A program made the translations under genes and the position numbers. Below the pieces are notes generated by a model that had not been told where the DNA came from, searched no databases, and saw only the letters and a program-made list of their open reading frames with translations. 64,000 nucleotides of DNA from Termitomyces sp. T153 (Eukaryota > Basidiomycota > Agaricomycetes > Agaricales > Lyophyllaceae): assembly GCA_018296165.2 (NCBI GenBank), contig JACKQL020000088.1, forward strand, positions 124,001 to 188,000, written 5' to 3'. Numbering within the stretch: the first letter of the stretch is position 1; each line of letters opens with the position of its first letter. Shown here piece after piece: positions 1 through 64,000 of the stretch.

Positions 1-3000
1 TGGTTACACCCCACAATGGCTCTCCTCCATGGACACCCTCTCCACTCTGCCCAAACTCAACTCCACAACCCTGGCACCTCATACACTCCCTCTACTCTCT
101 CTGCTAGTTCTGCCTTCTACTAAAGGTTGACCCCAACATCACCAATCCACTCTGGCAATCAATCAATCCATTTCTCAACAACTTCTCTGGCACTACATCC
201 CCTCCACTCCCCAACAATAATAGCAAACCCCACTGCAAGAAGTTGCTTGCTGCATAAAGAACAAATTGCCATCCCCACCAAACAATAAAGAAACCTCCAA
301 AAATGCACTTCCCCAGACCTTGCCTTTGGGTCCACCAACTGACTGTAACTCTGCACATTATCAGGAATGAACCCAGTGAGTTCCTGACAGCACCAACTCT
401 GCCCACAACACAGTACCAGAACCCTGTCACTTTGCCAGCAAAGCATCTGATCCCCACACCTCACTCACAATAACTCCAAAAGGCCCACCTCCATCCAACA
501 ACTCAAGATTTCAAGATAGATGCTATGCACCCAACACAGAAGTCCAACACTGGAGTTAGCTAGGAACCCCAGTCAACTCAGCTGTCACCCCCACCCAATG
601 TTTGATGGGACTCTGACACCCCTGACCCAACTCTAGCAACTCTGGAGCAAGGCACAAGAATCTCCAAGCCTCTAGGTAGTCAAGAAAGGAAGGAATATGC
701 ATCTCTGCCCTGCTCCTTAAAGCACACCAACAATCCCAAAGTCAACAGGGAAAACTATGGCACCCTGACTCTCAATGCAGAATAACTCTGGATCCCCTAC
801 CACTATTTCAACATCCTTCCCCATTTGATCCAGAACTTCCAACATTGTAGATACTCAATGCCAGCCTTCTTTGCACACTCCCATCAGACAAGAACTTTGC
901 CACCAAACTATGCCACCTCCAGCAAAGGAACCCCCCAGCACAGAAGCCACTCCACCAAAACAAACTATAGGGAAAAAGAGAATCCCACACAAAGTAGTTT
1001 CCCAGAGTACTCTGAACTTGCTGACATGTTTACATAAGGGAGGGAGAAGCCCCGCCATTATCTCCGAGACTGTACAACCAACCCTTTTGAGCTTAAGAAA
1101 CCCCCAACAATAAAGAACATATGCTCTAACACTCTTGGAGGATTTCTCCCACTAAGCAATTTGAGAGTTCTGACAGCTCAAATAAACTCATGCCAGGTCC
1201 AGGATGTCTTAGCCCACTTCTCCAAGCTGCTCCAAACCTTTCCACAACTCTGGACCCCAGCAATGCAACTCTGGACCCCGGCAACACTACTCTAGAGCCC
1301 CATTTCAACTCTGGCATCCATCAAAGGGGCCCATAATGCCAACCCATTGATAATGCCCCCATAGCACCTATTCTGCAAGAACAAATTATTAGCCACCAAC
1401 TCTGTACCACCCTGCCCTTGCACTGGATGACATCTATCAAACAAGGATCACACCACTAGAGCACCCAGAAACAAACCCCATACAAAGTAGTCTCTCCAGA
1501 GTATCTTAAAGTTTGCTAATACTTCCCCAAGAAGCAAGTAGTATCTCCCCTCATCACCATTTGTTTTAAATTGACCTTAAGAAGATGCTGCCACACCCAC
1601 CTAACAACAGATCAACACTGAAGAAAGTGCCACCCCACCCACAACAAGCAAGGATGTCACATGCTGTGACTCTGCCCACAGAGACCCAGCCCCACCACTA
1701 TCCTACTCCTCTCCTCCAATGAAATTGGTTCTTCCACAAAAAGAATAAATTCCAGACTCTCAAAGTAGTCTCTCCAAATTCAACAAATGCTCTGGGCAAA
1801 CCAAACCACACCCAATGGAGATCAACTCAGATGCCAAGAACGACAAATGGCTCCTCCAACTCTGTCCTGACAATCAAGGGACCAATGATGCCCTCCAAAG
1901 AAGCAGTACTCTTTCCCCCTGATTAGAAACCTAATTGATTGCTCCACAGTGCTAAGACCTACTTCCACCTCCAGTCATAGTAGCCTCTGGACCACTCTGG
2001 AGCATAAATGAAAGATTGCTCTAACCCTGCCGTGACTCCTCCTTGGAGCCCAAACTGACATCCCCCTGCAACCAACTTTCTGCCACCCTCCAACAGCTGT
2101 GAACAACCATCCCCCCAATGCAGCTAATATTTCACACAAGAGACAATGGCCAGACCCACCCAAGCTCTTAGAAGGCAGCTAAACCTACTCCTCTCATCCA
2201 AGCATGACTCCAGAAACTGCCACCCTTATATAACTACTCAGTCACTCAGTGGTAACTTCTGTTAAATGTCTGCATATCATGCTGATTTAAATAAAGAGGG
2301 AAACCCCATTCCAGAATCTCTCCTTTGACCAGCATCACCTCCAATGCAACCCCACTGACAAGCCAAGACCCAACCCCACCCCCCACATTGATTCTGGACT
2401 CCTGGTCCTTGCACTGGAAATAACAGACCAATAAAACATGCCCCAGACCACTTTACCCATTCCACACTACCTCCAAAGTCAACTCTGTTAACAAAAACCA
2501 CTGCCTGAAGCTCCGAGCTCACTCCCAAACCAACCCTGCCTTGACCCACCAAACCCAAGAGAGCTTTGCCAGCAAAGTCAACACCCCACCAACCTTGTGC
2601 CATCTCCATTTTGCTGGCTCTGCCTTGGAAAAGGATGAAAACCTGCCATCCCCCACACTTCCTCTGTTCTATTGGCTCCACCCTGAGAAGGGACAAAAAC
2701 CCACCAACCCTCACACCACCTCCACTTTGCTGGCCCTGCACAACCCCACTAATAAGCTAACAACTCCTAGACCCCCAATATGATCCTCAACACCACTCTG
2801 CCAATAAGCCAGCAGAACTAGCAGCCCTTAGACCCCCAATGCAACTAGCAGAACCAGCAGCTCTTGGACCCCCAATACAATCTTTACCTGCACATTACCA
2901 TCTGCCCCAACCCCCAGCAACCCACAGGACAACAACTCCAAAACCCCCTTTGCCCCAAAGCACCTCTGCTAGGACAAGCCACTCACCAACCAACCCCCAT

Positions 3001-4313
3001 GCTACCTCTGCCAAAAAGAAGCATCCACCAATACAACTCTGGCAGCACCTCAAGCTCTAGAGAATGCTAGAAATACATAAGACTCCTCTGCTCATCTCTG
3101 GACTTACCTTTGACCAGGAACAAAGAGAAACATCATGTAGATGGCCCAGAACCCACCAACACCAACCCCAGATCAGAAGAAACATGTTGAGACTGGTCAC
3201 CTTGAACCCTGCCCCCTCATTGACAATACTCCAGAGCACAGCAAAACCCCAGCCACATATGCTCTTCACTAAATGCAATACTCCAGAATGTGATAAACCC
3301 CCAACCCAGCACACCTTTGACCAGAATCAATACTCTAGAGTGCAGCAAGACCCAAACCCAGTATGCCTCCAATGAAACACAGTACTCTAGAGTTCGACAA
3401 ACCCCTACTCATGCACAACCCCACCCAACACACAAATCTCTGGACACCACTGACCAAGATATTACAACCCACACCATAAGGAAGTACCTCTGCCTCTATG
3501 CTAATCCAACCCACAGCAGAGCTGCACATAAAACAAGTTCCCCACCAGTCTACTATAAGGGCCACTCCACTCTAGAACTCCACTGCTATATTGCCAAGGA
3601 CTTCTGCCTCCAACTGGCCCCACCCCCCAAGGATGGACTTTGCTCTGCCACCCCCACTACTATCAAAAGGGACCTCTGCCCCCTCCACTAGCTGCATCAG
3701 CACAAGGTCAAATCACTACAAGACCCCCACCCCCTCTACCAGCCACATCAATAGAAAAAAACTAAAGCTGCTATTAAGCATACTTAAAAGTTCAGAGGTC
3801 CACCCCTTCACCCCAAGCCAGCACAATGCTCAATACCACCACAGACCTGAGAACAATCTCTACAACTTTGGTCAGAAACCCTGAGGAGCAAGCACAACAA
3901 TGCTGCCCACCAATGCCCCAAGATACAATGGAACCCCACAGGAAGACTCCCAACACCCCCACCAAGCCTTGGGACCCTCTTCTACAATGCTCTGCCATGT
4001 CCTAACAACTCCAGGACTAGCCAGCACAAATGGCATTAGTGGGCTTAACTCCTGCCTCTGGATATACTAGGGATTCAACTCCCACTAGTACTCCTGCATG
4101 TTTTTGCTTATTTTACTCCTCATGCAAACTAAAATCTCACTATGCATGCCCAGGAGCATTAATCAAGTGCTGTATTCAACACAAATATACTACAAAAAAG
4201 GAGGGGAGGCAAGGCATGACAAAGTTCAAGACAACAAGAAAGTGGGGCCCAACCACCCCCCTCACTCTCTCTCCCCCTCCAGAGCTCCTCCCCCCTGGGG
4301 CCCAACCACCCCC
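1..4313. other. E1 non-coding leader region
   Basis: This is internal sequence of E1 between its missing left LTR and the 3' end of the antisense accessory gene. It is C-rich on the plus strand, very poor in CpG, and has no open frame with a recognisable domain on either strand; short frames come from biased composition. Stretches align with the matching leaders of E2 (14106-16481), E3 (18988-21380) and E4. I see no gag or protease motif. Confidence 0.6.
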
Positions 4314-4349
4314 TCACTCTCTCTCCCTCTCTGGAGCTCCTCCCCCCAT
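4244..4349. repeat. 53-bp tandem duplication in E1
   Basis: Two near-identical copies, starting at 4244 and 4297 and each beginning GGGGCCCAACCACCCC, lie side by side at the 3' end of the antisense gene. The other elements have one copy, so this is a local duplication in E1. Confidence 0.75.
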
Positions 4350-4749
4350 CCCCCCAATTCCCAGATCCACCTTTATCTATGCATGAACCACTATAAGGAC
4401 CTGTGCTAGACTGGGCAATGCCTCCCCTGCATCCACCACCACCTTCCACCACAACTCCAGGGCCATCACATTGTGCTGCCAATGCCCTGCTAACAGCCTC
4501 CCCATCCTTACCACCCCCTGTTCCAACTCTGGTGGGTAATCTATGGACATCTGCACTAGGCCATCCTGAATTGATGTGAACATGGCAGTGGCACTATTCA
4601 AGAGGACTCTATGCTCCTGCACCCAACCTGCCCCAGACCTGTTAACTGAAGAGATGGAAGAATGGGTGAGGCACTTATGCAACATTATGGCATGGCCTGA
4701 GGCAGCCTCGCTCACCAGCCATTCCTCCCATCACCTACTAGCCTCCACC
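4314..4749 (-). pseudogene. Antisense accessory gene of E1, 3' half (cut by C1)
   Basis: On the minus strand this is the C-terminal half of the accessory protein that is intact in E3. Conserved stretches include GWVQEHRVLLN and a match to the E3 stretch PPELQQGMARLERLLAGH. Intron 2 is recognisable, but its donor has decayed from GTGAGT to ATAAGT. Chromovirus C1 is inserted at the right edge, separating this part from the 5' half at 10977-12252. Function is unknown; this copy is dead through insertion, in-frame stops and loss of the splice donor. Confidence 0.7.
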
Positions 4750-5118
4750 TGTCAGGAGACTTCTATTTCCAACCTTCATGACTGGTTCCAGCACTTCTAC
4801 AGCTTGTTTGACATCTCCAGGGCTCTTTCTAGATCTCTGGAGATCTCTAGAGAACTGTGGAGTTCTCTGTCTTTCCTCAGCAACTATTGCCCTAGGGTTA
4901 GGAGTAGCTCTGGTCACCTGTACAGTAGTTCCCATGCCTCTGCCACCTACTGATGCACCATGCTGAGCAGTGGGGATCCTTAGACTTGTTCTCTTTAGAT
5001 TCCCCTCTGCTAGGTGATTAGTTACTGATTGTATCATCATCTACTCTGCTAATATACTTTGGATTCCCCTCTGCTAGCTGCATGACTCTAATCTGCTACT
5101 CTGTAGATTGCCCTTACA
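4750..5118 (+). repeat. C1 left LTR (369 bp)
   Basis: It begins TGTCAGGAGAC and ends CCCTTACA. The same 369-bp unit recurs at 10609-10976, as a solo LTR of the same length at 39721-40089, and as partial minus-strand copies at 27543-27681, 37231-37389 and 62422-62724. A segment containing ATTCCCCTCTGCTAG occurs twice inside it. No clear TATA box is visible. Confidence 0.88.
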
Positions 5119-5120
5119 AC

Positions 5121-5131
5121 AGAACAAGTCT
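5121..5131 (+). promoter_or_regulatory. C1 primer binding site, self-priming type
   Basis: AGAACAAGTCT lies two bases after the left LTR. It is the exact 11-nt complement of AGACTTGTTCT at 4982-4992 inside the LTR. No TGG-type tRNA 3'-end complement is present. In Tf1-like elements an 11-nt complement between RNA start and primer site is the known self-priming signature. The RNA start in this LTR is inferred, not shown. Confidence 0.65.
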
Positions 5132-5314
5132 CCTACAACTAGTCTGGAAGCCCCCTATAGCCACAAGGAACCTCCAAGCTACTACTCATTGCTTCCTCAC
5201 CAGGAATAAACACCTCAGAGTTTGATGTCTCAGCTTGCTAATCCAGACACACCTGTGGAGGCCCCAGCCCCACAGGACAAAGCCTGGACTTGCCTGCTCC
5301 ACTTAGAAACTTGA

Positions 5315-6430
5315 GTGCAATTAACACAATCATCCCTCACACACCAAATGACCAAACTCTCTACTCTCTATCAGACAACAGACCTAATCTCCCAATTGCT
5401 CCAGGCATTGCTCAAACATCTGAACCCTAACTCTGCCTCTTCTGTAGCTGTAGAACTAGCCCTGCCTACTGCTGCACCTGTCCCTGCAGCTTTAGTGACC
5501 CTATGGCCACAGATCCCATGCCCAGCATTATCCAATTCTGGTGGGGTGCAATTCCTACAGTCCTGCCTCACCTACATCCACTTCAGCAGGGATGCCTTTG
5601 ACTCCAATGTGCTGAAAATAGCCTAGGTACTGTCATACATGAAGACCAGACATGCCTCCACTTATACATTGCAAGTTTTCTACTGCCCCAAAGGTGTGGG
5701 AAGCTTCCCCAACTGGGCCACCTTTAAGAAGGACTTTTGCATGGAGTTCTTCCTGTTAGACTCTGCTAAGATGACAGCACTGACACTGCATGATAGAGAA
5801 CAGTACAAACAAGGGAAGCATATGTTGGATAAGTACATCAACTCATTCCAAGCTCTGGTTGAGCAGGCCACCTACTCTGACAGCCTCCAACTATGCCTCA
5901 CCTTCTGGGATGGCCTGCACCCCATGCTGGTGGAATGCATCAACAACATGGCAGAGGGTTGCTCCAGCAATGAAAAGATCACATCGTAGTACAAGGTGGC
6001 CTGAAACTAATAGCAACTCATGGAGATCTGGAGGGAGCTCTAATGCCACCCTTCTATGCTGTGCCCCATTCCAGTCAGCAATTTCTGCCTCCCTGCACCC
6101 ATTCACCCAATACTGGCCCTGGCTCCAGCCACCTCTGCAGCATGTCCCCTGCTGCCAGGGATCCCCATGGATGTAGATGCTGCCCAACAACTCTGCACTA
6201 CTCTGCTGCTGTGCCAGAGATGCAAGAAGCCTAGGCACTTTACATGGCACTGTCCCCTGGGCCTGAAGGTATGCTACCTTTTCATAGCGGAGCAGGAGGA
6301 ACTTCTCTTGCAGCTCCTGGCTGCAGAAGATGCTGCCAGAGCTCTGCCACTGGATGAGCCTACACTGGAGTTGGCCCCAGAGGAGGTCAGAGCATGCTCC
6401 TCACCTCTGGAGCTTAAGGGGGATTTTTAG
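5315..6430 (+). pseudogene. C1 gag (capsid and CCHC zinc knuckle), decayed
   Basis: This region encodes the structural Gag protein that would package the element RNA. The capsid-like part is best seen in the frame at 5639-5989, with a typical retrotransposon-gag stretch around FPNWATFKKDF and KQGKHMLDKYINSFQALVEQ. A nucleocapsid knuckle of form C-X2-C-X4-H-X4-C (CQRCKKPRHFTWHC) follows in the frame at 6056-6430. Several stops and frame changes separate the pieces, so no complete Gag can be made. The minus-strand copy in C2 has the same order. Confidence 0.75.
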
Positions 6431-6648
6431 TCAAGCAATGGATGAGGTGTATGCCTCCATTGCTGAGTGCTCAAAGGTTCTCTTGTCTGTCGATAGAAAA
6501 TGAAACTGCTTTTTCTGATGCCCTTCATTCTGAGACAGAAGAACCTTGAAGCCCTCCTCCAGATATACAAATACTAACTCCAGAGCCCCTGCTAAGCTCT
6601 CTGACACCTCTGAAGGTCTGTTGGCATGGCCCTGCCTAGGCATGTTAA

Positions 6649-7164
6649 ATGCCTCAACAGTATGTGATGGCCTCCACCCTGTCCACCCACTCCCTGCATC
6701 TTGATGTGGAGATTGAGACCACAGACACTCAGCAGACTTATAGAGTCACAGCTCTCCTAGACAGTAGAGCTACCAGACTTTTTCTGGATTTAGAGTTTGT
6801 CAAATGCCATGGCCTCACTACACAGCTCCTTCCCAAGCCCATTTCTGTCTACAACATTGACAGAACACCCAACAAAGCTGGTGCTATTAGCTCCATGGTT
6901 GACCTGGTTCTCTGCTATTGGAATCACATGGAGTGCACCATATTTGCCATCACTAGCTTGGGAAGGCAAGACATGATCCTTGGGCTCACATGCCTCTGAG
7001 AGCATAACTCCAAGGTTGATTGGACCAAAGAAGAGGTCATCATGCATGCCATGTTTGCTATTACTAGCTTGGGAAGGCAAGATATGATCCTTGGGTTCAC
7101 ATGGCTCTAAGAGCATAACTCCAAGATTGATTGGACCAAAGAAGAGGTCACCATGAGCAGGTGC
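6649..7164 (+). pseudogene. C1 aspartic protease domain, decayed
   Basis: This is a retropepsin-like domain that would process Gag-Pol. The active-site region reads ALLDSRATRLF, where the family and the C2 copy (ALLDSGTTGLF) have Asp-Ser-Gly; the Gly is now Arg. The second half includes the family-like stretch GRQDMILGL. A stop follows at the first TGCCTCTGA, and the end of the domain is duplicated in tandem (6943-7164). Inactive by stop and active-site change. Confidence 0.75.
6943..7164 (+). repeat. 111-bp in-frame tandem duplication in the C1 protease
   Basis: Copies 6943-7053 and 7054-7164 both contain ACTAGCTTGGGAAGGCAAGA and GATTGGACCAAAGAAGAGGT. The period of 111 bases is 37 codons. 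C2 has one copy, so the duplication arose in C1. Confidence 0.8.
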
Positions 7165-7399
7165 CCCCAGAAGTGCTCTGCCTGTGCCACAGAGGATAAG
7201 GTGGAGCATTGGACCCAAGTTTGGGAGCACACTGCCATCTGCACATGTCATGCCAGCCCTCTCCCCTTTGCCAATCTAGACCTCCTGGATCCCCTGCCTC
7301 TGGCATTCCCTCATAGGGAGGCCCTCTACAAGGACAATTGGAGCAATGGCAGAGCCTTAGAGGAGCAGGAAGGGGAGTTTGGCAGCATATACAAGCTAG

Positions 7400-8292
7400 A
7401 GCTCCTAGATGAAGCATTAGAGATGAAAGATCAAATCTATGCTACTACCATTCACCCCCCACCCTCCATCATGGAGATCCAGGCTAGTCAGACTATGTCC
7501 CAGAGGCTAGCCCAGGCCTTTGCTGCCAACACCATGCCCTGAAAGTTCCAGAATGTGGTGCCCCCCTATCTGCATGCATTTGAGGATGTGTTTTCCAAAG
7601 CCTCCTTCAACTCTCTTCTGGAGTGCAAGAAGTGGGACCATGCCATTGAACTGCTGCCAGACTCCACACCCTCTAGCTGCAGGGTCTACCTGCTTGTGCC
7701 CCAGGAGCAGGATGAGCTCAACATGTTTCTGCAGGAGAACTTGGACTCAGGTTGCATTCATCCATCCAAGTCTCCAATAGCTTCTCCAGTCTTCTTTATT
7801 GAAAAGAAGGACAGTTCCCTCTGACTGGTACAGGACTATTGGGTACTGAATGCCATGATGGTGAAGAACTGTTACCCTCTTCCACTCATCTCCAAGCTCA
7901 TCAACAACCTCTGGAGTGCACAATACTTCACTAAACTGGACATCTAGTGGGGTTACAACAATGTGCATATCCAGGAAGGAAATGAGTGGAAGGCCACCTT
8001 CCGGACCAACTGGGGATTGTTTGAGCCACTTGTTATATTTTTTGGACTCACTAACAGCCCCACCACCTTCTAGACTATGATGAACAACATCTTCCAGGAC
8101 CTCATAACAGAGGGCATAGTGTGTGTGTACCTCAATAACATCCTCATTTACACCAAGACACTGGAGGAACACCATTGGATTACTCACCTCATCCTGGAAT
8201 AACTCTGCCAGCACCAGCTCTACCTCAAGCCAGAGAAGTGCAAGTTTGAACAGACCCAGATTGAATACCTTGGCCTAATCATCTCACATTGA
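7400..8292 (+). pseudogene. C1 reverse transcriptase domain, decayed
   Basis: This is the polymerase part of Pol. The frame from 7555 carries the usual gypsy opening (AFEDVFSKASFNSL, DHAIELLPDSTP) and the stretch SPIASPVFFIEKKDS, followed by RT-type blocks interrupted by stops ([33 protein letters not shown]). The catalytic YxDD box reads Y-L-N-N (8128-8139): both catalytic Asp codons are now Asn. Copy C2 has the same YLNN change. Stops at about 7822, 7945 and 8071 add to the damage. Confidence 0.85.
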
Positions 8293-8301
8293 GCTGCAGA
8301 G

Positions 8302-10215
8302 ATGGACCTGGTGAAGGTCACAGGCATAGCAGAGTGGCCAAAGCCCAAGAACAAGAAGGAGGTGCAGGCATTCCTTGGTTTCACAAACTTCTACCAGAAA
8401 TTCATCCAGGACTTCTCATACTACACCTGCCCACTGTTTGACCTCATGGGAAAGGATGTTGCATGGAGCTGGGGACCTCAGGAGCAGATGGCTTTTGACA
8501 CTCTCAAGCATGCCATGACCTCTGGGCCCATCCTTCTATTCCTGGATGACAACTCCCCCTTCCATATAGAGGCCAACAGCTCTGACTTTGCCACTGGGGC
8601 TGTGCTTTCACAGCAATCTCCAGAGGATGGGAAGTGGCATCTGGTGGCCTTTTACTCCAAGAGCTTGAATGCAGTGGAGTGGAACTACAAGATCCATAAC
8701 AAGGAGATGCTGGCCATCATCTGGTTGTTTGAGGAGTGGTGGCACTTCCTAGAAGGCATGTGGCACAAGTTTGAGGTCTGGACTGACCACAAGAACCTTG
8801 AATACTTCTGGATGGCCAAGAAGCTCAACTGCCAACAGGCCCAGTGGTCCCTCTACCTTGCCAACTTTGACTTCTCCTTGCACCACAAGCCTGGCTGGAG
8901 CATGGGAAAGCCAGATGCCCTGTCCCAGAGAGTGGACCATAGCACTGGGGAAGGAGATAATATCAACATTGTGCTCCTCTGCTCCAAACTGTTCACAATC
9001 AGGGCCATGGAGGGTCTCACAGTCAACAGAGTGGAGGCAGACATTTTCCAGGATATATGGTGGAGCAATCAGAACAGTCAGCACAAGGAGCTTGTAGTGC
9101 AGGCTGCTTGGGCACTGAAGTTGGGGCATGCTACTAGTGTCAAGGTGGTCTGCACAGATGAATGGGCCCTCCAAGATGGGATCTTGACTTTCCAAGACTG
9201 CATCTACATTCCCAACATTCTGGAGCTCTGTCAGAGGATTGTGGAGCAATACCACAACTCCCACATTGCAGGGCACCCTAGGCAGTGAAAAACACTGGAG
9301 CTAGTATTGTGGAACTACTGGTGGCCCCAGATGTCCTGGTATATTGGATTCTACACTAGCACCTGTGATCTCTGCCTCCAGACCAAGCCTCAGTGCTGAC
9401 TCCCCTATGGACAGTTACACTCACTGCTGGTGCTCACGGAATGATGGAGCATAGCCTCCATAGACTTCATCGTTGAGCTCCCCAATGCTCACAGTTATGA
9501 TGCAATCATGGTGGTGGTAGATCTGTATGGCAAGAGAGTGCACTTTATTCTGACCTGCACTACCTGCTCCACCATGGGTGCTGCAAACCTGTACTAGAGA
9601 AATGTCTGGAAGCTCCACAGTCTCTCTGACACCTATGTCTTGGACTGGGGACCACAATTTAAGGCAGAGTTCACCTGGGAGCTCTACTGGCTGCTCAGAG
9701 TGAAGCTCCACACCATTACCACCTACCATCCACAGTCTGATGGCTAAATGGAATGCATAAACCAGAAGTTGGAGCAGTATCTCTGCCTATTTTGCAATGA
9801 GTGCCAGGATGACTGAGATGAACTCCTCCCCAACACTGAATTCCAGTACAACAACCATGTTCACACATCCACCCAATTCTCCGCATTCTTCCTTGACATA
9901 GGGTGGCACCTGTGCATGGGTTTTGAACCCCAAGCCTGACTCTCAGAGAATGAAGCAGTGAACAATTTTGTGGACTGGATAAGGAGGTCATAGAAGGAGG
10001 CCCAAGCTGCACTAGCAAAGGCAAAAGACAACATGGCATGGTACTACAACCATGGAAGGACCCCAGAATGCAGGTATCAGCCTGGGGATCAAGTCTACTT
10101 GGACGCCTCTGACATTACAACTACCTAATCCTCAAAAAAGCTATTACACCATCAGTTGGAACTGTTCATGGTGGAACAACAGGTAGGGCCCTTGGCCCAT
10201 TGACTCCAGCTCTCT
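8302..10215 (+). pseudogene. C1 RNase H and integrase, decayed
   Basis: An open frame of 328 codons (8302-9288) covers the RT connection and RNase H (AFLGFTNFYQKFIQDFSYYT, ATGAVLSQQSPEDGKWHLVA, NKEMLAIIWLFEEWWHFLEG, WTDHKNLEYF). It ends in the integrase zinc domain. The first RNase H acidic motif reads EANSSD instead of the usual D-A-S-type motif. The H-H part (YHNSHIAGH) and the C-C part (CDLCLQTK) of the integrase finger are separated by a stop. The catalytic core follows to about 9850 with Asp, Asp and Glu positions visible (SIDFIVELPN, DWGPQF, MECINQ), with stops near 9595, 9747 and 9815. Confidence 0.85.
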
Positions 10216-10518
10216 GTGAGGATGTGCCAGCTTCACCCAGTGTTCAATGTGGTCAAGCTAACCCCAGCCTCTAATGATCCTATCCCAGGGCAGCATCCAC
10301 CACCTCTGCCACCCCCTATGGTAGTCAATAACAACGAGGAGTATAAAGTAGAGGAAATCCTGAATAGCCATTTATTCCAGGAACAACTACAATACAAGGT
10401 GAAGTGGAAAGGCTATGGAATCAAGGATATTTCTTGGGAGTCACAGGAGAATGTACATGCCCCTGGACTTGTCAAGGAGTTCCACCAGAGACATCTAGAC
10501 ACCCTGCGAGCCATATGA
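10216..10518 (+). pseudogene. C1 integrase C-terminus with chromodomain
   Basis: The open stretch starts in the integrase C-terminal region (HPVFNVVKLTPA, a typical end of the gypsy integrase tail). It continues through a Pro-rich linker into a chromodomain: YKVEEILNSH, then QYKVKWKGYG and SWESQENV. Chromodomains of this kind direct integration to methylated histone H3 chromatin in chromoviruses. The domain itself is open here, but it is separated from the rest of Pol by upstream stops. The minus-strand C2 copy lies at about 32560-32740. Confidence 0.88.
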
Positions 10519-10594
10519 GGAATCTACTCTATCTTGCCAGCAGACCAGGCAATCAGAGACTTTTTCTACCCTGCACATCAAGATGCCACATGCT

Positions 10595-10608
10595 AGAGGG
10601 GAGGTGAT
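10595..10608 (+). promoter_or_regulatory. C1 polypurine tract
   Basis: The purine-rich run AGAGGGGAGGTGA directly abuts the right LTR start TGTTAGG. Such tracts prime plus-strand DNA synthesis. The LARD elements have a similar GGGGGGTGA run directly before TGTCA. Confidence 0.8.
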
Positions 10609-10976
10609 GTTAGGGGACTTCCATTTCCAACCTCTGTAACTGGTTCCAGCACCTCTGCAGCTCATTTGATGTCTCTGGGGCTCTTTCTAGATCTCTGGAG
10701 ATCTCCAGAGAACTGCAGAGTTCTCTGTCTTACCTTAGCAATCATTGCCCTAGGGTTAGGAGTAGCTCTGGTCACCTATACAGTAGTTCCCATGCCTCTG
10801 CCACCTGCTGATGCACTGTGCTGAGCAGCAGGGATTCTTAGACTTGTTCTCTTTGGATTCCCCTCTGTTAGATAATTAGTTACTGATTGTATTGTCATCT
10901 ACTCTGCTAATATACTTTGGATTCCCCTCTGCTAGCTGCATAACTCTGATCCACCACTCCAGAGGTTGCCCTTATG
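10609..10976 (+). repeat. C1 right LTR
   Basis: It matches the left LTR over its length with many transitions. It starts TGTTAGGGGAC (left copy TGTCAGGAGAC) and ends CCCTTATG (left copy CCCTTACA). The terminal dinucleotide is therefore damaged, and the right edge is placed by alignment and by the decayed target duplication. Confidence 0.85.
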
Positions 10977-12252
10977 CTGCCTCCACCTAGGACCATCCGC
11001 TCTCTGCTAAATCCTGTTGCTCCTCCACCTTCTCCATGGACCACACCTTCAACTGGGCTAGACACTCCCACACTCTCCACACCTCCAGCATGTGCTTCAT
11101 AGCCACCTGCATGGCAGTGTCCCATTTCTGCTGCAATGTGTCTCTCTCCCTCTGTGCCATATTACAATCCTCCTCCACCCTCTAAAGCTCCTCCTCTCGT
11201 GCTATTAGCACCATCATTAGAGCCTTGACCTGTTGACAAAGAAATACCTCTGTGATCAAAGGCATGGGCTCTGGAGAACTTGAAGGCCACTCCAACAGTG
11301 CATCTGAGCTAGGGGAGTAGATGTGGGGCTCTGGAAGACCTGCCATTGCTGCCTGATCCTGCAGCCTCTTACTAGGCCCAGCCTTTGGCAGTGAGAAGGC
11401 CCTCTGCTTCTCCTTGTCCAATGCCGCTGATGCCCCCTCTCTCCTCCCACCTTCCCTACCAGCCATTCTGTATTCCCCTCCCTTTCCAACCCCAACCCCC
11501 ATCCCAACACCCTGGCCTTCCATGCCTCACCCAACTGCTTCTGCACCCATCTCTTGTCCCACCCCTGCTCTGCAGTAATGCAAGCTGCCTACCATTCTAG
11601 CAAAATTGAACACTTCTTGTGCCTCACATAGCACAGAAGGCAGATAGAGGTATCATGGCAGGAGCCCATGGAGGGCCTATCAAACTTGCAGGCCTCATGC
11701 AGCACAGAAGGCAGACAGAGGTATCATGGCAGAAGCCTGTGGAGGGCCCATCAAACTTGCAGGCCTCCTTTTGCCAGGCACAGAGAGTACACTAAAAAGC
11801 AACTAATCAACAACATGACAAGAAGGGACTTGAAAACTCACTGGGGCCTTGTTCAAACACCACACTAACATTGGAGGACCCCGTGCCCACTTCAATGCCC
11901 TCATAAACACTTCTGCCATCACCTCCACCTCTGGAATTTGCTGCAACTCCAGAATCCCCTCAATGTCCCCTGCCACCAAACTTGACCTTGCAGGATGGGC
12001 TCTAGCTCACCCCAAGCCCCTCTCACAAGTAGAGCCCCCAACAAACCCACTACAGCCATGAACAATTCTGTAAAGCTCAATTAACTGCCCTGGGAAAGCA
12101 AGATAATGTTACTCACAACTCTGGTACATGGTGGCTACTCTCTGCCATCAGTTGAACTCTTCTTGCTTGCTATCATACTCCATCCACTTGCAATTGTTGT
12201 TGGAAAATAATGAGGAAGAGGATGCAGACAATGAGGAGGTGGAAGAAGACAT
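10977..12252 (-). pseudogene. Antisense accessory gene of E1, 5' half with Cys module
   Basis: This minus-strand gene starts at ATG 12252-12250 (MSSSTSSLSAS) with the conserved stretch EYDSKQEEF (E3: VYDSGGEEF). Intron 1 is in the same place as in E3 and still has a GTGAGT donor. A Cys-rich module spaced C-X2-C-X6-C-X15-C-X2-C follows at about 11620-11780. The final C-X6-C (CYVRHKKC) is displaced by a 71-bp tandem duplication. The basic patch and coiled-coil part (MEEDCNMAQRERDTLQQKWD) run into the C1 insertion. Broken by stops, frameshift and insertion; function unknown. Confidence 0.7.
11631..11772. repeat. 71-bp tandem duplication in E1 Cys module
   Basis: Units starting at 11631 and 11702 both begin GCACAGAAGGCAGA and end near CAAACTTGCAGGCCTC. 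The 71-base period shifts the reading frame of the accessory gene. E4 has one copy. Confidence 0.8.
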
Positions 12253-12464
12253 GAAAAGATTTTGGAAATCTTGGGGTACGTACAAACCTTTTAATTGATT
12301 GGAAAGAACCCCCTGACAAATAGCAGCTATGCTTTGACTTTGTCTCCCATGCTGCTGCCACTCACTGCAGCTTGATCAATATTACTTGGCTTTGATTCCC
12401 ACACTCCTGCCAATCCCAATCTGCACCCTGCATCTCAAGAGTCTTAACACTGAAGGGGGGGTGA
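12253..12464 (+). other. E1 3' end with polypurine tract
   Basis: This is the short stretch between the start of the antisense gene and the right LTR. It holds CTTTTAATTGATT, conserved in E2 and E4 and possibly part of the antisense promoter. It ends with the polypurine tract TGAAGGGGGGGTGA (about 12451-12464) next to TGTCACAACCC. Confidence 0.7.
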
Positions 12465-12928
12465 TGTCACAACCCATTTCCTAGACCTCTGCACATCATT
12501 CCCAACCTGCCTGCTCCCCTGGAGTTCCTCCCAACTCTCCATCAAACTCCTCCAACTATTGTCTACCCTCCATGCCCACTCTGGCTAACTTTAGTGCTTC
12601 TCTGGCTAACTTCAACAACTTTTGGCTGACTCAGATGCCTTCTCTACAGCCCCCCACACTTCCTCTAGCCCTCCCAAACCCCTAAAACCATCTCCCCACA
12701 GTTCCTGACTCCATTCCACATCGCCCTGGCTTCCCCAATCTACTCTGGAGTATTATGACAACCTCAGGATGGCCCACATTCCTATTTGATCCCATCAAGA
12801 TATCAATATAGCTCACCCCCTGATCACAACTGACACCTATTGACTCTGCCTAGCTCTGCCAAGCCCCACCACTGCACCCATTGTTCCTTGGAGCACTCTA
12901 GTAGTTGGTATATAAGTTGTAGAGTAGC
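12465..12928 (+). repeat. E1 right LTR, first part (split by E2)
   Basis: This is the U3 part of the LTR, from TGTCACAACCC to just beyond the TATA-like TATATAAG (12910-12917). E2 is inserted at AGAGTAGC, and the LTR resumes at 26035. The five bases GTAGC at 12924-12928 are repeated at 26035-26039 as the target site duplication of E2. Confidence 0.88.
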
Positions 12929-14105
12929 TGTCATGACCCGTTCCCTGAAGCCCCGAACACCACCCGACAAACCCTCACTCCCCTGGAACCCCCCGATGCT
13001 TCGTTGAACTTCTCCAGCACTCTACGCCTACTTCAGCTAACTCCAGCACCTTCTCAGTTAACTCCAATGGCCCCCTGGCCAACTCCAACATCTTCCCCGC
13101 AGCCGCTGGCGCTTCCCCTGGACTTCCTGAGCCCCTGAGACCACTCCCCTGCCATGCCTGACCCCATTACATGTCATCAACTTGACACCCTGGCTTCCCC
13201 AACTTATCCTGGAGTATCATGACAGCCTCAGAATGGACTGCATTGCAATTGATCCTATCAACATATCAATGCAGCCTACTCTCTGATCGTAACCGACACC
13301 TGTCGACTCTGTCGAGCTCCACCAAGCCCCGCCACTACAGCCAATGTCCCCAGAGCTCTTCAGTAGTTAGTATATAAGATATAGAGTAGCTCTTCGTACT
13401 CTAGGCTTGATATTGCTTAACATTACCTATGGTCTAATTGGTTCCTTCTTGTGTTTCGTGTCTCATGTTTCATTTTTCTTATCTCAGTCTCCCAGTCTTA
13501 TCTCAGTCTCCTGGTCTTATCTCAGTCTCCCAGTCTTATCTCAGTCTCCCAATCTTGTCTTGTCTCCATTTTGTTATCATTCTCGTTATCGTTTTGTATC
13601 TCCATGCGAATCCATTCTTGTTCCATCTCGACTCCATTTCATTTTGTCCAACGCTGTCTCAGTGACTCCATCCGGCTGTTGTGCCCAAGTCTTCCTCAAC
13701 CTTAACGACTATACAAACTCTGCGATTATGATTATGAACCCCAACACTCCTTTGCCAGATCCGAACCTTGCTCTTGCTCAGTCCCAGACTCCATCAACCC
13801 CAATTGATCCTCCATCAAACCCTGGCTCTGCTCCCATTGATCGCATAGCCTCCTACCCCTTCATGTCTGCAAATCTCCCATACGGTCTTCTGCCTGAACC
13901 CCGCCAAGCCCATTCTGTTTCCTTGCAATCCGACTTCTTCAGACCTCTCCGGACCTGTTCGGATCACATCCCACTGACTATCCACATAAGCAATCAGTGT
14001 CCAGAATGCTTTCAAGTGTCCAGTTGCCAAGTGCAAGGGGATCATGCCCGCCTAGTAAGGACTTGCTCAGTGCAGCTAAGCCCCTAGAGTCAGCAGAACC
14101 TGACA
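12929..14105 (+). repeat. E2 left LTR
   Basis: It starts TGTCATGACCC and ends AACCTGACA. The TATA box TATATAAG is at 13371-13378, and the inferred RNA start AGGCTTGATATT is 32 bases downstream at 13403. Repeats of a 19-base CAGTCTCCCAGTCTTATCT unit follow the start (about 13480-13560). A long open frame inside the LTR has no supporting domain and mostly reads these repeats. Confidence 0.9.
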
Positions 14106-14118
14106 TAATATCAAGACT
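14106..14118 (+). promoter_or_regulatory. E2 primer site complementary to its RNA start
   Basis: TAATATCAAGACT directly follows the left LTR. Its complement matches the consensus RNA start AGTCTTGATATT found in E2's right LTR and in E3. The left LTR itself now has one mismatch (AGGCTTGATATT, 13403-13414). No tRNA-type primer site is seen. Confidence 0.75.
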
Positions 14119-16481
14119 CTACCTTACTCTGTCTGTGATGCCCGCATTATCTCCACACACACAGTCAATAACTCCGATGTCTATGGTCTACCCATGCCTG
14201 AAAACCCTTATGATTCATACAGCCCTGCCCAATTTGCTGAGGCACATTGAGTTGCAGATCTGACACCAAATGTCCCCTCCACTCTGGTTACATCTATACA
14301 ACAGCTCCCCCTACAGACACCCTCCCCAACCCACACCCAACCTCAAACCCCTTACACAGACCATCAAATCATCTCCCACTCCACCCTTACCCTCTCCGCC
14401 AACTCTGTTCCCTCACACAAAGTTGACTCCAATGTCACCCAAAGAACAGCATTCTAAAACCTGGCAACCATCTGACCAAATGAGCAACAATGTCTCTGAC
14501 ACTGCGCCAACCCTCCAACAAACAATAACGCCAACCCGCCATGAAACAGTCACTCATTGCACAAAGGATCACCAGCCATGATGAGACCACTGAGAACATG
14601 CTTCCCCGAAGCCCACCTATGGATCCACCAACCCACTAGCAACCCTGCAGACTGATGAATGTGACTAATCACCAACAACATTACCAAACCCTACTATCAA
14701 CCACCTAACCCTCACCACAATCACCCCCAAGGAACTATGCCCTCTGACAATTAGCCCCGAAATCGCCAAAATCAAACTCAACCCAACAACCCCAACAATA
14801 GAGCAAGAACTCCAGACCTAGGCTATGCTCCAACCCCAGAACCTGCTTCCAGTCAGTTGGGAACCTTGGTTGACTCAGCTGTCACCTCCACCCAACAAAT
14901 GAAGGGGCCCCAACACCTCCAACCTGACCCCAACAACCCCGGAACAAGACCAAGACATCCCCGAGCTTTTAGATGGTCAGGAAAAGGATGGCTATGCACC
15001 TCCACCCTGCTGCCTAAAGCACAGCCCCCAAAGTTAACAAGGAGAACCACAGCACCCCAACTCTCGACAAGGGACAACTCTGGACTGCGCCGCTATTTCA
15101 ACACCTTCTCCCACACAATCCAGAATCCCCGACATTGAGGACCCTTGATGCCAACCCTCCCTGCATGCCACTCCCAAACCTAAACTCCACCACCAGACTC
15201 CGCCACCTCCTACAAAGGAACCCCCAGCATAGGAGCCACCCCAAACTAGCTATAGGAAAAAGGACCCTATACAAAGTAGTTCCCCTAAGTACTCTAAATT
15301 TGCTGACATGTTCATATAAGGAAGGGAGAAGCCCCACCAGCATCCAGAGAATGTTGATCAGCCGCTCAAGCAACCTGATGACCCAAAGGGCACACACTCC
15401 AATATCCTTAAAAGGCCCCCCCCCACTTGGCTCAATGACTTAAACAACTCCACGCCAGCCCAAAACTGCCCAACCCACCCCTCTGACCCACTCCGAACCC
15501 CTTGACGCAGCTCCAGACTCTGGCAACATGACTCCAGGGCCTCCACTCTGACTCCGACATTTGATCAAGGGGACCTATGGCGCCAACCCAACAACGATGC
15601 CCTGGTAGCCCCAACTCCGCAACATAAATCACCCCCAGCTCCAAATCCCACCCCTATGCTGGAATATGTCCATCAAACAGGGACCACATTATTAGAGTAC
15701 CCAGAAGCAAGCCACATGTGAAGTATCCTCTTTGGAGTACCCAGAAGCAGGCCACATGCGAAGTACCCTCTCCGGAGTACCCTAAGATTGCTGATGCCCT
15801 CCCCAAAAAGATGCTGCACACCCTGACAATAATTTGACACTGAAGGAAGTGCTGCCCACCCACAACCAGCAAAGGACATCACATGCCATGACCCTGCCCT
15901 CAGAGTCCCAGCCCACCACTGTCCCACTCCCCTTGCCTAACACAGATCGCTCCCAATGAGAAAACGAAACAAAACTCTGGGATCCTCCAAGTAATTCCTC
16001 CCAAAAGTTTCACACACCCCCGGAGGACCCAACCACAACTGATGGAGATCAACCCTGGAGCCCAAGAAATGATGAAGTGGCCCCTCCAACTCTGCCCCAA
16101 ACCCTTGAGGGACAAGAGACAACCCCCAAGGAAGCATACCAAAACCTACCCTGCCCCCCCCATTTGTAGTAACCCCCAGACCACTCCAGAACACAAGTGG
16201 GAGAATGCCCTAACTCCATCAACAGACTAAACCCACCCCCCAACCCCCATACCAACCCCAGACCCCTGGCCCTTGTGCTGGGAATGACAGACCAACAAAA
16301 TGTGTTTTGGGCCCATTTCCCTGCTCTGCAAACCCCAAAGTCTTTCCGCTGGGACAATCTGTTGCCAACCAGACCCCACACTACTCCTACCAAAAGAAGC
16401 ACCCCAAGCCCTAGAAAACAAAAGCAATGTCACATAGGTGGCCTAGGACCTGCAGACCCCAACTCTGGACCAGGAGAACTT
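14119..16481 (+). other. E2 non-coding leader
   Basis: This internal sequence has no domain-bearing frame on either strand. It aligns piecewise with the reverse complement of E3 19150-21367 and with E1 1-4313. The five bases AACTT at 16477-16481 are the left copy of the E3 target duplication. Confidence 0.65.
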
Positions 16482-17646
16482 TGTCAGGGTCCGCTGACCT
16501 CGGGGGCGCAGCTGCACTGGGCGAGTCCTTACTAGGCGGGCGTGATTCCCCTGCATTGGTGACCGGACACTCAAAGACATTCCGGGTCCTGGTGGTTTGC
16601 ACGGGTAATTGGGGAGATGTGATCCAGACAGATCCGGGAAGGTCCGGAGAAGTCGGATTGTGGGGAAATGAGACGGTCTTGGCGGGGTTCAGGCAGAAGG
16701 CCGTACGGGAGATTTGCGGAAGCAAGGGAGTAGGTGGCTGTGGGATCAATGGGGGCGGAGCCGGGGTTTGATGGGAGATCATTTGGAGTTGATGGAGTCC
16801 GGGACCGAGCGAAGAGTGAGGTTCGGACCTGGTAAGGGGTGTCGGGGTTCGTAATTATAATCGCGGAGTTCGTGAGGTTGTTAGGGTTGATGAAGAATTG
16901 GGCACAAGGGTCAGACGACGTCACCGAGATGGCGTTGGACGAGACATTATGGAACAAGAGTAGATTCGAGTGGAGGTACGAAACGATAACGAGAACGATA
17001 ACGAAAAGGGGACGAGACAAGACCGGGAGACTGAGATAAGACCGGGAGACTGAGATAAGATCGGGAGACTGAGATAAGACCGGGAAACTGAGAGTAAGGA
17101 GAAAGAGATACGAAAACGAACACGAAACACAAAGAGGAAACAATCAGACCATAGGTAACGTTAAGCAATATCAAGACTGGAGTACGAAGAGCTACTCGAT
17201 GACTTATATACTGACTACCGGAGGACTTCGGGGTACGTCGGCTGTGGCGGCGGGGCTTGGCGGGGCTTGACAGAGTGGCCGGGTGTCGGTTGTGATCGCA
17301 GGTCGTGCCGCGCTGATACGTTGATGGGATCGCGGGTTGTTCCGAGGTTGTCGTGATATTCCGGAATAGGTCGGAGGAAGCAGGGTGTCGAGTTGATGAT
17401 GGGTGGGCGAAGATCAGGAATAGCGGGGGTGGTTCTCGGGGTTTGGGAAGCCCAGGGTAAGTGTCAGTGGCTGCGGGGCAGGCATCGAAGTTGGCCAGGG
17501 GGCCGTCGGAGTTAGCCGGGGATGTGTCGGAGTTAGCCGAAGTAGGCGTGGGCATGGGCGGAAGTTCGGCGGAGCGTTGGGGGTCCTTTTGGGGGTTCGG
17601 GGGTTTGATGGACGATGTGCGGGGCTTTGGGGAACGGGTCGTGACA
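16482..17646 (-). repeat. E3 downstream LTR (3' LTR in element orientation)
   Basis: The plus strand reads TGTCAGGGTCC...GGGTCGTGACA, 1165 bp, nearly identical to 21381-22545. It lies directly before the start of the antisense gene, so in that orientation it could act as, or contain, that gene's promoter; this is inference. Confidence 0.93.
17020..17095 (-). repeat. 19-bp tandem repeat in the E3 LTR
   Basis: Four units of AGACCGGGAGACTGAGATA, the last degenerate, lie head to tail just downstream of the inferred RNA start. The other E3 LTR has the same array. The E4/E5 subfamily keeps only one or two units. Confidence 0.85.
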
Positions 17647-17660
17647 TCACCCCCCTTTCA
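17647..17660 (-). promoter_or_regulatory. E3 polypurine tract
   Basis: On the minus strand TGAAAGGGGGGTGA directly abuts the LTR start TGTCACG. This is the expected plus-strand primer, and its GGTGA/TGTCA junction resembles that of chromovirus C1. Confidence 0.8.
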
Positions 17661-17856
17661 GCGTCGAGACCCTTCGAGACGCGGGGCAGGGCGGGGATCG
17701 GCGGGGCATGGGAGTCGAAGCCGAGCAATATTGATCAATCCGCAGCGAGTGATAGCGGCGTGGGAGGCGAAGTCGAAGCGCGGCCGCCGTTTCGTCAGGG
17801 TCCTCCTCACTCAATTTAAAGCTTTGGGCGTGCCCCGGGGTTTCCCAAATTTCGTC

Positions 17857-18987
17857 ATGTCTTCTCCCAGCGTTCCAGTGGTTTCTCCCGCCGATTTAGA
17901 CGAGGTGGTGGTGTATGACAGTGGGGGTGAGGAGTTCGAGCGTCGGCGCCGGGGTAGCGTTAGGGACCGGAGTCGTAAGTGTTGTCGAATTTTCCTTTCG
18001 GGATGGTTAACGGGGTTCCGGTAGAGTCGTCCGTAGTAGTAGTGGTGGACTTTCCGGGGGTTCCGAAGCGGACCAAGTTTCGTCCCGCGGTGCCAAAGGG
18101 GAAGGGGGCGTCTTCGGTGGTGGTTCGGGGAAAGCGTCGAGCTTCCCCACCCTCGGGGGCGGGACCCAGCAAGAGGCCGCGTGGGCGCGAGTTGTCGGCG
18201 GGGCCACCCGAGTCTTCCCTCTTTTCCCCTGTCCCTGGCGTTCCCTCGGAGCGGTCGTCGAGTCCCTCCGCGCCGATTCCTTCAATCACGGAGGTCTTCC
18301 TTCGTAAGCAGGTGGAGGCCCTGACGACGTCGTTGGCAGTACGGGAGGGGGAGCTCCGCCGGGCGAGGGAGGATCGTGACGCGGCGCGGACGGAGAAGGA
18401 AGCGATGGAGCGGGAGAGGAATACTTCGGTGCGCGTGGCGACGGAGCGGGCGCTAGAGGTGCGGGGTCTGCGGGAGCGTCTGGCGCAGGTGGAGGGGCAA
18501 CCCGCGGGGGAAGCGGAGGGGCGGGGACGAGTTCCGGAGGGGGATGCGTTGTGGGCGGAGCTGGAGGCGGCGAGGCGGAGGGAGGATTGGTTGGCCAACG
18601 AGGCCGCCTCGGGTCGCGCGGGGATTCTTCGTGAGTTGTCTCCCGTTCCTTCGTTCGTTATTGACGGTTCATTTTCGGAGTTTAGGCTGGGTGCGGGAGC
18701 ATCGGGTCCTCTTGGACGGTGCCTCCGCGGCGTTCGCGTCGATTCAGGACGGGTTGACGCAGGGGTCCGCGGTCCAGCCTCCGGAGTTGCAGCAGGGAAT
18801 GGCGCGGTTGGAGAGGTTGCTGGCGGGGCATCGGCGACGCAATGCGGTGGCCCCGGGGTCGTGGTGGGAGGTGGCGGCCGACGCGGGGGAGGCATTGCCG
18901 GGGTTGGCGGAGATCCTAGCGGTGGTGCGGGCCCAGATGGAGGTCGACCTAGGGGTTGGGTTTCCGGGAGGTTCGGGGAGGGAGTGA
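17857..18987 (+). CDS. Antisense accessory protein of E3 (NLS plus coiled coil), intact
   Basis: This is an unknown protein encoded opposite to LTR transcription. Exons 17857-17974, 18025-18630 and 18686-18987 are joined by introns of 50 and 55 bp (GTAAGT...GTAG and GTGAGT...TTAG) and give 341 residues ending in GGSGRE. The N-terminus has an acidic stretch (DSGGEEFE) next to a run of Arg. A bipartite basic patch lies near GKRRASPPSGAGPSKRPRGR, followed by SITEVFLRKQVEAL. A long Arg/Glu-rich coiled coil spans roughly residues 115-200, and the C-terminal domain is conserved (WVREHRVLLDG, ELQQGMARLERLLAGH). The same exon order occurs in E1, E2 and E4. The Cys module of E1 and E4 is absent. A TTTAAA box lies about 40 bases before the ATG. 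It may be a nuclear, dimeric regulatory protein; this is unproven. Confidence 0.72.
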
Positions 18988-21367
18988 GGTGGGTGTGGGC
19001 CTCGTTTCTTGTCGCTCTTGGACTTGCTGCCTTCCCGCCTATTGTATATATGATTTTTTTGTACGCGAACATGTCACTTCTTGGTCCCTGGGCGTGTGAA
19101 GTGAGATTTTTAGTTTTGTCTAGTGAGTTCAGAGGCGGGGGTTACGCCCGCTAGTGCCGTCTGCGCTGGCTAGTCCCGGGGTTTGTCGGGACGGGGCGGG
19201 GCATCGCAGGAGGGCTCCCGGGGTCTGTCGGGGTTGGTGGGAGTTCTCCGGTGGGGTCCCCGGCATTTCGGGCGGTGTCGTTGAGTTCGCTTCTTGGAAA
19301 TTTTCGACTGGGGGTGTAGGGGACGTGCGCCGTTTTGGTAGTAGAGGGTGGCCTTTGAATTTTGTACGGCGCCCAACGGGTTCGGGGCTTTGGTTGTCTT
19401 GGCGGTGTGGTGGGCGGGGGGTAATGGGGGTCTTCCCATGGTCTAGCCCTTACGTCGGTATTGGTGGTGAAGGCGGGCGGGCCCTTTTTTATTGGCGGGG
19501 TTGGGTGAGGCGGGGTTCGTCTTCGCAGTATAGTCGGTCCGGGTCGGGGTTGTGTTTTGGAGTGCTGCGTCTGTGGGCGGGCCTGCTTCGGGTGGCGCTT
19601 TGGTGTGCTCCGGAGTGTCGATGACCGAGGGGGTAGGATGCGGGGTGATCAGTCCCAACCAGTTCCTTCGGGTCCGGGGCCCAATTTGGGGTTCCGGGTC
19701 ATCTACGTGATATTGCTCTCCTGACCAAAGGTAAGCCCGCGGCGGACAAAGGGGGTCTTACGTGTTTCTGATACTTCCTCGAGTTCGGAGGTTCGGGGGT
19801 CGGTGGTTCCTTCATCGGGAAGAAGTGGGTGGTCCCGGAGTCGACTCAAGGGTCACTTGGTGGGGGTTTGTTGGTTGTTCATGGTTGTTGGGGCGGCGGA
19901 AGGTCGGCCGCGGGAGGGCACTGGAGTGGGGCTCCCCGGGAGATGCGGCAGGGTCGGATTTACTCTTCGTTCGTGTTCCGGAGCGGTCCGGAGATTGTGC
20001 AAGTGCAGGGGTGATAGTGGGGGGAGGCACTGCCAGCTTGTCTGGAGGCCCCGGTGATGTGGTCCCTGTTTGGGCGGACATATTCCGGTGTAGGGGCGGG
20101 GTTCGGAGGGGGTGGTGATTTCTGTTGCGGAGTTGGGGCTACCAGGGCATCGTTGTCAAGCCGGCGCTGTGAGTCCTCTTGGTCAGATGTCGGGGTCGGA
20201 GCGGAGGCCCTGGAGTCGTGTCGCCAGGGTCCGGAGCTGGATTGATGGGTTAGGAGGGGTCTGGGTGGGACTGTTTCGGGCTGGCGCGGGGTCGTTTTGG
20301 GTCGTCGAGCCAGATGGGGGAGGTCTTTTGAGGATATGGGAGCGCGTGCCCTTGGGGTTGTCGGGTCGCTTAAATGGCCGATCGTTGTTTTCTGGATGAT
20401 GGTGGGGCTTCTCCCTCCCTTATATGAACATGTCAGCGAATTTAGAGCACTTAGGGAACTACTTCGTATAGGGTCCTTTTTCCCTATAGTTAGTTCGGGG
20501 TGGCCCCTATGCTGGGGATTCCTTCGTGGGAGGTGGCGTAGTCTGGTGGCGGAGTGTAAGCTCGGGGATGTTTTGGTCCTGTTCCGGGGTTGTCAGGGTC
20601 GGGTCGGGGAAGTCGGGGCCCCTTCATTTGTTGGGCGGAGGTGACGGCCGATCGATCGAGGTCCGGAAGCAGGTCACGGGGTTGGAGCATAGCCTAGGTC
20701 TGAGGTTCTTGTCCTGTGGTGGATTCGAGCTTGATTTTGATGGTTTCGGGGTTAGTTGTCGGAGGGTTTATTTCCTTGGAGGGGGTCGATAATAGGGTTT
20801 GGTGATGTTGTTGGTGATTAGTCGCGTTCGTCGGTCTGCGGGGTTGCTGGGGGGCCGGTGGATCCACAGGCGGGCTTCGGGGAAGCGCGTTCTCAGTGGT
20901 TTCTTTGTAGCTGGCGATCCTCGCGCTGTGGGTGACTGTTCCATGGCAGGTTGGCATTATTGTGGGTCGGAGGGCTGGCGCGGTGCCGGAGACCTTGTTA
21001 CTCATTCGATCGGATGGTCGCCAGGCTTTAGGATGTTATTCTTTGGGTGATGTCGGGGTCGACTTTGTGCGAGAGAGCGGAGTTGGCGGGGAGTGTAGGG
21101 GTGGGGTGGAAGATGAGTTGACGGTTTGCGCGAGGGGTTGGGAGTTGGGTGTGAGTTGGGGAAGGTGTCCGTGGGGGGAGCCGTTGTATGAAAGTAACTG
21201 GAGCGGAGGGGACGTTTGGTGTCGGATCCACGACTCAATGTGCCTCGGCAAATTGGGCAGGGCCGTATGAATCATAAGGGTTCCCCGGCGCGGGTAGACC
21301 ATAGACATCGGAGTTATTTGATTGTGTGTGCGGAGATAATGCGGGCATCACGGACGGGGTAAGGTCG
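18988..21367 (-). other. E3 non-coding leader
   Basis: About 2.4 kb lie between the 3' end of the antisense gene and the primer site. Open frames on both strands (for example 19154-19624 plus and 20694-21005 minus) reflect high GC content. They have no domain and no matching frame in E1, E2 or E4. A run of T after a TATATA stretch at about 19045-19060 could serve as the 3' end signal of the antisense gene. Confidence 0.6.
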
Positions 21368-21380
21368 AGTCTTGATATTA
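21368..21380 (-). promoter_or_regulatory. E3 self-priming primer site
   Basis: On the minus strand TAATATCAAGACT follows the upstream LTR directly. Twelve bases, AATATCAAGACT, are the perfect complement of the inferred RNA start AGTCTTGATATT (22066-22077, minus). This matches the Tf1-type self-priming layout, and no tRNA complement is present. Confidence 0.8.
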
Positions 21381-22545
21381 TGTCAGGGTCCGCTGACCTC
21401 GGGGGCGCAGCTGCACTGGGCGAGTCCTTACTAGGCGGGCGTGATTCCCCTGCATTGGTGACCGGACACTCAAAGACATTCTGGGTCCTGGTGGTTTGCA
21501 CGGGTAATTGGGGAGATGTGATCCAGACAGATCCGGGAAGGTCCGGAGAAGTCGGATTGTGGGGAAATGAGACGGTCTTGGCGGGGTTCAGGCAGAAGGC
21601 CGTACGGGAGATTTGCGGAAGCAAGGGAGTAGGTGGCTGTGTGATCAATGGGGGCGGAGCCGGGGTTTGATGGGAGATCATTTGGAGTTGATGGAGTCCG
21701 GGACCGAGCGAAGAGTGAGGTTCGGACCTGGTAAGGGGTGTCGGGGTTCGTAATTATAATCGCGGAGTTCGTGAGGTCGTTAGGGTTGATGAAGAATTGG
21801 GCACAAGGGTCAGACGACGTCACCGAGACGGCGTTGGACGAGACATTATGGAACAAGAGTAGATTCGAGTGGAGGTACGAAACGATAACGAGAACGATAA
21901 CGAAAGGGGGACGAGACAAGACCGGGAGACTGAGATAAGACCGGGAGACTGAGATAAGATCGGGAGACTGAGATAAGACCGGGAAACTGAGAGTAAGGAG
22001 AAAAAGACACGAAAACGAACACGAAACACAAAAAGGAAGCAATCAGACCATAGGTAACGTTAAGCAATATCAAGACTGGAGTACGAAGAGCTACTCGATG
22101 ACTTATATACTGACTACCGGAGGACTTCGGGGTACGTCGGCTGTGGCGGCGGGGCTTGGCGGGGCTTGACGGAGTGGGCGGGTGTCGGTTGTGATCGCAG
22201 GTCGTGCCGCGCTGATACGTTGATGGGATCGCGGGTTGTTCCGAGGTTGTCGTGATATTCCGGCATAGGTCGGAGGAAGCAGGGTGTCGAGTTGATGATG
22301 GGTGGGCGAAGATCAGGAATAGCGGGGGTGGTTCTCGGGGTTTGGGAAGCCCAGGGTAAGTGTCAGTGGCTGCGGGGCAGGCATCGAAGTTGGCCAGGGG
22401 GCCGTCGGAGTTAGCCGGGGATGTGTCGGAGTTAGCCGAAGTAGGCGTGGGCATGGGCGGAAGTTCGGCGGAGCGTTGGGGGTCCTTTTGGGGGTTCGGG
22501 GGTTTGATGGACGATGTGCGGGGCTTTGGGGAACGGGTCGTGACA
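21381..22545 (-). repeat. E3 upstream LTR (5' LTR in element orientation)
   Basis: This 1165-bp LTR would start genomic RNA synthesis toward lower coordinates. Differences from the other E3 LTR include CTGGG for CCGGG near 21481 and GACGG for GATGG near 21829; I count about twelve in all. Confidence 0.93.
22066..22109 (-). promoter_or_regulatory. E3 LTR core promoter
   Basis: TATATAA lies on the minus strand at 22109-22103. The base 32 nt downstream (22077) begins AGTCTTGATATT, the segment complementary to the primer site. The 32-base spacing is the same in E2 and E5, which supports this start position. Confidence 0.75.
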
Positions 22546-22550
22546 AACTT

Positions 22551-23474
22551 ATGGGGACTGGTCACTCTGAATCCTGCCCCCTTGTCACCAGCACTCCAAA
22601 GCACACCAAACACCCCCAAGCACACCTGCCCATGAATATGACCCCCTGGAGTGTAACGTCAACCTGAACCAATATTTCGGAACGCAACAAAGCCCTGACC
22701 CCACATGCCTTTCGTCAAATACAATACTCTGGAGCTCAACAGAACCCCACCATATGCAGCCCCACCAAAACATAGATCTCAGGGAAACCCAACTCAGGAC
22801 GACTGGAGAACCAGCTCCCACCAACTTATTACAAGGACCCCCTCTCCAGACCAACTATGCCATGAGGATGAACCATGCTCCACCAACCCCACCAATGAAG
22901 AGGGCCCTGCCACCTTTGCCACCAGCATTGGCATAAGGGCCAGATCATGGGAAGACCTCCATCCCTCCTGCCAACCACACTGATAAGAAAACCAAAAGCC
23001 CCAAACCCTGCTGGACACACGAAAAAGATTCGAAGGTCTGCCCTCCTGTACCAACATGGCACACATCCCCACTGCAGACTGAAGAAAATCCCTACACTCC
23101 TGGTCAGAAATTCCGAGAATCAAACCCAATAATACTAAAATGCTATGGAACTCCACAGGAGAACTCCCTCCACCCCTGCCGAACCTTGGAAGCCCTCCCT
23201 GCAATGCTCCGCCCTGTCCCAACAAACCCTGGGACTAGCCAGCACAGATGGCACTATCAGGCATAACTTCTGCCTCTGAATTCATGAGGGATTCAACTCT
23301 CACTCACACCTCTGCATGTTTCACTTACTTTGCCCTCATACAAACTAAAACCTCACTTCACATGCCCAGGGACCAAGAAAAGAACATGTTTGCATATAAA
23401 AATTACATATATATACAAGGCAAGGGAGGCAGCAAGTCTGAAAGCAACAAGAAACGGGGCCCACACCCACCCCC
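22551..23474 (+). other. E2 leader, right part
   Basis: E2 internal sequence resumes after the E3 target duplication. No gene is recognised; frames here are interrupted and composition-driven. It contains the C-rich segment that also precedes the antisense gene in E1 and E4 (about 3990-4200 and 29390-29570). Confidence 0.6.
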
Positions 23475-24643
23475 TCATTCCCTCCCCAGATCCCCTGGCA
23501 ACCCTATCCCCAGATCGACTTCCATCTGGGCCTGCACCACTGCCAAGACCTCCACCAACCCCAGCGACACCTCCCCTGCATCAACTGCCACCTCCCACCA
23601 TGACCCCAGGGCCACCGCATTGCATCGCCAATGCCCCGCCAGCAACCTCTCCAATTGCGCCATCCCTGCTGCAACTCCAGGAGCTGAACTGCAGACCCCT
23701 GCATCAACCCATCCTGAATCAACGCGAACGCCGTGGAGGCACCATCCAGGAGGACCCAATGCTCCCACACCCAGCCTAACCCCAGAAAATGAACCATCAG
23801 TAACAAATGGAGGAGCAGAAGACCACTCACAAAGGACCCCCATGCACCCTGAAGCAGTCTCATTGGCCAACCAATCCTCCCTCTGCCTCACCGCTTCCAG
23901 CTCTGCCCACAGTGCATCCCCACCCTTCTGCTTTCCCCACGGGCTGCCCCTCCATCTGCATCAGATGCTCCCACAAGCCCTGCACCTCTAATGCTTGCTC
24001 CATCACCATGTGCACCAATGTGTTCCTTTCCTGCTCCATCGCCTCTTTCTCTGTCTGTGCCACGTCATGGTCCTCCCTTGCCCATCAGAGCTCACCCTCC
24101 CATGCTGCCAATGACATCATCAAAGCCTCCACCTGCTTGCGAAGGAAGACCTCCATGATCAAAGAGGTAGGTGTGAAAGGACTTGATGACTGTTCCATGG
24201 GGTAGGAGAAAAGAGGAGAGACTTCAGAGGCCCTGCCAATAGCTCATGCCCACGTGGCCTCTTGCTGGGTCCTGCCCCCGAGGGCGGGGAGGCTTGGCAC
24301 TTCCCACAAATCATTGCCAAGGACGCCCCCTTTCCCCAACCACCCTGCAAAAACCCCGCCTTCCCCACAGACTGCCCCATGCTCGCCTCCTTCGGCAATG
24401 CAGGATGAAACTTGGTCTGCTTTGGGACCCCCAGGAAATCCACCACCACCACCATGGACAACTCTATAAAAACTCCGTCAGTTATCCCGAGAAGACAAGT
24501 CAACACCACTTATGACTCTGGTCCCTGGCACTAGCACAGCACCGATGCTCAAACTCCTCCCCCCCACTGTCATACACCACCACCTCATCCAAATCAGAAG
24601 GCAATGGAGCGGGGGAGATTACTGGAATGCTGGGGGAGGACAT
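23475..24643 (-). pseudogene. Antisense accessory gene of E2, decayed
   Basis: The copy starts at 24643 with MSSPSIPVISPAPLPSDLDE and shares VVYDSGGEEFE with E3. It continues through VVVVDFLGVPKQTKFHPALP, GAGPSKRPRGHEL and the coiled coil (MAQTEKEAMEQERNTLVHMV) to the C-terminal GDLGRE. Like E3 it lacks the Cys module. The intron 1 donor is ATAAGT (E3: GTAAGT), a CpG-type loss, while the intron 2 donor GTGAGT remains. Frameshifts and stops break the frame. Confidence 0.75.
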
Positions 24644-24856
24644 GATGAAATTTGGGAGATCCTGGGGTACGTCCAAGGCTTTTAATTGATTGAAGAGAAC
24701 TCTGATGAAGTGGCAGCTGCACTTCAACTTTGTATCCCATGCCACTATCACTTGCTGCAGACTGATCAATATTGCTTGGCTTTGACTCCCATGCCCCTGC
24801 CAATCCCCATCCTGCTCCCCGTGTCTTGAAGGGTCTTGATGCTGAAGGGGGGGTGA

Positions 24857-26034
24857 TGTCATGACCCATTCCCTGAAGCCCCGAACACTGCCCGACAAAC
24901 CCCTGCTCCCCCGGAACCCCCCAACGCTTTGTCAAACTTCCCCAGCACTCTGCACCTACTCCAGCTAACTCTGGCACCTTCTCAGTTAACTCTGATGGCC
25001 CCCTGGCCAACTCCGACATCTTTCCCGCAGCTGCTGGCACTTTCCCTGGACTTCCTGAGCCCCTGGAACCACTCCCCTGCCATGCCTGACCCCATTACAT
25101 GTCATCAACTCAACACCCTGGCTTCCCCAACTTATCCTAGAGTATCACGACAGCCTTGGAATGGACCACGTCACAATTGATCCCATCAACATATCAACGT
25201 GGCCCACCCTCTGATTGTAACTGACACCCATTGACTCTGTTGAGCTCCGCCAAGCCCCGCCACCACAGCCAATGTCCCCGGAGCTCTTCAGTAGTCAGTA
25301 TATAAGACATAGAGTAGCTCTTTGTACTCTAGTCTTGATATTGCTTAACATTACCTATGGTCTGATTTGTTCCTTCTTGTGTTTTGTGTCTCATGTTTCA
25401 TTTTTCTTATCTCAGTCTCCCAGTCTTATCTCAGTCTCCTGGTCTTATCTCAGTCTCCCAGTCTTATCTCAGTCTCCCAGTCTTGTCTTGTCTCCATTTT
25501 GTTATCATTCTTGTTATTGTTTTGTATCTCCATGCAAATCCATTCTTGTTCCATCTCGACTCCATTTCATTTTGTCCAATGCTGTCTCAGTGACTCCATC
25601 TAGCTGTTGTGCCCAAGTCTTCCTCAACCTTAACGACCATACAAACTCTGTGATTACAATTACAAACCCCGACACTCCTTTGCCAGATCCAAACCTTGCT
25701 CTCACTCAGTCCTGGACTCCATCAACCCCAATTGATCCTCCATCAAACCCCAGCTCTGCTCCCATTGATTGCATAGCCTCTTACCCCTTTGTGTCCACAA
25801 ATCTCCCATACAGTCTTCTGCCTGAACCCCGCCAAGCCTGTCCCATTTCCTCGCAATCCGACTTCTCTGGACCTCTCCGGACCTGTTCAGATCACATCCC
25901 ACTAACTATCCGCACAAGCAATCAGTGTTCAGAATGCTTTTTGAGTGTCCAGTTGCCAAGTGCAAGGGGATCATGCCCACTTAGTAAGGACTCGCCCAGT
26001 GCAGCTGAGCCCCCAGGGTCAGTGGAACCTGACA
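24857..26034 (+). repeat. E2 right LTR
   Basis: It starts TGTCATGACCC directly after the polypurine tract TGAAGGGGGGGTGA (24843-24856) and ends AACCTGACA. It is followed by the target duplication GTAGC (26035-26039). It keeps the consensus RNA start AGTCTTGATATT. Confidence 0.92.
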
Positions 26035-26739
26035 GTAGCTCTCTGTACTCTAGTCTTGATATTGATTTGCTTAACATTACCTATGGTTTGATTGTTTCTC
26101 TCTTGTGTTTTGTGTTATGTTTCCTTTACTCTCAGTCTCCCAGTCTTATTTCAGTCTCCCAGTCTTGTCTTGTCTCTTTTCTGTTATTGTTCTTGTTATT
26201 GTTTTGTATCTCTGCCTGAATCTATTTTTGTTCTCATCTCAATCTCATCTCAACTCCATTTCATTCTGTTCATCTCTGCCTTGTCTCATTTGATCTGTTT
26301 CATCTCTCATACTCAAGTCCTTTCCAACTTTCATGCTGTTACAAACTCCATGCTTATGATTATGAACAACACACATTCTTTAATCCAACTCTGGACCTCA
26401 CTAAAGACTTGGCTCCGAATCCCATCAACTTCTGTTGATCCCCCATCAAGCTCCAGCTCCACTCCCACCACTTGTGTAGCCTCCACTTCCTCTGTGCCTA
26501 CAGTACCTGCTTCTGGACTTGTACCTGACACTCCATCAAGCTTGTCCCTTTTCCTGCAACTTATCCTAGATTCCTCCAGACCACCCTGGACTTGTTTGGA
26601 TCACTCTTCTCACTTCTCCTCACAAGTCCCCCATGTCTAGAACCCCTCTGAGTGCCTAGTTGTCAGTGCAGGAAATCATATCTGCCTAGTAAGGACTTGC
26701 CCAGTGCAGCTGAGCTCCCATGGTCAGCAGAACCTAATA
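26035..26739 (+). repeat. E1 right LTR, second part
   Basis: The R and U5 parts of the E1 LTR resume here after E2, with AGTCTTGATATT near 26053 and one or two CAGTCTCCCAGTCTTAT units. The LTR ends AGCAGAACCTAATA, where the intact end is TGACA. The next bases belong to the gag remnant of E0. Confidence 0.85.
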
Positions 26740-26798
26740 GGGATCATGGTGCCAGATGATAGGATGATCTTTCCTTCAGCATTGCAACAGATCTTACC

Positions 26799-27416
26799 CT
26801 ATTGAATTATTTGTTCCAATTTCATACAAGTGCCTTGGACCATGGTGTGACCTGTTTCACCACAAAAGTGGCAAGTGCTATTGGCAAACTGTTGACAGGG
26901 TTGAGCATTACCATTGGTCCAGAGGGCTTCCAGATGTTCCAAGGTGCTGACAATCACTGGGGTTGTCACTAATTCCAAGGTTTCCCATGTAGACATAGGC
27001 AACAGAGGAGCCGGTGCATTCACAATTAGCAATGACAAGGAAATACTGCTAGTGCCATTGCTGGTCTTAGTTGTAGAGGTATCCGTGCCCTTTAAAACCC
27101 ACTTGGTGCCTTCAAAGACTTGGTCAACATTGTAAGGGTCCTCAGGGTGGTGGTCAGGAAGAGTGATCTCAAGATGGCAGACAATTTTGGACCATAGTAA
27201 TGTAGGGATACCTTGTTGGAATAGGAAATGTTTCTTGTTGCAGTATAGTTTGCCATTAGTGAGTAACCATCTAGTGATATGTTGGAAGTCCCGGTAGTAA
27301 TGAGAGAACCTGCCCAAAGTCACTAACTCACTGTTAAAAGTTTGGTTGACAAATTGTTCTAGGTTGCCAAGGTTATAACAAGCACTAGCATCTGTGCTAG
27401 GGTACAGCCTGAGCAC
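26799..27416 (-). pseudogene. E0 gag remnant with CCHC-like knuckle
   Basis: A 205-codon minus-strand frame resembles a Gag-like family common in agaricomycete genomes (FSHYYRDFQHITRWLLTNGK, LWSKIVCHLEITLPDHHPED, FEGTKWVLKGT). It ends in a degenerate knuckle, C-X2-C-X4-H-X6-C (CHFCGETGHTMVQGTC). It differs clearly from the Gag of C1 and C2. Upstream codons (27417-27500) contain stops, and the left side is cut by the E1 insertion. A decayed LTR (27543-27681) lies upstream. It would encode the RNA-binding capsid protein of another retroelement. Confidence 0.65.
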
Positions 27417-27542
27417 TGCTGCCTTCTATTCCTGGTAAGTGTAACGTTAGGGAGCATTGTTGCTAATGACAATGTTATCACCAAATTCAGGTAAGCCAAG
27501 CCAGGTTTTTGCCATGTTGTAAGAGACATATCAAGATGCTAC

Positions 27543-27681
27543 TATAAGAGCAACCTCTGGAATGGCAGATTGGAGTCATGCAGTCAGTAGAGGGGAAACT
27601 AAAGAGAGCCCCAGAGACATTAAACAAGCTGCAGAAATGCTGTAACCAGTCACAGAGGTTGGAAATGGAAGTCTCCTGACA
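27543..27681 (-). repeat. Deleted chromovirus LTR shared by C2 and E0
   Basis: On the minus strand this is the start (TGTCAGGAGACTTCC) and end (GAGGTTGCTCTTATA) of the 369-bp LTR, with about 230 bases missing in the middle. To its right are the C2 polypurine tract and 3' Pol end; to its left are a leader and the E0 gag. It thus sits between two element bodies, as in a tandem or recombined copy. Confidence 0.7.
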
Positions 27682-27773
27682 TCACTCCCCCTCTATCATG
27701 CAGTGTCTCAACATGTGGGGTAAAAGAAGTTCCTGATTGCTCAGTCCACTGGTGAGATAGGGTAGATCCCTCA
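27682..27773 (-). pseudogene. C2 3' end, left fragment
   Basis: The reverse complement aligns with C1 10516-10608, from just after the chromodomain to the polypurine tract GAGGGGGAGTGA. It was separated from the rest of C2 (32537 onward) by the E4 insertion. Confidence 0.75.
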
Positions 27774-28887
27774 TGTCATGACCCATTCCCTGAAGCCCCG
27801 TACACCACCCGACAAACCCCTGCTCCCCTGGAACCCCCCCCTGACACTTTGTTGAACTTCCCTAGCACTCTGCACCTACTCTGGCTAACTCTGACACATT
27901 CTTGGCTAACTCTAATGGCCCCCTGGCCAACTCTGACGTCTTCTCCACAGCTGCCAGTGCTTCCCCTGGACTTTCTGAGGCCCTGAGACTACTCCCCCAC
28001 CATGCCTGACTCCATTACACATCATCAACTTGACACCCTAGCTCCTCTAACTTACCCTAGAGTATCACGACAACCTTGGAACAGACTGCGTTGCAATTGA
28101 TCCCATCAACATATCAATGTGGCCCACCCTCTGATCATAACTGACACCTGTTGACTCTGTTGAGCTCTGCCAAGCCCCACCACCACAGCCAATGTCCCCG
28201 GAGCTCTTCAGTAGTCAGTATATAAGACATAGAGTAGCTCCTCATACTCTAGTCTTGAGATTACTTATCTATGTACTGGCCTTTCCTGATGTGTTTCTGA
28301 TTGTTTCTTCTCATGTTTTGTGTCCTGTGTCTTGTTTTCCTTATTCTCAGTCTCCCAGTCTTATCTTGTCTCTATTCCATTATCTTTTTGTTATCATTCC
28401 ATGCCTCTGCCTGAATCTATTCTCATTTTCATCTCATCTTCGTCTCATTTTGTTTGACTCCATCTTGTCTTGTTTGATTCTGTCTATTGTGTTCAAGTCC
28501 TCTCAACTCTAATGTCCTCATGAACTCTGCCATTACAATTACGAACCTCTGACACTTGTTACCAACCCTGGACCCTGCTATACACTCAGCTCCAAACCCC
28601 ATCAACCCCTGTTGATCCTCCATCAGAACTCTGGCTCTGCTCCTGTCATCCGCATAGCCTCCACCTCCTCCGCACCCACAATACTCACACATAGACTTAT
28701 GCCTGAACCCCACCAAGCCTGTCCCCTGTCCCCACAACTCATCTTCTACTCCTCTGGACTTCCCTGGACTTGCTTGGACCAATCTCCACTAACCACCCTC
28801 ACAAGTTCCCAATGCTTGGAACACCTCCGAGTGCCCAGTTGTCAGTGCAGAGAATCATGTCCACCTAGTAAGAACTCGCCCAGTGTA
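27774..28887 (+). repeat. E4 left LTR, 3' truncated
   Basis: It matches 31391-32504 and then breaks off after CGCCCAGTGTA, losing the LTR end, the primer site and probably part of the leader. The RNA start is of the second subfamily (AGTCTTGAGATTA). Confidence 0.85.
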
Positions 28888-29576
28888 CTCCATGCTGACC
28901 AATCCCACAGCACAGATGGCACAGAAAACAGCCCCTGCAAACTTACTATAGGGACCACCCTACTCAGGGGCTCTGCTGCTAAGCCGCTAGGGACTCCCTC
29001 CTCTAACTGACTGCACCCTAAGGACAAACCTCACTCCACTACCCCCACCATCATCAAAAAAGGACCCCTGCCACCCTACCACCTACATTGGCATAAAGGC
29101 CAGACTGCCAGAAGACCCCACCCCTCCCGCCAGCCACACCAACAAAAGACCAAAACCCCGGCCACCCTAAACACATGTTGAAGACCCAGAGGTCCACCTC
29201 CTTGAACCAGCACAACACACATCTCTGCTGCAGACTGAGGAAAACCCCTACACCCTGGGTCTGAGACCCTGAGAATCAAACCCAGCAATGCTGCCAAAAA
29301 ACACTATGGAACTCTGCAGGAAGACTCCCAACACCTCCACCAAGCCTCAGAACTCTTTCTACAATGCTCTGCTCTGCTCTGACAACTCCAGGACTAGCCA
29401 ACACAGATGGCACTAGTGGGCCTAACTCCCACCTCTGGATTCACTAGGGATTCAACTCCCACCCACACCCCTGCATGAATGACAAGGAAGCATTGAAAAG
29501 TACAAAAAATATATGATATAAGGCAGAATGGAGCAGCAAACTCAAAGACAACAAGAAGCAGGGCCTGGCCACCCCC
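28888..29576 (+). other. E4 leader remnant
   Basis: About 0.7 kb of internal sequence matches the region just before the antisense gene in E1 (3900-4250) and E2. No gene is recognised. Confidence 0.55.
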
Positions 29577-31173
29577 TCACTCTCCTCCCAGAACCCCTGC
29601 CATCCCTACCCCCAAATCAATCTCCATCTGGGCCTACACCACTGCCAAGACTTCTGCCAGCTCTGGCAAAGCCTCCCCCATGTCTGCCGCCACTTCCCAC
29701 CACAACTCTGGAGCCACTGCATTACACCATCAATGCCCCGCCAGCAACCTCCCCATCCTCACCATCTCCTGCTGCAGCTCTGGAGGCTGACCCATGGGCA
29801 TCTGCACCAACCCATCTTGGATCAAGGTAAATGCTGTGGAGGCACCATCCAAAAGAACCCGGTGCTCCTGCACCCAACCTGGCCCCAACATGATCCATTT
29901 AGTAACAGGTGGAGAAGTGGAAATGACACTTATGAAGGATCCCCACATGCCCTGAAGCAGCCTCATTGGCCAGCCAATCCTTCCTCTGCCTTGCTACCTC
30001 CAACTCTACTCATAGCAAACCACCCTCTGGTGCCATTTCCTACTCCTCCTTCTCCTCTGTGGGCTGCACCTCCTGCTGCGTCAGATGCATCCACAAGCCC
30101 CATACCTCCAGCACTTGCTCCAGCACCACCTGCACTAAGGTGTTCCATGCCCGCTCCAATGCCTCCTTCTCTGCCCGCACTACATCTTGATCCTCCCTCA
30201 CTCACCAAAGCTCCCCCTCCTGCACTGTCAATGCTGCTGTTAGCATCTCCACCTGCTTGTGAAGGAAGACCTCTGTGATCAAAGATGGGGGCTTTGGAGA
30301 ACTTGATGCCCATCCCAAGGCAGTGTCTGGGGTAGAAGAGTGAACATGAAACCCTGGAAGACCTGCCATCAGCTCGTACCCCCATGGCCTCTTGCTGGGC
30401 CCTGCCCCCAATGACAGGGAAGCTCTCCACTTACCACAGTCTGCTGCCGAGGATGCCCCCTCCCTCCGCCCACTCCATGGAGGCCCCACCTGCTCCACAG
30501 ACTCTGTGCCCACCTCCCCCAACACCCAGGTCTTCTGCACCTTGCCTAGCTGACTCTGCACCCAGTCCTCATCCCACCTTTGCTCCGTGGCAATGCACGC
30601 CACTTGCCACTCTAACGAGATCGAGCACTTCTCATGGCTCGCGTGACATGGAAGGCAAATGGAAGTGTCATGCCGTGAGCCCATGGAGGGTGCATCAAAG
30701 ATGCAGGCCTTGCCCCACCGCACACAGAGAACACACTGAGAACAATGGATCAGCACATGTGACAAAGGGGAACTCAAAGACTCACTGGAGCCTCATTTGG
30801 GCACCATTCCATCATTGGGGGGCCCCAAGCCCACGCCAACACCCTTGCAAACTCCTCCACCATCACCTCTACCTAAGGGATTTGCTGCAGTAGAGGGACC
30901 CCTTCCGCATTCCCTGCTGCCAATTGGGGCACTGCAGGACAAAATTCAGCCCACCTAAGGCCCCCCGGAGAACCCACCACTACTGCGGACAATTCTGCAG
31001 AACTCCGTCAGCCACTCTGAAGAAACAGGTCAATGCTGCTCACAACTCCAGTATATCGTACCAACTCAGCACTGATGCTTGAACTCCTCCCCCTCACTGT
31101 CATACACAATCACCACATCTGTGTCTGAAATCAACAGAGTGGGGGAAGTGGCTGAATAACTGGGAGAGGACAT
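29577..31173 (-). pseudogene. Antisense accessory gene of E4 with Zn2Cys6-like module
   Basis: The copy starts at ATG 31173-31171 (MSSPSYSATSP) with IVYDSEGEEF. The frame at 30202-30777 carries a Cys module spaced C-X2-C-X6-C-X15-C-X2-C-X6-C (first half CVLCVRWGKAC, second half CLPCHASHEKC). Next come GAGPSKRPWGYEL, the conserved SLITEVFLHKQVEMLTAAL and the coiled coil; the C-terminal domain follows near 29600-29900. Fungal Zn(II)2Cys6 factors use CX2CX6C, a linker of 5-12, then CX2CX6-8C. The longer linker here makes the match suggestive only. Introns are at the E3 positions, but the intron 2 donor is ATAAGT. Stops make it a pseudogene. Confidence 0.72.
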
Positions 31174-31390
31174 GACAAAGAATTTGAGGAAGCCCCGGAG
31201 TACATCCAAGGCCTTTTAATTGATTAGGAAGAACTCCCTGATGAAGTGGTGGCCATGCTTCAACTTTGCCTCCCATGCTGCCATCACTCACTGCAGATTG
31301 ATTAATATTACTGGGCTTCAACTCCCACACCCCACCAATCCCTGACCCGCTCCCCACATCTTGAGGGTCTCGATACTGAAGGGGGGGTGA

Positions 31391-32536
31391 TGTCATGACC
31401 TGTTCCCTGAAGCCCCGTACACCACCCGACAAACCCCTGCTCCCCTGGAACCCCCCCCCTGACACTTTGTCAAACTTCCCCAGCACTCCGCACCTACTCC
31501 AGCCAACTCTGACACATTCTTGGCTGACTCCAACGGCCCCCTGGCCAACTCTAATGTCTTCTCCACAGCCGCTGGCACTTCCCCTGGACTTCCTGAGCCC
31601 CTGGGACCACTCCCCTACCATGCCTGACCCCATTACACATCATCAACTTGACACCCTGGCTCCCCCAACTTACCCTGGAGTATCACAACAACCTTGGAAT
31701 GGACCGTGTTGCAATTGATCCCATCAACATATCAATGTGGCCTGCCCTCTGGTTGTAACCAACACCCATTGACTCTGTTGAGCTCTGCCAAGCCCCGCCA
31801 CTACAGCCAATGTCCCCGGAGCTCTTCAGTAGTCAGTATATAAGACATAGAGTAGCTCCTCATACTCTAGTCTTGAGATTACTTACCTATGTACTGGCCT
31901 TTCCTGATGTGTTTCTGATTGTTTCTTCTCATGTTTTGTGTCCTGTGTCTTGTTTTCCTTATTCTCAGTCTCCCAGTCTTATCTTGTCTCTATTCTATTA
32001 TCTTTTCGTTATCATTCCATGTCTCTGCCTGAATCTATTCTCATTTTCATCTCATCTTCGTCTCATTTCATTTGACTCCATCTCATCTCATTTAATTCTG
32101 TCTATTGTGTTCAAGTCCTCTCAACTCTAATGTCCTCATGAACTCTGCCATTACAATTACGAACCTCTGACACTTGTTACCAACCCTGGACCCTGCTATA
32201 CACTCAGCTCCAAACCCCATCAACCCCTGTTGATCCTCCATCAGAACTCTGGCTCTGCTCCTGTCATCCGCATAGCCTCCACCTCCTCCGCACCCACAAT
32301 ACTCACACATAGACTTATGCCTGAACCCCACCAAGCCTGTCCCCTGTCCCCACAACTCATCTTCTACTCCTCTGGACTTCCCTGGACTTGCTTGGACCAA
32401 TCTCCACTAACCACCCTCACAAGTTCCCAATGCTTGGAACACCTCCGAGTGCCCAGTTGTCAGTGCAGAGAATCATGTCCACCTAGTAAGAACTCGCCCA
32501 GTGTAGCTGAGCCCCTGTGGTCAGTGGAACCTGACA
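31391..32536 (+). repeat. E4 right LTR
   Basis: It follows the polypurine tract TGAAGGGGGGGTGA and runs from TGTCATGACC to AACCTGACA. TATATAAG is at about 31848, and the RNA start AGTCTTGAGATTA is about 32 bases later. The 19-bp repeat array is reduced to one or two units. Confidence 0.9.
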
Positions 32537-32559
32537 CCTTGTATGGTGTGTGGAGCATT

Positions 32560-32760
32560 GGGATATCTCTGGTAGAACTCCTTGATAAGTCTGGGGGCAT
32601 GTACATTCTCCCACAGCTCCCAGGAGATATCCTCAATTCCATAGCCTTTTCCACTTCACCTTGTATTGTAGTCATCTCCAGAATAAATGGCTATTTAGGA
32701 TTTCCTCCACCTTGTATTCCTTGTTGTTGCTAACTACCATGGGGGGCAGCAGAGGTGGCA
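32560..32760 (-). pseudogene. C2 chromodomain
   Basis: The reverse complement matches the C1 chromodomain: SWELWENVHAP followed by LIKEFYQRYPN. The N-terminal strand of the domain lies near 32680-32740. It ends at the E4 insertion. Confidence 0.75.
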
Positions 32761-33118
32761 GACAATGTCCTGGAATAGGATCCTTAGGGGCCAGAGTTAG
32801 TTTGACCATGTTGAATACCAGATGAAGCTGGAGCATCCCTGCAGGGAGCTGGAGTCAATAGGCCAAGGGTCCTACCTGTTGTTCCACTGTGAAAGGTCCC
32901 AACTAATGGTGTGACAGCTTCTTCAAGGGCCAGGTAGTTGTAATGTCAGAGGCATCTAGGTAGACTCAATCTCCAGGCTGATATTTGTGCTCTGGAGTCC
33001 TCCCATGGTTGTAGTATTGGGCCATATTGTCCTTGGCCTTTGCCAGCACTGCCTGGGCCTTCTTGTGTGACCTCTTCATCCAGTCCACAAATTTGTTTAC
33101 TGCCTCATTCTCTAAGGG

Positions 33119-33490
33119 TCAAGCCCAGAGTTCAAAACCCATGCATGGATGCCATCCTGTATTAAGGAAGAATGGACAGAACTGGATGAATGCATGAACA
33201 TGGTTGTTGTATTGGAATTTGGTGTTGAGGAGGAGTTTGTCCCAGTTATCTTGGCACTTGTTGCAAAAGAGGTGGAGGAACTGCTCTAACTCCTGGTTTA
33301 CATGTTCCATCTGGCTGTCAGACTGCAGGTGATAGGCAGTAGTGGTGTGGAGCTTCACTCCAAGCAGTCGGTAGAGCTCCTGGATGAACTCTGCCACAAA
33401 TTGTAGTCCCCAATCAGAGACATAGGTGATGGAGAGGGCATGGAGCTTCCATTTCCTCTTCTGCTCCCTTGACAGTGAGACCCTCCATGG
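33119..33490 (-). pseudogene. C2 integrase core, N-terminally deleted
   Basis: The frame holds the second half of the catalytic core (ITYVSDWGLQF, HTTTAYHLQSDSQMEHVNQE), with the second Asp and the Glu visible. The zinc-binding domain and the first catalytic Asp are missing. The sequence jumps from the RNase H tail (SEPWRVSLSREQKRK) straight to KLHALS, where C1 has about 0.6 kb more. Confidence 0.8.
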
Positions 33491-33491
33491 C

Positions 33492-34172
33492 TCAGATTGC
33501 AAATAATTCAGGGTGGAGAAGCACAATGTTGCTGTTATCCCCTTTCCCTGTGCTGTGGTCCACTCTCTGGAATAGGGTGTCTGGTTTCCCCATGCTCTGG
33601 CCAGGCTTGTAGTGCAAGGAGAAGTTGAAGTTGGCAAGGTAGAGGGACTGCTGAGCCTGTTGGCAATTGAGCTTCTTGGCTGTCTGGAAGTATTCGAGGT
33701 TCTTGTGATCCATCCAGACTTCAAACTTGTGCTGCATGCCTTCTAGGAAGTGCTGCCACTCCTCAAATGACTGAATGATGGCCAGCATCTCTTTGTCATG
33801 GATCTCATAGTTCCACTCCACCATGTTCAGGCTCTTGGAGTAAAAGGCCACTAGATGCCACTTCCCATCCTCTAGAGATTGCTGCAAGAGCACAGCCCCA
33901 GTGGCAAATTCAGAGCTGTTGGCCTCTACCTGGAAGGGAGAGTTGTCATCTAGGAAGAAGAGGATGGGTCCAGAGGTCACAGTGCACTTGAGAGTATCAA
34001 AGGCCATCTGCTCTGGAGGGTTCCCAACTCCACATAACATCTCTTTTGGTGAGGTTGAATAGTGGATGAGTGTGGTGCAAGAAGTCCTGGATGAATCTCC
34101 AGTAGAAGTTTGCAAAACCAAGAAATGCCTGCACCTCCTTCTTGTTCTTGGGCTCCAGCCACTCTGCCACAC
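33492..34172 (-). pseudogene. C2 RNase H domain
   Basis: A 226-codon open frame covers the RT connection and RNase H: QMAFDTLKCTVTSGPILFFL, ATGAVLLQQSLEDGKWHLVA, KEMLAIIQSFEEWQHFLEG and WMDHKNLEYF. It is close to the C1 protein. The neighbouring frames (33997-34212, 33119-33724) continue it after frameshifts. Confidence 0.85.
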
Positions 34173-34212
34173 CTGCTACCTTCACTGGGTCTATCTCCAC
34201 AGCTCCATGCAA

Positions 34213-35080
34213 GATGATCAGGCCAAGGTAGTTGATCTGGGTTTGTTCAAACTTGCACTTCTCTGGCTTGAGGTAGAGCTAGTGCTGGTGGAGGTGTTCC
34301 AGGACAAGGCAAGTGATCCAACAGTGTTCCTCTAGGGGTTTGGTGTGGATGAGGATGTTGTTAAGGTACACACACACCATGCCCTCTGCTATGAGGTCCC
34401 AGAAGATGTTGTTCATTATGGTCTGGAAGGTGGCAAGGCTATTGGTCTGAAGAACATAATGAGTGGCTCAAACAATCTCCAGTTGGTCTGAAAGGTGGCC
34501 TTCCACTTGTCTCCTTCCTGAATGTGCACATTGTTGTAACCCCACCAAACATCCAGTTTAGTGAAGTATTGCACACCCCAGAGGTTGTTTATGAGCTTGG
34601 AGATGAGAGGGAGGGGTCACTAGTTATTCATCATCATGGCATTGAGAACTTGGTAGTCCTGGACCAGTTGGAGCAGTCTATCCTTCTTCTTAATCAAGAA
34701 GACCAGAGAAGCCATTAGAAACTTGGACAGGCAGATATGACCAGAGTCCAGGTTCTGCTGCAGGAATGCATCAAGCTCATCCTGCTCCCTGGGAGCAAGC
34801 AGGTAGACCTTACAGCTGGAAGGTGTGGAATCTGGCAGCAGTTCAATGGTGTGGTCCCACCTCTTGCACTCCAGAAGTGAGTCAAACAAAGCTTTGGAGA
34901 ACACATCCTTAAATGCATGAAGATAGTGGAGTACCACATGCCAGAACTCTTGGGGCACAGCATTAGCAGCAAATGCCTGGGCCAGCCATTGGGATGTGGT
35001 CTGGCTAGCCTGGATCTCCACAACAGAGGGTGGCAGGTGTATGATGGTAGCATAGATTTGATCCCCCACTTCTACCACTT
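34213..35080 (-). pseudogene. C2 reverse transcriptase, decayed
   Basis: The 152-codon frame at 34620-35078 holds the N-terminal RT part (AFKDVFSKALFDSLLECKRW, DHTIELLPDSTPSS, LVQDYQVLNAM). The polymerase box at 34354-34368 reads Y-L-N-N instead of YxDD, the same change as in C1. Stops and shifts lie between. Confidence 0.85.
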
Positions 35081-35275
35081 AATTCAGGAACTCCAGCTTG
35101 TATATGCCACCAAACTCCCCTCACATTTCTCCTCTGGAGCTCCACCACTGCTTTAGTTGTTCTTGTAGAGGGCCTCTCTACAAGAGAATACCAGAGGTGG
35201 GGGATCTAGAAGGTCTAGATCTGCAAAGGGGAGAGGGCTGGCATGACATGCATGAATGGCTGCATGCTTCCTAAC

Positions 35276-35719
35276 TCAGGTCTGATGCTCCACCCTGTCC
35301 TCTGCAGCACAGGTGGAGCACTTCTGGGGGCACCTGTTCATGGTTACCTCTCCTTTGGTCCAATCAACCTTGGGGTTGTGCTTGTAGAGCCACATGAAAC
35401 CAAGAATCATGTTCTGCCTACTCAAGCTGGTGATGGCAAACATAGTGTGCTCTGCATGGTTCTGATAGCAGAGGACTAGATTAACTATAGAGTTGATGGT
35501 GCCTGCTTTGTTAGGTGTTCCATTAATGTTGTAGACAGAAATGGGCTTAAGAAGAGGCTGCATGGTTGGGCCATAGCATCTGACAAATCCTGAGTCCAGG
35601 AACAGTCCTGTTGTTCCACTATCCAGAAGAGCCATGACTCTGCTAGTTTGCTGAGTGTCCATCATCTCAATCTCCACATTAAGATACAGGGAGTTGGCAG
35701 ACAGGCCAGAGGCCATCAC
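35276..35719 (-). pseudogene. C2 aspartic protease domain
   Basis: A 147-codon frame with the active-site stretch ALLDSGTTGLFLDSGF keeps Asp-Ser-Gly, unlike C1. It has the downstream block RQNMILGFMWLYKHNPKVDW in a single copy. It is the best-preserved protease in the window but stands alone between broken gag and RT. Confidence 0.8.
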
Positions 35720-35805
35720 ATACTGTCAGGGCATTTGATGCACCCAAGCAGGGCCACACCAATGGACCTTTGGAGGTGTTGGGGAGCTTGGCAGGAGCTC
35801 TGAAG

Positions 35806-37140
35806 TTAGTGTTTGTATGTCTGAAGGGGGCATTGAGGTTCTTCTGTCTCAGAATGAAGGGCATTGGAAAAGGCAGTTTCATTTTCTATCAACAGACATG
35901 AGAACCTGTTATCACCCAGCAACAGAGGCATACACCTCATCTGTTGCTCAACTAAAAATCCATGTCCAGCTCTGGAGGTGAGGTGCACATGCTGATTCCC
36001 TCCAGAGTCAACTCTGGTGTGGGCTTGTCCAGCAATGGAGCTCTGGCAGCATTCTTTGCAGCCAAAAGCTGCACGAGGAGTTCCTCCTGCTCTGCTGTGG
36101 AGAGATAGCATACCTCCAGGCCCAGGAAGCACTGCTATGCAAAGTGCCTGGGCTTCTAACATCTTCAGCACAGCAACAGGGCAGTGCAGAGCTGCTTGGC
36201 AGCATCCATGTCCATGAGAATCCCCAGCAGCAGGGGGCATGCTGTGGGGATGGCCAGAGTAAGAGCTGGTGTTGGATAGGCAGGTGTGGGATGGCAGAAG
36301 TTGCTGATCAGAGCTGGGTGCAGCATAGAATGGGGTGGCAGAGCTCCCTCTGGATTGCCATGAGTTGTCATTGGTCCTGGGCCACCTCATACCATGATGC
36401 AATCATTTCATTGTTAGGGCAACCCTCTGCCAGATTGTCAATGGATTCTACCAGTGCAGAGTGCAGGCTGTCCCAGAAGGTGAGGCATAGTTTGAGGCCA
36501 CTGGGGTAGGTGGCCTGCTCAACTAGAGATCCAGCATATGCTTTCCTTGTCCATACTGCTTCCTATCACACAGTGTCAAGATCACAGTCTTGGCAGGGTC
36601 TAACAGAAAAAACTCCATGCAGAAGTCCTTCTCAAAGGCAGCCCAGTCCAGAAAGCTTTCCACACCTCCAGGGTGATGAAAGACTCACAGCGCATAGGTA
36701 GAGCTGCATCTGGTCTTCATGTATGACAGCACCTAGACTATTTTCAACATGTCAGAGAGGTGAGGCAGGACTGCAGGAATTGCTCCCCACCAGAGCAGGC
36801 ACCATTGTACACATCTGGTAGCATGGGATGTGGAATCTGCAGCCAGAAGGTCACCAGAAATGCAGAGACAGGTGCAGATGTGGGCAGGGCTAGTTCTGCA
36901 GCCATCAGAGGGGCGGAGTTAGGATTTAGGTGTTTGGGCAATGCCTGGAGCAATTGGGAGATAAGATCTGTTATCTGACAGAGGGTGGAAAGTTCAGTAG
37001 TATGATGAGTGAGAGATGATTGCATTAATTGCATCTGGATTTCTAAGTGTAGCAGGCAAGTCCAGGCTTTGTCCTGCAGAGCTGGGGCCCCCAAGGATGT
37101 GTCTGGGTTGGCAAGCCAAGACATCAAACTCCACATTGTT
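35806..37140 (-). pseudogene. C2 gag, decayed
   Basis: The N-terminal part (36744-37136) begins MWSLMSWLANPDTSLGAPAL and continues with TDLISQLLQALPKHLNPNSA, as in C1 gag. The capsid and knuckle parts follow to the left with several frame changes; the knuckle near 36130-36180 has lost Cys codons to stops. Confidence 0.75.
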
Positions 37141-37230
37141 TAATCCTGGTGGGGAAGCAATGGATAGTGGCTCAGAGGTTCCTTGCAGCTATGAGGGGCT
37201 TTCAGACCAGTTTTAGGATCCTTGTTCTGC

Positions 37231-37389
37231 TGTAAGGGAAACCTCTGGAGCAGCAGATCAGAGTCATGCAGCTAGCAGAGGGGAATCCAAAGTATATTAG
37301 CAGAGTAGACAACAATACAATCAGTAACTAATCACCTAGCAGAGGGGAATCTGAAGAGAACAAGTCTAAGGATCCTTGTTGTCTCAGGT
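37231..37389 (-). repeat. C2 left LTR, 5' truncated
   Basis: Only about 160 bases of the 3' half of the 369-bp LTR remain, ending TTTCCCTTACA before the C2 leader GCAGAACAAGG. It is cut near 37389 where an unrelated decayed region begins. Confidence 0.8.
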
Positions 37390-39720
37390 ATCCATATTCT
37401 CTTATAATGTAGCTGTTAAATTGGGTCTGTAAAGAAAGAGCTAAAGTGAGCTTATTAGTTGCACAACTTTGCCAGGTGGGTCTATTGATAATTTACATAC
37501 TACATTTGCTTATGATTTTCAAAGGCTCAGAATGATCAAGTGAGGTCTGCTTGAGTGGCCTAAGGCATTTTTAACAACATGGTTGAGCAATTGCCTTGGC
37601 ATCCCAGACCAGCTTATAGGAAGCACTTGAAGAACAAAGAGTGTTAGAAGAATACCAGCATAACTTGCAGCAACAGTTGGAACATTTGCAGTGAAGCCTC
37701 CAGAAACAAGAGGAACACTTTCAGCAGGAACATCAAACTCTTTCTATACAAATGGCAACTCAGATCCAGCAGGCTTTGGAGGAACAACATCAGATCCACA
37801 TGCAGTCTCTTCAAACCAGAGTCAATCATCCACAGAATTTCATCAAGCACAGATCATGGAGTTGGAAAACATAATGAGGGAACTGGAAGGACTTCAAGCT
37901 GAGGTCAGTACATCATGCTTCTTGACATATGACTGCTTCCTGAGGGTTGAAAGTAGGAACTTTGGGAGCAAGCACAGCGCTGTCAGGAAGAGCTAGAAGA
38001 CCAACTTTGCTAAGAATGTCAGGATATGTCTGAACAAACTGTGGAGGACTATCAGCATCTAGAGGAACAAAGCCAAAGTCATCAGCAAACTCTCCAATCT
38101 GAAGTTGCTTGCTTGCAGGCTGAGTACCAGCATCAAGTTGCTGAAGCAACTAGGGCTCATGAAGAAATGGAAGATAGGATTCAAGAGCTGGAGCAGGCTT
38201 GAGCTGAGGTGCATGTTGTAATTCAACCTCCAGGTCCTAGTGCCCAAGTAGTCAATGCTGCATCATCTGATGCCAGCATTGATGAGCTACTCCAAATTCC
38301 TTCCTCTCAGCATACTGGTCCAGGAACTAATGGGGTGAATGAGCAGCCTCTCAATGCTTCAACAGACACTGTCCCAGGACCATACCACAGGCCTCCCTGA
38401 TCATTTTTCTTCAATCTTAACTAACCTTGTTGGCTCCATGAACTTGCTGTGCAAAGAGGTAGCTGAAACTCATGATGCTCTTGCAATAATGACCAACTTA
38501 CCAAATGCTGGTGTTGGATTTCACATTGCCTCAGGATTGTGTCACCACTGTCCTTACAAGGCACTCCCTACCTCATGCCTCAAACATGATTTGATTTGTG
38601 CTGATGCTACATCTAGAAAATTGTTTGTGATGCATTGAAGGTCAAGCTAACAATAAAGCAAGATAAAGACATCAAGCAAGCAACTAAAAATGGCAAACAC
38701 ATGGCATCAGCCAAAGAAGTTGATAGCTTTGATTGTGGTGAAATTTTTGCTCCTAAATTGATGCCTTTCCATCCTTATTGAGATGACATTCACTGTCTCT
38801 GAAATGGGTCCCTAGCCAATCAATTAATAAATGAGCTCCTAACAGCTGGACATGATTTTGATGATGAAATGAAGAAAAGCTTGAAGAGCTACTTTTTGCA
38901 GCAGATATCAACTCTCAAGAAGGAACTCAAACATCAAGCAATGAGGCCCAGTGAGACAGCAGAACAAGCAGAAGAACAAGCCAAGACACAACATCAAATC
39001 ACTCTGGCAAGGAATCAGGTTCAGATGTGCCAAATGAATGTAAGTAACTTAGTCTTTCTAAGCTATGATCCTTCTGATGACTCTTTAAAACAGCTATTTA
39101 AATCTCAGCAGCAGATTTGTCTTGATGGGCTCAACTAAGCAGATTGTGCTATTTGGCAGTTACTGCTTCAACTTGTCACTATGCTCTAAGCAGAAGGTCA
39201 AAGCACAGATGAACCTGACAAAACAGAGAGGGACGTTTATCACATTTGGTCATGACCATGGCACAATGCACAGACAACTGAGCTGCTTAAATGCATTGAC
39301 TGTAACTGGGAGGCAACAAATGGCTATGGTAATTGACAGGCTGAAAAAGCTTTTCAATCATGAGTCCATCTTGCTAGACCACCAGTCACACAAGAATGTC
39401 CCATAGCTGGACTTCCTTGCAATTAATATGATTGTGATTTTCTCAATACAAGGTGTCAAGATCAACTCAACCACTTAGATGTTCAGGAAGCCATTGAGTT
39501 ACCTGAATTTGAACAGTTTGTTTTTTGTTTTGTAACCCACCAGCATGTTGCTTTCATTGGCTACAGACAGCAGCCAGAGCCTGGATCTTCATGCCATACT
39601 ATACCATTGCAGTCATGCTATACATTTCACCAGGATACTTCATCAACTCATCCCTATTACAAGTATGTTTTCTCTCTAGTTACTTCAGATCTCTCCTCAC
39701 ATGCATTGCAGTAGTGATGC
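37390..39720 (+). pseudogene. Decayed coding region with Gln/Glu-rich coiled coils
   Basis: Broken plus-strand frames read as one long coiled-coil protein: Gln/Glu-rich stretches at 37640-37900 (QQALEEQHQIHMQSLQTRV) and 38020-38200 (SHQQTLQSEVACLQAEYQHQ). A Ser/Pro region follows, then a more globular part (38400-39660) with Cys pairs (GLCHHCPYK) and a Gln-rich segment (KTQHQITLARNQVQMCQMNV). At least four stops interrupt it and CpG is nearly absent, as in the retroelements. I do not recognise the family; a transposon-borne gene is more likely than a host gene. Confidence 0.4.
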
Positions 39721-40089
39721 TGCAAGAGCAATCTCCAGAGTGGCAGATCAGGGTCACACAGCTAGCAGAGGGGAATCCAAAGTATATTAGCAGAGTAGAT
39801 GACAATACAATCAGTAACTAATCACCTAGCAGAGGGGAATCTGAAGAGAACAAGTCTAAGGATCCCCACTGCTCAGTGCAGTGCATCAGTGGGCAGCGGA
39901 GGCATGGGAACTACTGTACAGGTGACTGGAGCTACTCCTAACCCTAGGGCAATGGTTGCTGAGGTAAGACAGAGAACTCTGCAGTTCTCTGGAGATCTCC
40001 AGGGTTCTGGAAAGAGCCCTGGAGATGTCAAACAAGCTGCAGAGGTGCTGGAACCAGTCATGGAGGTTGGAAATGGAAGTCCCTTGACA
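39721..40089 (-). repeat. Solo LTR of the C1/C2 family
   Basis: A complete 369-bp LTR in minus orientation (plus strand TGCAAGAGCAATC...CCCTTGACA) with no internal region. Flanks are GATGC (39716-39720) and GACGC (40090-40094), a target duplication differing only by a C-to-T change at a CpG. It arose by recombination between the two LTRs of one insertion in the decayed region. Confidence 0.9.
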
Positions 40090-40094
40090 GACGC

Positions 40095-40800
40095 AGAGAA
40101 CTAATATCACTGAACCTTGTTAGTAAGTACATAGTTGAATATAGAAATGGTTTTACTAAGGACAAGCTTCACTAAAGCTGAGCATAATGCATTGTGAAGA
40201 TGAAGAATCTTATCAAACTTTGTCACCAATTCAGAAGTCCAGATCCAAGACCTTGTTCTTTGATTATATTGACTTCATTGCCTCAAGCTCTGCTGATGCT
40301 GAACTGTTCATTCTGGTTGTCTAAGCTGCCTTGTTCAAGGAAGCATGGTGTATGGCCAATGCTCTGATCTCTACACTTCCATCAAACTCACTTCACAGCT
40401 ATACACTTAAGCTTACACATTCATTTGCTCAGCCAAGGAGGTGAGCATGACACACATCATCTTTGGGAAGCTGTTAACCTCATCTTCTCTAAAGGACAGC
40501 AGTGTGGCATGTCATAGTCATTGACAGTGATCTCAAAGGCTCTGCTATCCTTGAGGTTATCTATCAAAAGCACTCTGAGGTGTTTGTATGCAGTATTATG
40601 GAGCATAGAAACTTCTTGGTGGTTGCAGTGTTCAGCTTCAAGCAGGGCAAGGTTGGCATGTTCTTGATGTGAGGAGTTGTTCATTCTTATGCTTGAGCAC
40701 TTGGATGAGACAGTATTGGTGGGTGCAAGCTATGCCTGCTTAGATACTGGCTTGGTGACTCTATGTACTTATTGACTCAATGATATAACTTATCAAGGTT
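40095..40800 (+). other. Decayed sequence between solo LTR and gene island
   Basis: CpG-poor sequence continues the decayed region. A frame near 40520-40680 reads SDLKGSAILEVIYQKHSEVF and more, but it is short and flanked by stops. CpG frequency recovers at about 40800, which I take as the edge of the retroelement block. Confidence 0.4.
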
Positions 40801-41516
40801 GATCACCTCTAGACTTGTGTTGCTGTCGTGTCGCTGGCAACTTGTGAATCGACTCTCTCAGAGGCTTGCTGATCGAGTCAATTCCTGTTTACATGAAATT
40901 TTGACTTGGAAAAATGAAATGTATTTCTTTCTCATATATTTCCATTGGATATATGTTATAATTTTTTCAAGTTGTATTTCACTAAGAAAAAGTATGAAAA
41001 TATTAAAGAGAAATATTCAAAGAAAGAAGTCAAATCCTTTGAAGCCTATTTCTATGATCAATGTTATTTCTATATCTTTGAGGAACATGAAAAGAACAAA
41101 TATTAACATTTCGAGCCTGTTTGTACTGGCAAAAAGGTAAAAAAAGTGTTATTTTACAACAGGAATCGGCTAGGAAATAGGTGAACATTTTCTCAACTTT
41201 GACATTGAGAAAATGCTTACATATATCTCAAGGAAACACGTCATGGAAGTTGCATGACATGTTTCTTTTTCCCTTTTTCCAAAGTAAACAGCTTCCGCTG
41301 CCAGCAGTGAGGAAAAGCATGTGATCGGATTAGGCATGTGACCGGATTGCGTTACATGTGTGGCGTGTGAACTTGAAGTTACGCTCAAGTTCGTGAGTCA
41401 CATACATGTCCTTTCCATCATACACGTCTTTCTTCTCTCATACTGTTCGCACGCTTGAATAATAGCTCATGAGTAAAAGGCCCAGAAGTCCTTCGTCTAC
41501 TATACTATCAAACAAA

Positions 41517-43055
41517 ATGCCACAAAGAAACTCAACATCGGGGGCTCCACGGGCCGCCAATGTATGAGTTCAATTACCTGTACAATGTAGAAAGACCAAG
41601 CTTCAATGTCCACAGGTTATCTTTCATTCTGCAGAAAAATTTTGCGATGAACTTAGGACCGCTTTTGACGTTCAACGTGCGCTGCAGAAGGAGGACTTCA
41701 TCAATGCTATAGGGATCTCTTTGACCACATACGAAGAAAAAAAGCCTCCAAGCGCAGAGCAGCAGGTACTGCCTTCATAGATTCTGAGAGTTTTCATCAC
41801 AATCATGCTGACGACTTTATAGAGAATTTTGAAGGAGTTACGCGATGTGCACAAAGTCTCCTCAAAGCCTTACCAGGCAGGGGAATTTGACGAACCGTTC
41901 CACCTTAAAATCACGCAATCCGGTTGTGAATTTGATGGCACTTGTGAAGAACTTACAGAGGAACACTTGAAGACATGGTTCGAGAATGCTTCTGTCTCGG
42001 GCTACGGTGACAATAAGTCTCTTGAGACCAAGACAGATCTTAATGTCCGAGACGCAAGGGAAATCTCATGCGACGCCTTTTCAGTCCGGCCAGAACTCCT
42101 CGAGAAAATCAACTCTACGTGGCAAGAAAAATTCTTTTACCCTGCCAGCGTTCATGTTGCACCTTATAAGATCCACATCTACGGCCCTCATGGCCATTTT
42201 AAATCTCATCGCGATACTCCAGAGCCAGGTCTTATTGGCACGTTCCTCCTTGGTGTTGGAGAAACATACGAGAGTCAAACATACAAGAGTCTATATGCAG
42301 ACGGGGTGTTCCACATTGGCGATCGGACTTTCAGGGCTGACATTGGGGAATGGATTGCGTTCTATCCCGATGTCCCTCATTCTATTTCTCCATTGCCTCA
42401 AAACTATTATCGTGCAGTAATTGCATTCAAAATCTTCAGCAACGGAACAGGAGATTTAACATTTTCTCATGATCTGGAACTTCAGGAGCGTGTCGAGAAG
42501 ATTCTTCATCATATCCCTCGGCCGTTTGGAATCTTACTGGATCATTCTTATCATTTGGGCGCTGTCGAATTGAATGGCTACGATAAGATTCTGCTTGCAG
42601 CGGCACAGAACTATCAAGACTCGATTGTTCATGTTCTTCCTGTTATCATTTCGACAGTATCGGAGAGCTACTATGATGAAGAATACGATCAAGAATCCCA
42701 TGAACTTCGTTCTTCCTATAATGCCGATATCAAACCATTCCTCCCCGCTCACATAGACATCTTGAACAAAAGGTTCACTCCTGAAGTAGAACAAGCCGTC
42801 AAATTCTTCGAGGGAGTAGAACATGTTCCATTCTATTGTAGTGATTTCCAACAGTCGGCAGGCCTCTGGGAACAAGAAGAGTCGGAGATTGACTTCACCG
42901 GAAATGAAGCTGATGGAACAAGGGAGTCCTCGATTTATCTGTCTCATGCGCTCCTTGTACTGTCAACAGGTGAAGATGGAGCTGTCAAAGCTGGTGCTGA
43001 TACAAAGAAGTCTGAACTCGTTGCACGAGTTTTGTATGACATTAGATATGGTTGA
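41517..43055 (+). CDS. 2-oxoglutarate/Fe(II) oxygenase family protein
   Basis: Exons 41517-41561, 41616-41765 and 41823-43055 give 475 residues; the introns are 54 and 57 bp, both GT-AG and phase 0. The Fe-binding triad is visible as His194-x-Asp196 (in SHRDTPEP) and His251 (VPHSISP). Arg262 (YYRAVIAF) is the likely 2-oxoglutarate ligand. The preceding segment HVAPYKIHIYGPHGHFKSH is typical of fungal members that resemble prolyl hydroxylases. The C-terminal ~210 residues have no domain I recognise and include acidic stretches. There is no signal peptide, so it is probably cytosolic or nuclear. The substrate is unknown. The start is chosen because ATG 41517 opens a frame that splices cleanly into the long exon. 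Confidence 0.8.
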
Positions 43056-44083
43056 ATTTCATAACTGTTGCAATGGATCATTGCACAATCTTGTACAAAT
43101 GCTGTTAGAATGTCACCAGACTGAATTTGTGCTTCTGGAAAACTGCCTACGTTATACTGACCTGGTTCTAGGAGTTGCAGTCTCCAGGAGCAGCATACTT
43201 CCGGCCAGGGTGTTGATGTTGATGATGGGGTGTAGAATGCATTAATTGGCATGAAGTGCTGAGGGCAGGGTCCGGGTATGTTTGCATGCAGGAGACAATT
43301 TGATACTCTTACACTAGATCTGCAAGTAGTTGAATAGAGTTGAAGGTATACTCCTTTATCAGCTTGTAATCCACAACACTGCCCACCGACTTGTCCCTGT
43401 TCTTGTTCTCCATTCACGTCAAACTGCTTCGAGCACACGGATGGATGAAGAGCTGTAGAATGGATAAGATGATTTGTAACAATATGGTATAATATTTGGA
43501 ATCAATAGGACCAGATTTGGGAAGGTGCCGATAATAGCGAGTGGTGGAAAGATAAATGTACCTAAGACCCCATAGGTAAACTTGTAGTATGCACTGCACT
43601 ACGAGCCGCGGCACATGTGGACGAGCGGCATTCTTGCTTTTCCAATCATTTAGTAGTCTTACTCAAGTTTGCACTCTTACAGAATTTGAGCGAAGAGTTC
43701 TTTATTCATCAATCCATACTCAAATATTTCCGTATTACATATTATCAGAATCACTTAGAAACAAGAACCATCTGTACAGAACTGCAAAAGAGGAAAAGAA
43801 GCACACATGAAGCAAGTCAAACAAACCTGGGGAAATACAATGATCAAAGAAGTACTTACTCATGTGGTTTGCGTTCCCTCATTGCCTTTGTTGTATTGAC
43901 TGAGTTCATGTTGAATTGGAAGAAGCGCAATATTTCCGAGGAGCTACCACACTGACAATTAATCCACCACCCTTGACACTGACACTCTCGTCAAATTCTT
44001 AGTAACATACACGGTTGTTCAATCCAGGAACTCTTGACTCATTCCGGAGACGAATCTTGTCTGTTTGTATTCCAACCTCCGAT
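43056..44083. other. Intergenic, no gene seen
   Basis: No frame with family features is seen. A minus-strand frame (42944-43438) overlaps the oxygenase exon and is taken as a shadow. Base composition is normal for the gene island. Confidence 0.5.
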
Positions 44084-44689
44084 ATGAACCCCTGGATGCC
44101 AACTGGTCCAAGGTGTCCCGGCCTCCTTCTTTCATGTCGCAAGGCACTGACTAAACAAAAATGCACTCTCTTCTCAAGAGTGAGAGTGAACTTGGCGAAA
44201 TGGATGTACTTTGGCGAGTATCAGTGTGTGGTCGTCACTGGGAAGTCAACGGCTCGAGAATTTGCTCAACAACAACGACAAAAGGTACTACGCTACTACC
44301 TCTTTCTCGATTGGTCGTATTTCATTGATGCGTGCGTCAGGTAAAGAGGAATTGAGCAAAAAGACTACTTAAGGCAAAGAAGTGGTCCGAATATGTAGAT
44401 ATGCGTGTCTGGATGCTATCGCGCTAGAAGAAAACGTACACCTCGTTTCTCATGCGAGCCGACTATTGCAGATTTACTTTCAAGGCAGGTGAAGAAGTAT
44501 GTATCCAGTCACCGTCTGTCTACAACATGCTGAAGTACTTATTTTATGCTCTTGCAGCGAATTGATTTGTTTATAATGGATCGTCAATTGTACGACCATG
44601 AGTTCGCCGAGCGCCTGGACTCTGCGTTCAACACATAGACTCTTCGAATAAACAAGCGTGGCCGCAAGGAAGCGCGTCTCATTCATCAG
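44084..44689 (+). pseudogene. DUF6697-like gene remnant
   Basis: Three exon-like pieces, 44084-44284, 44341-44496 and 44558-44689, are separated by good introns (GTACTA...GTCAG, GTATGT...TGCAG) and keep one frame. Their order fits the fungal DUF6697 family as I recall it: CPGLLLSCRKALTKQ, KWMYFGEYQCVVVTGKST with REFAQQQRQK, then KKWSEYVDMRVWML, a GEE motif before intron 2, and RQLYDHEFAERLDSAF. In-frame stops at 44353, 44425 and 44636 show that it is dead. The CpG content is normal, so decay is not of the retroelement kind. Function of the family is unknown. Confidence 0.5.
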
Positions 44690-44978
44690 GTGAGTCTTCT
44701 GATGACGATGATGAACGCGAAGAACTTGTGTCGTTCGAGGTTTTCATGGGTGTTCGCTGAGATGTCAAATCTGAAGTCTATCTTGTCGTTCTTGTCGTTC
44801 AATTTACTTTGTGCTTTTTTTGATACTGAAGCCAAAAAAAATATCCTAATTAGCCATGGTTGTTCAAATGGAATCAAAAATTGGTCCTGCGATTTCTCCT
44901 TACTCGTTACTTAGACAAGGTTTTCGAAATGCCCACTACTATTTGCGCTCCTCCTGACTTGATTCACTGCAGTCTTTA

Positions 44979-45815
44979 TCAATTGAAAATGCTATAACGT
45001 GTTACAAAGTCCACGCACCTTGCATCAGATCCCTCATTTCGAAAGGTAGAATTCCATAACCCGCCAGTCACCAGATCACCCAACCCTTTCACAATCGACC
45101 CCACCCCATACAAAATCGAACCCGCAACAAAGATCGCAGCTCCCGCGAGTAAAAACGGGGACGCGAGTAATATCATCAATCCTTTCAGCAAAGCGTTCAT
45201 CTGCTTTTTCCGCTCTTCTGGGTTTGCTTTTTCGAACTTCTCCGCTTTCTTCAGAAACTCCTCTTTCACCTTCGGGTCTGTGTGTGCGTCTGAGACTTTG
45301 TGCATCGCAACAACGACCTTAGCGGCCTGCTCCTTCTCTTCGCTGATGTGCTCAGCCCCCTGCCCCAGGCTACCATAAAGGACAAGTTGCTCGTTGAGTT
45401 CATCAAGAGCAATTTTCCATGCTTCCTCCTTCGAAACAGCCATCTCATCCTTGTTCTGAGTGCTCAACTCTTTGCCTTCATTGCTCGTTTCCTCGCATAA
45501 CTGGACGGCGAGTGTGAGCTCTTTCAACAAGTCATTCACCTGGTCCCTTCGCTCCTTCCTGTTGGCCCGCAAAAACCTTCTGGCCTGCAACTTCCTCTGA
45601 TAATCCGCTTTCATTTTTATGTCCGTAGGCGTGCGTGAGACCTTTTGCATGGCGCCTATGACCTTGGAGGCCTGACGCCTTTCTTCCTCAGATTGTTCGG
45701 GGCCTTTACCCAAGCTTTCGTAGAGGATGAGTTGTCTGTTCAATTCCTCGAGCGCACCTTGTAGTGCTTTCTTCTCCTCTTGAGAAGATAGGCCCAAGCT
45801 TGAAATAGGCGCCAT
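44979..45815 (-). CDS. Internally duplicated coiled-coil protein with C-terminal membrane segment
   Basis: A single exon encodes 278 residues. Two related units follow each other: about residues 13-105 (ALEELNRQLILYESLGKG ... KVIGAMQKVS ... RANRKERRDQVNDLLKEL) and 130-217 (ALDELNEQLVLYGSLGQG ... KVVVAMHKVS ... KANPEERKKQMNALLKGL). Both are charged and helical. A hydrophobic Ala/Gly-rich segment (about 212-250, with ASPFLLAGAAIFVAGSILYG) suggests membrane insertion; a short soluble tail follows. There is no N-terminal signal. I do not recognise the family. ATG 45815 is the only start that keeps the first unit whole. No operon-like neighbour; the PL14 gene follows upstream on the same strand. 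Confidence 0.7.
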   Translation of the reverse strand: MAPISSLGLSSQEEKKALQGALEELNRQLILYESLGKGPEQSEEERRQASKVIGAMQKVSRTPTDIKMKADYQRKLQARRFLRANRKERRDQVNDLLKELTLAVQLCEETSNEGKELSTQNKDEMAVSKEEAWKIALDELNEQLVLYGSLGQGAEHISEEKEQAAKVVVAMHKVSDAHTDPKVKEEFLKKAEKFEKANPEERKKQMNALLKGLMILLASPFLLAGAAIFVAGSILYGVGSIVKGLGDLVTGGLWNSTFRNEGSDARCVDFVTRYSIFN

Positions 45816-46009
45816 TGGCGATGAGCGCTTAATGAATAGAAACAGTCGTCAAGAGGATTGGTTCCAGATCAAAGAGTCTGGCGCTAGTACTAGTATCCAC
45901 AATACTCTTTCTTGGACAGGTGACTCTTAGAGTTTGATGAGCGTTTTCAGCTCCAAATGTAGGTTGACATACCATCAGAACACGCAGCGGAAAATCTCAT
46001 GAGCCTAGT

Positions 46010-47168
46010 TTACGAACAGTGTCCAGGCCAAATATGGACGTTACTACTCCAAAATTGCGCCCGAAATATCCGAAAACCACGCCTTTTGGTCCTTCGGCGA
46101 CGCCCAGCTCTCATCATGCCCTGTTTCAAGGTCGAGTGAGCGCGATACTAATCAACTATACAGTACTGAACCTACCGCCGAAAAAAGTCTGGAAATGCAT
46201 GCCCTTGATCCTCGCGCTCTCTGCATTACATATCGAGAGACCCTTGATATCCATGACGGACTCGCCATCAACCCAAAGTTGTATCTCACCTAGAGTCCTC
46301 GTGTTAGCTCTCGCCCTCGGAAAATGAGAATGCTTGTACCGTTGTGGTATCCGGATGTGTTCAGCTTAACTCGAAAAGCGATGCTAACCCAACGTCCAAC
46401 AGCAATGTCAAAGTGAAAAGACCCTCTTCCGACAGAGAAGCCATAGTCATTATTTGCCTTAGACTCTGGAGGTACGTTGACTAAAACTGAAGAGTTCGTA
46501 TCTGTCAACGGCAAATATGTGTACAACTCTCCAGCTGAGTTTGGTCTATATATCGAACACGTTAAACGCTCGTTAGATTTATACAATCTTGGAGTGTGCG
46601 TACATACCTCCACATGGGTCTGAAGTTAAAACACTGGCAACGGTTCTGCTGTCTTCCACCCGTACAACTGTAGGATAGGTCGCCTACACCGCCGACTAGG
46701 AAGAAGTGTATTCAGCGAGATTCGTCAATGGATTCTGGGAGACAACTCACAGACACCAGGCAGCTTCCCGCCTTTTACCCACTCCCAGTCCGACTGCAGC
46801 ATCATGCGATAGCTAAAGACAGCCTCAGTAGCTCCACGCGCAAGCTCCTGCGCAAATTCCTTAGGCCCGCTCAGGTGGAATCCAAAGCCACCAGGTAGTT
46901 CGGAAGCTGGGTTGATACTACCCTTAGGATATAACGCCTCCCAAGCCGTTTCAGGCGCGTTGTGCCCATCAGCGGACTTGTGAAGGGGCGACGGCGGGGT
47001 GACAAGCTTGTGCGTAGTGCGAGATGAAACTTTGTGTACGCCAAGCGCTTCGTCGCCAAGAGGAACGTGTAGAATGGATGGGTGATGTTCGTAATGATCA
47101 CTCGTCGTGAACGCATGCTTGAAATTGTCAACAGGGATAAGATGAGATTCAAATTCTCCTTGTGGCAT
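46010..47168 (-). CDS. Polysaccharide lyase family 14-like protein
   Basis: Five exons (47168-46751, 46695-46608, 46545-46340, 46289-46176, 46122-46010) with introns of 50-62 bp give about 312 residues. Family marks are SDWEWVKGGKLPGVFGG across intron 1, the Cys-rich stretch ending CFNFRPMW, GELYTYLPLTDTN, GSFHFDIAVGRWVSIAFRVK, the strand EIQLWVDGESVM and FQTFFGG. PL14 enzymes cleave alginate or glucuronan by beta-elimination in a beta-jelly roll. No signal peptide is seen at MPQGEFESH; an upstream exon is possible because a GT-AG-like intron precedes this ATG. The last 15-20 codons (after SPKDQKAC) do not look like the family. A two-base shift would give WFSDISGAI, so the end may be frameshifted. 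Confidence 0.75.
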
Positions 47169-48714
47169 CTTTGACCTAGAAGAAACTGCTGGAGACTCTG
47201 CCAATATCCGCTTAGAGAATTGATCGTAAGTTCACCTGAGATACAGAAGTGATCAGTACGGATGGCTGAGAATATTGACGCAAAGTACTGCTTACAGAAC
47301 AATTGGTTGATCTTGGTTGTATGGCCTTATGTAAATGTGTAAGCGAACGCGTTCCCCAGAAATTAATGTACAAACAACACGTCGATCACGTGATCATAAC
47401 GATCTTCGTGACCGAGTCTTTTCAAAGGCGTGACAAATCCAAAGTTCCAGTTGTATTTGTCTGTGTCGCTTCTAGAAAGCTTGACGATGACCTTATCTGA
47501 TGTATGTATAATTCGACATCGGCCCGGTCGAGTTCTTGACCTACATTCTGAGCGTAGTAACTCCCTTGAGAACGTAACATTTTGTTTCTGGTATATCCAA
47601 GTATGGCTTTGCAAGTATCATTCTGAATCAAGGCGGTCTCGACATGTCACCCACTTTAGAGGTAACTTCTACCATCACACCGACTATGATGAGGCTGAGT
47701 AAGAAAGAGCCTTACGAAACGAATGCAGTTACACAGGAATCAATATGTGATCTTATTACATATACAAGGGTCCATGAATGACGTCGAGCAACTGAGATGT
47801 AAAAGATTGAAGATGTACGTTTCACTCTTCTATTCTGGCCCTGTAACTGGCTTTTCATTACATAGTTTTCTCCGTTCTCCCGTCTTTGAACCCAAAGATT
47901 GGCTTTTCCGTTCTCCTTTTGAACCCAAAGATCGGCTTCTTACCAGGAATTCGGTCGGAAAGATGTTCACTGACACCCCATTCTAACTGGTACAACTTGA
48001 TAATCGGCCCTTTCTCAATCCGCTGTATCTCACAAGTGCTTAACATCACAAAGAGGTGCAATTAAATTGTTCATATTAGAGCTCCCGGGACGGCAGTTTC
48101 ATAAACTGGCTGCGCACTGGGACATATATCGTGACAGTTTTCCCTTCGTGGGAGATAGAATGTTGTCCTATTCGCATCATCCGAATTTATCGGGAACACC
48201 GGCCTTATGCGATATCAAGGCGGTCGACCTGACTTCCTTTAAGAACGTTACTTTTGGATTGATGGATGAATGGGTTGATGTCGCGCCACAGGCACGCAGA
48301 CGAGGCACAAGCTGGAGGGAATTTCGATATGTCTAATTTCGTCATAATACCTGGCTTTGACTTCTAATCACACACATTACAATAATTTCAAAGGCGGGAA
48401 TGTCGGCGCGGCTACAAAAAGCCGTTCTCGTGTCAGATATTGTTACCCATCAAAGTTTCAATTTGATTACAGGCTATCAGTCGACCACCTACTTAGCACT
48501 CATGACCTCGTCACACTCCCATAGTAGGCGTACTCTGACGAAGCATCAAAATCGTCGCTGTCCCGTGCAGAGCTTCAAAAACCTCGTGTACAGCTTCTTT
48601 CGGTAACTTAGTAGCCTTTTGAACGTTCAAGAAGCTTCGATCCTGCCCCTTGCTGTTCCTGTCTGTGACGTGTCCATTCTCATCTTCGGGCCCTTTCATT
48701 CGCTCTCTTCATCC
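47169..48714. other. Intergenic with a short tandem repeat
   Basis: No gene is recognised in this 1.5-kb gap. A two-unit tandem repeat of about 34 bases lies at 47870-47942, each unit carrying TTGAACCCAAAGAT and CCGTTCTC. A frame at 48067-48336 has no family features. Confidence 0.5.
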
Positions 48715-49402
48715 ATGGAAACCTACTTCGACAACAAAGGGAACATTCTGAACTCATGCATACGCAGTACACGAGACAAGTCGGCACTATATACACTCAA
48801 GACAACGTTTGGGCTGCGTGGTCGGAAGTTGACCGTCTTGCTTGACGAGAATCCTGCGCCGGGAAGATCTTCACATGTTGCGTCGCTCAATTGGAAAGAC
48901 AAGTCGTTTGAAATCTTGGGCCAAAGAAAGACGTTGTCGGAGGTCAGACGTACACAAGGAGGATTCTTCAAGAAGTAGGTATTGAGTTTTTGGGAAGCCT
49001 GTGCTCGGCTAGATGATCTGTTTTCCACCTCGCCTTTTTGGATTCTCATGCTGAGCGCATTGTACTTAGGACTCGACATTGGAGATGGACTGCGGATAGA
49101 AAGGAGTATGAACTTCGGTATGATGACGACGAAGGCTGGAAGGTAACGTTTTCCCTTGGTAATATCCATGACTTACCGTATACTTATCTCGGGTTTAGGC
49201 CACTTTGAATGACAACATGTCGATTGGTGCTCGATTTCTCGTTCCAGGCCGCCCTCATTTGTTTGGCAAACTTGATCCACCTGCATTACACTTGACCAAA
49301 ACCGCACTGGAGGCCGATGAAATCTTCTTGATTCTGGTTTTAATATATTCCGAGATAAAACGCCAGGACAGTACGGTGCGAAATTGGTCTCAATCTGGGT
49401 AA
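48715..49402 (+). CDS. DUF6593-like protein
   Basis: Exons 48715-48974, 49070-49142 and 49199-49402 (introns 95 and 56 bp, GT-AG) give 178 residues. The layout fits the DUF6593 family common in agaricomycetes: DKSALYTLKTTFGLRGRKLT, a strand-rich core ending SLNWKDKSFEILGQRK, then HWRWTADRKEYELRYDDD, and a C-terminal helix (LTKTALEADEIFLILVLIYS). No signal peptide or catalytic residues are known. An alternative last intron (GTGCGA at 49377 to an AG near 49431) would replace the last residues by a Ser/Asn/Gly tail. Function unknown. Confidence 0.62.
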
Positions 49403-50178
49403 CTTCCTTGTTGATCTTCGACTATCATTAGAACAGTTCCTCGTCGAACGGAGGTGTTGGATGGTGACATGGGCGTCGGCGAGGTACCATATTAGTGACC
49501 TTCTGAATACTACCCTTCAGCTATTGACTATAGTATGCCTGATAAACAGCGGACAATTTGCCTTAATCCATCCGCGCCATTTTTGTTTTAGTGCTGAGCA
49601 ACTTGCACTGTAGAGGAAGGTCAATCAATACGAGCCCAAGCTATCTCAAATAATTTTCATCGGTAAAGTCAATAGTGTCTTCGATTTCCTGAAATAGGAA
49701 GACTTGTTGAGGAGGATAAAAAGATTTAGCTCAAGTCTGACGTCTGAATCTGTACCAGCACATTGCATGGATGAGTCTTATGAGCATAGCATGTCGCGGT
49801 TAGAATAATACGAAGAGAAGTAGTAATGCCTTCAGTCCTAATTCCACCTGTCTTTGAATTCCTACACGTCTTCTACTAGGTGCGGTACCGCATCAACCTG
49901 GAGCAAGATGTCAAAATGTGATAAATCGCCTTACTGTCAAATCGATTACCACCAGTCTCATATGCAGGTGTCGATCAAATTATCACTTGAGTTTAGAATC
50001 GTGTGTGTGCGAGCGATTGAAAGCCTTGATTTTGTATTTTCAATTGACTATATACAACATACAGACCGGGATTTCTCTATATATTGACTGCACCCGCGAA
50101 TCGGAATTCCAGCGTACTGAAATGTTGGAGTCAGCTTAGTTGTAACATCACCTTTGGCAAAACTTACCGAAAAGCAGA
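49403..50178. other. Intergenic, no gene seen
   Basis: This holds the 3' flanks of the DUF6593-like gene and of the convergent GH7 gene. Short frames have no support. Confidence 0.5.
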
Positions 50179-51591
50179 TTAGTAGGTAGTGTCTATGTCA
50201 CCGACGCGGATGTTGGAGAAGATAACTTGGGCATCGGGGTGTTGGCTCTCGACTTCGTCGGGTTTGCCAGAGTCGGTAGAGCAAGGACCACGGGCGACAC
50301 CAGGATTAGAGGCGCTGGCATTAACGGGGTAGTTAGAGTCGAGCCAGAGCATGTTGGCCGTGTGATCGTCCCAAATAGAGAGAACGAGGACCATTCCCTT
50401 CTTAAGAGCCGTACCCATCTCGGTCAAACCACCCTTAGCCTGGAACTGAGTGCGATCACCAAAGACCTGCTTCTGCTCATCACAGAAGTCATCGGTAATG
50501 GAGTCGCCAGAAGTCATGCCGGGAATGTTGACCTTGCTGTTCTGGATAACTCGGCCGTTCTGGACGTAGATGCGGCGAATTTCAGCGAGGTTTCCAGAAG
50601 TGGAGTTGTTGGAGGAGATGAATTGAGTGACAACAGTGAACTTGCTGTTGGTATCGACAGTCAAACCAGGACCAAAGAAGGACTTGTCGCCCATACGGAA
50701 AGAGTTGAAGTCGCATCCGTCGGGGTCGCAGACAGTGGCATAGCGGTCTTCTGTACCGCAGGCAGTACCCTCACAGCGCTCGAGGCCATCAGAAGTGCAA
50801 GGATGGGGAGTGTAGGCGGAAGCCATGCTGTTGGCCTCCCAGATGTCCATCTCATTGCAGCAGGCACCGTACTTGCCAGTTCCAGAGTTTGAGTCGTTAG
50901 GGGAGGCCTCCCATCCCTCAGAATTGGCCTAGAAGAGAGATCAATATCGAGCTTTAATGTCTGTCGTGGCTTGACTTGCCTCTCCATCAATGAACTTCAA
51001 ATCGCGAGGACACTGCGAGTCGCAGTAACCAGTTCCGTACTTGGCACCAGCTTTGTTGGTAGGGTGCTTGGACATACCACCATCGGCATCCATCTCGGAG
51101 AAGTAGAGAGCGCCGTTAAGACCGCAAGGGAGTTGGGAAACATCGACGTCAAAGGTGAACTCCTGATTCATGAGCTGGAACATCTCATACTGAGTGTCGC
51201 TATTGAGGAGGTAGAGACGCGAGCCGACGTTCTTCTGAGATGCTTGGGTAACGTATTTGAGAGTAAGAGCGTTGCCGCTGGTTGTGACACCATAGGTGCC
51301 GGGGTAGTCAGCACCCTCGAGGGCGCAGTTGGCAGCGCAGGTGGGACCGTCAGGGCATAGGGAACTGTCCCATTCGTTTCCAGTATAGCAGTTAGTGTAA
51401 CCGGTGGTGGTATGGGTCCAGCGCCAGTTGGAGTCGAGGACGACAGCACCATTGGATTGGGTGGTGCAACCCGATGCGGTGCATTTCTGCCAAGATAGCT
51501 TGGGGTGAGTTTCAGCGGTATTGTTGCCGACTTGCTGAGCAGAGACGATGGCGAGGAGAGAAAAAGCAGTGAGGACAACTTTGGGGAACAT
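50179..51591 (-). CDS. Secreted GH7 cellobiohydrolase (reducing-end, no CBM)
   Basis: The protein releases cellobiose from cellulose chain ends outside the cell. Exons 51591-50980 and 50928-50179 give 453 residues. Residues 1-18 ([18 protein letters not shown]) are a signal peptide, and the mature chain starts QQVGNN. The catalytic motif is EMDIWEAN with Glu230 (nucleophile), Asp232 and Glu235 (acid/base). Many Cys, [18 protein letters not shown] and [17 protein letters not shown] are family hallmarks. The protein ends at DIDTTY with no linker or CBM1, so it is a core-only enzyme. The 51-bp intron has a GC donor (GAG/GCAAGT...CTAG/GCC); the only GT nearby gives a frameshift. The start at 51591 places the signal peptide at the N-terminus; the frame upstream has no ATG-led leader. 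Confidence 0.95.
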
Positions 51592-51640
51592 TGTGAAGGG
51601 AGTAGCTGACAAGCTGAAGACTTGGTCCTGCACATTGTAT

Positions 51641-51648
51641 CCTTTATA
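51641..51648 (-). promoter_or_regulatory. TATA box of the GH7 gene
   Basis: TATAAAGG on the minus strand, about 50 bases before the start codon. It is the only good TATA match in the first 150 bases upstream. Confidence 0.5.
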
Positions 51649-54600
51649 CCTAGAAATGCGGATAACTCCGGGGTGCAGCTCACACCTAGTTGTCTCTAGG
51701 ATTTGTTGTCGGGCTACGCGTGTCTGTGATCGCCCAGGGTCACTGGTGAAGTATGGATTCAGTAGCTCTTCTGCCGGTTCAAGAACGTCGATAACCTCAA
51801 ACAGACAGATATTACGCCCGTCTGGAGTGTCCTGCTTCGAAAAATGGAAGACGAGTTATCTCTAGCTGAAAAAATGTGCGTGTCTGTCCGGGATCTGATG
51901 AATATTCAAGAGCCGTATTCCGCGCATTGCTACGAAAGAAGTCTGAAGAATAAGAGCGGAACCTCGTCTGATGGACTTCAGAACTTATGAAATATACAAC
52001 TCAGATAGCATGAAAAAATGTTATCGATGTCATCCCGAACGCAAGATCTCGAGTCTAAGCTTGAGCAGCGAGCTGAACCAGGGTTGAGTTGAACTTGAGA
52101 GAAAATATTATGATCACCGAGAGCAATGTACACTGTCATCACGTGTTACTCCGCAATTTAGTTTGATAGCGTTGTTTACACAGACTATTCAAAGTACGCT
52201 GGCATGTCCCGATTCACATTACATATAAGGGCATTGTTCCTCACCATTGAAGATACATAACCTTCTGACCATAAGTTGAAGCTCCGATCGCTCTACTTCG
52301 TTTCCAGTTTTGACCTATCGATCTCATGGCCAGCCTGAATATCCGTGGATGAATCAGAAGATACGGCGCGTAGCTGCCGTGATGTTACATTTATATTCCT
52401 GAATGACAGAAAAAGAACACTAGAAGGACCGTTGGGTCTCGATAGACGATCCGGGATATTTGTGATCGATCTATCAATGATTGTATGAAGTTGTATGTAC
52501 TACATATACGAGGTCCACGGGTACTTCGCTTGAACAGATTTTTACGCGACGCGTCGTGATATCCTTTCGGCGTAAATACAAACCCCGCTCTTCCGTGGAA
52601 TCGGCAAGCGTAGACAACGCCTTGAACATCCTCGACGAGGGACTCAATAACGACACCACATCTTGACTCACAATAAGCTTGAATCACCTCACGTATTGAC
52701 TCCATTGATGCAATGCTAGTACTATAAATGGGCTGTTCTTGAGGAAATCTTTTCTTGTCCCGACTGAAGGGGGTAATTAGTTCGAGCTAGATTGAGCGAT
52801 ATACGACCAATTGTTCGCGGGATACTCGTCAGGTGATCATTTCTAACGAAACGATGTTGATACCGACTCGGATCAGATCTCACCAATGCCCGGTACCGTG
52901 GTGTGGTCTTCCGCTCGGAGAATCGTGAGAATTGACTGCGAGCAAAGTTTCTTAACGCTTCCTACTAGCCTCTTTTACTAGGAATCTCAGAGTCTGCTTT
53001 GTCGTTGTATCTGCAGGACTGCCTCAACTCTCTGACGACAACAAATTATCAAAAGTCTTTTTATGAAAGGGTAGTCCGAGCTACGCGAGGCCATAGTCAC
53101 GGTAGCGGCTCAAACGTCGAACTGCCATGATACAAACTCAGATAGTAAGCGACTTCCCACTCATCGATGCAGCTTTCCAGAGGTATGTATGAATGATACT
53201 TATTTTCGAATCCCTATCTCACGAGTATCTAGCAGCATCGGAGCAACGCCCGCTGTGTTTGGACTTGGCTCGGGCTATGAGATCATCCCAGAGGAGCGAA
53301 TCTATCTTGAATAAAGGTTGAGAAAATACTCTCTTCCTACGTAGGCCGTGTCCATAATACCTTTGTTGTTAAAAAAGCAATGCATAGTACGGATGAACAT
53401 CCACTTTGCTTGTTTTGTAGTCTTCATTTCATCCGGTTTCAAAATCGGTGAAGGAAGTCTTGGCCTGGAGGGAAAAGAAGCTCTTGTGTACTCTAAAAAC
53501 GGCAATGTTTGTACGGTCAAGGTAAAGGCCTATCAATGTTTGAGAAATGGTATATTCTCTTCCAGTCTCCTGTACATGGAGATTTTTGACATGATGCTCA
53601 CATATTTTGGTGCGTACCGAATTGCAAAGCAAGCCATCGCCTTCTTCCTTTGGGAAGAAAGCCGCATAGTAGAGAATGCTTCGTCCTCTCAAACTTCGAA
53701 CATTGTTTTACCTCTTTAGTCTTAGCATCGTTCATGGACCTCCTTGATTCTCCCCAAGCTTATCTTACTAATTTCAAGTTAGTGGTCATAAAAAAATATG
53801 CCAGTCAATGACATCCTACGTGCCCGTGGTGTCGAAAAAGCGGCAGTTCGGCCGTCCATTAGCAGACTCTGGCCGGAGAAATACCAAATTACTACTTATG
53901 TTATGAACAGGGGTCCTGGAGCCGGCTGGGAGTATTCAAATGGGTTTCATATCCTTGATTCTCGGCTTTACATGAACATATCTTACCATGTTAGATCGGG
54001 AATTTTCTCAGTATGCATTCTTCAAGTTGTCCCAGATAGCTGAAGGAAATCAGGAAACGGGCGAAGATTGAAAATGACTGCAAGTATCCGATCCCCGCGA
54101 CATTCCTGAGCAACGATGGTCATCACGTTATGGAACATTCATGGGTTGAGTTTATTTGACTCACGTCGTCGTTTTTCTGGAGAAGCATGAACAGGCAAGT
54201 TGTTGAGATAAGCTCTTATTGTTTCCCAACCAGTCTTCGAGCAGACTCAGGGTTGTTACTATACACTTGGCGACTCGAGTAGGACTCCCATGTAACAGGA
54301 AATCCTTCTCATGTGAGAAATGGTCATCGCCCCAGGCCGTTGCCAGATCGTTCGACTGGTTGGGCTGGATGACTCGTACGACGATTTATGGATGGAATGG
54401 TCACTTCTTCCTCACGCTTTCCCTCTAGTGGTGATCCTATCTGCGGCGCGCCAGTGTCCGCATGCGTGTTTTTGGCTCTATAAATTATACATCGCTCAGG
54501 TTCAATAACACACGTAGTAAAGCAGGCTCATGCGGTGAGCTTTCACGTCAGGAGAAACTAGCGATTTTCCTAAAATCATAACAGAATCTGCTACCATGTC

Positions 54601-54822
54601 TTAGATTACGAAGTCCTGAAAAGGGAGGTCTACGAACCTTGTTAGACTTGAAACTGGCGATGAAAAACAGTTGAAGAATGCAGATTATTTGTGAAATTAC
54701 ACATTAACTATTACAATGTTCAGACAGATTTGAGACGCTGAACTTTCGGAACCGAAGAGGTGTGGTTGATTGTCGCATATAAAAAACAGGTACGCCCTTC
54801 GATGGTAATTCAACCCGGCAAG
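51649..54822. other. Long intergenic region, no gene seen
   Basis: About 3.2 kb with normal CpG content. Frames at 52391-52705 (minus) and 53348-53719 (plus) have no recognisable domain, weak starts and no paired exons, so I do not call them. It contains the promoter of the GH7 gene and the 3' flank of the F-box gene. Confidence 0.5.
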
Positions 54823-56304
54823 CTAGGAAAGAAAGCGCAGTGAATCCCAGACTGCGTTCGTTTTATAAGGGGCTTCCTCTTTCTCAATTCTCAGTTCCGA
54901 ATTCTCGATAGTAGTTATCGGCCGTTTTTTCTCCTCGGGGCAAATCCATACAATAGAAACCTGAGGTTGGTATATGAGCCTTGCACGTTCAAGGAATGGA
55001 TATGTGCGGATGAGGTAGGATAGGAACATGTTCGCGACCGCTACGGCCCAGCCATCCGTGAGGCGTGATTCGCCGGTCCCCATGGTTAGCTCAATGCTCG
55101 TGAGGTTGCTATTATGAACCTTGGCATCTGAGAGAACAGAAGAAAGAGTGTCGATATCGATGGGGGTGCCAGAGATGGTAAGATGCTTGAGCGAAGGGAA
55201 TCTCATATGAATGGTTTTGATAAGGTTAGCATCAATGCCGTTGATCTTGCAGAAGAAAAATTCGATCTTATCTGACAAGTTCCTGATCGATGTGCAGATG
55301 TCGTTTGGCTGAGCAGGAAGGACAAAGTCAATAGAATGAATGGGGCGGTCCCTTGTGAACCACAGTGAGTAGGTATTGGGGCCCTGATACGATCGTAGAT
55401 TTGGGAGGATATCCGGTGGCAAGTAGTCGAGTGGGGGCAAATAACTATCTCCGGTTGTCATGTATAACGAAAGCTTCTGAACGCTGGAGCAGCTAGTAAT
55501 CACTGGTATAAACAAGAGCGATTGTACGCAGCTCACTGGGATTTCTAGAACAGAAAGAGTCGTGGGAGGATGAGTCTTTGTCATTGCAAAAAGGACATCG
55601 GTCGCTGGCCCGACAGAAATTTTTCGTAAGTTTCGAGGTTGTATCAGAAGTGAGACAAAGAGTGGATTATTGAAGTAGGCCTGAGCATTGAAAGGATACG
55701 CAAAAATGAGTGTTTCAAATGCGAGTGACGAGAAGTCGGGGAAGTCTTCAAATTGGCATGACGTCCGGCACGACTGGAGTTCGAGGTTGGTGAGTTGGGG
55801 TATGCGGCTGAGAGCCGATAAATTGTGTCTCGAAAATTCAATGTCATGACACACAAGTGTACGCAAATTGACGAGTGATGGAAGATATGAGAACAACGTG
55901 TCCACAAGCTGCGGTGATGGGAGTCCTTTGTCATGTCGATACAAAAATGTGGATGGCAGTAGACGAATCTCAGTTACGCTATTAGCAATGTGCGCAGTGC
56001 GTAAAACCGATAGTCGTGCAAGACTGGTTGCAAGATATGCGTCCCGTCGTCCAGAAGTGGCAGGGATCGAAACATAGTTAAAGCGAACAATGAAAAGCTT
56101 GAAGAGCGATGGCTGAGCCAACCAGCGTAAATGACAACATGTAAACGTGAGGTTATATATTGACGATTGCGTCATATACGACATGATTTCGTGCCAGAGT
56201 TCAACGGGTAATGTGACGCGGCGCGACGTAGACAGAGTCGATGATAATGCCGGATAACTTACGTTAGAGAGCGATAGCGATAAGAGTTCAGTGTCGGAAT
56301 CCAT
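54823..56304 (-). CDS. F-box protein with leucine-rich repeat-like region
   Basis: An intronless gene of 493 residues. The F-box spans about residues 32-72 (VTLPVELWHEIMSYMTQSSI then NLTFTCCHLRWLAQPSLFKL). The rest is rich in Leu strands and helices with LRR-like spacing (NLRTLVCHDIEF, QLTNLELQSC, NLRKISVG, SVQKLSLYMT, SLKHLTISGTPIDI, NLTSIELTMG). F-box proteins bind Skp1 and bring substrates to SCF ubiquitin ligases; this group is greatly expanded in agaricomycetes and individual targets are unknown. ATG 56304 is the first Met in a clean frame. No signal or membrane segment. Confidence 0.85.
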   Translation of the reverse strand: MDSDTELLSLSLSNVSYPALSSTLSTSRRVTLPVELWHEIMSYMTQSSIYNLTFTCCHLRWLAQPSLFKLFIVRFNYVSIPATSGRRDAYLATSLARLSVLRTAHIANSVTEIRLLPSTFLYRHDKGLPSPQLVDTLFSYLPSLVNLRTLVCHDIEFSRHNLSALSRIPQLTNLELQSCRTSCQFEDFPDFSSLAFETLIFAYPFNAQAYFNNPLFVSLLIQPRNLRKISVGPATDVLFAMTKTHPPTTLSVLEIPVSCVQSLLFIPVITSCSSVQKLSLYMTTGDSYLPPLDYLPPDILPNLRSYQGPNTYSLWFTRDRPIHSIDFVLPAQPNDICTSIRNLSDKIEFFFCKINGIDANLIKTIHMRFPSLKHLTISGTPIDIDTLSSVLSDAKVHNSNLTSIELTMGTGESRLTDGWAVAVANMFLSYLIRTYPFLERARLIYQPQVSIVWICPEEKKRPITTIENSELRIEKEEAPYKTNAVWDSLRFLS

Positions 56305-59002
56305 TGTTTATTCAAGAATTTGGGGGGATTCTGTAAACGAGAACAATGAGTCTTTGATCAATTATGTCGAATGCTGCAATGCTGCTAGAAATCTTACCCA
56401 AGATTGTAACGACGTAAATAAGCAATTAGGAGGAAGAGAGAGCGGAAAATCCAGACCAGCTCTATATCCGTTTTAGCGTATAGGGGGAGGAAAAGACAAT
56501 ATTTATAACTCTCGAGAAAATTGAAGGTTTTATAAAGGAAGGCAAGGGGGAAGCTTAACGCGAGGACACACGACCCACAAATATTGAGATCCGATACCAC
56601 TTATAATATCAAGTGCCAACCGGAAATAGAACGATTTCTTCCAGTGTTCTCTCCATTAATGTACCATACATATGGAGGTTGGGCAAAAGAAACCGTTCTC
56701 CGTATGTTCGGTCTAAGGGACACGGTGGTTATTGACACAAGTGATGCATGCCTTTCCTGGTACGGATCATCTTCCAATTCTCACGAATCTCCTTTCGAGT
56801 TCCAGCCGGTGTGGAAATAGCGACTACTTCCCTGTTCCTTGGGCACTAGGTCCAGAGAAACAGAAACCGTCGTAAGGTTGATATTTTTCCCTGAGATCGC
56901 AGCCCGGAGTGCGATAGTCTCCTGAAGAAACTGAGTGAGGTACTGGTAACCAATAATGAAGTCGTGGCCAATGACTTGGTAAGGACAAATGTCTCAGTAA
57001 TACAAGGTCAAACGTAAGGCAATCAATATCACACGTGCATCCTCACCCTGATTATACAATGACTTGAATTTGCCACCTGACCCTTACGCGAAAATCGCCG
57101 ACACCAATATCGATTAATTTTCGGTGCATTTGCCGTGATAAGACCACTGGCACCAAGAGTGCCTTGCCTCCTCGGGACATAAATTGTGTAGACAAGGAAA
57201 GTGTCAGGTATCAAGAGTCTTTTAGATGGTCAGAGACTCGCGAGTTTTTCTAGCCGAAAAAATACCTTAACCAAACCATCGCCACGGGACCAGATGATTG
57301 GGTACGTGGCCTCTGCCTGACCTCAGTATTTTCTGAGCTGGGATATATCGAATCGCTCACTGATCATGGGATGCATGCATGGATCTGACTTCTGAGGCAC
57401 CGATCGGAGGAATCAATACTATCCCACCCGTAGTTCGGAGTCGGACGAGAAAAAGGCAAATAGCCACGTTGAGCGTCCGAAACTTGAGACACCAGAGAAT
57501 GCTATGACTATTTATCCGTTTCCAACTTGATTCGAGTTCAGGAACGGTATTGTCGTTGTCTCCCGTCGTGGACGATGTCCGTCGAGGTCAATGTCACACC
57601 TGCCGACTCGACGGCAAGGCGGAGTCTTAACTTTCCTTGACGCGTCAAAGTCGCGTCTTTGTAATTAGTGACTTCCACCGTGTGTCGCCCATGGGGCGCC
57701 GCTCATCCAGTGCTCGCGCGACTATGAGGAGCGTATCCAGGCGGCTATATGGGGGATTACTGAAGGGCGGTACAAGTTCTCTGTAGAGATGGCCTCGAGA
57801 CCTCAAGGTGAGTGACAAGGTTTGTCTTACTGGGACCGAAGAGCTTACTTTGCAAAACTTCAGGTGAACCCAAAGACCCTCAGTGACAGGTGTAAGGGGA
57901 AACATCAATCACGCCGAATGGGCTTTGATTATTGTTGTATACAATGTACTTATTCTCTTCGCGCGTCCAACTCATTATTTTGTGGGTGGAGTTTGAAAAG
58001 GGTGTCTGACTAAGTGTGACTAGATCGTGACGTCCGACTCAAGGGGTACTCCCAACTACGGGGCAGTAGCCACCGCCTTGGTTACTCAGTTACATTTTTG
58101 ATGGTTGGAGTTCAAACCCAGGCGAAAACTCAGTGCTTCAGCGTCTAGCTGTCATCATGGATGGGGTTTTTACTCAGCTAGACGGATTGTCGTTCAATAT
58201 AACCATATCAATTGAGGTCAGCGAATTAATCTCCTTACACCAAATCTTGTAGGACCCGACTTTGAGACGACATCGATAGGTACTCTATACATGTATGTAT
58301 AGTCTATACTACTCGGCTAAGATAAGTCAGTGCTTGTGAGGGTCGCGCCGCTTAACGACGAACCCGTCAGTCTATGATTTCTCCTCCCTGAGCTAGTTTG
58401 TTGATTGATATACTAGCCTCAGGTAGAATCTCGAACAGCAAATCAATTGAAAATTGCGCCAATCATGTCCACCGCCCAGTGAATAGATCGTGGGCAGTCC
58501 AGAATGATAGCAGTGATTGACCCATTACAACGCATGCAATCAGGGGATAGAACTTGAGAGAGGTGAGAGACTGTTATATCGTTAAGTGTCTCAATACGAC
58601 GCCCGTGCTTGAGGAACATCAGAAATGAGATGATTATCTTCCTAGCTCACGAGGTGCGTAACGAAGAGCAGAGTGGGGTTCGCACCGCAACGACAGAACG
58701 GCCAGTCGCCCCTGAGGATCACCAAGGATGAAACGGATCTCACAGATCTCATGGGAATGTTCCGAACGAGTTTTCATCCTATTGAATTCATCTTATTATT
58801 GAATTATTAAATCTCAGTGGCATCAAATCCATGGACGTAAATGGGTTTGACATGACAGCTCGAGCAGTTATCATCTAACATATGTTCGGCCGCACGTGGA
58901 AAAAAAGGAGGATTATTATCAGGCCTGCGGTTGGGTCAAGATTGACATACTGGTCTTCCATGTCTGATATGGCAGGACAAACAAGACAGAAATGAGAACT
59001 CT
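56305..59002. other. Intergenic, no gene seen
   Basis: About 2.7 kb with normal CpG. Frames at 56584-56820, 57645-57908 and 57822-58013 have no features that support a gene. Confidence 0.5.
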
Positions 59003-60571
59003 TCATATCTTCAAAGTCAATGGAGCCAAAGAAGTGCGAACATTGACATTTCCCAACAACTTCTTGTGATCATCACCATCCGACCACCTTACTGTACCAG
59101 ACGCGATAGGTCCGCGACTAGGCGACGAACGCATCTGACGCTTCCGCCCCTTACCAGCGGGATCTTCAACATCAGGGTTAAATAGAATGGAAGGGCGTTG
59201 CAACGATGTAACAGCAGTGTACGACCCTTCGTAGGTTGAGTCAAGAGAGACTGCCGCTGGTCCTAAAGAGGTTGTAGCGTCAAGAAGTAGTACAGAATCG
59301 ACGGGCGCTTCAACAAAGGATAACTGCAGAGGCGAGACGGAAGTCCTTGCGAAGATCTTGAATTTACCCCTACTCTCATTTGCCGACTCAAGGGCCAAGG
59401 TGCCCTTAATAGCTCTAAATCCAAAAATAAGTAACCAGACAACAAGATTGATTGGGATGTACTTACGAATTGCTCGTAGAGATGTCGAGGTTAGTGTAAT
59501 TCCCGCCATCGGCATTGAACAAAGTGACGTGAACATCGACAGGGGAGTTGCTCGTGTACAATTTGAGAGACGAGGAACTGTGGAATTCGCCTTCTATTGG
59601 GCTGTTTGTTGTCACTATTGAAGCTTTCTCAGCTTCTAAGGACTGTACAGAAATCTTTGTGAACAGCCAATATATGATGTGAACGGGTCTTTTACCTTGA
59701 CGCGAATGGGCAAGTTGGAAGTCTTCAGGCTAATGGAATCAAAATGGACGAAACCATTGAGGTCACCGATTTCATGGATGAACAGGGGCATATCGGTTTC
59801 AAATGCCTTCACGTTCAGCAACGAACCTTCTTCCACTCGAGGCAGATTGACTGTGACCGCAAACTGAAGGACAGCACGACGATGGCTTGGATGCGACCGT
59901 GGCGAACTCTAGTTTGAAAGTCGGTAACATTCTGTTCAAAGGGACATATATCAACTTACGAAGATACCGAGACCGATCTCTCCCTCGCTGCGCGTCACTA
60001 TGCAGACGTCAACAGTATCCAAGGCTTCTGGGAACCTGTAGGAGGCTTTCACTGTGACTCGGACATCATTGCCATAGCCTCCGTATTGAACATTGAGACC
60101 ACCTGAGATGGCACCTCGGGATAAGAATAGAAGGGTGTTCGAGGAGATCGGGAGCTCAAAGGTAGCAGCGGCAGTAATGAGAGGATGGTCTGAGGAAACG
60201 CCACCGGAAGGAACGAATTCCTCGGTCCATTGCGCGCACCCTCCAAGGCTGATATCAGGAGGGATGGACCAACCTGAAATTGAGACGACCTCATTCTATT
60301 TCAAATGGTCATGGGTGAAACGATTACAAGAACTCGAGAAAAGACGTACACTCATCACAAATGGAGGCATAAAGAAACTCTTGACGTTATCTCGAATGTA
60401 ACTGCTGAACATCAAAAGGCAGATACAAGTATGTAGGCCGAGGGCGCAAATCCGCCGCCACCTTCGACGCCTGCGTGATGATTCGGGGATCGTAACCACT
60501 ATCTCGGCATCATTTTGCATAGGAAGGAGCTCTTCAGCTTTGTCAAGGTAGATCGCCTGAGACGGCCTCAT
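59003..60571 (-). CDS. Membrane-anchored beta-rich surface-type protein
   Basis: Five exons (60571-60352, 60273-59960, 59908-59696, 59642-59467, 59414-59003) with introns of 51-78 bp give 444 residues. After a short cytosolic N-terminus come RRRRRWRR (33-40) and a hydrophobic segment (41-57), suggesting a type II anchor. The outside part is beta-strand-rich: FELPISSNTLLFLSRGAISG, VRVTVKASYRFPEALDTVDV, then repeated strands like ISLKTSNLPIRVK and LDISTSNSAIKGTLALESAN. It ends in the block TTSLGPAAVSLDSTYEGSYT, DPAGKGRKR and GTVRWSDG. Agaricomycetes have many such proteins (DUF7330/DUF4097-like, my recollection). Function is unknown; a cell-surface role is inference. ATG 60569-60571 gives the basic patch plus anchor layout typical of this group. 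Confidence 0.72.
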
Positions 60572-61574
60572 ATTGACCGATTTCGCAAGAACATATGATA
60601 ATGTTGTTCCTCTGACGAAGTTAGATTTATCCTCTTGCTCACGTGGTATATGGGGGTTCAGCCGAATGAGATTGCTGCGCAGATATGTGCAAGCTTGGCC
60701 ACAGCGAAACGCGGAAAAATGCTTAGCAGAACTCACCCGGCAAAACTCGCAGCCAGAGCTACTCGTGAAATCGGTTCTATAGTTAGGACCATCCGCAGCA
60801 GGGGGAAAGCCATTGAAGGTTGTGGACGATTGGGTAATCATTATCACGAGGACGCCGGATATCTCCGGAGTTACATAACGTTTTGGGACGGTTGCAATTA
60901 CCGATGGGACTGCAGTTGTCCTCGAGGTTGATCAGAAATTTGATACTATCGTGCCCATAGTGTTTCAAGAAACCATGAGTAAAATGACATCGGGAATACT
61001 TTTAACCAATCTGACTTGTGATTTGTGTAATAATATCTATTCTAGCCCAAGTGTCACTTTGGGTGCGTCGGTGGTTTGTGTCGGAGGGAAGCCGGTTGTT
61101 GCAGATCTTCGCAAACGCAAAACCAGGGTGGTTTCAAAACTTGTGTCACGGATTGTCACGTTGATTGATACTGCCGACGTCGATTATATCTCCGCTACGG
61201 CACTGTTTCGACCGCGGTCAAGCTCGAAATTACTTTCCGTGGACTTGATCTCCACTCATCTGGGGCGTTTAATATTATGACAAGAAATAAATATACGTTA
61301 GCTTAGGTATGTGGCCGATAAATGTATTATCAACAGACTATTATCTCGGTGTAAGGGCAGGGATTATGAGTGACTTCGGTATTGATGGGACGGCCTATTG
61401 ATAGTGGTGGTCTGTGCCATGGGAGGGGTAAAAGCAGGAACAAGAACTGCCTAAACAAAACTAGTAGTACTACAATGAATCCAAACAATTTAAACAAAAC
61501 GACGACATCGACCGCATCGTGGGGTGGTGCGGACTTTCAAATCTGATTGAGGGCTGATCGACAAATGTTGCCAT
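60572..61574. other. Intergenic, no gene seen
   Basis: Upstream region of the membrane-protein gene. A frame at 60951-61280 has no family features. CpG falls sharply at about 61575, where the MITE-like element begins. Confidence 0.5.
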
Positions 61575-62259
61575 AGGCCCCGGGAAGCTCCCCTATAGGT
61601 CTGTCCAAAATTTACCTTCAAAATGGGCTTCAAATACGCTATAAATCTGGCTTTTTTGTGCTCCAAATATGCTATTCTGGACTAAGGTTTGTTTCACATA
61701 ATTTCTGATGGCATGTGACCATCTAACATGCACAAATCATAGCCTTGAGAGACAGAATTCTCCTACGCTACCTGTCCTGCTTCTTAGCAGGAATACATAC
61801 CATCAATTTAGGAAGCTTTTTGTTATGTCTCTGCATGCCAAAGCTGCCCATTGAGCATTTGGACCCTCCTTCAATGTAAATTTTGCTTTGAGCTGATCCT
61901 CTTGTCCCAATGGCTCAAAGATGCATGGACCCAGATGATATAGGAATGAGTCAGTATGTGCATATGTGTGTAAGTGATACTGTCCATGATTGCATGAAAA
62001 GATTGGTGAGTCAAGCAGATGGTGTCCAAAGAAAATGGCAGTGGGGCTTAATGGGGTATGATCACAGGCTTGACCACCACATCAAATTGTCCACATGGTT
62101 GTAAAATATGCTATCAAAAGGACAAAGGTCTCAAAATTTATCTACTGCATGAGTAAAAAGTGCCTAGAATATGCTATACTTGGACCAAGATTTGGCTATT
62201 TTTGGAGTCTGAAATATGCTATTTTTGAGTTAGACATATAAGTGAGCTTTCTGGGGCCT
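61575..62259. mobile_element. MITE-like element with inverted ends (~685 bp)
   Basis: The left end AGGCCCCGGGAAGCTCCCCT matches the reverse complement of the right end, AGGCCCCAGAAAGCTCACTT, and similarity continues through TATA.GTCT into A-rich sequence for about 37 bases. The motif AATATGCTAT occurs four times in the ends (61666, 62105, 62168, 62213). No transposase is present; a 64-codon frame inside has no domain. No exact target duplication is visible (GTTGCCAT against GCCCACAT), so family assignment stays open. Confidence 0.6.
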
Positions 62260-62421
62260 GCCCACATCTACCCTCAAACTGCAATATCTTCCCCTCACAT
62301 GCTGAAAAAGTTCTAGAACTAGAAATGGAACTTTTGTTTCATATATCTTGTAATGTTACTTGAGGCAGTGCCTAAATCCAGAGGCCTTCAAGTAGATTCT
62401 TGTGTTGTATTGGCACATATC
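62260..62421. other. Spacer between MITE-like element and C3 LTR
   Basis: CpG-poor sequence with no gene; it ends GGCACATATC directly before the LTR. Confidence 0.4.
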
Positions 62422-62724
62422 TGTAAGGGCAACCTCTGGAGGCTGTGGCTCAATCACACAGCTGGCAAAGGGAGATACAAAGAGAACAAGTCTGAGGACT
62501 CCCTAGGCCAGATGCTACACTCTAGGCCTTTGAACTTGTGGGACATAACTGTACAGTAGGACAGGAAAATCATGTGACTTGCATGTGCATGGCCCTGGCC
62601 ATGCACATGTTGGCCAAATCACATGACCCAGACTTGCACATGCTGGCCTAATACCATGACCCAGACTTGCATGTGCATGATTGTGGCCATGCACATGCTG
62701 ACCTAAAACAGTGGTCCCCTGACA
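62422..62724 (-). repeat. C3: diverged chromovirus LTR
   Basis: On the minus strand it runs from TGTCAGGGGACC to GAGGTTGCCCTTACA, 303 bp. The U5-side 110 bases match the C1 family (GAGAACAAGTCT retained). The U3 part is replaced by short repeats of TGCATGTGCATG and CATGACCCAGACTTGCA. It is followed by a chromovirus polypurine tract, so it is a 3' LTR. Confidence 0.75.
62582..62609. repeat. Perfect inverted repeat in the C3 LTR
   Basis: CATGTGCATGGCC and GGCCATGCACATG form 13-base perfect arms around a two-base centre. A similar imperfect copy lies at about 62672-62699. Confidence 0.85.
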
Positions 62725-62848
62725 TCACCCCCCTCCCCTTAGCATGCAGCATTTCAATGTACTGGATAGAAAAAGTCACAAACTGCCTAGTTAGTTGTGG
62801 AAATGGAGTAGATGCCTCAAATGGCTTTTGGGGCATTGGGATGCCTAT
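62725..62848 (-). pseudogene. C3 3' end fragment
   Basis: The reverse complement gives the polypurine tract AAGGGGAGGGGGGTGA and about 110 bases that align with C1 10485-10608 downstream of the chromodomain. E5 is inserted at its right side, within ~35 bases of where E4 entered C2. Confidence 0.7.
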
Positions 62849-63979
62849 TGTCATGACCCATTCCCTGGACCCCCATACATCACCCGACAAACCCCTGTTC
62901 CCCCAGAACCCCCCCCTGATGCTTTGTTGAACTTTCCCAGCACTCTGTGCCTACTCCAGCTAACTCCGATGCATTCTCAGCTAACTCCGATGGCCCCCTG
63001 GCCAACTCCAACGTCTTCCCCACAGCCACCAGCGCTCCCCCTGGATTTCCTGAGCCCCTGGAACCACTCCCCCACTGTGCCTGACCCCATTACACATCAT
63101 CAACTTGACACCCTGGCTCCTCCGACTTACCCTGGAGTATCACAACAACCTTGGAATGGACTGCATCAACAATTGATCCCATCAACATATCAACACGGCC
63201 TGCCCTCTGGTTGTAACTGACACCCGTCAACTCCATCGAGCTCCACCAAGCCCCACCACCACAGCCAACATTCCCGGAGCTCTTCAGTAGTCAGTATATA
63301 AGATGTAGAGTAGCTCCTCATACTCTAGTCTTGAGATTACTTATCTACCTACCTGCCTTTCCTGATGTGTTTCTGATTGTTTCTTCTTGTGTTTTGTGTT
63401 CCATGTCTCATTTTCCTTATTCTCAGTCTCCCAGTCTTATCTTGTCTCTATTCCGTTATCATTTCATTATCATTCTATGTCTCCACCTGAATCTATTCTC
63501 ATTCTTGTCTTGTCTCCATCTCAACTCTGTCTCATTTCATTTGACTTAGTGTTCAAGTCCTCTTGACTATAACATCCTCACAAACTCCGCAGTTATGATT
63601 ACAAACCTCCAACACTCTTTTACCAACTCCAGACCCTGCTACATGCTTGGCTCCAAACCCCATCAATCCCCATTGATCCCCCGTCAGAACTCCAGCTCTG
63701 CTCCTGTCATTTGCATAGCCTCCGCCTCCTCTGCACCCACAATACTCACACACAGACTTATGCCTGAACCCCACCAAGCCCATCCCCCATCCCTGCAACT
63801 CATCCTCTACTCCTCTGGACCTCCCCGTACTTGCTCGGACCAATCTCCACTAACTATCCTCACAAGTCCCCAATGTTTGGAACACCTCCAGATGCCTGGT
63901 TGTCAGTGCAGGGAATCACATCTGCCTAGTAAGGACTCGCCCAGTGTAGCTGAGCCCCCATGGTCAGCAGAACCTGACA
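62849..63979 (+). repeat. E5 left LTR
   Basis: The LTR runs TGTCATGACCC...AACCTGACA, 1131 bp, in the E4 subfamily. TATATAA is at 63295-63301 and the inferred RNA start AGTCTTGAGATTA at 63327, 32 bases on. E5 continues beyond the window, so I cannot see its gene or right LTR. Confidence 0.9.
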
Positions 63980-63992
63980 TAATCTCAAGACT
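63980..63992 (+). promoter_or_regulatory. E5 primer site, co-varying with its RNA start
   Basis: TAATCTCAAGACT directly follows the LTR and is the perfect 13-nt complement of AGTCTTGAGATTA (63327-63339). E2 and E3 have TAATATCAAGACT and AGTCTTGATATT, so both sides changed together. Confidence 0.85.
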
Positions 63993-64000
63993 CTACCTTA

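Follow-up and report, generated by a model that had tools for sequence, protein, structure and literature searches.

An Intron-Bearing Antisense Gene Under Purifying Selection in a Gag-Pol-Less LTR Element of Termitomyces

Results

Structure and Polarity of the E3 Element

The window (the whole 64,000-nt stretch of DNA analyzed here, from the termite-farmed mushroom Termitomyces sp. T153) contains a 6.06-kb LTR element, E3 (16482-22545), that is flanked on both sides by the TSD AACTT (16477-16481 and 22546-22550) and sits within E2, an older, CpG-depleted element of the same family. The two E3 LTRs (3' LTR at 16482-17646 and 5' LTR at 21381-22545, both on the minus strand) are 1165 bp each, have TG...CA ends and are 98.97% identical, with 12 differences, four of them CpG transitions. 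A polypurine tract (PPT; sense AAAGGGGGGTGA, 17647-17658, minus) abuts the 3' LTR, and a 12-nt primer site (PBS) of the self-priming type (sense AATATCAAGACT, 21368-21379, minus) adjoins the 5' LTR. On the minus strand, a TATATA starts at 22109 and, counted from start to start, lies 32 nt upstream of AGTCTTGATATT (22077-22066), which complements the PBS exactly and is the 5' end of the element RNA as predicted from TATA spacing. A TATA box followed by an RNA 5' end complementary to the PBS is the layout of self-priming Tf1/sushi elements. Since the TATATA and the AGTCTTGATATT/PBS complementarity identify the minus strand as sense independently of any gene, and the PPT agrees with them, the leftward orientation that a sequence-only reading had assigned to the LTRs, PBS and PPT was borne out.

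That reading had also described E3 as lacking gag-pol, and this held: gag and pol proteins of the autonomous relative described below gave no match to the E3 internal region (E 0.01), and a Pfam scan of ten E3 frames gave none either. No gag-pol was found in the non-coding internal region (19001-21367), which is also present in four other LARD copies (L031-L034), and the window as a whole gave no Rfam or tRNA match. E3 thus has all the LARD features (LTRs, TSD, PBS and PPT), with no gag-pol found.

The Antisense Gene and Its Decayed Copies in the Window

The gene of E3 lies on the plus strand, antisense to the element, and its three exons are separated by two phase 1 introns: exon 1 (17857-17974), intron 1 (17975-18024; 50 nt, GTAAGT...TAG), exon 2 (18025-18630), intron 2 (18631-18685; 55 nt, GTGAGT...TAG) and exon 3 (18686-18987), which ends in a TGA stop. 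Exon 2 carries a bipartite NLS-like patch and a predicted coiled coil (the helix is taken from the model of a homologue, P0003), and exon 3 a conserved C-terminal domain that is predicted to be helical. The joined exons make a clean frame of 1026 nt (341 aa plus stop) across two GT-AG introns, just as first proposed, and six annotated homologues (P0003, P0004, P0006, P0007, P0008 and P0010) are exactly 341 aa long and continuous across both junctions. Between the 3' LTR and the ATG lies a leader (17647-17856, plus) that presumably holds the promoter and 5'UTR of the gene; the first 161 nt, which begin with the PPT and are 83% identical in the autonomous relative, form the longest DNA match between the E3 interior and that element. 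Upstream of the ATG the frame continues without a stop into the 3' LTR (17461-18024, plus), and the annotated homologues P0001, P0102 and P0150 begin ahead of this ATG.

Decayed copies of the gene, all on the minus strand, are found in E2 (23475-24643) and E4 (29577-31120), both with the exon order kept, exon 2 of the E4 copy being broken by ~460 nt of other sequence. The initial claim that the copies in E1, E2 and E4 share exon order and intron positions stood in part: E2 retains both introns (intron 1 of 50 nt, intron 2 of 55 nt) and E4 retains intron 2 (55 nt), but intron 1 was not located in the E4 copy and E1 is only partly recognizable, as an exon-2 remnant (11293-11046) and an exon-3 remnant (4625-4353) with another gypsy element between them.

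That gypsy element is of a different kind and is present in the window as two inverted copies (4749-10973 and 32648-40090), one of which is the copy between the E1 remnants; it apparently has short LTRs of its own (~370 bp, 88-90% alike), and its pol is ~38% identical to that of the autonomous relative. The CpG observed/expected ratio is 0.03 at 1-4700, 0.30 at 13000-16484 and 0.26 at 22547-24900 (old copies), 0.97 at 45000-60000 and 1.04-1.16 in E3, and the CpG loss in the old elements suggests methylation-driven decay. Elsewhere in the window, open frames at 50179-51855 (minus) resemble a GH7 cellobiohydrolase, which would fit a lignocellulose-degrading fungus.

Conservation of the Gene Among Genomic Copies

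A DNA search of the 72.4-Mb genome with the E3 gene, in which 40 of 552 candidates were scored, returned copies that were all 99-100% identical. Copies were then compared within a young, E3-type subfamily (A; 30 loci, E3 included) and between it and a second, older subfamily (B; 19 copies used). Excluded before the selection counts were L034 (same place as L035), L031, L032 and L053 (incomplete start) and L055-L066 (partial matches). In subfamily A, 26 of the 30 loci, E3 among them, are intact for frame, stop and all splice dinucleotides, the defects being a frameshift in L006, one stop in L019, two stops in L030 and a lost donor in L020. Full intactness is found in a single older copy (L048, 1/19). 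All four splice dinucleotides are intact in 29/30 young and 9/19 older copies; in the older subfamily both acceptors are kept in 19/19 and G->A is seen at 12 of 38 donors, every splice-site loss there being a donor G->A change, as CpG decay would do. In the older subfamily exon 2 has 54 extra nt (57 in one copy), both divisible by three.

Fixed differences between the subfamilies were measured against an expectation matched for base and CpG context. Only 17 of 62 are nonsynonymous vs. 42.6 expected, a ratio of 0.17 (about six-fold depletion) that none of 5000 simulations equaled or undercut; the ratio is 0.17 at non-CpG sites as well (13/50 nonsynonymous), and 0.18 and 0.17 at thresholds of 0.6 and 0.95. 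A single copy, L033, compared with E3 gives 0.15 at non-CpG sites (10/42 nonsynonymous) and 0.36 at all sites (34/79), within the ranges for five single copies against E3 (0.15-0.19 non-CpG and 0.29-0.36 at all sites). CpG-context changes in these five have ratios of 1.09, 0.83, 1.48, 0.54 and 0.72, near neutral for four of them (0.72-1.48), with L044 as the exception (0.54, equaled or undercut in 32 of 5000 simulations). Among singletons of the young subfamily, the ratio is 0.75 (24/41 nonsynonymous) and not significant, so that change after insertion appears close to neutral; changes shared within subfamily A (9/19, ratio 0.44, p 0.049) give a signal that is weak and not frame-specific, since the +1 frame scores 0.42. 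The Ka/Ks-type comparison between copies that had been put forward as a check on the gene therefore revealed clear purifying selection (0.17 between subfamilies, 0.15 for L033 at non-CpG sites), and these tests exclude chance as its origin.

The differences also follow the proposed splicing. Between the subfamilies they fall mostly in phase 0 in exon 1 (8/10), phase 2 in exon 2 (27/41) and phase 0 in exon 3 (8/11), and this shift (0 to 2 to 0) tracks the wobble positions predicted by removal of introns of 50 and 55 nt; the same phases lead in L033 vs. E3 (6/11, 26/52 and 9/16). Differences were present at 9 of 50 sites in intron 1 and 3 of 55 in intron 2, and the other two plus frames have ratios of 2.03 and 4.58. 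As judged from these comparisons among copies, the gene is real, is under purifying selection and bears the mark of splicing.

Retention of the Introns

A gene that passes through retrotransposition normally loses its introns. Among E3-like copies (those that a search at <=3 mismatches covers, the most decayed ones lying outside it), the unspliced donor of intron 2 was found at 168 places and the spliced junctions of introns 1 and 2 at none (0 and 0), which indicates that copies arise from RNA in which these introns are unremoved. The argument that spliceosomal introns can persist in a retroelement only when antisense to the genomic RNA still stands, and the retained introns fit a gene with the predicted antisense orientation.

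The Predicted Protein

Every protein match listed for the family is named as Termitomyces (the listings gave 120 of 188, 116 of 116 and 120 of 121), and no homologue outside Termitomyces was found among them; each of these searches scored ~8000 candidates, needs shared 5-residue words and may miss distant relatives. Neither Pfam nor PDB gave a match to the E3 protein, and the family profile had no match in PDB. The NLS-like patch attributed to the protein is present (KRRAS...PSKRPR, bipartite), and this signal is nearly identical in E3 (KRRASPPSGAGPSKRPR) and in the protein of the autonomous relative (KRRASPSPEAGPSKRAR), the two proteins being ~46% identical over residues 66-328; a nuclear-signal regex fits 30 of 52 family proteins. 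The coiled coil is upheld insofar as a long helix is predicted, mostly with confidence, at residues 127-196 in the model of P0003, a homologue of 341 aa that is 86% identical and not E3 itself. The C-terminal helices of that model have middling confidence and its N-terminal third mostly very low confidence, and both AlphaFold models are poor overall (mean pLDDT 54 and 52).

The protein of the autonomous relative also carries a Zn2Cys6-like motif, C-x2-C-x6-C-x15-C-x2-C-x6-C, that appeared in 0 of 2000 shuffles and is complete in 18 of 36 family alignment rows and 58 of 283 homologues. The E3 protein has no cysteines at all, so the cluster is absent from it. Pfam Zn_clus is matched weakly, by 15 of 36 members at E <=1 (best 0.0052; two scores of 11.1 and 11.3 bits where the cut-off is 21), and binding of zinc or DNA by the cluster is a prediction.

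An Autonomous Relative With a Homologous Antisense Gene

The antisense gene had been taken as cargo specific to the LARD. It is not: the same genome contains an autonomous chromodomain gypsy family, with the same self-priming site and PPT, in which a homologous gene occupies the interval from pol to the 3' LTR. In the locus that we read, at the start of contig C112, the order is contig start (inside the 3' LTR), PPT as in E3, antisense gene (1199 to ~2891), pol, protease, gag, PBS as in E3 and 5' LTR, the last being 99% identical to the 3' LTR. The element has gag, protease, RT, RNase H, integrase, SH3_Tf2-1 and chromodomain, and its antisense gene encodes 514 aa across three GT-AG introns of 51, 49 and 51 nt (introns read in this one autonomous locus only, the second and third being those that best fitted P0147, a Termitomyces homologue of 514 aa). 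The first and last of these correspond to the two E3 introns in place and phase, the E3 intron 2 being the counterpart of the third, and the middle intron lies in a domain absent from E3.

Among 84 scored relatives of P0147 (from 2955 candidates), 70 lie 1.5-4.5 kb past (3' to) an RT among the 150 best of 2302 candidates, and on the strand opposite to it, at a median spacing of 2448 bp (2300-2600 bp in 52 of the 70), and an antisense homologue is found at 36 of the 40 top RT loci. Just two of the 74 pairs within 12 kb are same-strand, and 80 of 150 RTs and 14 of 84 genes are without a listed partner. The DNA of the C112 antisense gene is 97-100% identical in 27 of 40 scored copies.

In a control with the LARD genes, none of 40 subfamily A and none of 40 subfamily B copies had a listed RT at the autonomous spacing, with four pairs each within 12 kb. 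The distance from gene to PBS is 2.97-3.61 kb in 33/40 A copies and 3.84-4.49 kb in 8/40 B copies (those with the junction among 100 listed of 291). L031-L034, read at length, have no gag-pol match inside the E3-type region; gag and pol matches in L032 (75-77% to C112) occupy 5336-8370 and start at the outer LTR edge, which suggests that this LARD inserted in the gag of a relative of its autonomous partner.

At the DNA level E3 and C112 share the leader match given above, 95 nt of the gene, 72 nt past the gene and 27 nt at the PBS end, and no gag-pol; their LTRs have similar ends and no DNA-level alignment over most of their length. It is likely that the LARD kept the antisense gene after losing gag-pol. 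The autonomous relative carrying a homologous antisense gene is new here.

Two further observations concern the wider repeat population. At 11 sites the PBS-LTR junction is identical up to TGTCA and the next base differs (A in 8/11), possibly marking another LTR family that uses the same self-primer. Contigs C10, C32, C39, C52, C85, C98, C109, C112, C241, C251, C256, C289 and C306 appear to start in or beside E3-type or C112-type LTRs (C112 alone was read); because these repeats seem to interrupt the assembly, our copy counts are lower bounds.

Discussion

Antisense ORFs are known in plant gypsy elements, as the sequence-only reading had noted: the open-access accounts describe a class (aORF-3R: Grande gene23, RIRE2, Retand TRP28 and PvRetro13) that is antisense to gag-pol beside the 3' LTR and is retained in most copies, with some of the products nuclear or predicted to bind DNA (PMC7264820, PMC11963269). 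The Termitomyces gene resembles these in position, being antisense past RT in its family (70/84 genes, 36/40 top RT loci) and, in E3, next to the PPT and 3' LTR in an element without pol. It differs from them in having a fungal host, and from Retand in that the TRP28 Pfam match is absent from the E3 protein and its family and in having introns (two in E3, three in C112), a word that does not occur in the main text of the Retand paper (PMC11963269). As far as the same paper describes them, defective Retand clusters each lack one or two of four domains and none lacks all, whereas E3 is without gag-pol altogether (PMC11963269). In Botrytis cinerea, Boty is described as a fungal LTR element with an antisense ORF near the 3' LTR, and in this it resembles E3 (PMC7264820).

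A second parallel is offered by retroviruses: HBZ of HTLV-1 and the APH genes of HTLV-2, -3 and -4 are, in the published account, antisense genes with nuclear products, transcribed from the 3' LTR end, with splicing in HTLV-1, -3 and -4, and HBZ has a leucine zipper and represses sense transcription (PMC3185765). The likeness is one of predicted layout; the E3 protein has no bZIP Pfam match, no sequence relation to HBZ is shown, and E3 is a gypsy-type derivative without gag-pol. With Tf1/sushi elements C112 shares a PBS complementary to the predicted RNA 5' end and the SH3_Tf2-1 and Chromo Pfam domains (E3 the PBS part only), and the C112/E3 lineage differs from them by its extra antisense, intron-bearing gene. 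E3 is likewise similar to LARDs such as those of Laccaria bicolor (LTRs, PBS and PPT, no gag-pol), but it carries a selected gene, and the main text of the Laccaria paper uses the word "antisense" 0 times (PMC3411680).

Antisense genes near the 3' LTR are therefore already known from plants, one fungal element and retroviruses, as are spliced antisense non-coding RNAs from a fungus, to the extent that the open-access sources cover them (PMC7264820, PMC11963269, PMC3185765, PMC10648671). The suggestion that a spliced antisense gene as the sole cargo of a LARD is little described agrees with the open-access literature searched, in which we found no multi-intron antisense protein gene in a fungal LTR/chromodomain element or as the sole gene of gag-pol-less derivatives, which is not proof of absence (PMC7264820, PMC11963269, PMC3185765, PMC10648671, PMC3411680, PMC2864245). 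By its predicted structure and pattern of change, the E3 gene is an accessory antisense gene of the kind seen in Grande, Retand or HTLV (HBZ), but one that is multi-intron and maintained without gag-pol.

Our reading, which we hold to be probable with real room for doubt, is that E3 is a gag-pol-less LTR element with a selected antisense gene, predicted to be spliced, that likely encodes a nuclear coiled-coil protein regulating the element. Selection could instead have acted only during residence in autonomous elements, the gag-pol-less copies merely inheriting the gene. This we judge unlikely: the gene does have an autonomous home in the C112 family, and an extinct or older autonomous family with an E3-type gene is conceivable (the RTs scored were the best 150 of 2302), but L031-L034 have an E3-type internal region free of gag-pol matches (those of L032 begin only at its outer LTR edge), the non-CpG ratios are as low as 0.15 (L033 vs. 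E3) and 0.17 (A vs. B), and a listed RT at autonomous spacing accompanies 0/40 A and 0/40 B copies.

It is distinctly unlikely, in our estimate, that the gene is host cargo, i.e., that the element picked up a cellular gene, which then persisted because it benefits the host or by hitch-hiking. Its introns and its NLS-like and zinc-cluster-like features resemble those of a fungal nuclear gene, and gene capture by retroelements is on record in the accessible account (PMC7264820), but 70/84 scored relatives occupy a fixed place beside RT and every match listed carries a Termitomyces name (120 of 188, 116 of 116 and 120 of 121). We likewise give little credence to a role for the antisense RNA in place of the protein, in which it would pair with genomic RNA and feed or block RNA silencing, the reading frame being incidental. 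Spliced antisense non-coding RNAs from retroelements are documented for the fungus Blumeria hordei (PMC10648671), and dsRNA is among the possible roles discussed by Vicient and Casacuberta (PMC7264820), in so far as these sources are openly available; selection here, however, tracks codons (0.15-0.19 at non-CpG sites, with a phase shift at both introns), and the length of exon 2 changes between subfamilies by multiples of three (54 nt, 57 in one copy). An RNA role could exist alongside that of the protein.

The remaining alternative, that the frame arose by chance from GC-rich composition or that the true gene is the sense-strand 393-aa frame (17960-19141), is refuted by the frame tests: the scarcity of stop triplets leaves both strands open here, and the mirror frame of the spliced sequence also scores low (0.23 vs. 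0.17) because it has its wobble position in common with the spliced frame, but the continuous sense frame shares the wobble in exon 2 only and fails in exon 3, where 11/11 A|B differences alter it and 8/11 are silent in the spliced antisense frame (for L033, 14/16 vs. 6/16), and the other two plus frames stand at 2.03 and 4.58.

On the reading of E3 as a LARD with a selected antisense gene, the element would be a deletion derivative of the autonomous lineage and would be copied in trans by autonomous gag-pol proteins, a trans-mobilization to which the shared PBS, PPT and LTR ends point. The introns would survive since they are reversed on the genomic RNA and could not be spliced from it. The antisense mRNA, predicted to start near the 3' LTR, would be spliced and make the 341-aa protein, which may enter the nucleus via its bipartite signal and dimerize via its coiled coil. 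The autonomous version, with its added Zn2Cys6-like cluster, would bind DNA, and the cysteine-less E3 version would be a partner or competitor without the cluster, tuning transcription or silencing of the LTR copies as HBZ does in HTLV-1. The accessory gene would control expression of its own element from within the nucleus. That selection has kept it without gag-pol suggests a benefit to the carrying copy or family and not merely supply in trans. Going further, the LARD might keep a zinc-cluster-less version of a Gal4-like regulator (antisense in the autonomous relative) as a cis-favoring dimer partner or decoy that helps it to be replicated or to evade silencing; it might then be a parasite within the genome that controls itself through a spliced antisense gene. 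This is speculative and, as it stands, unlikely.

The E3 gene would be a fungal counterpart to HBZ and to the antisense genes of plants. Because it appears to be selected even where gag-pol is absent, it may let the function of such accessory genes be probed cleanly, that is, whether they help their carrier, control its rivals or protect the host.
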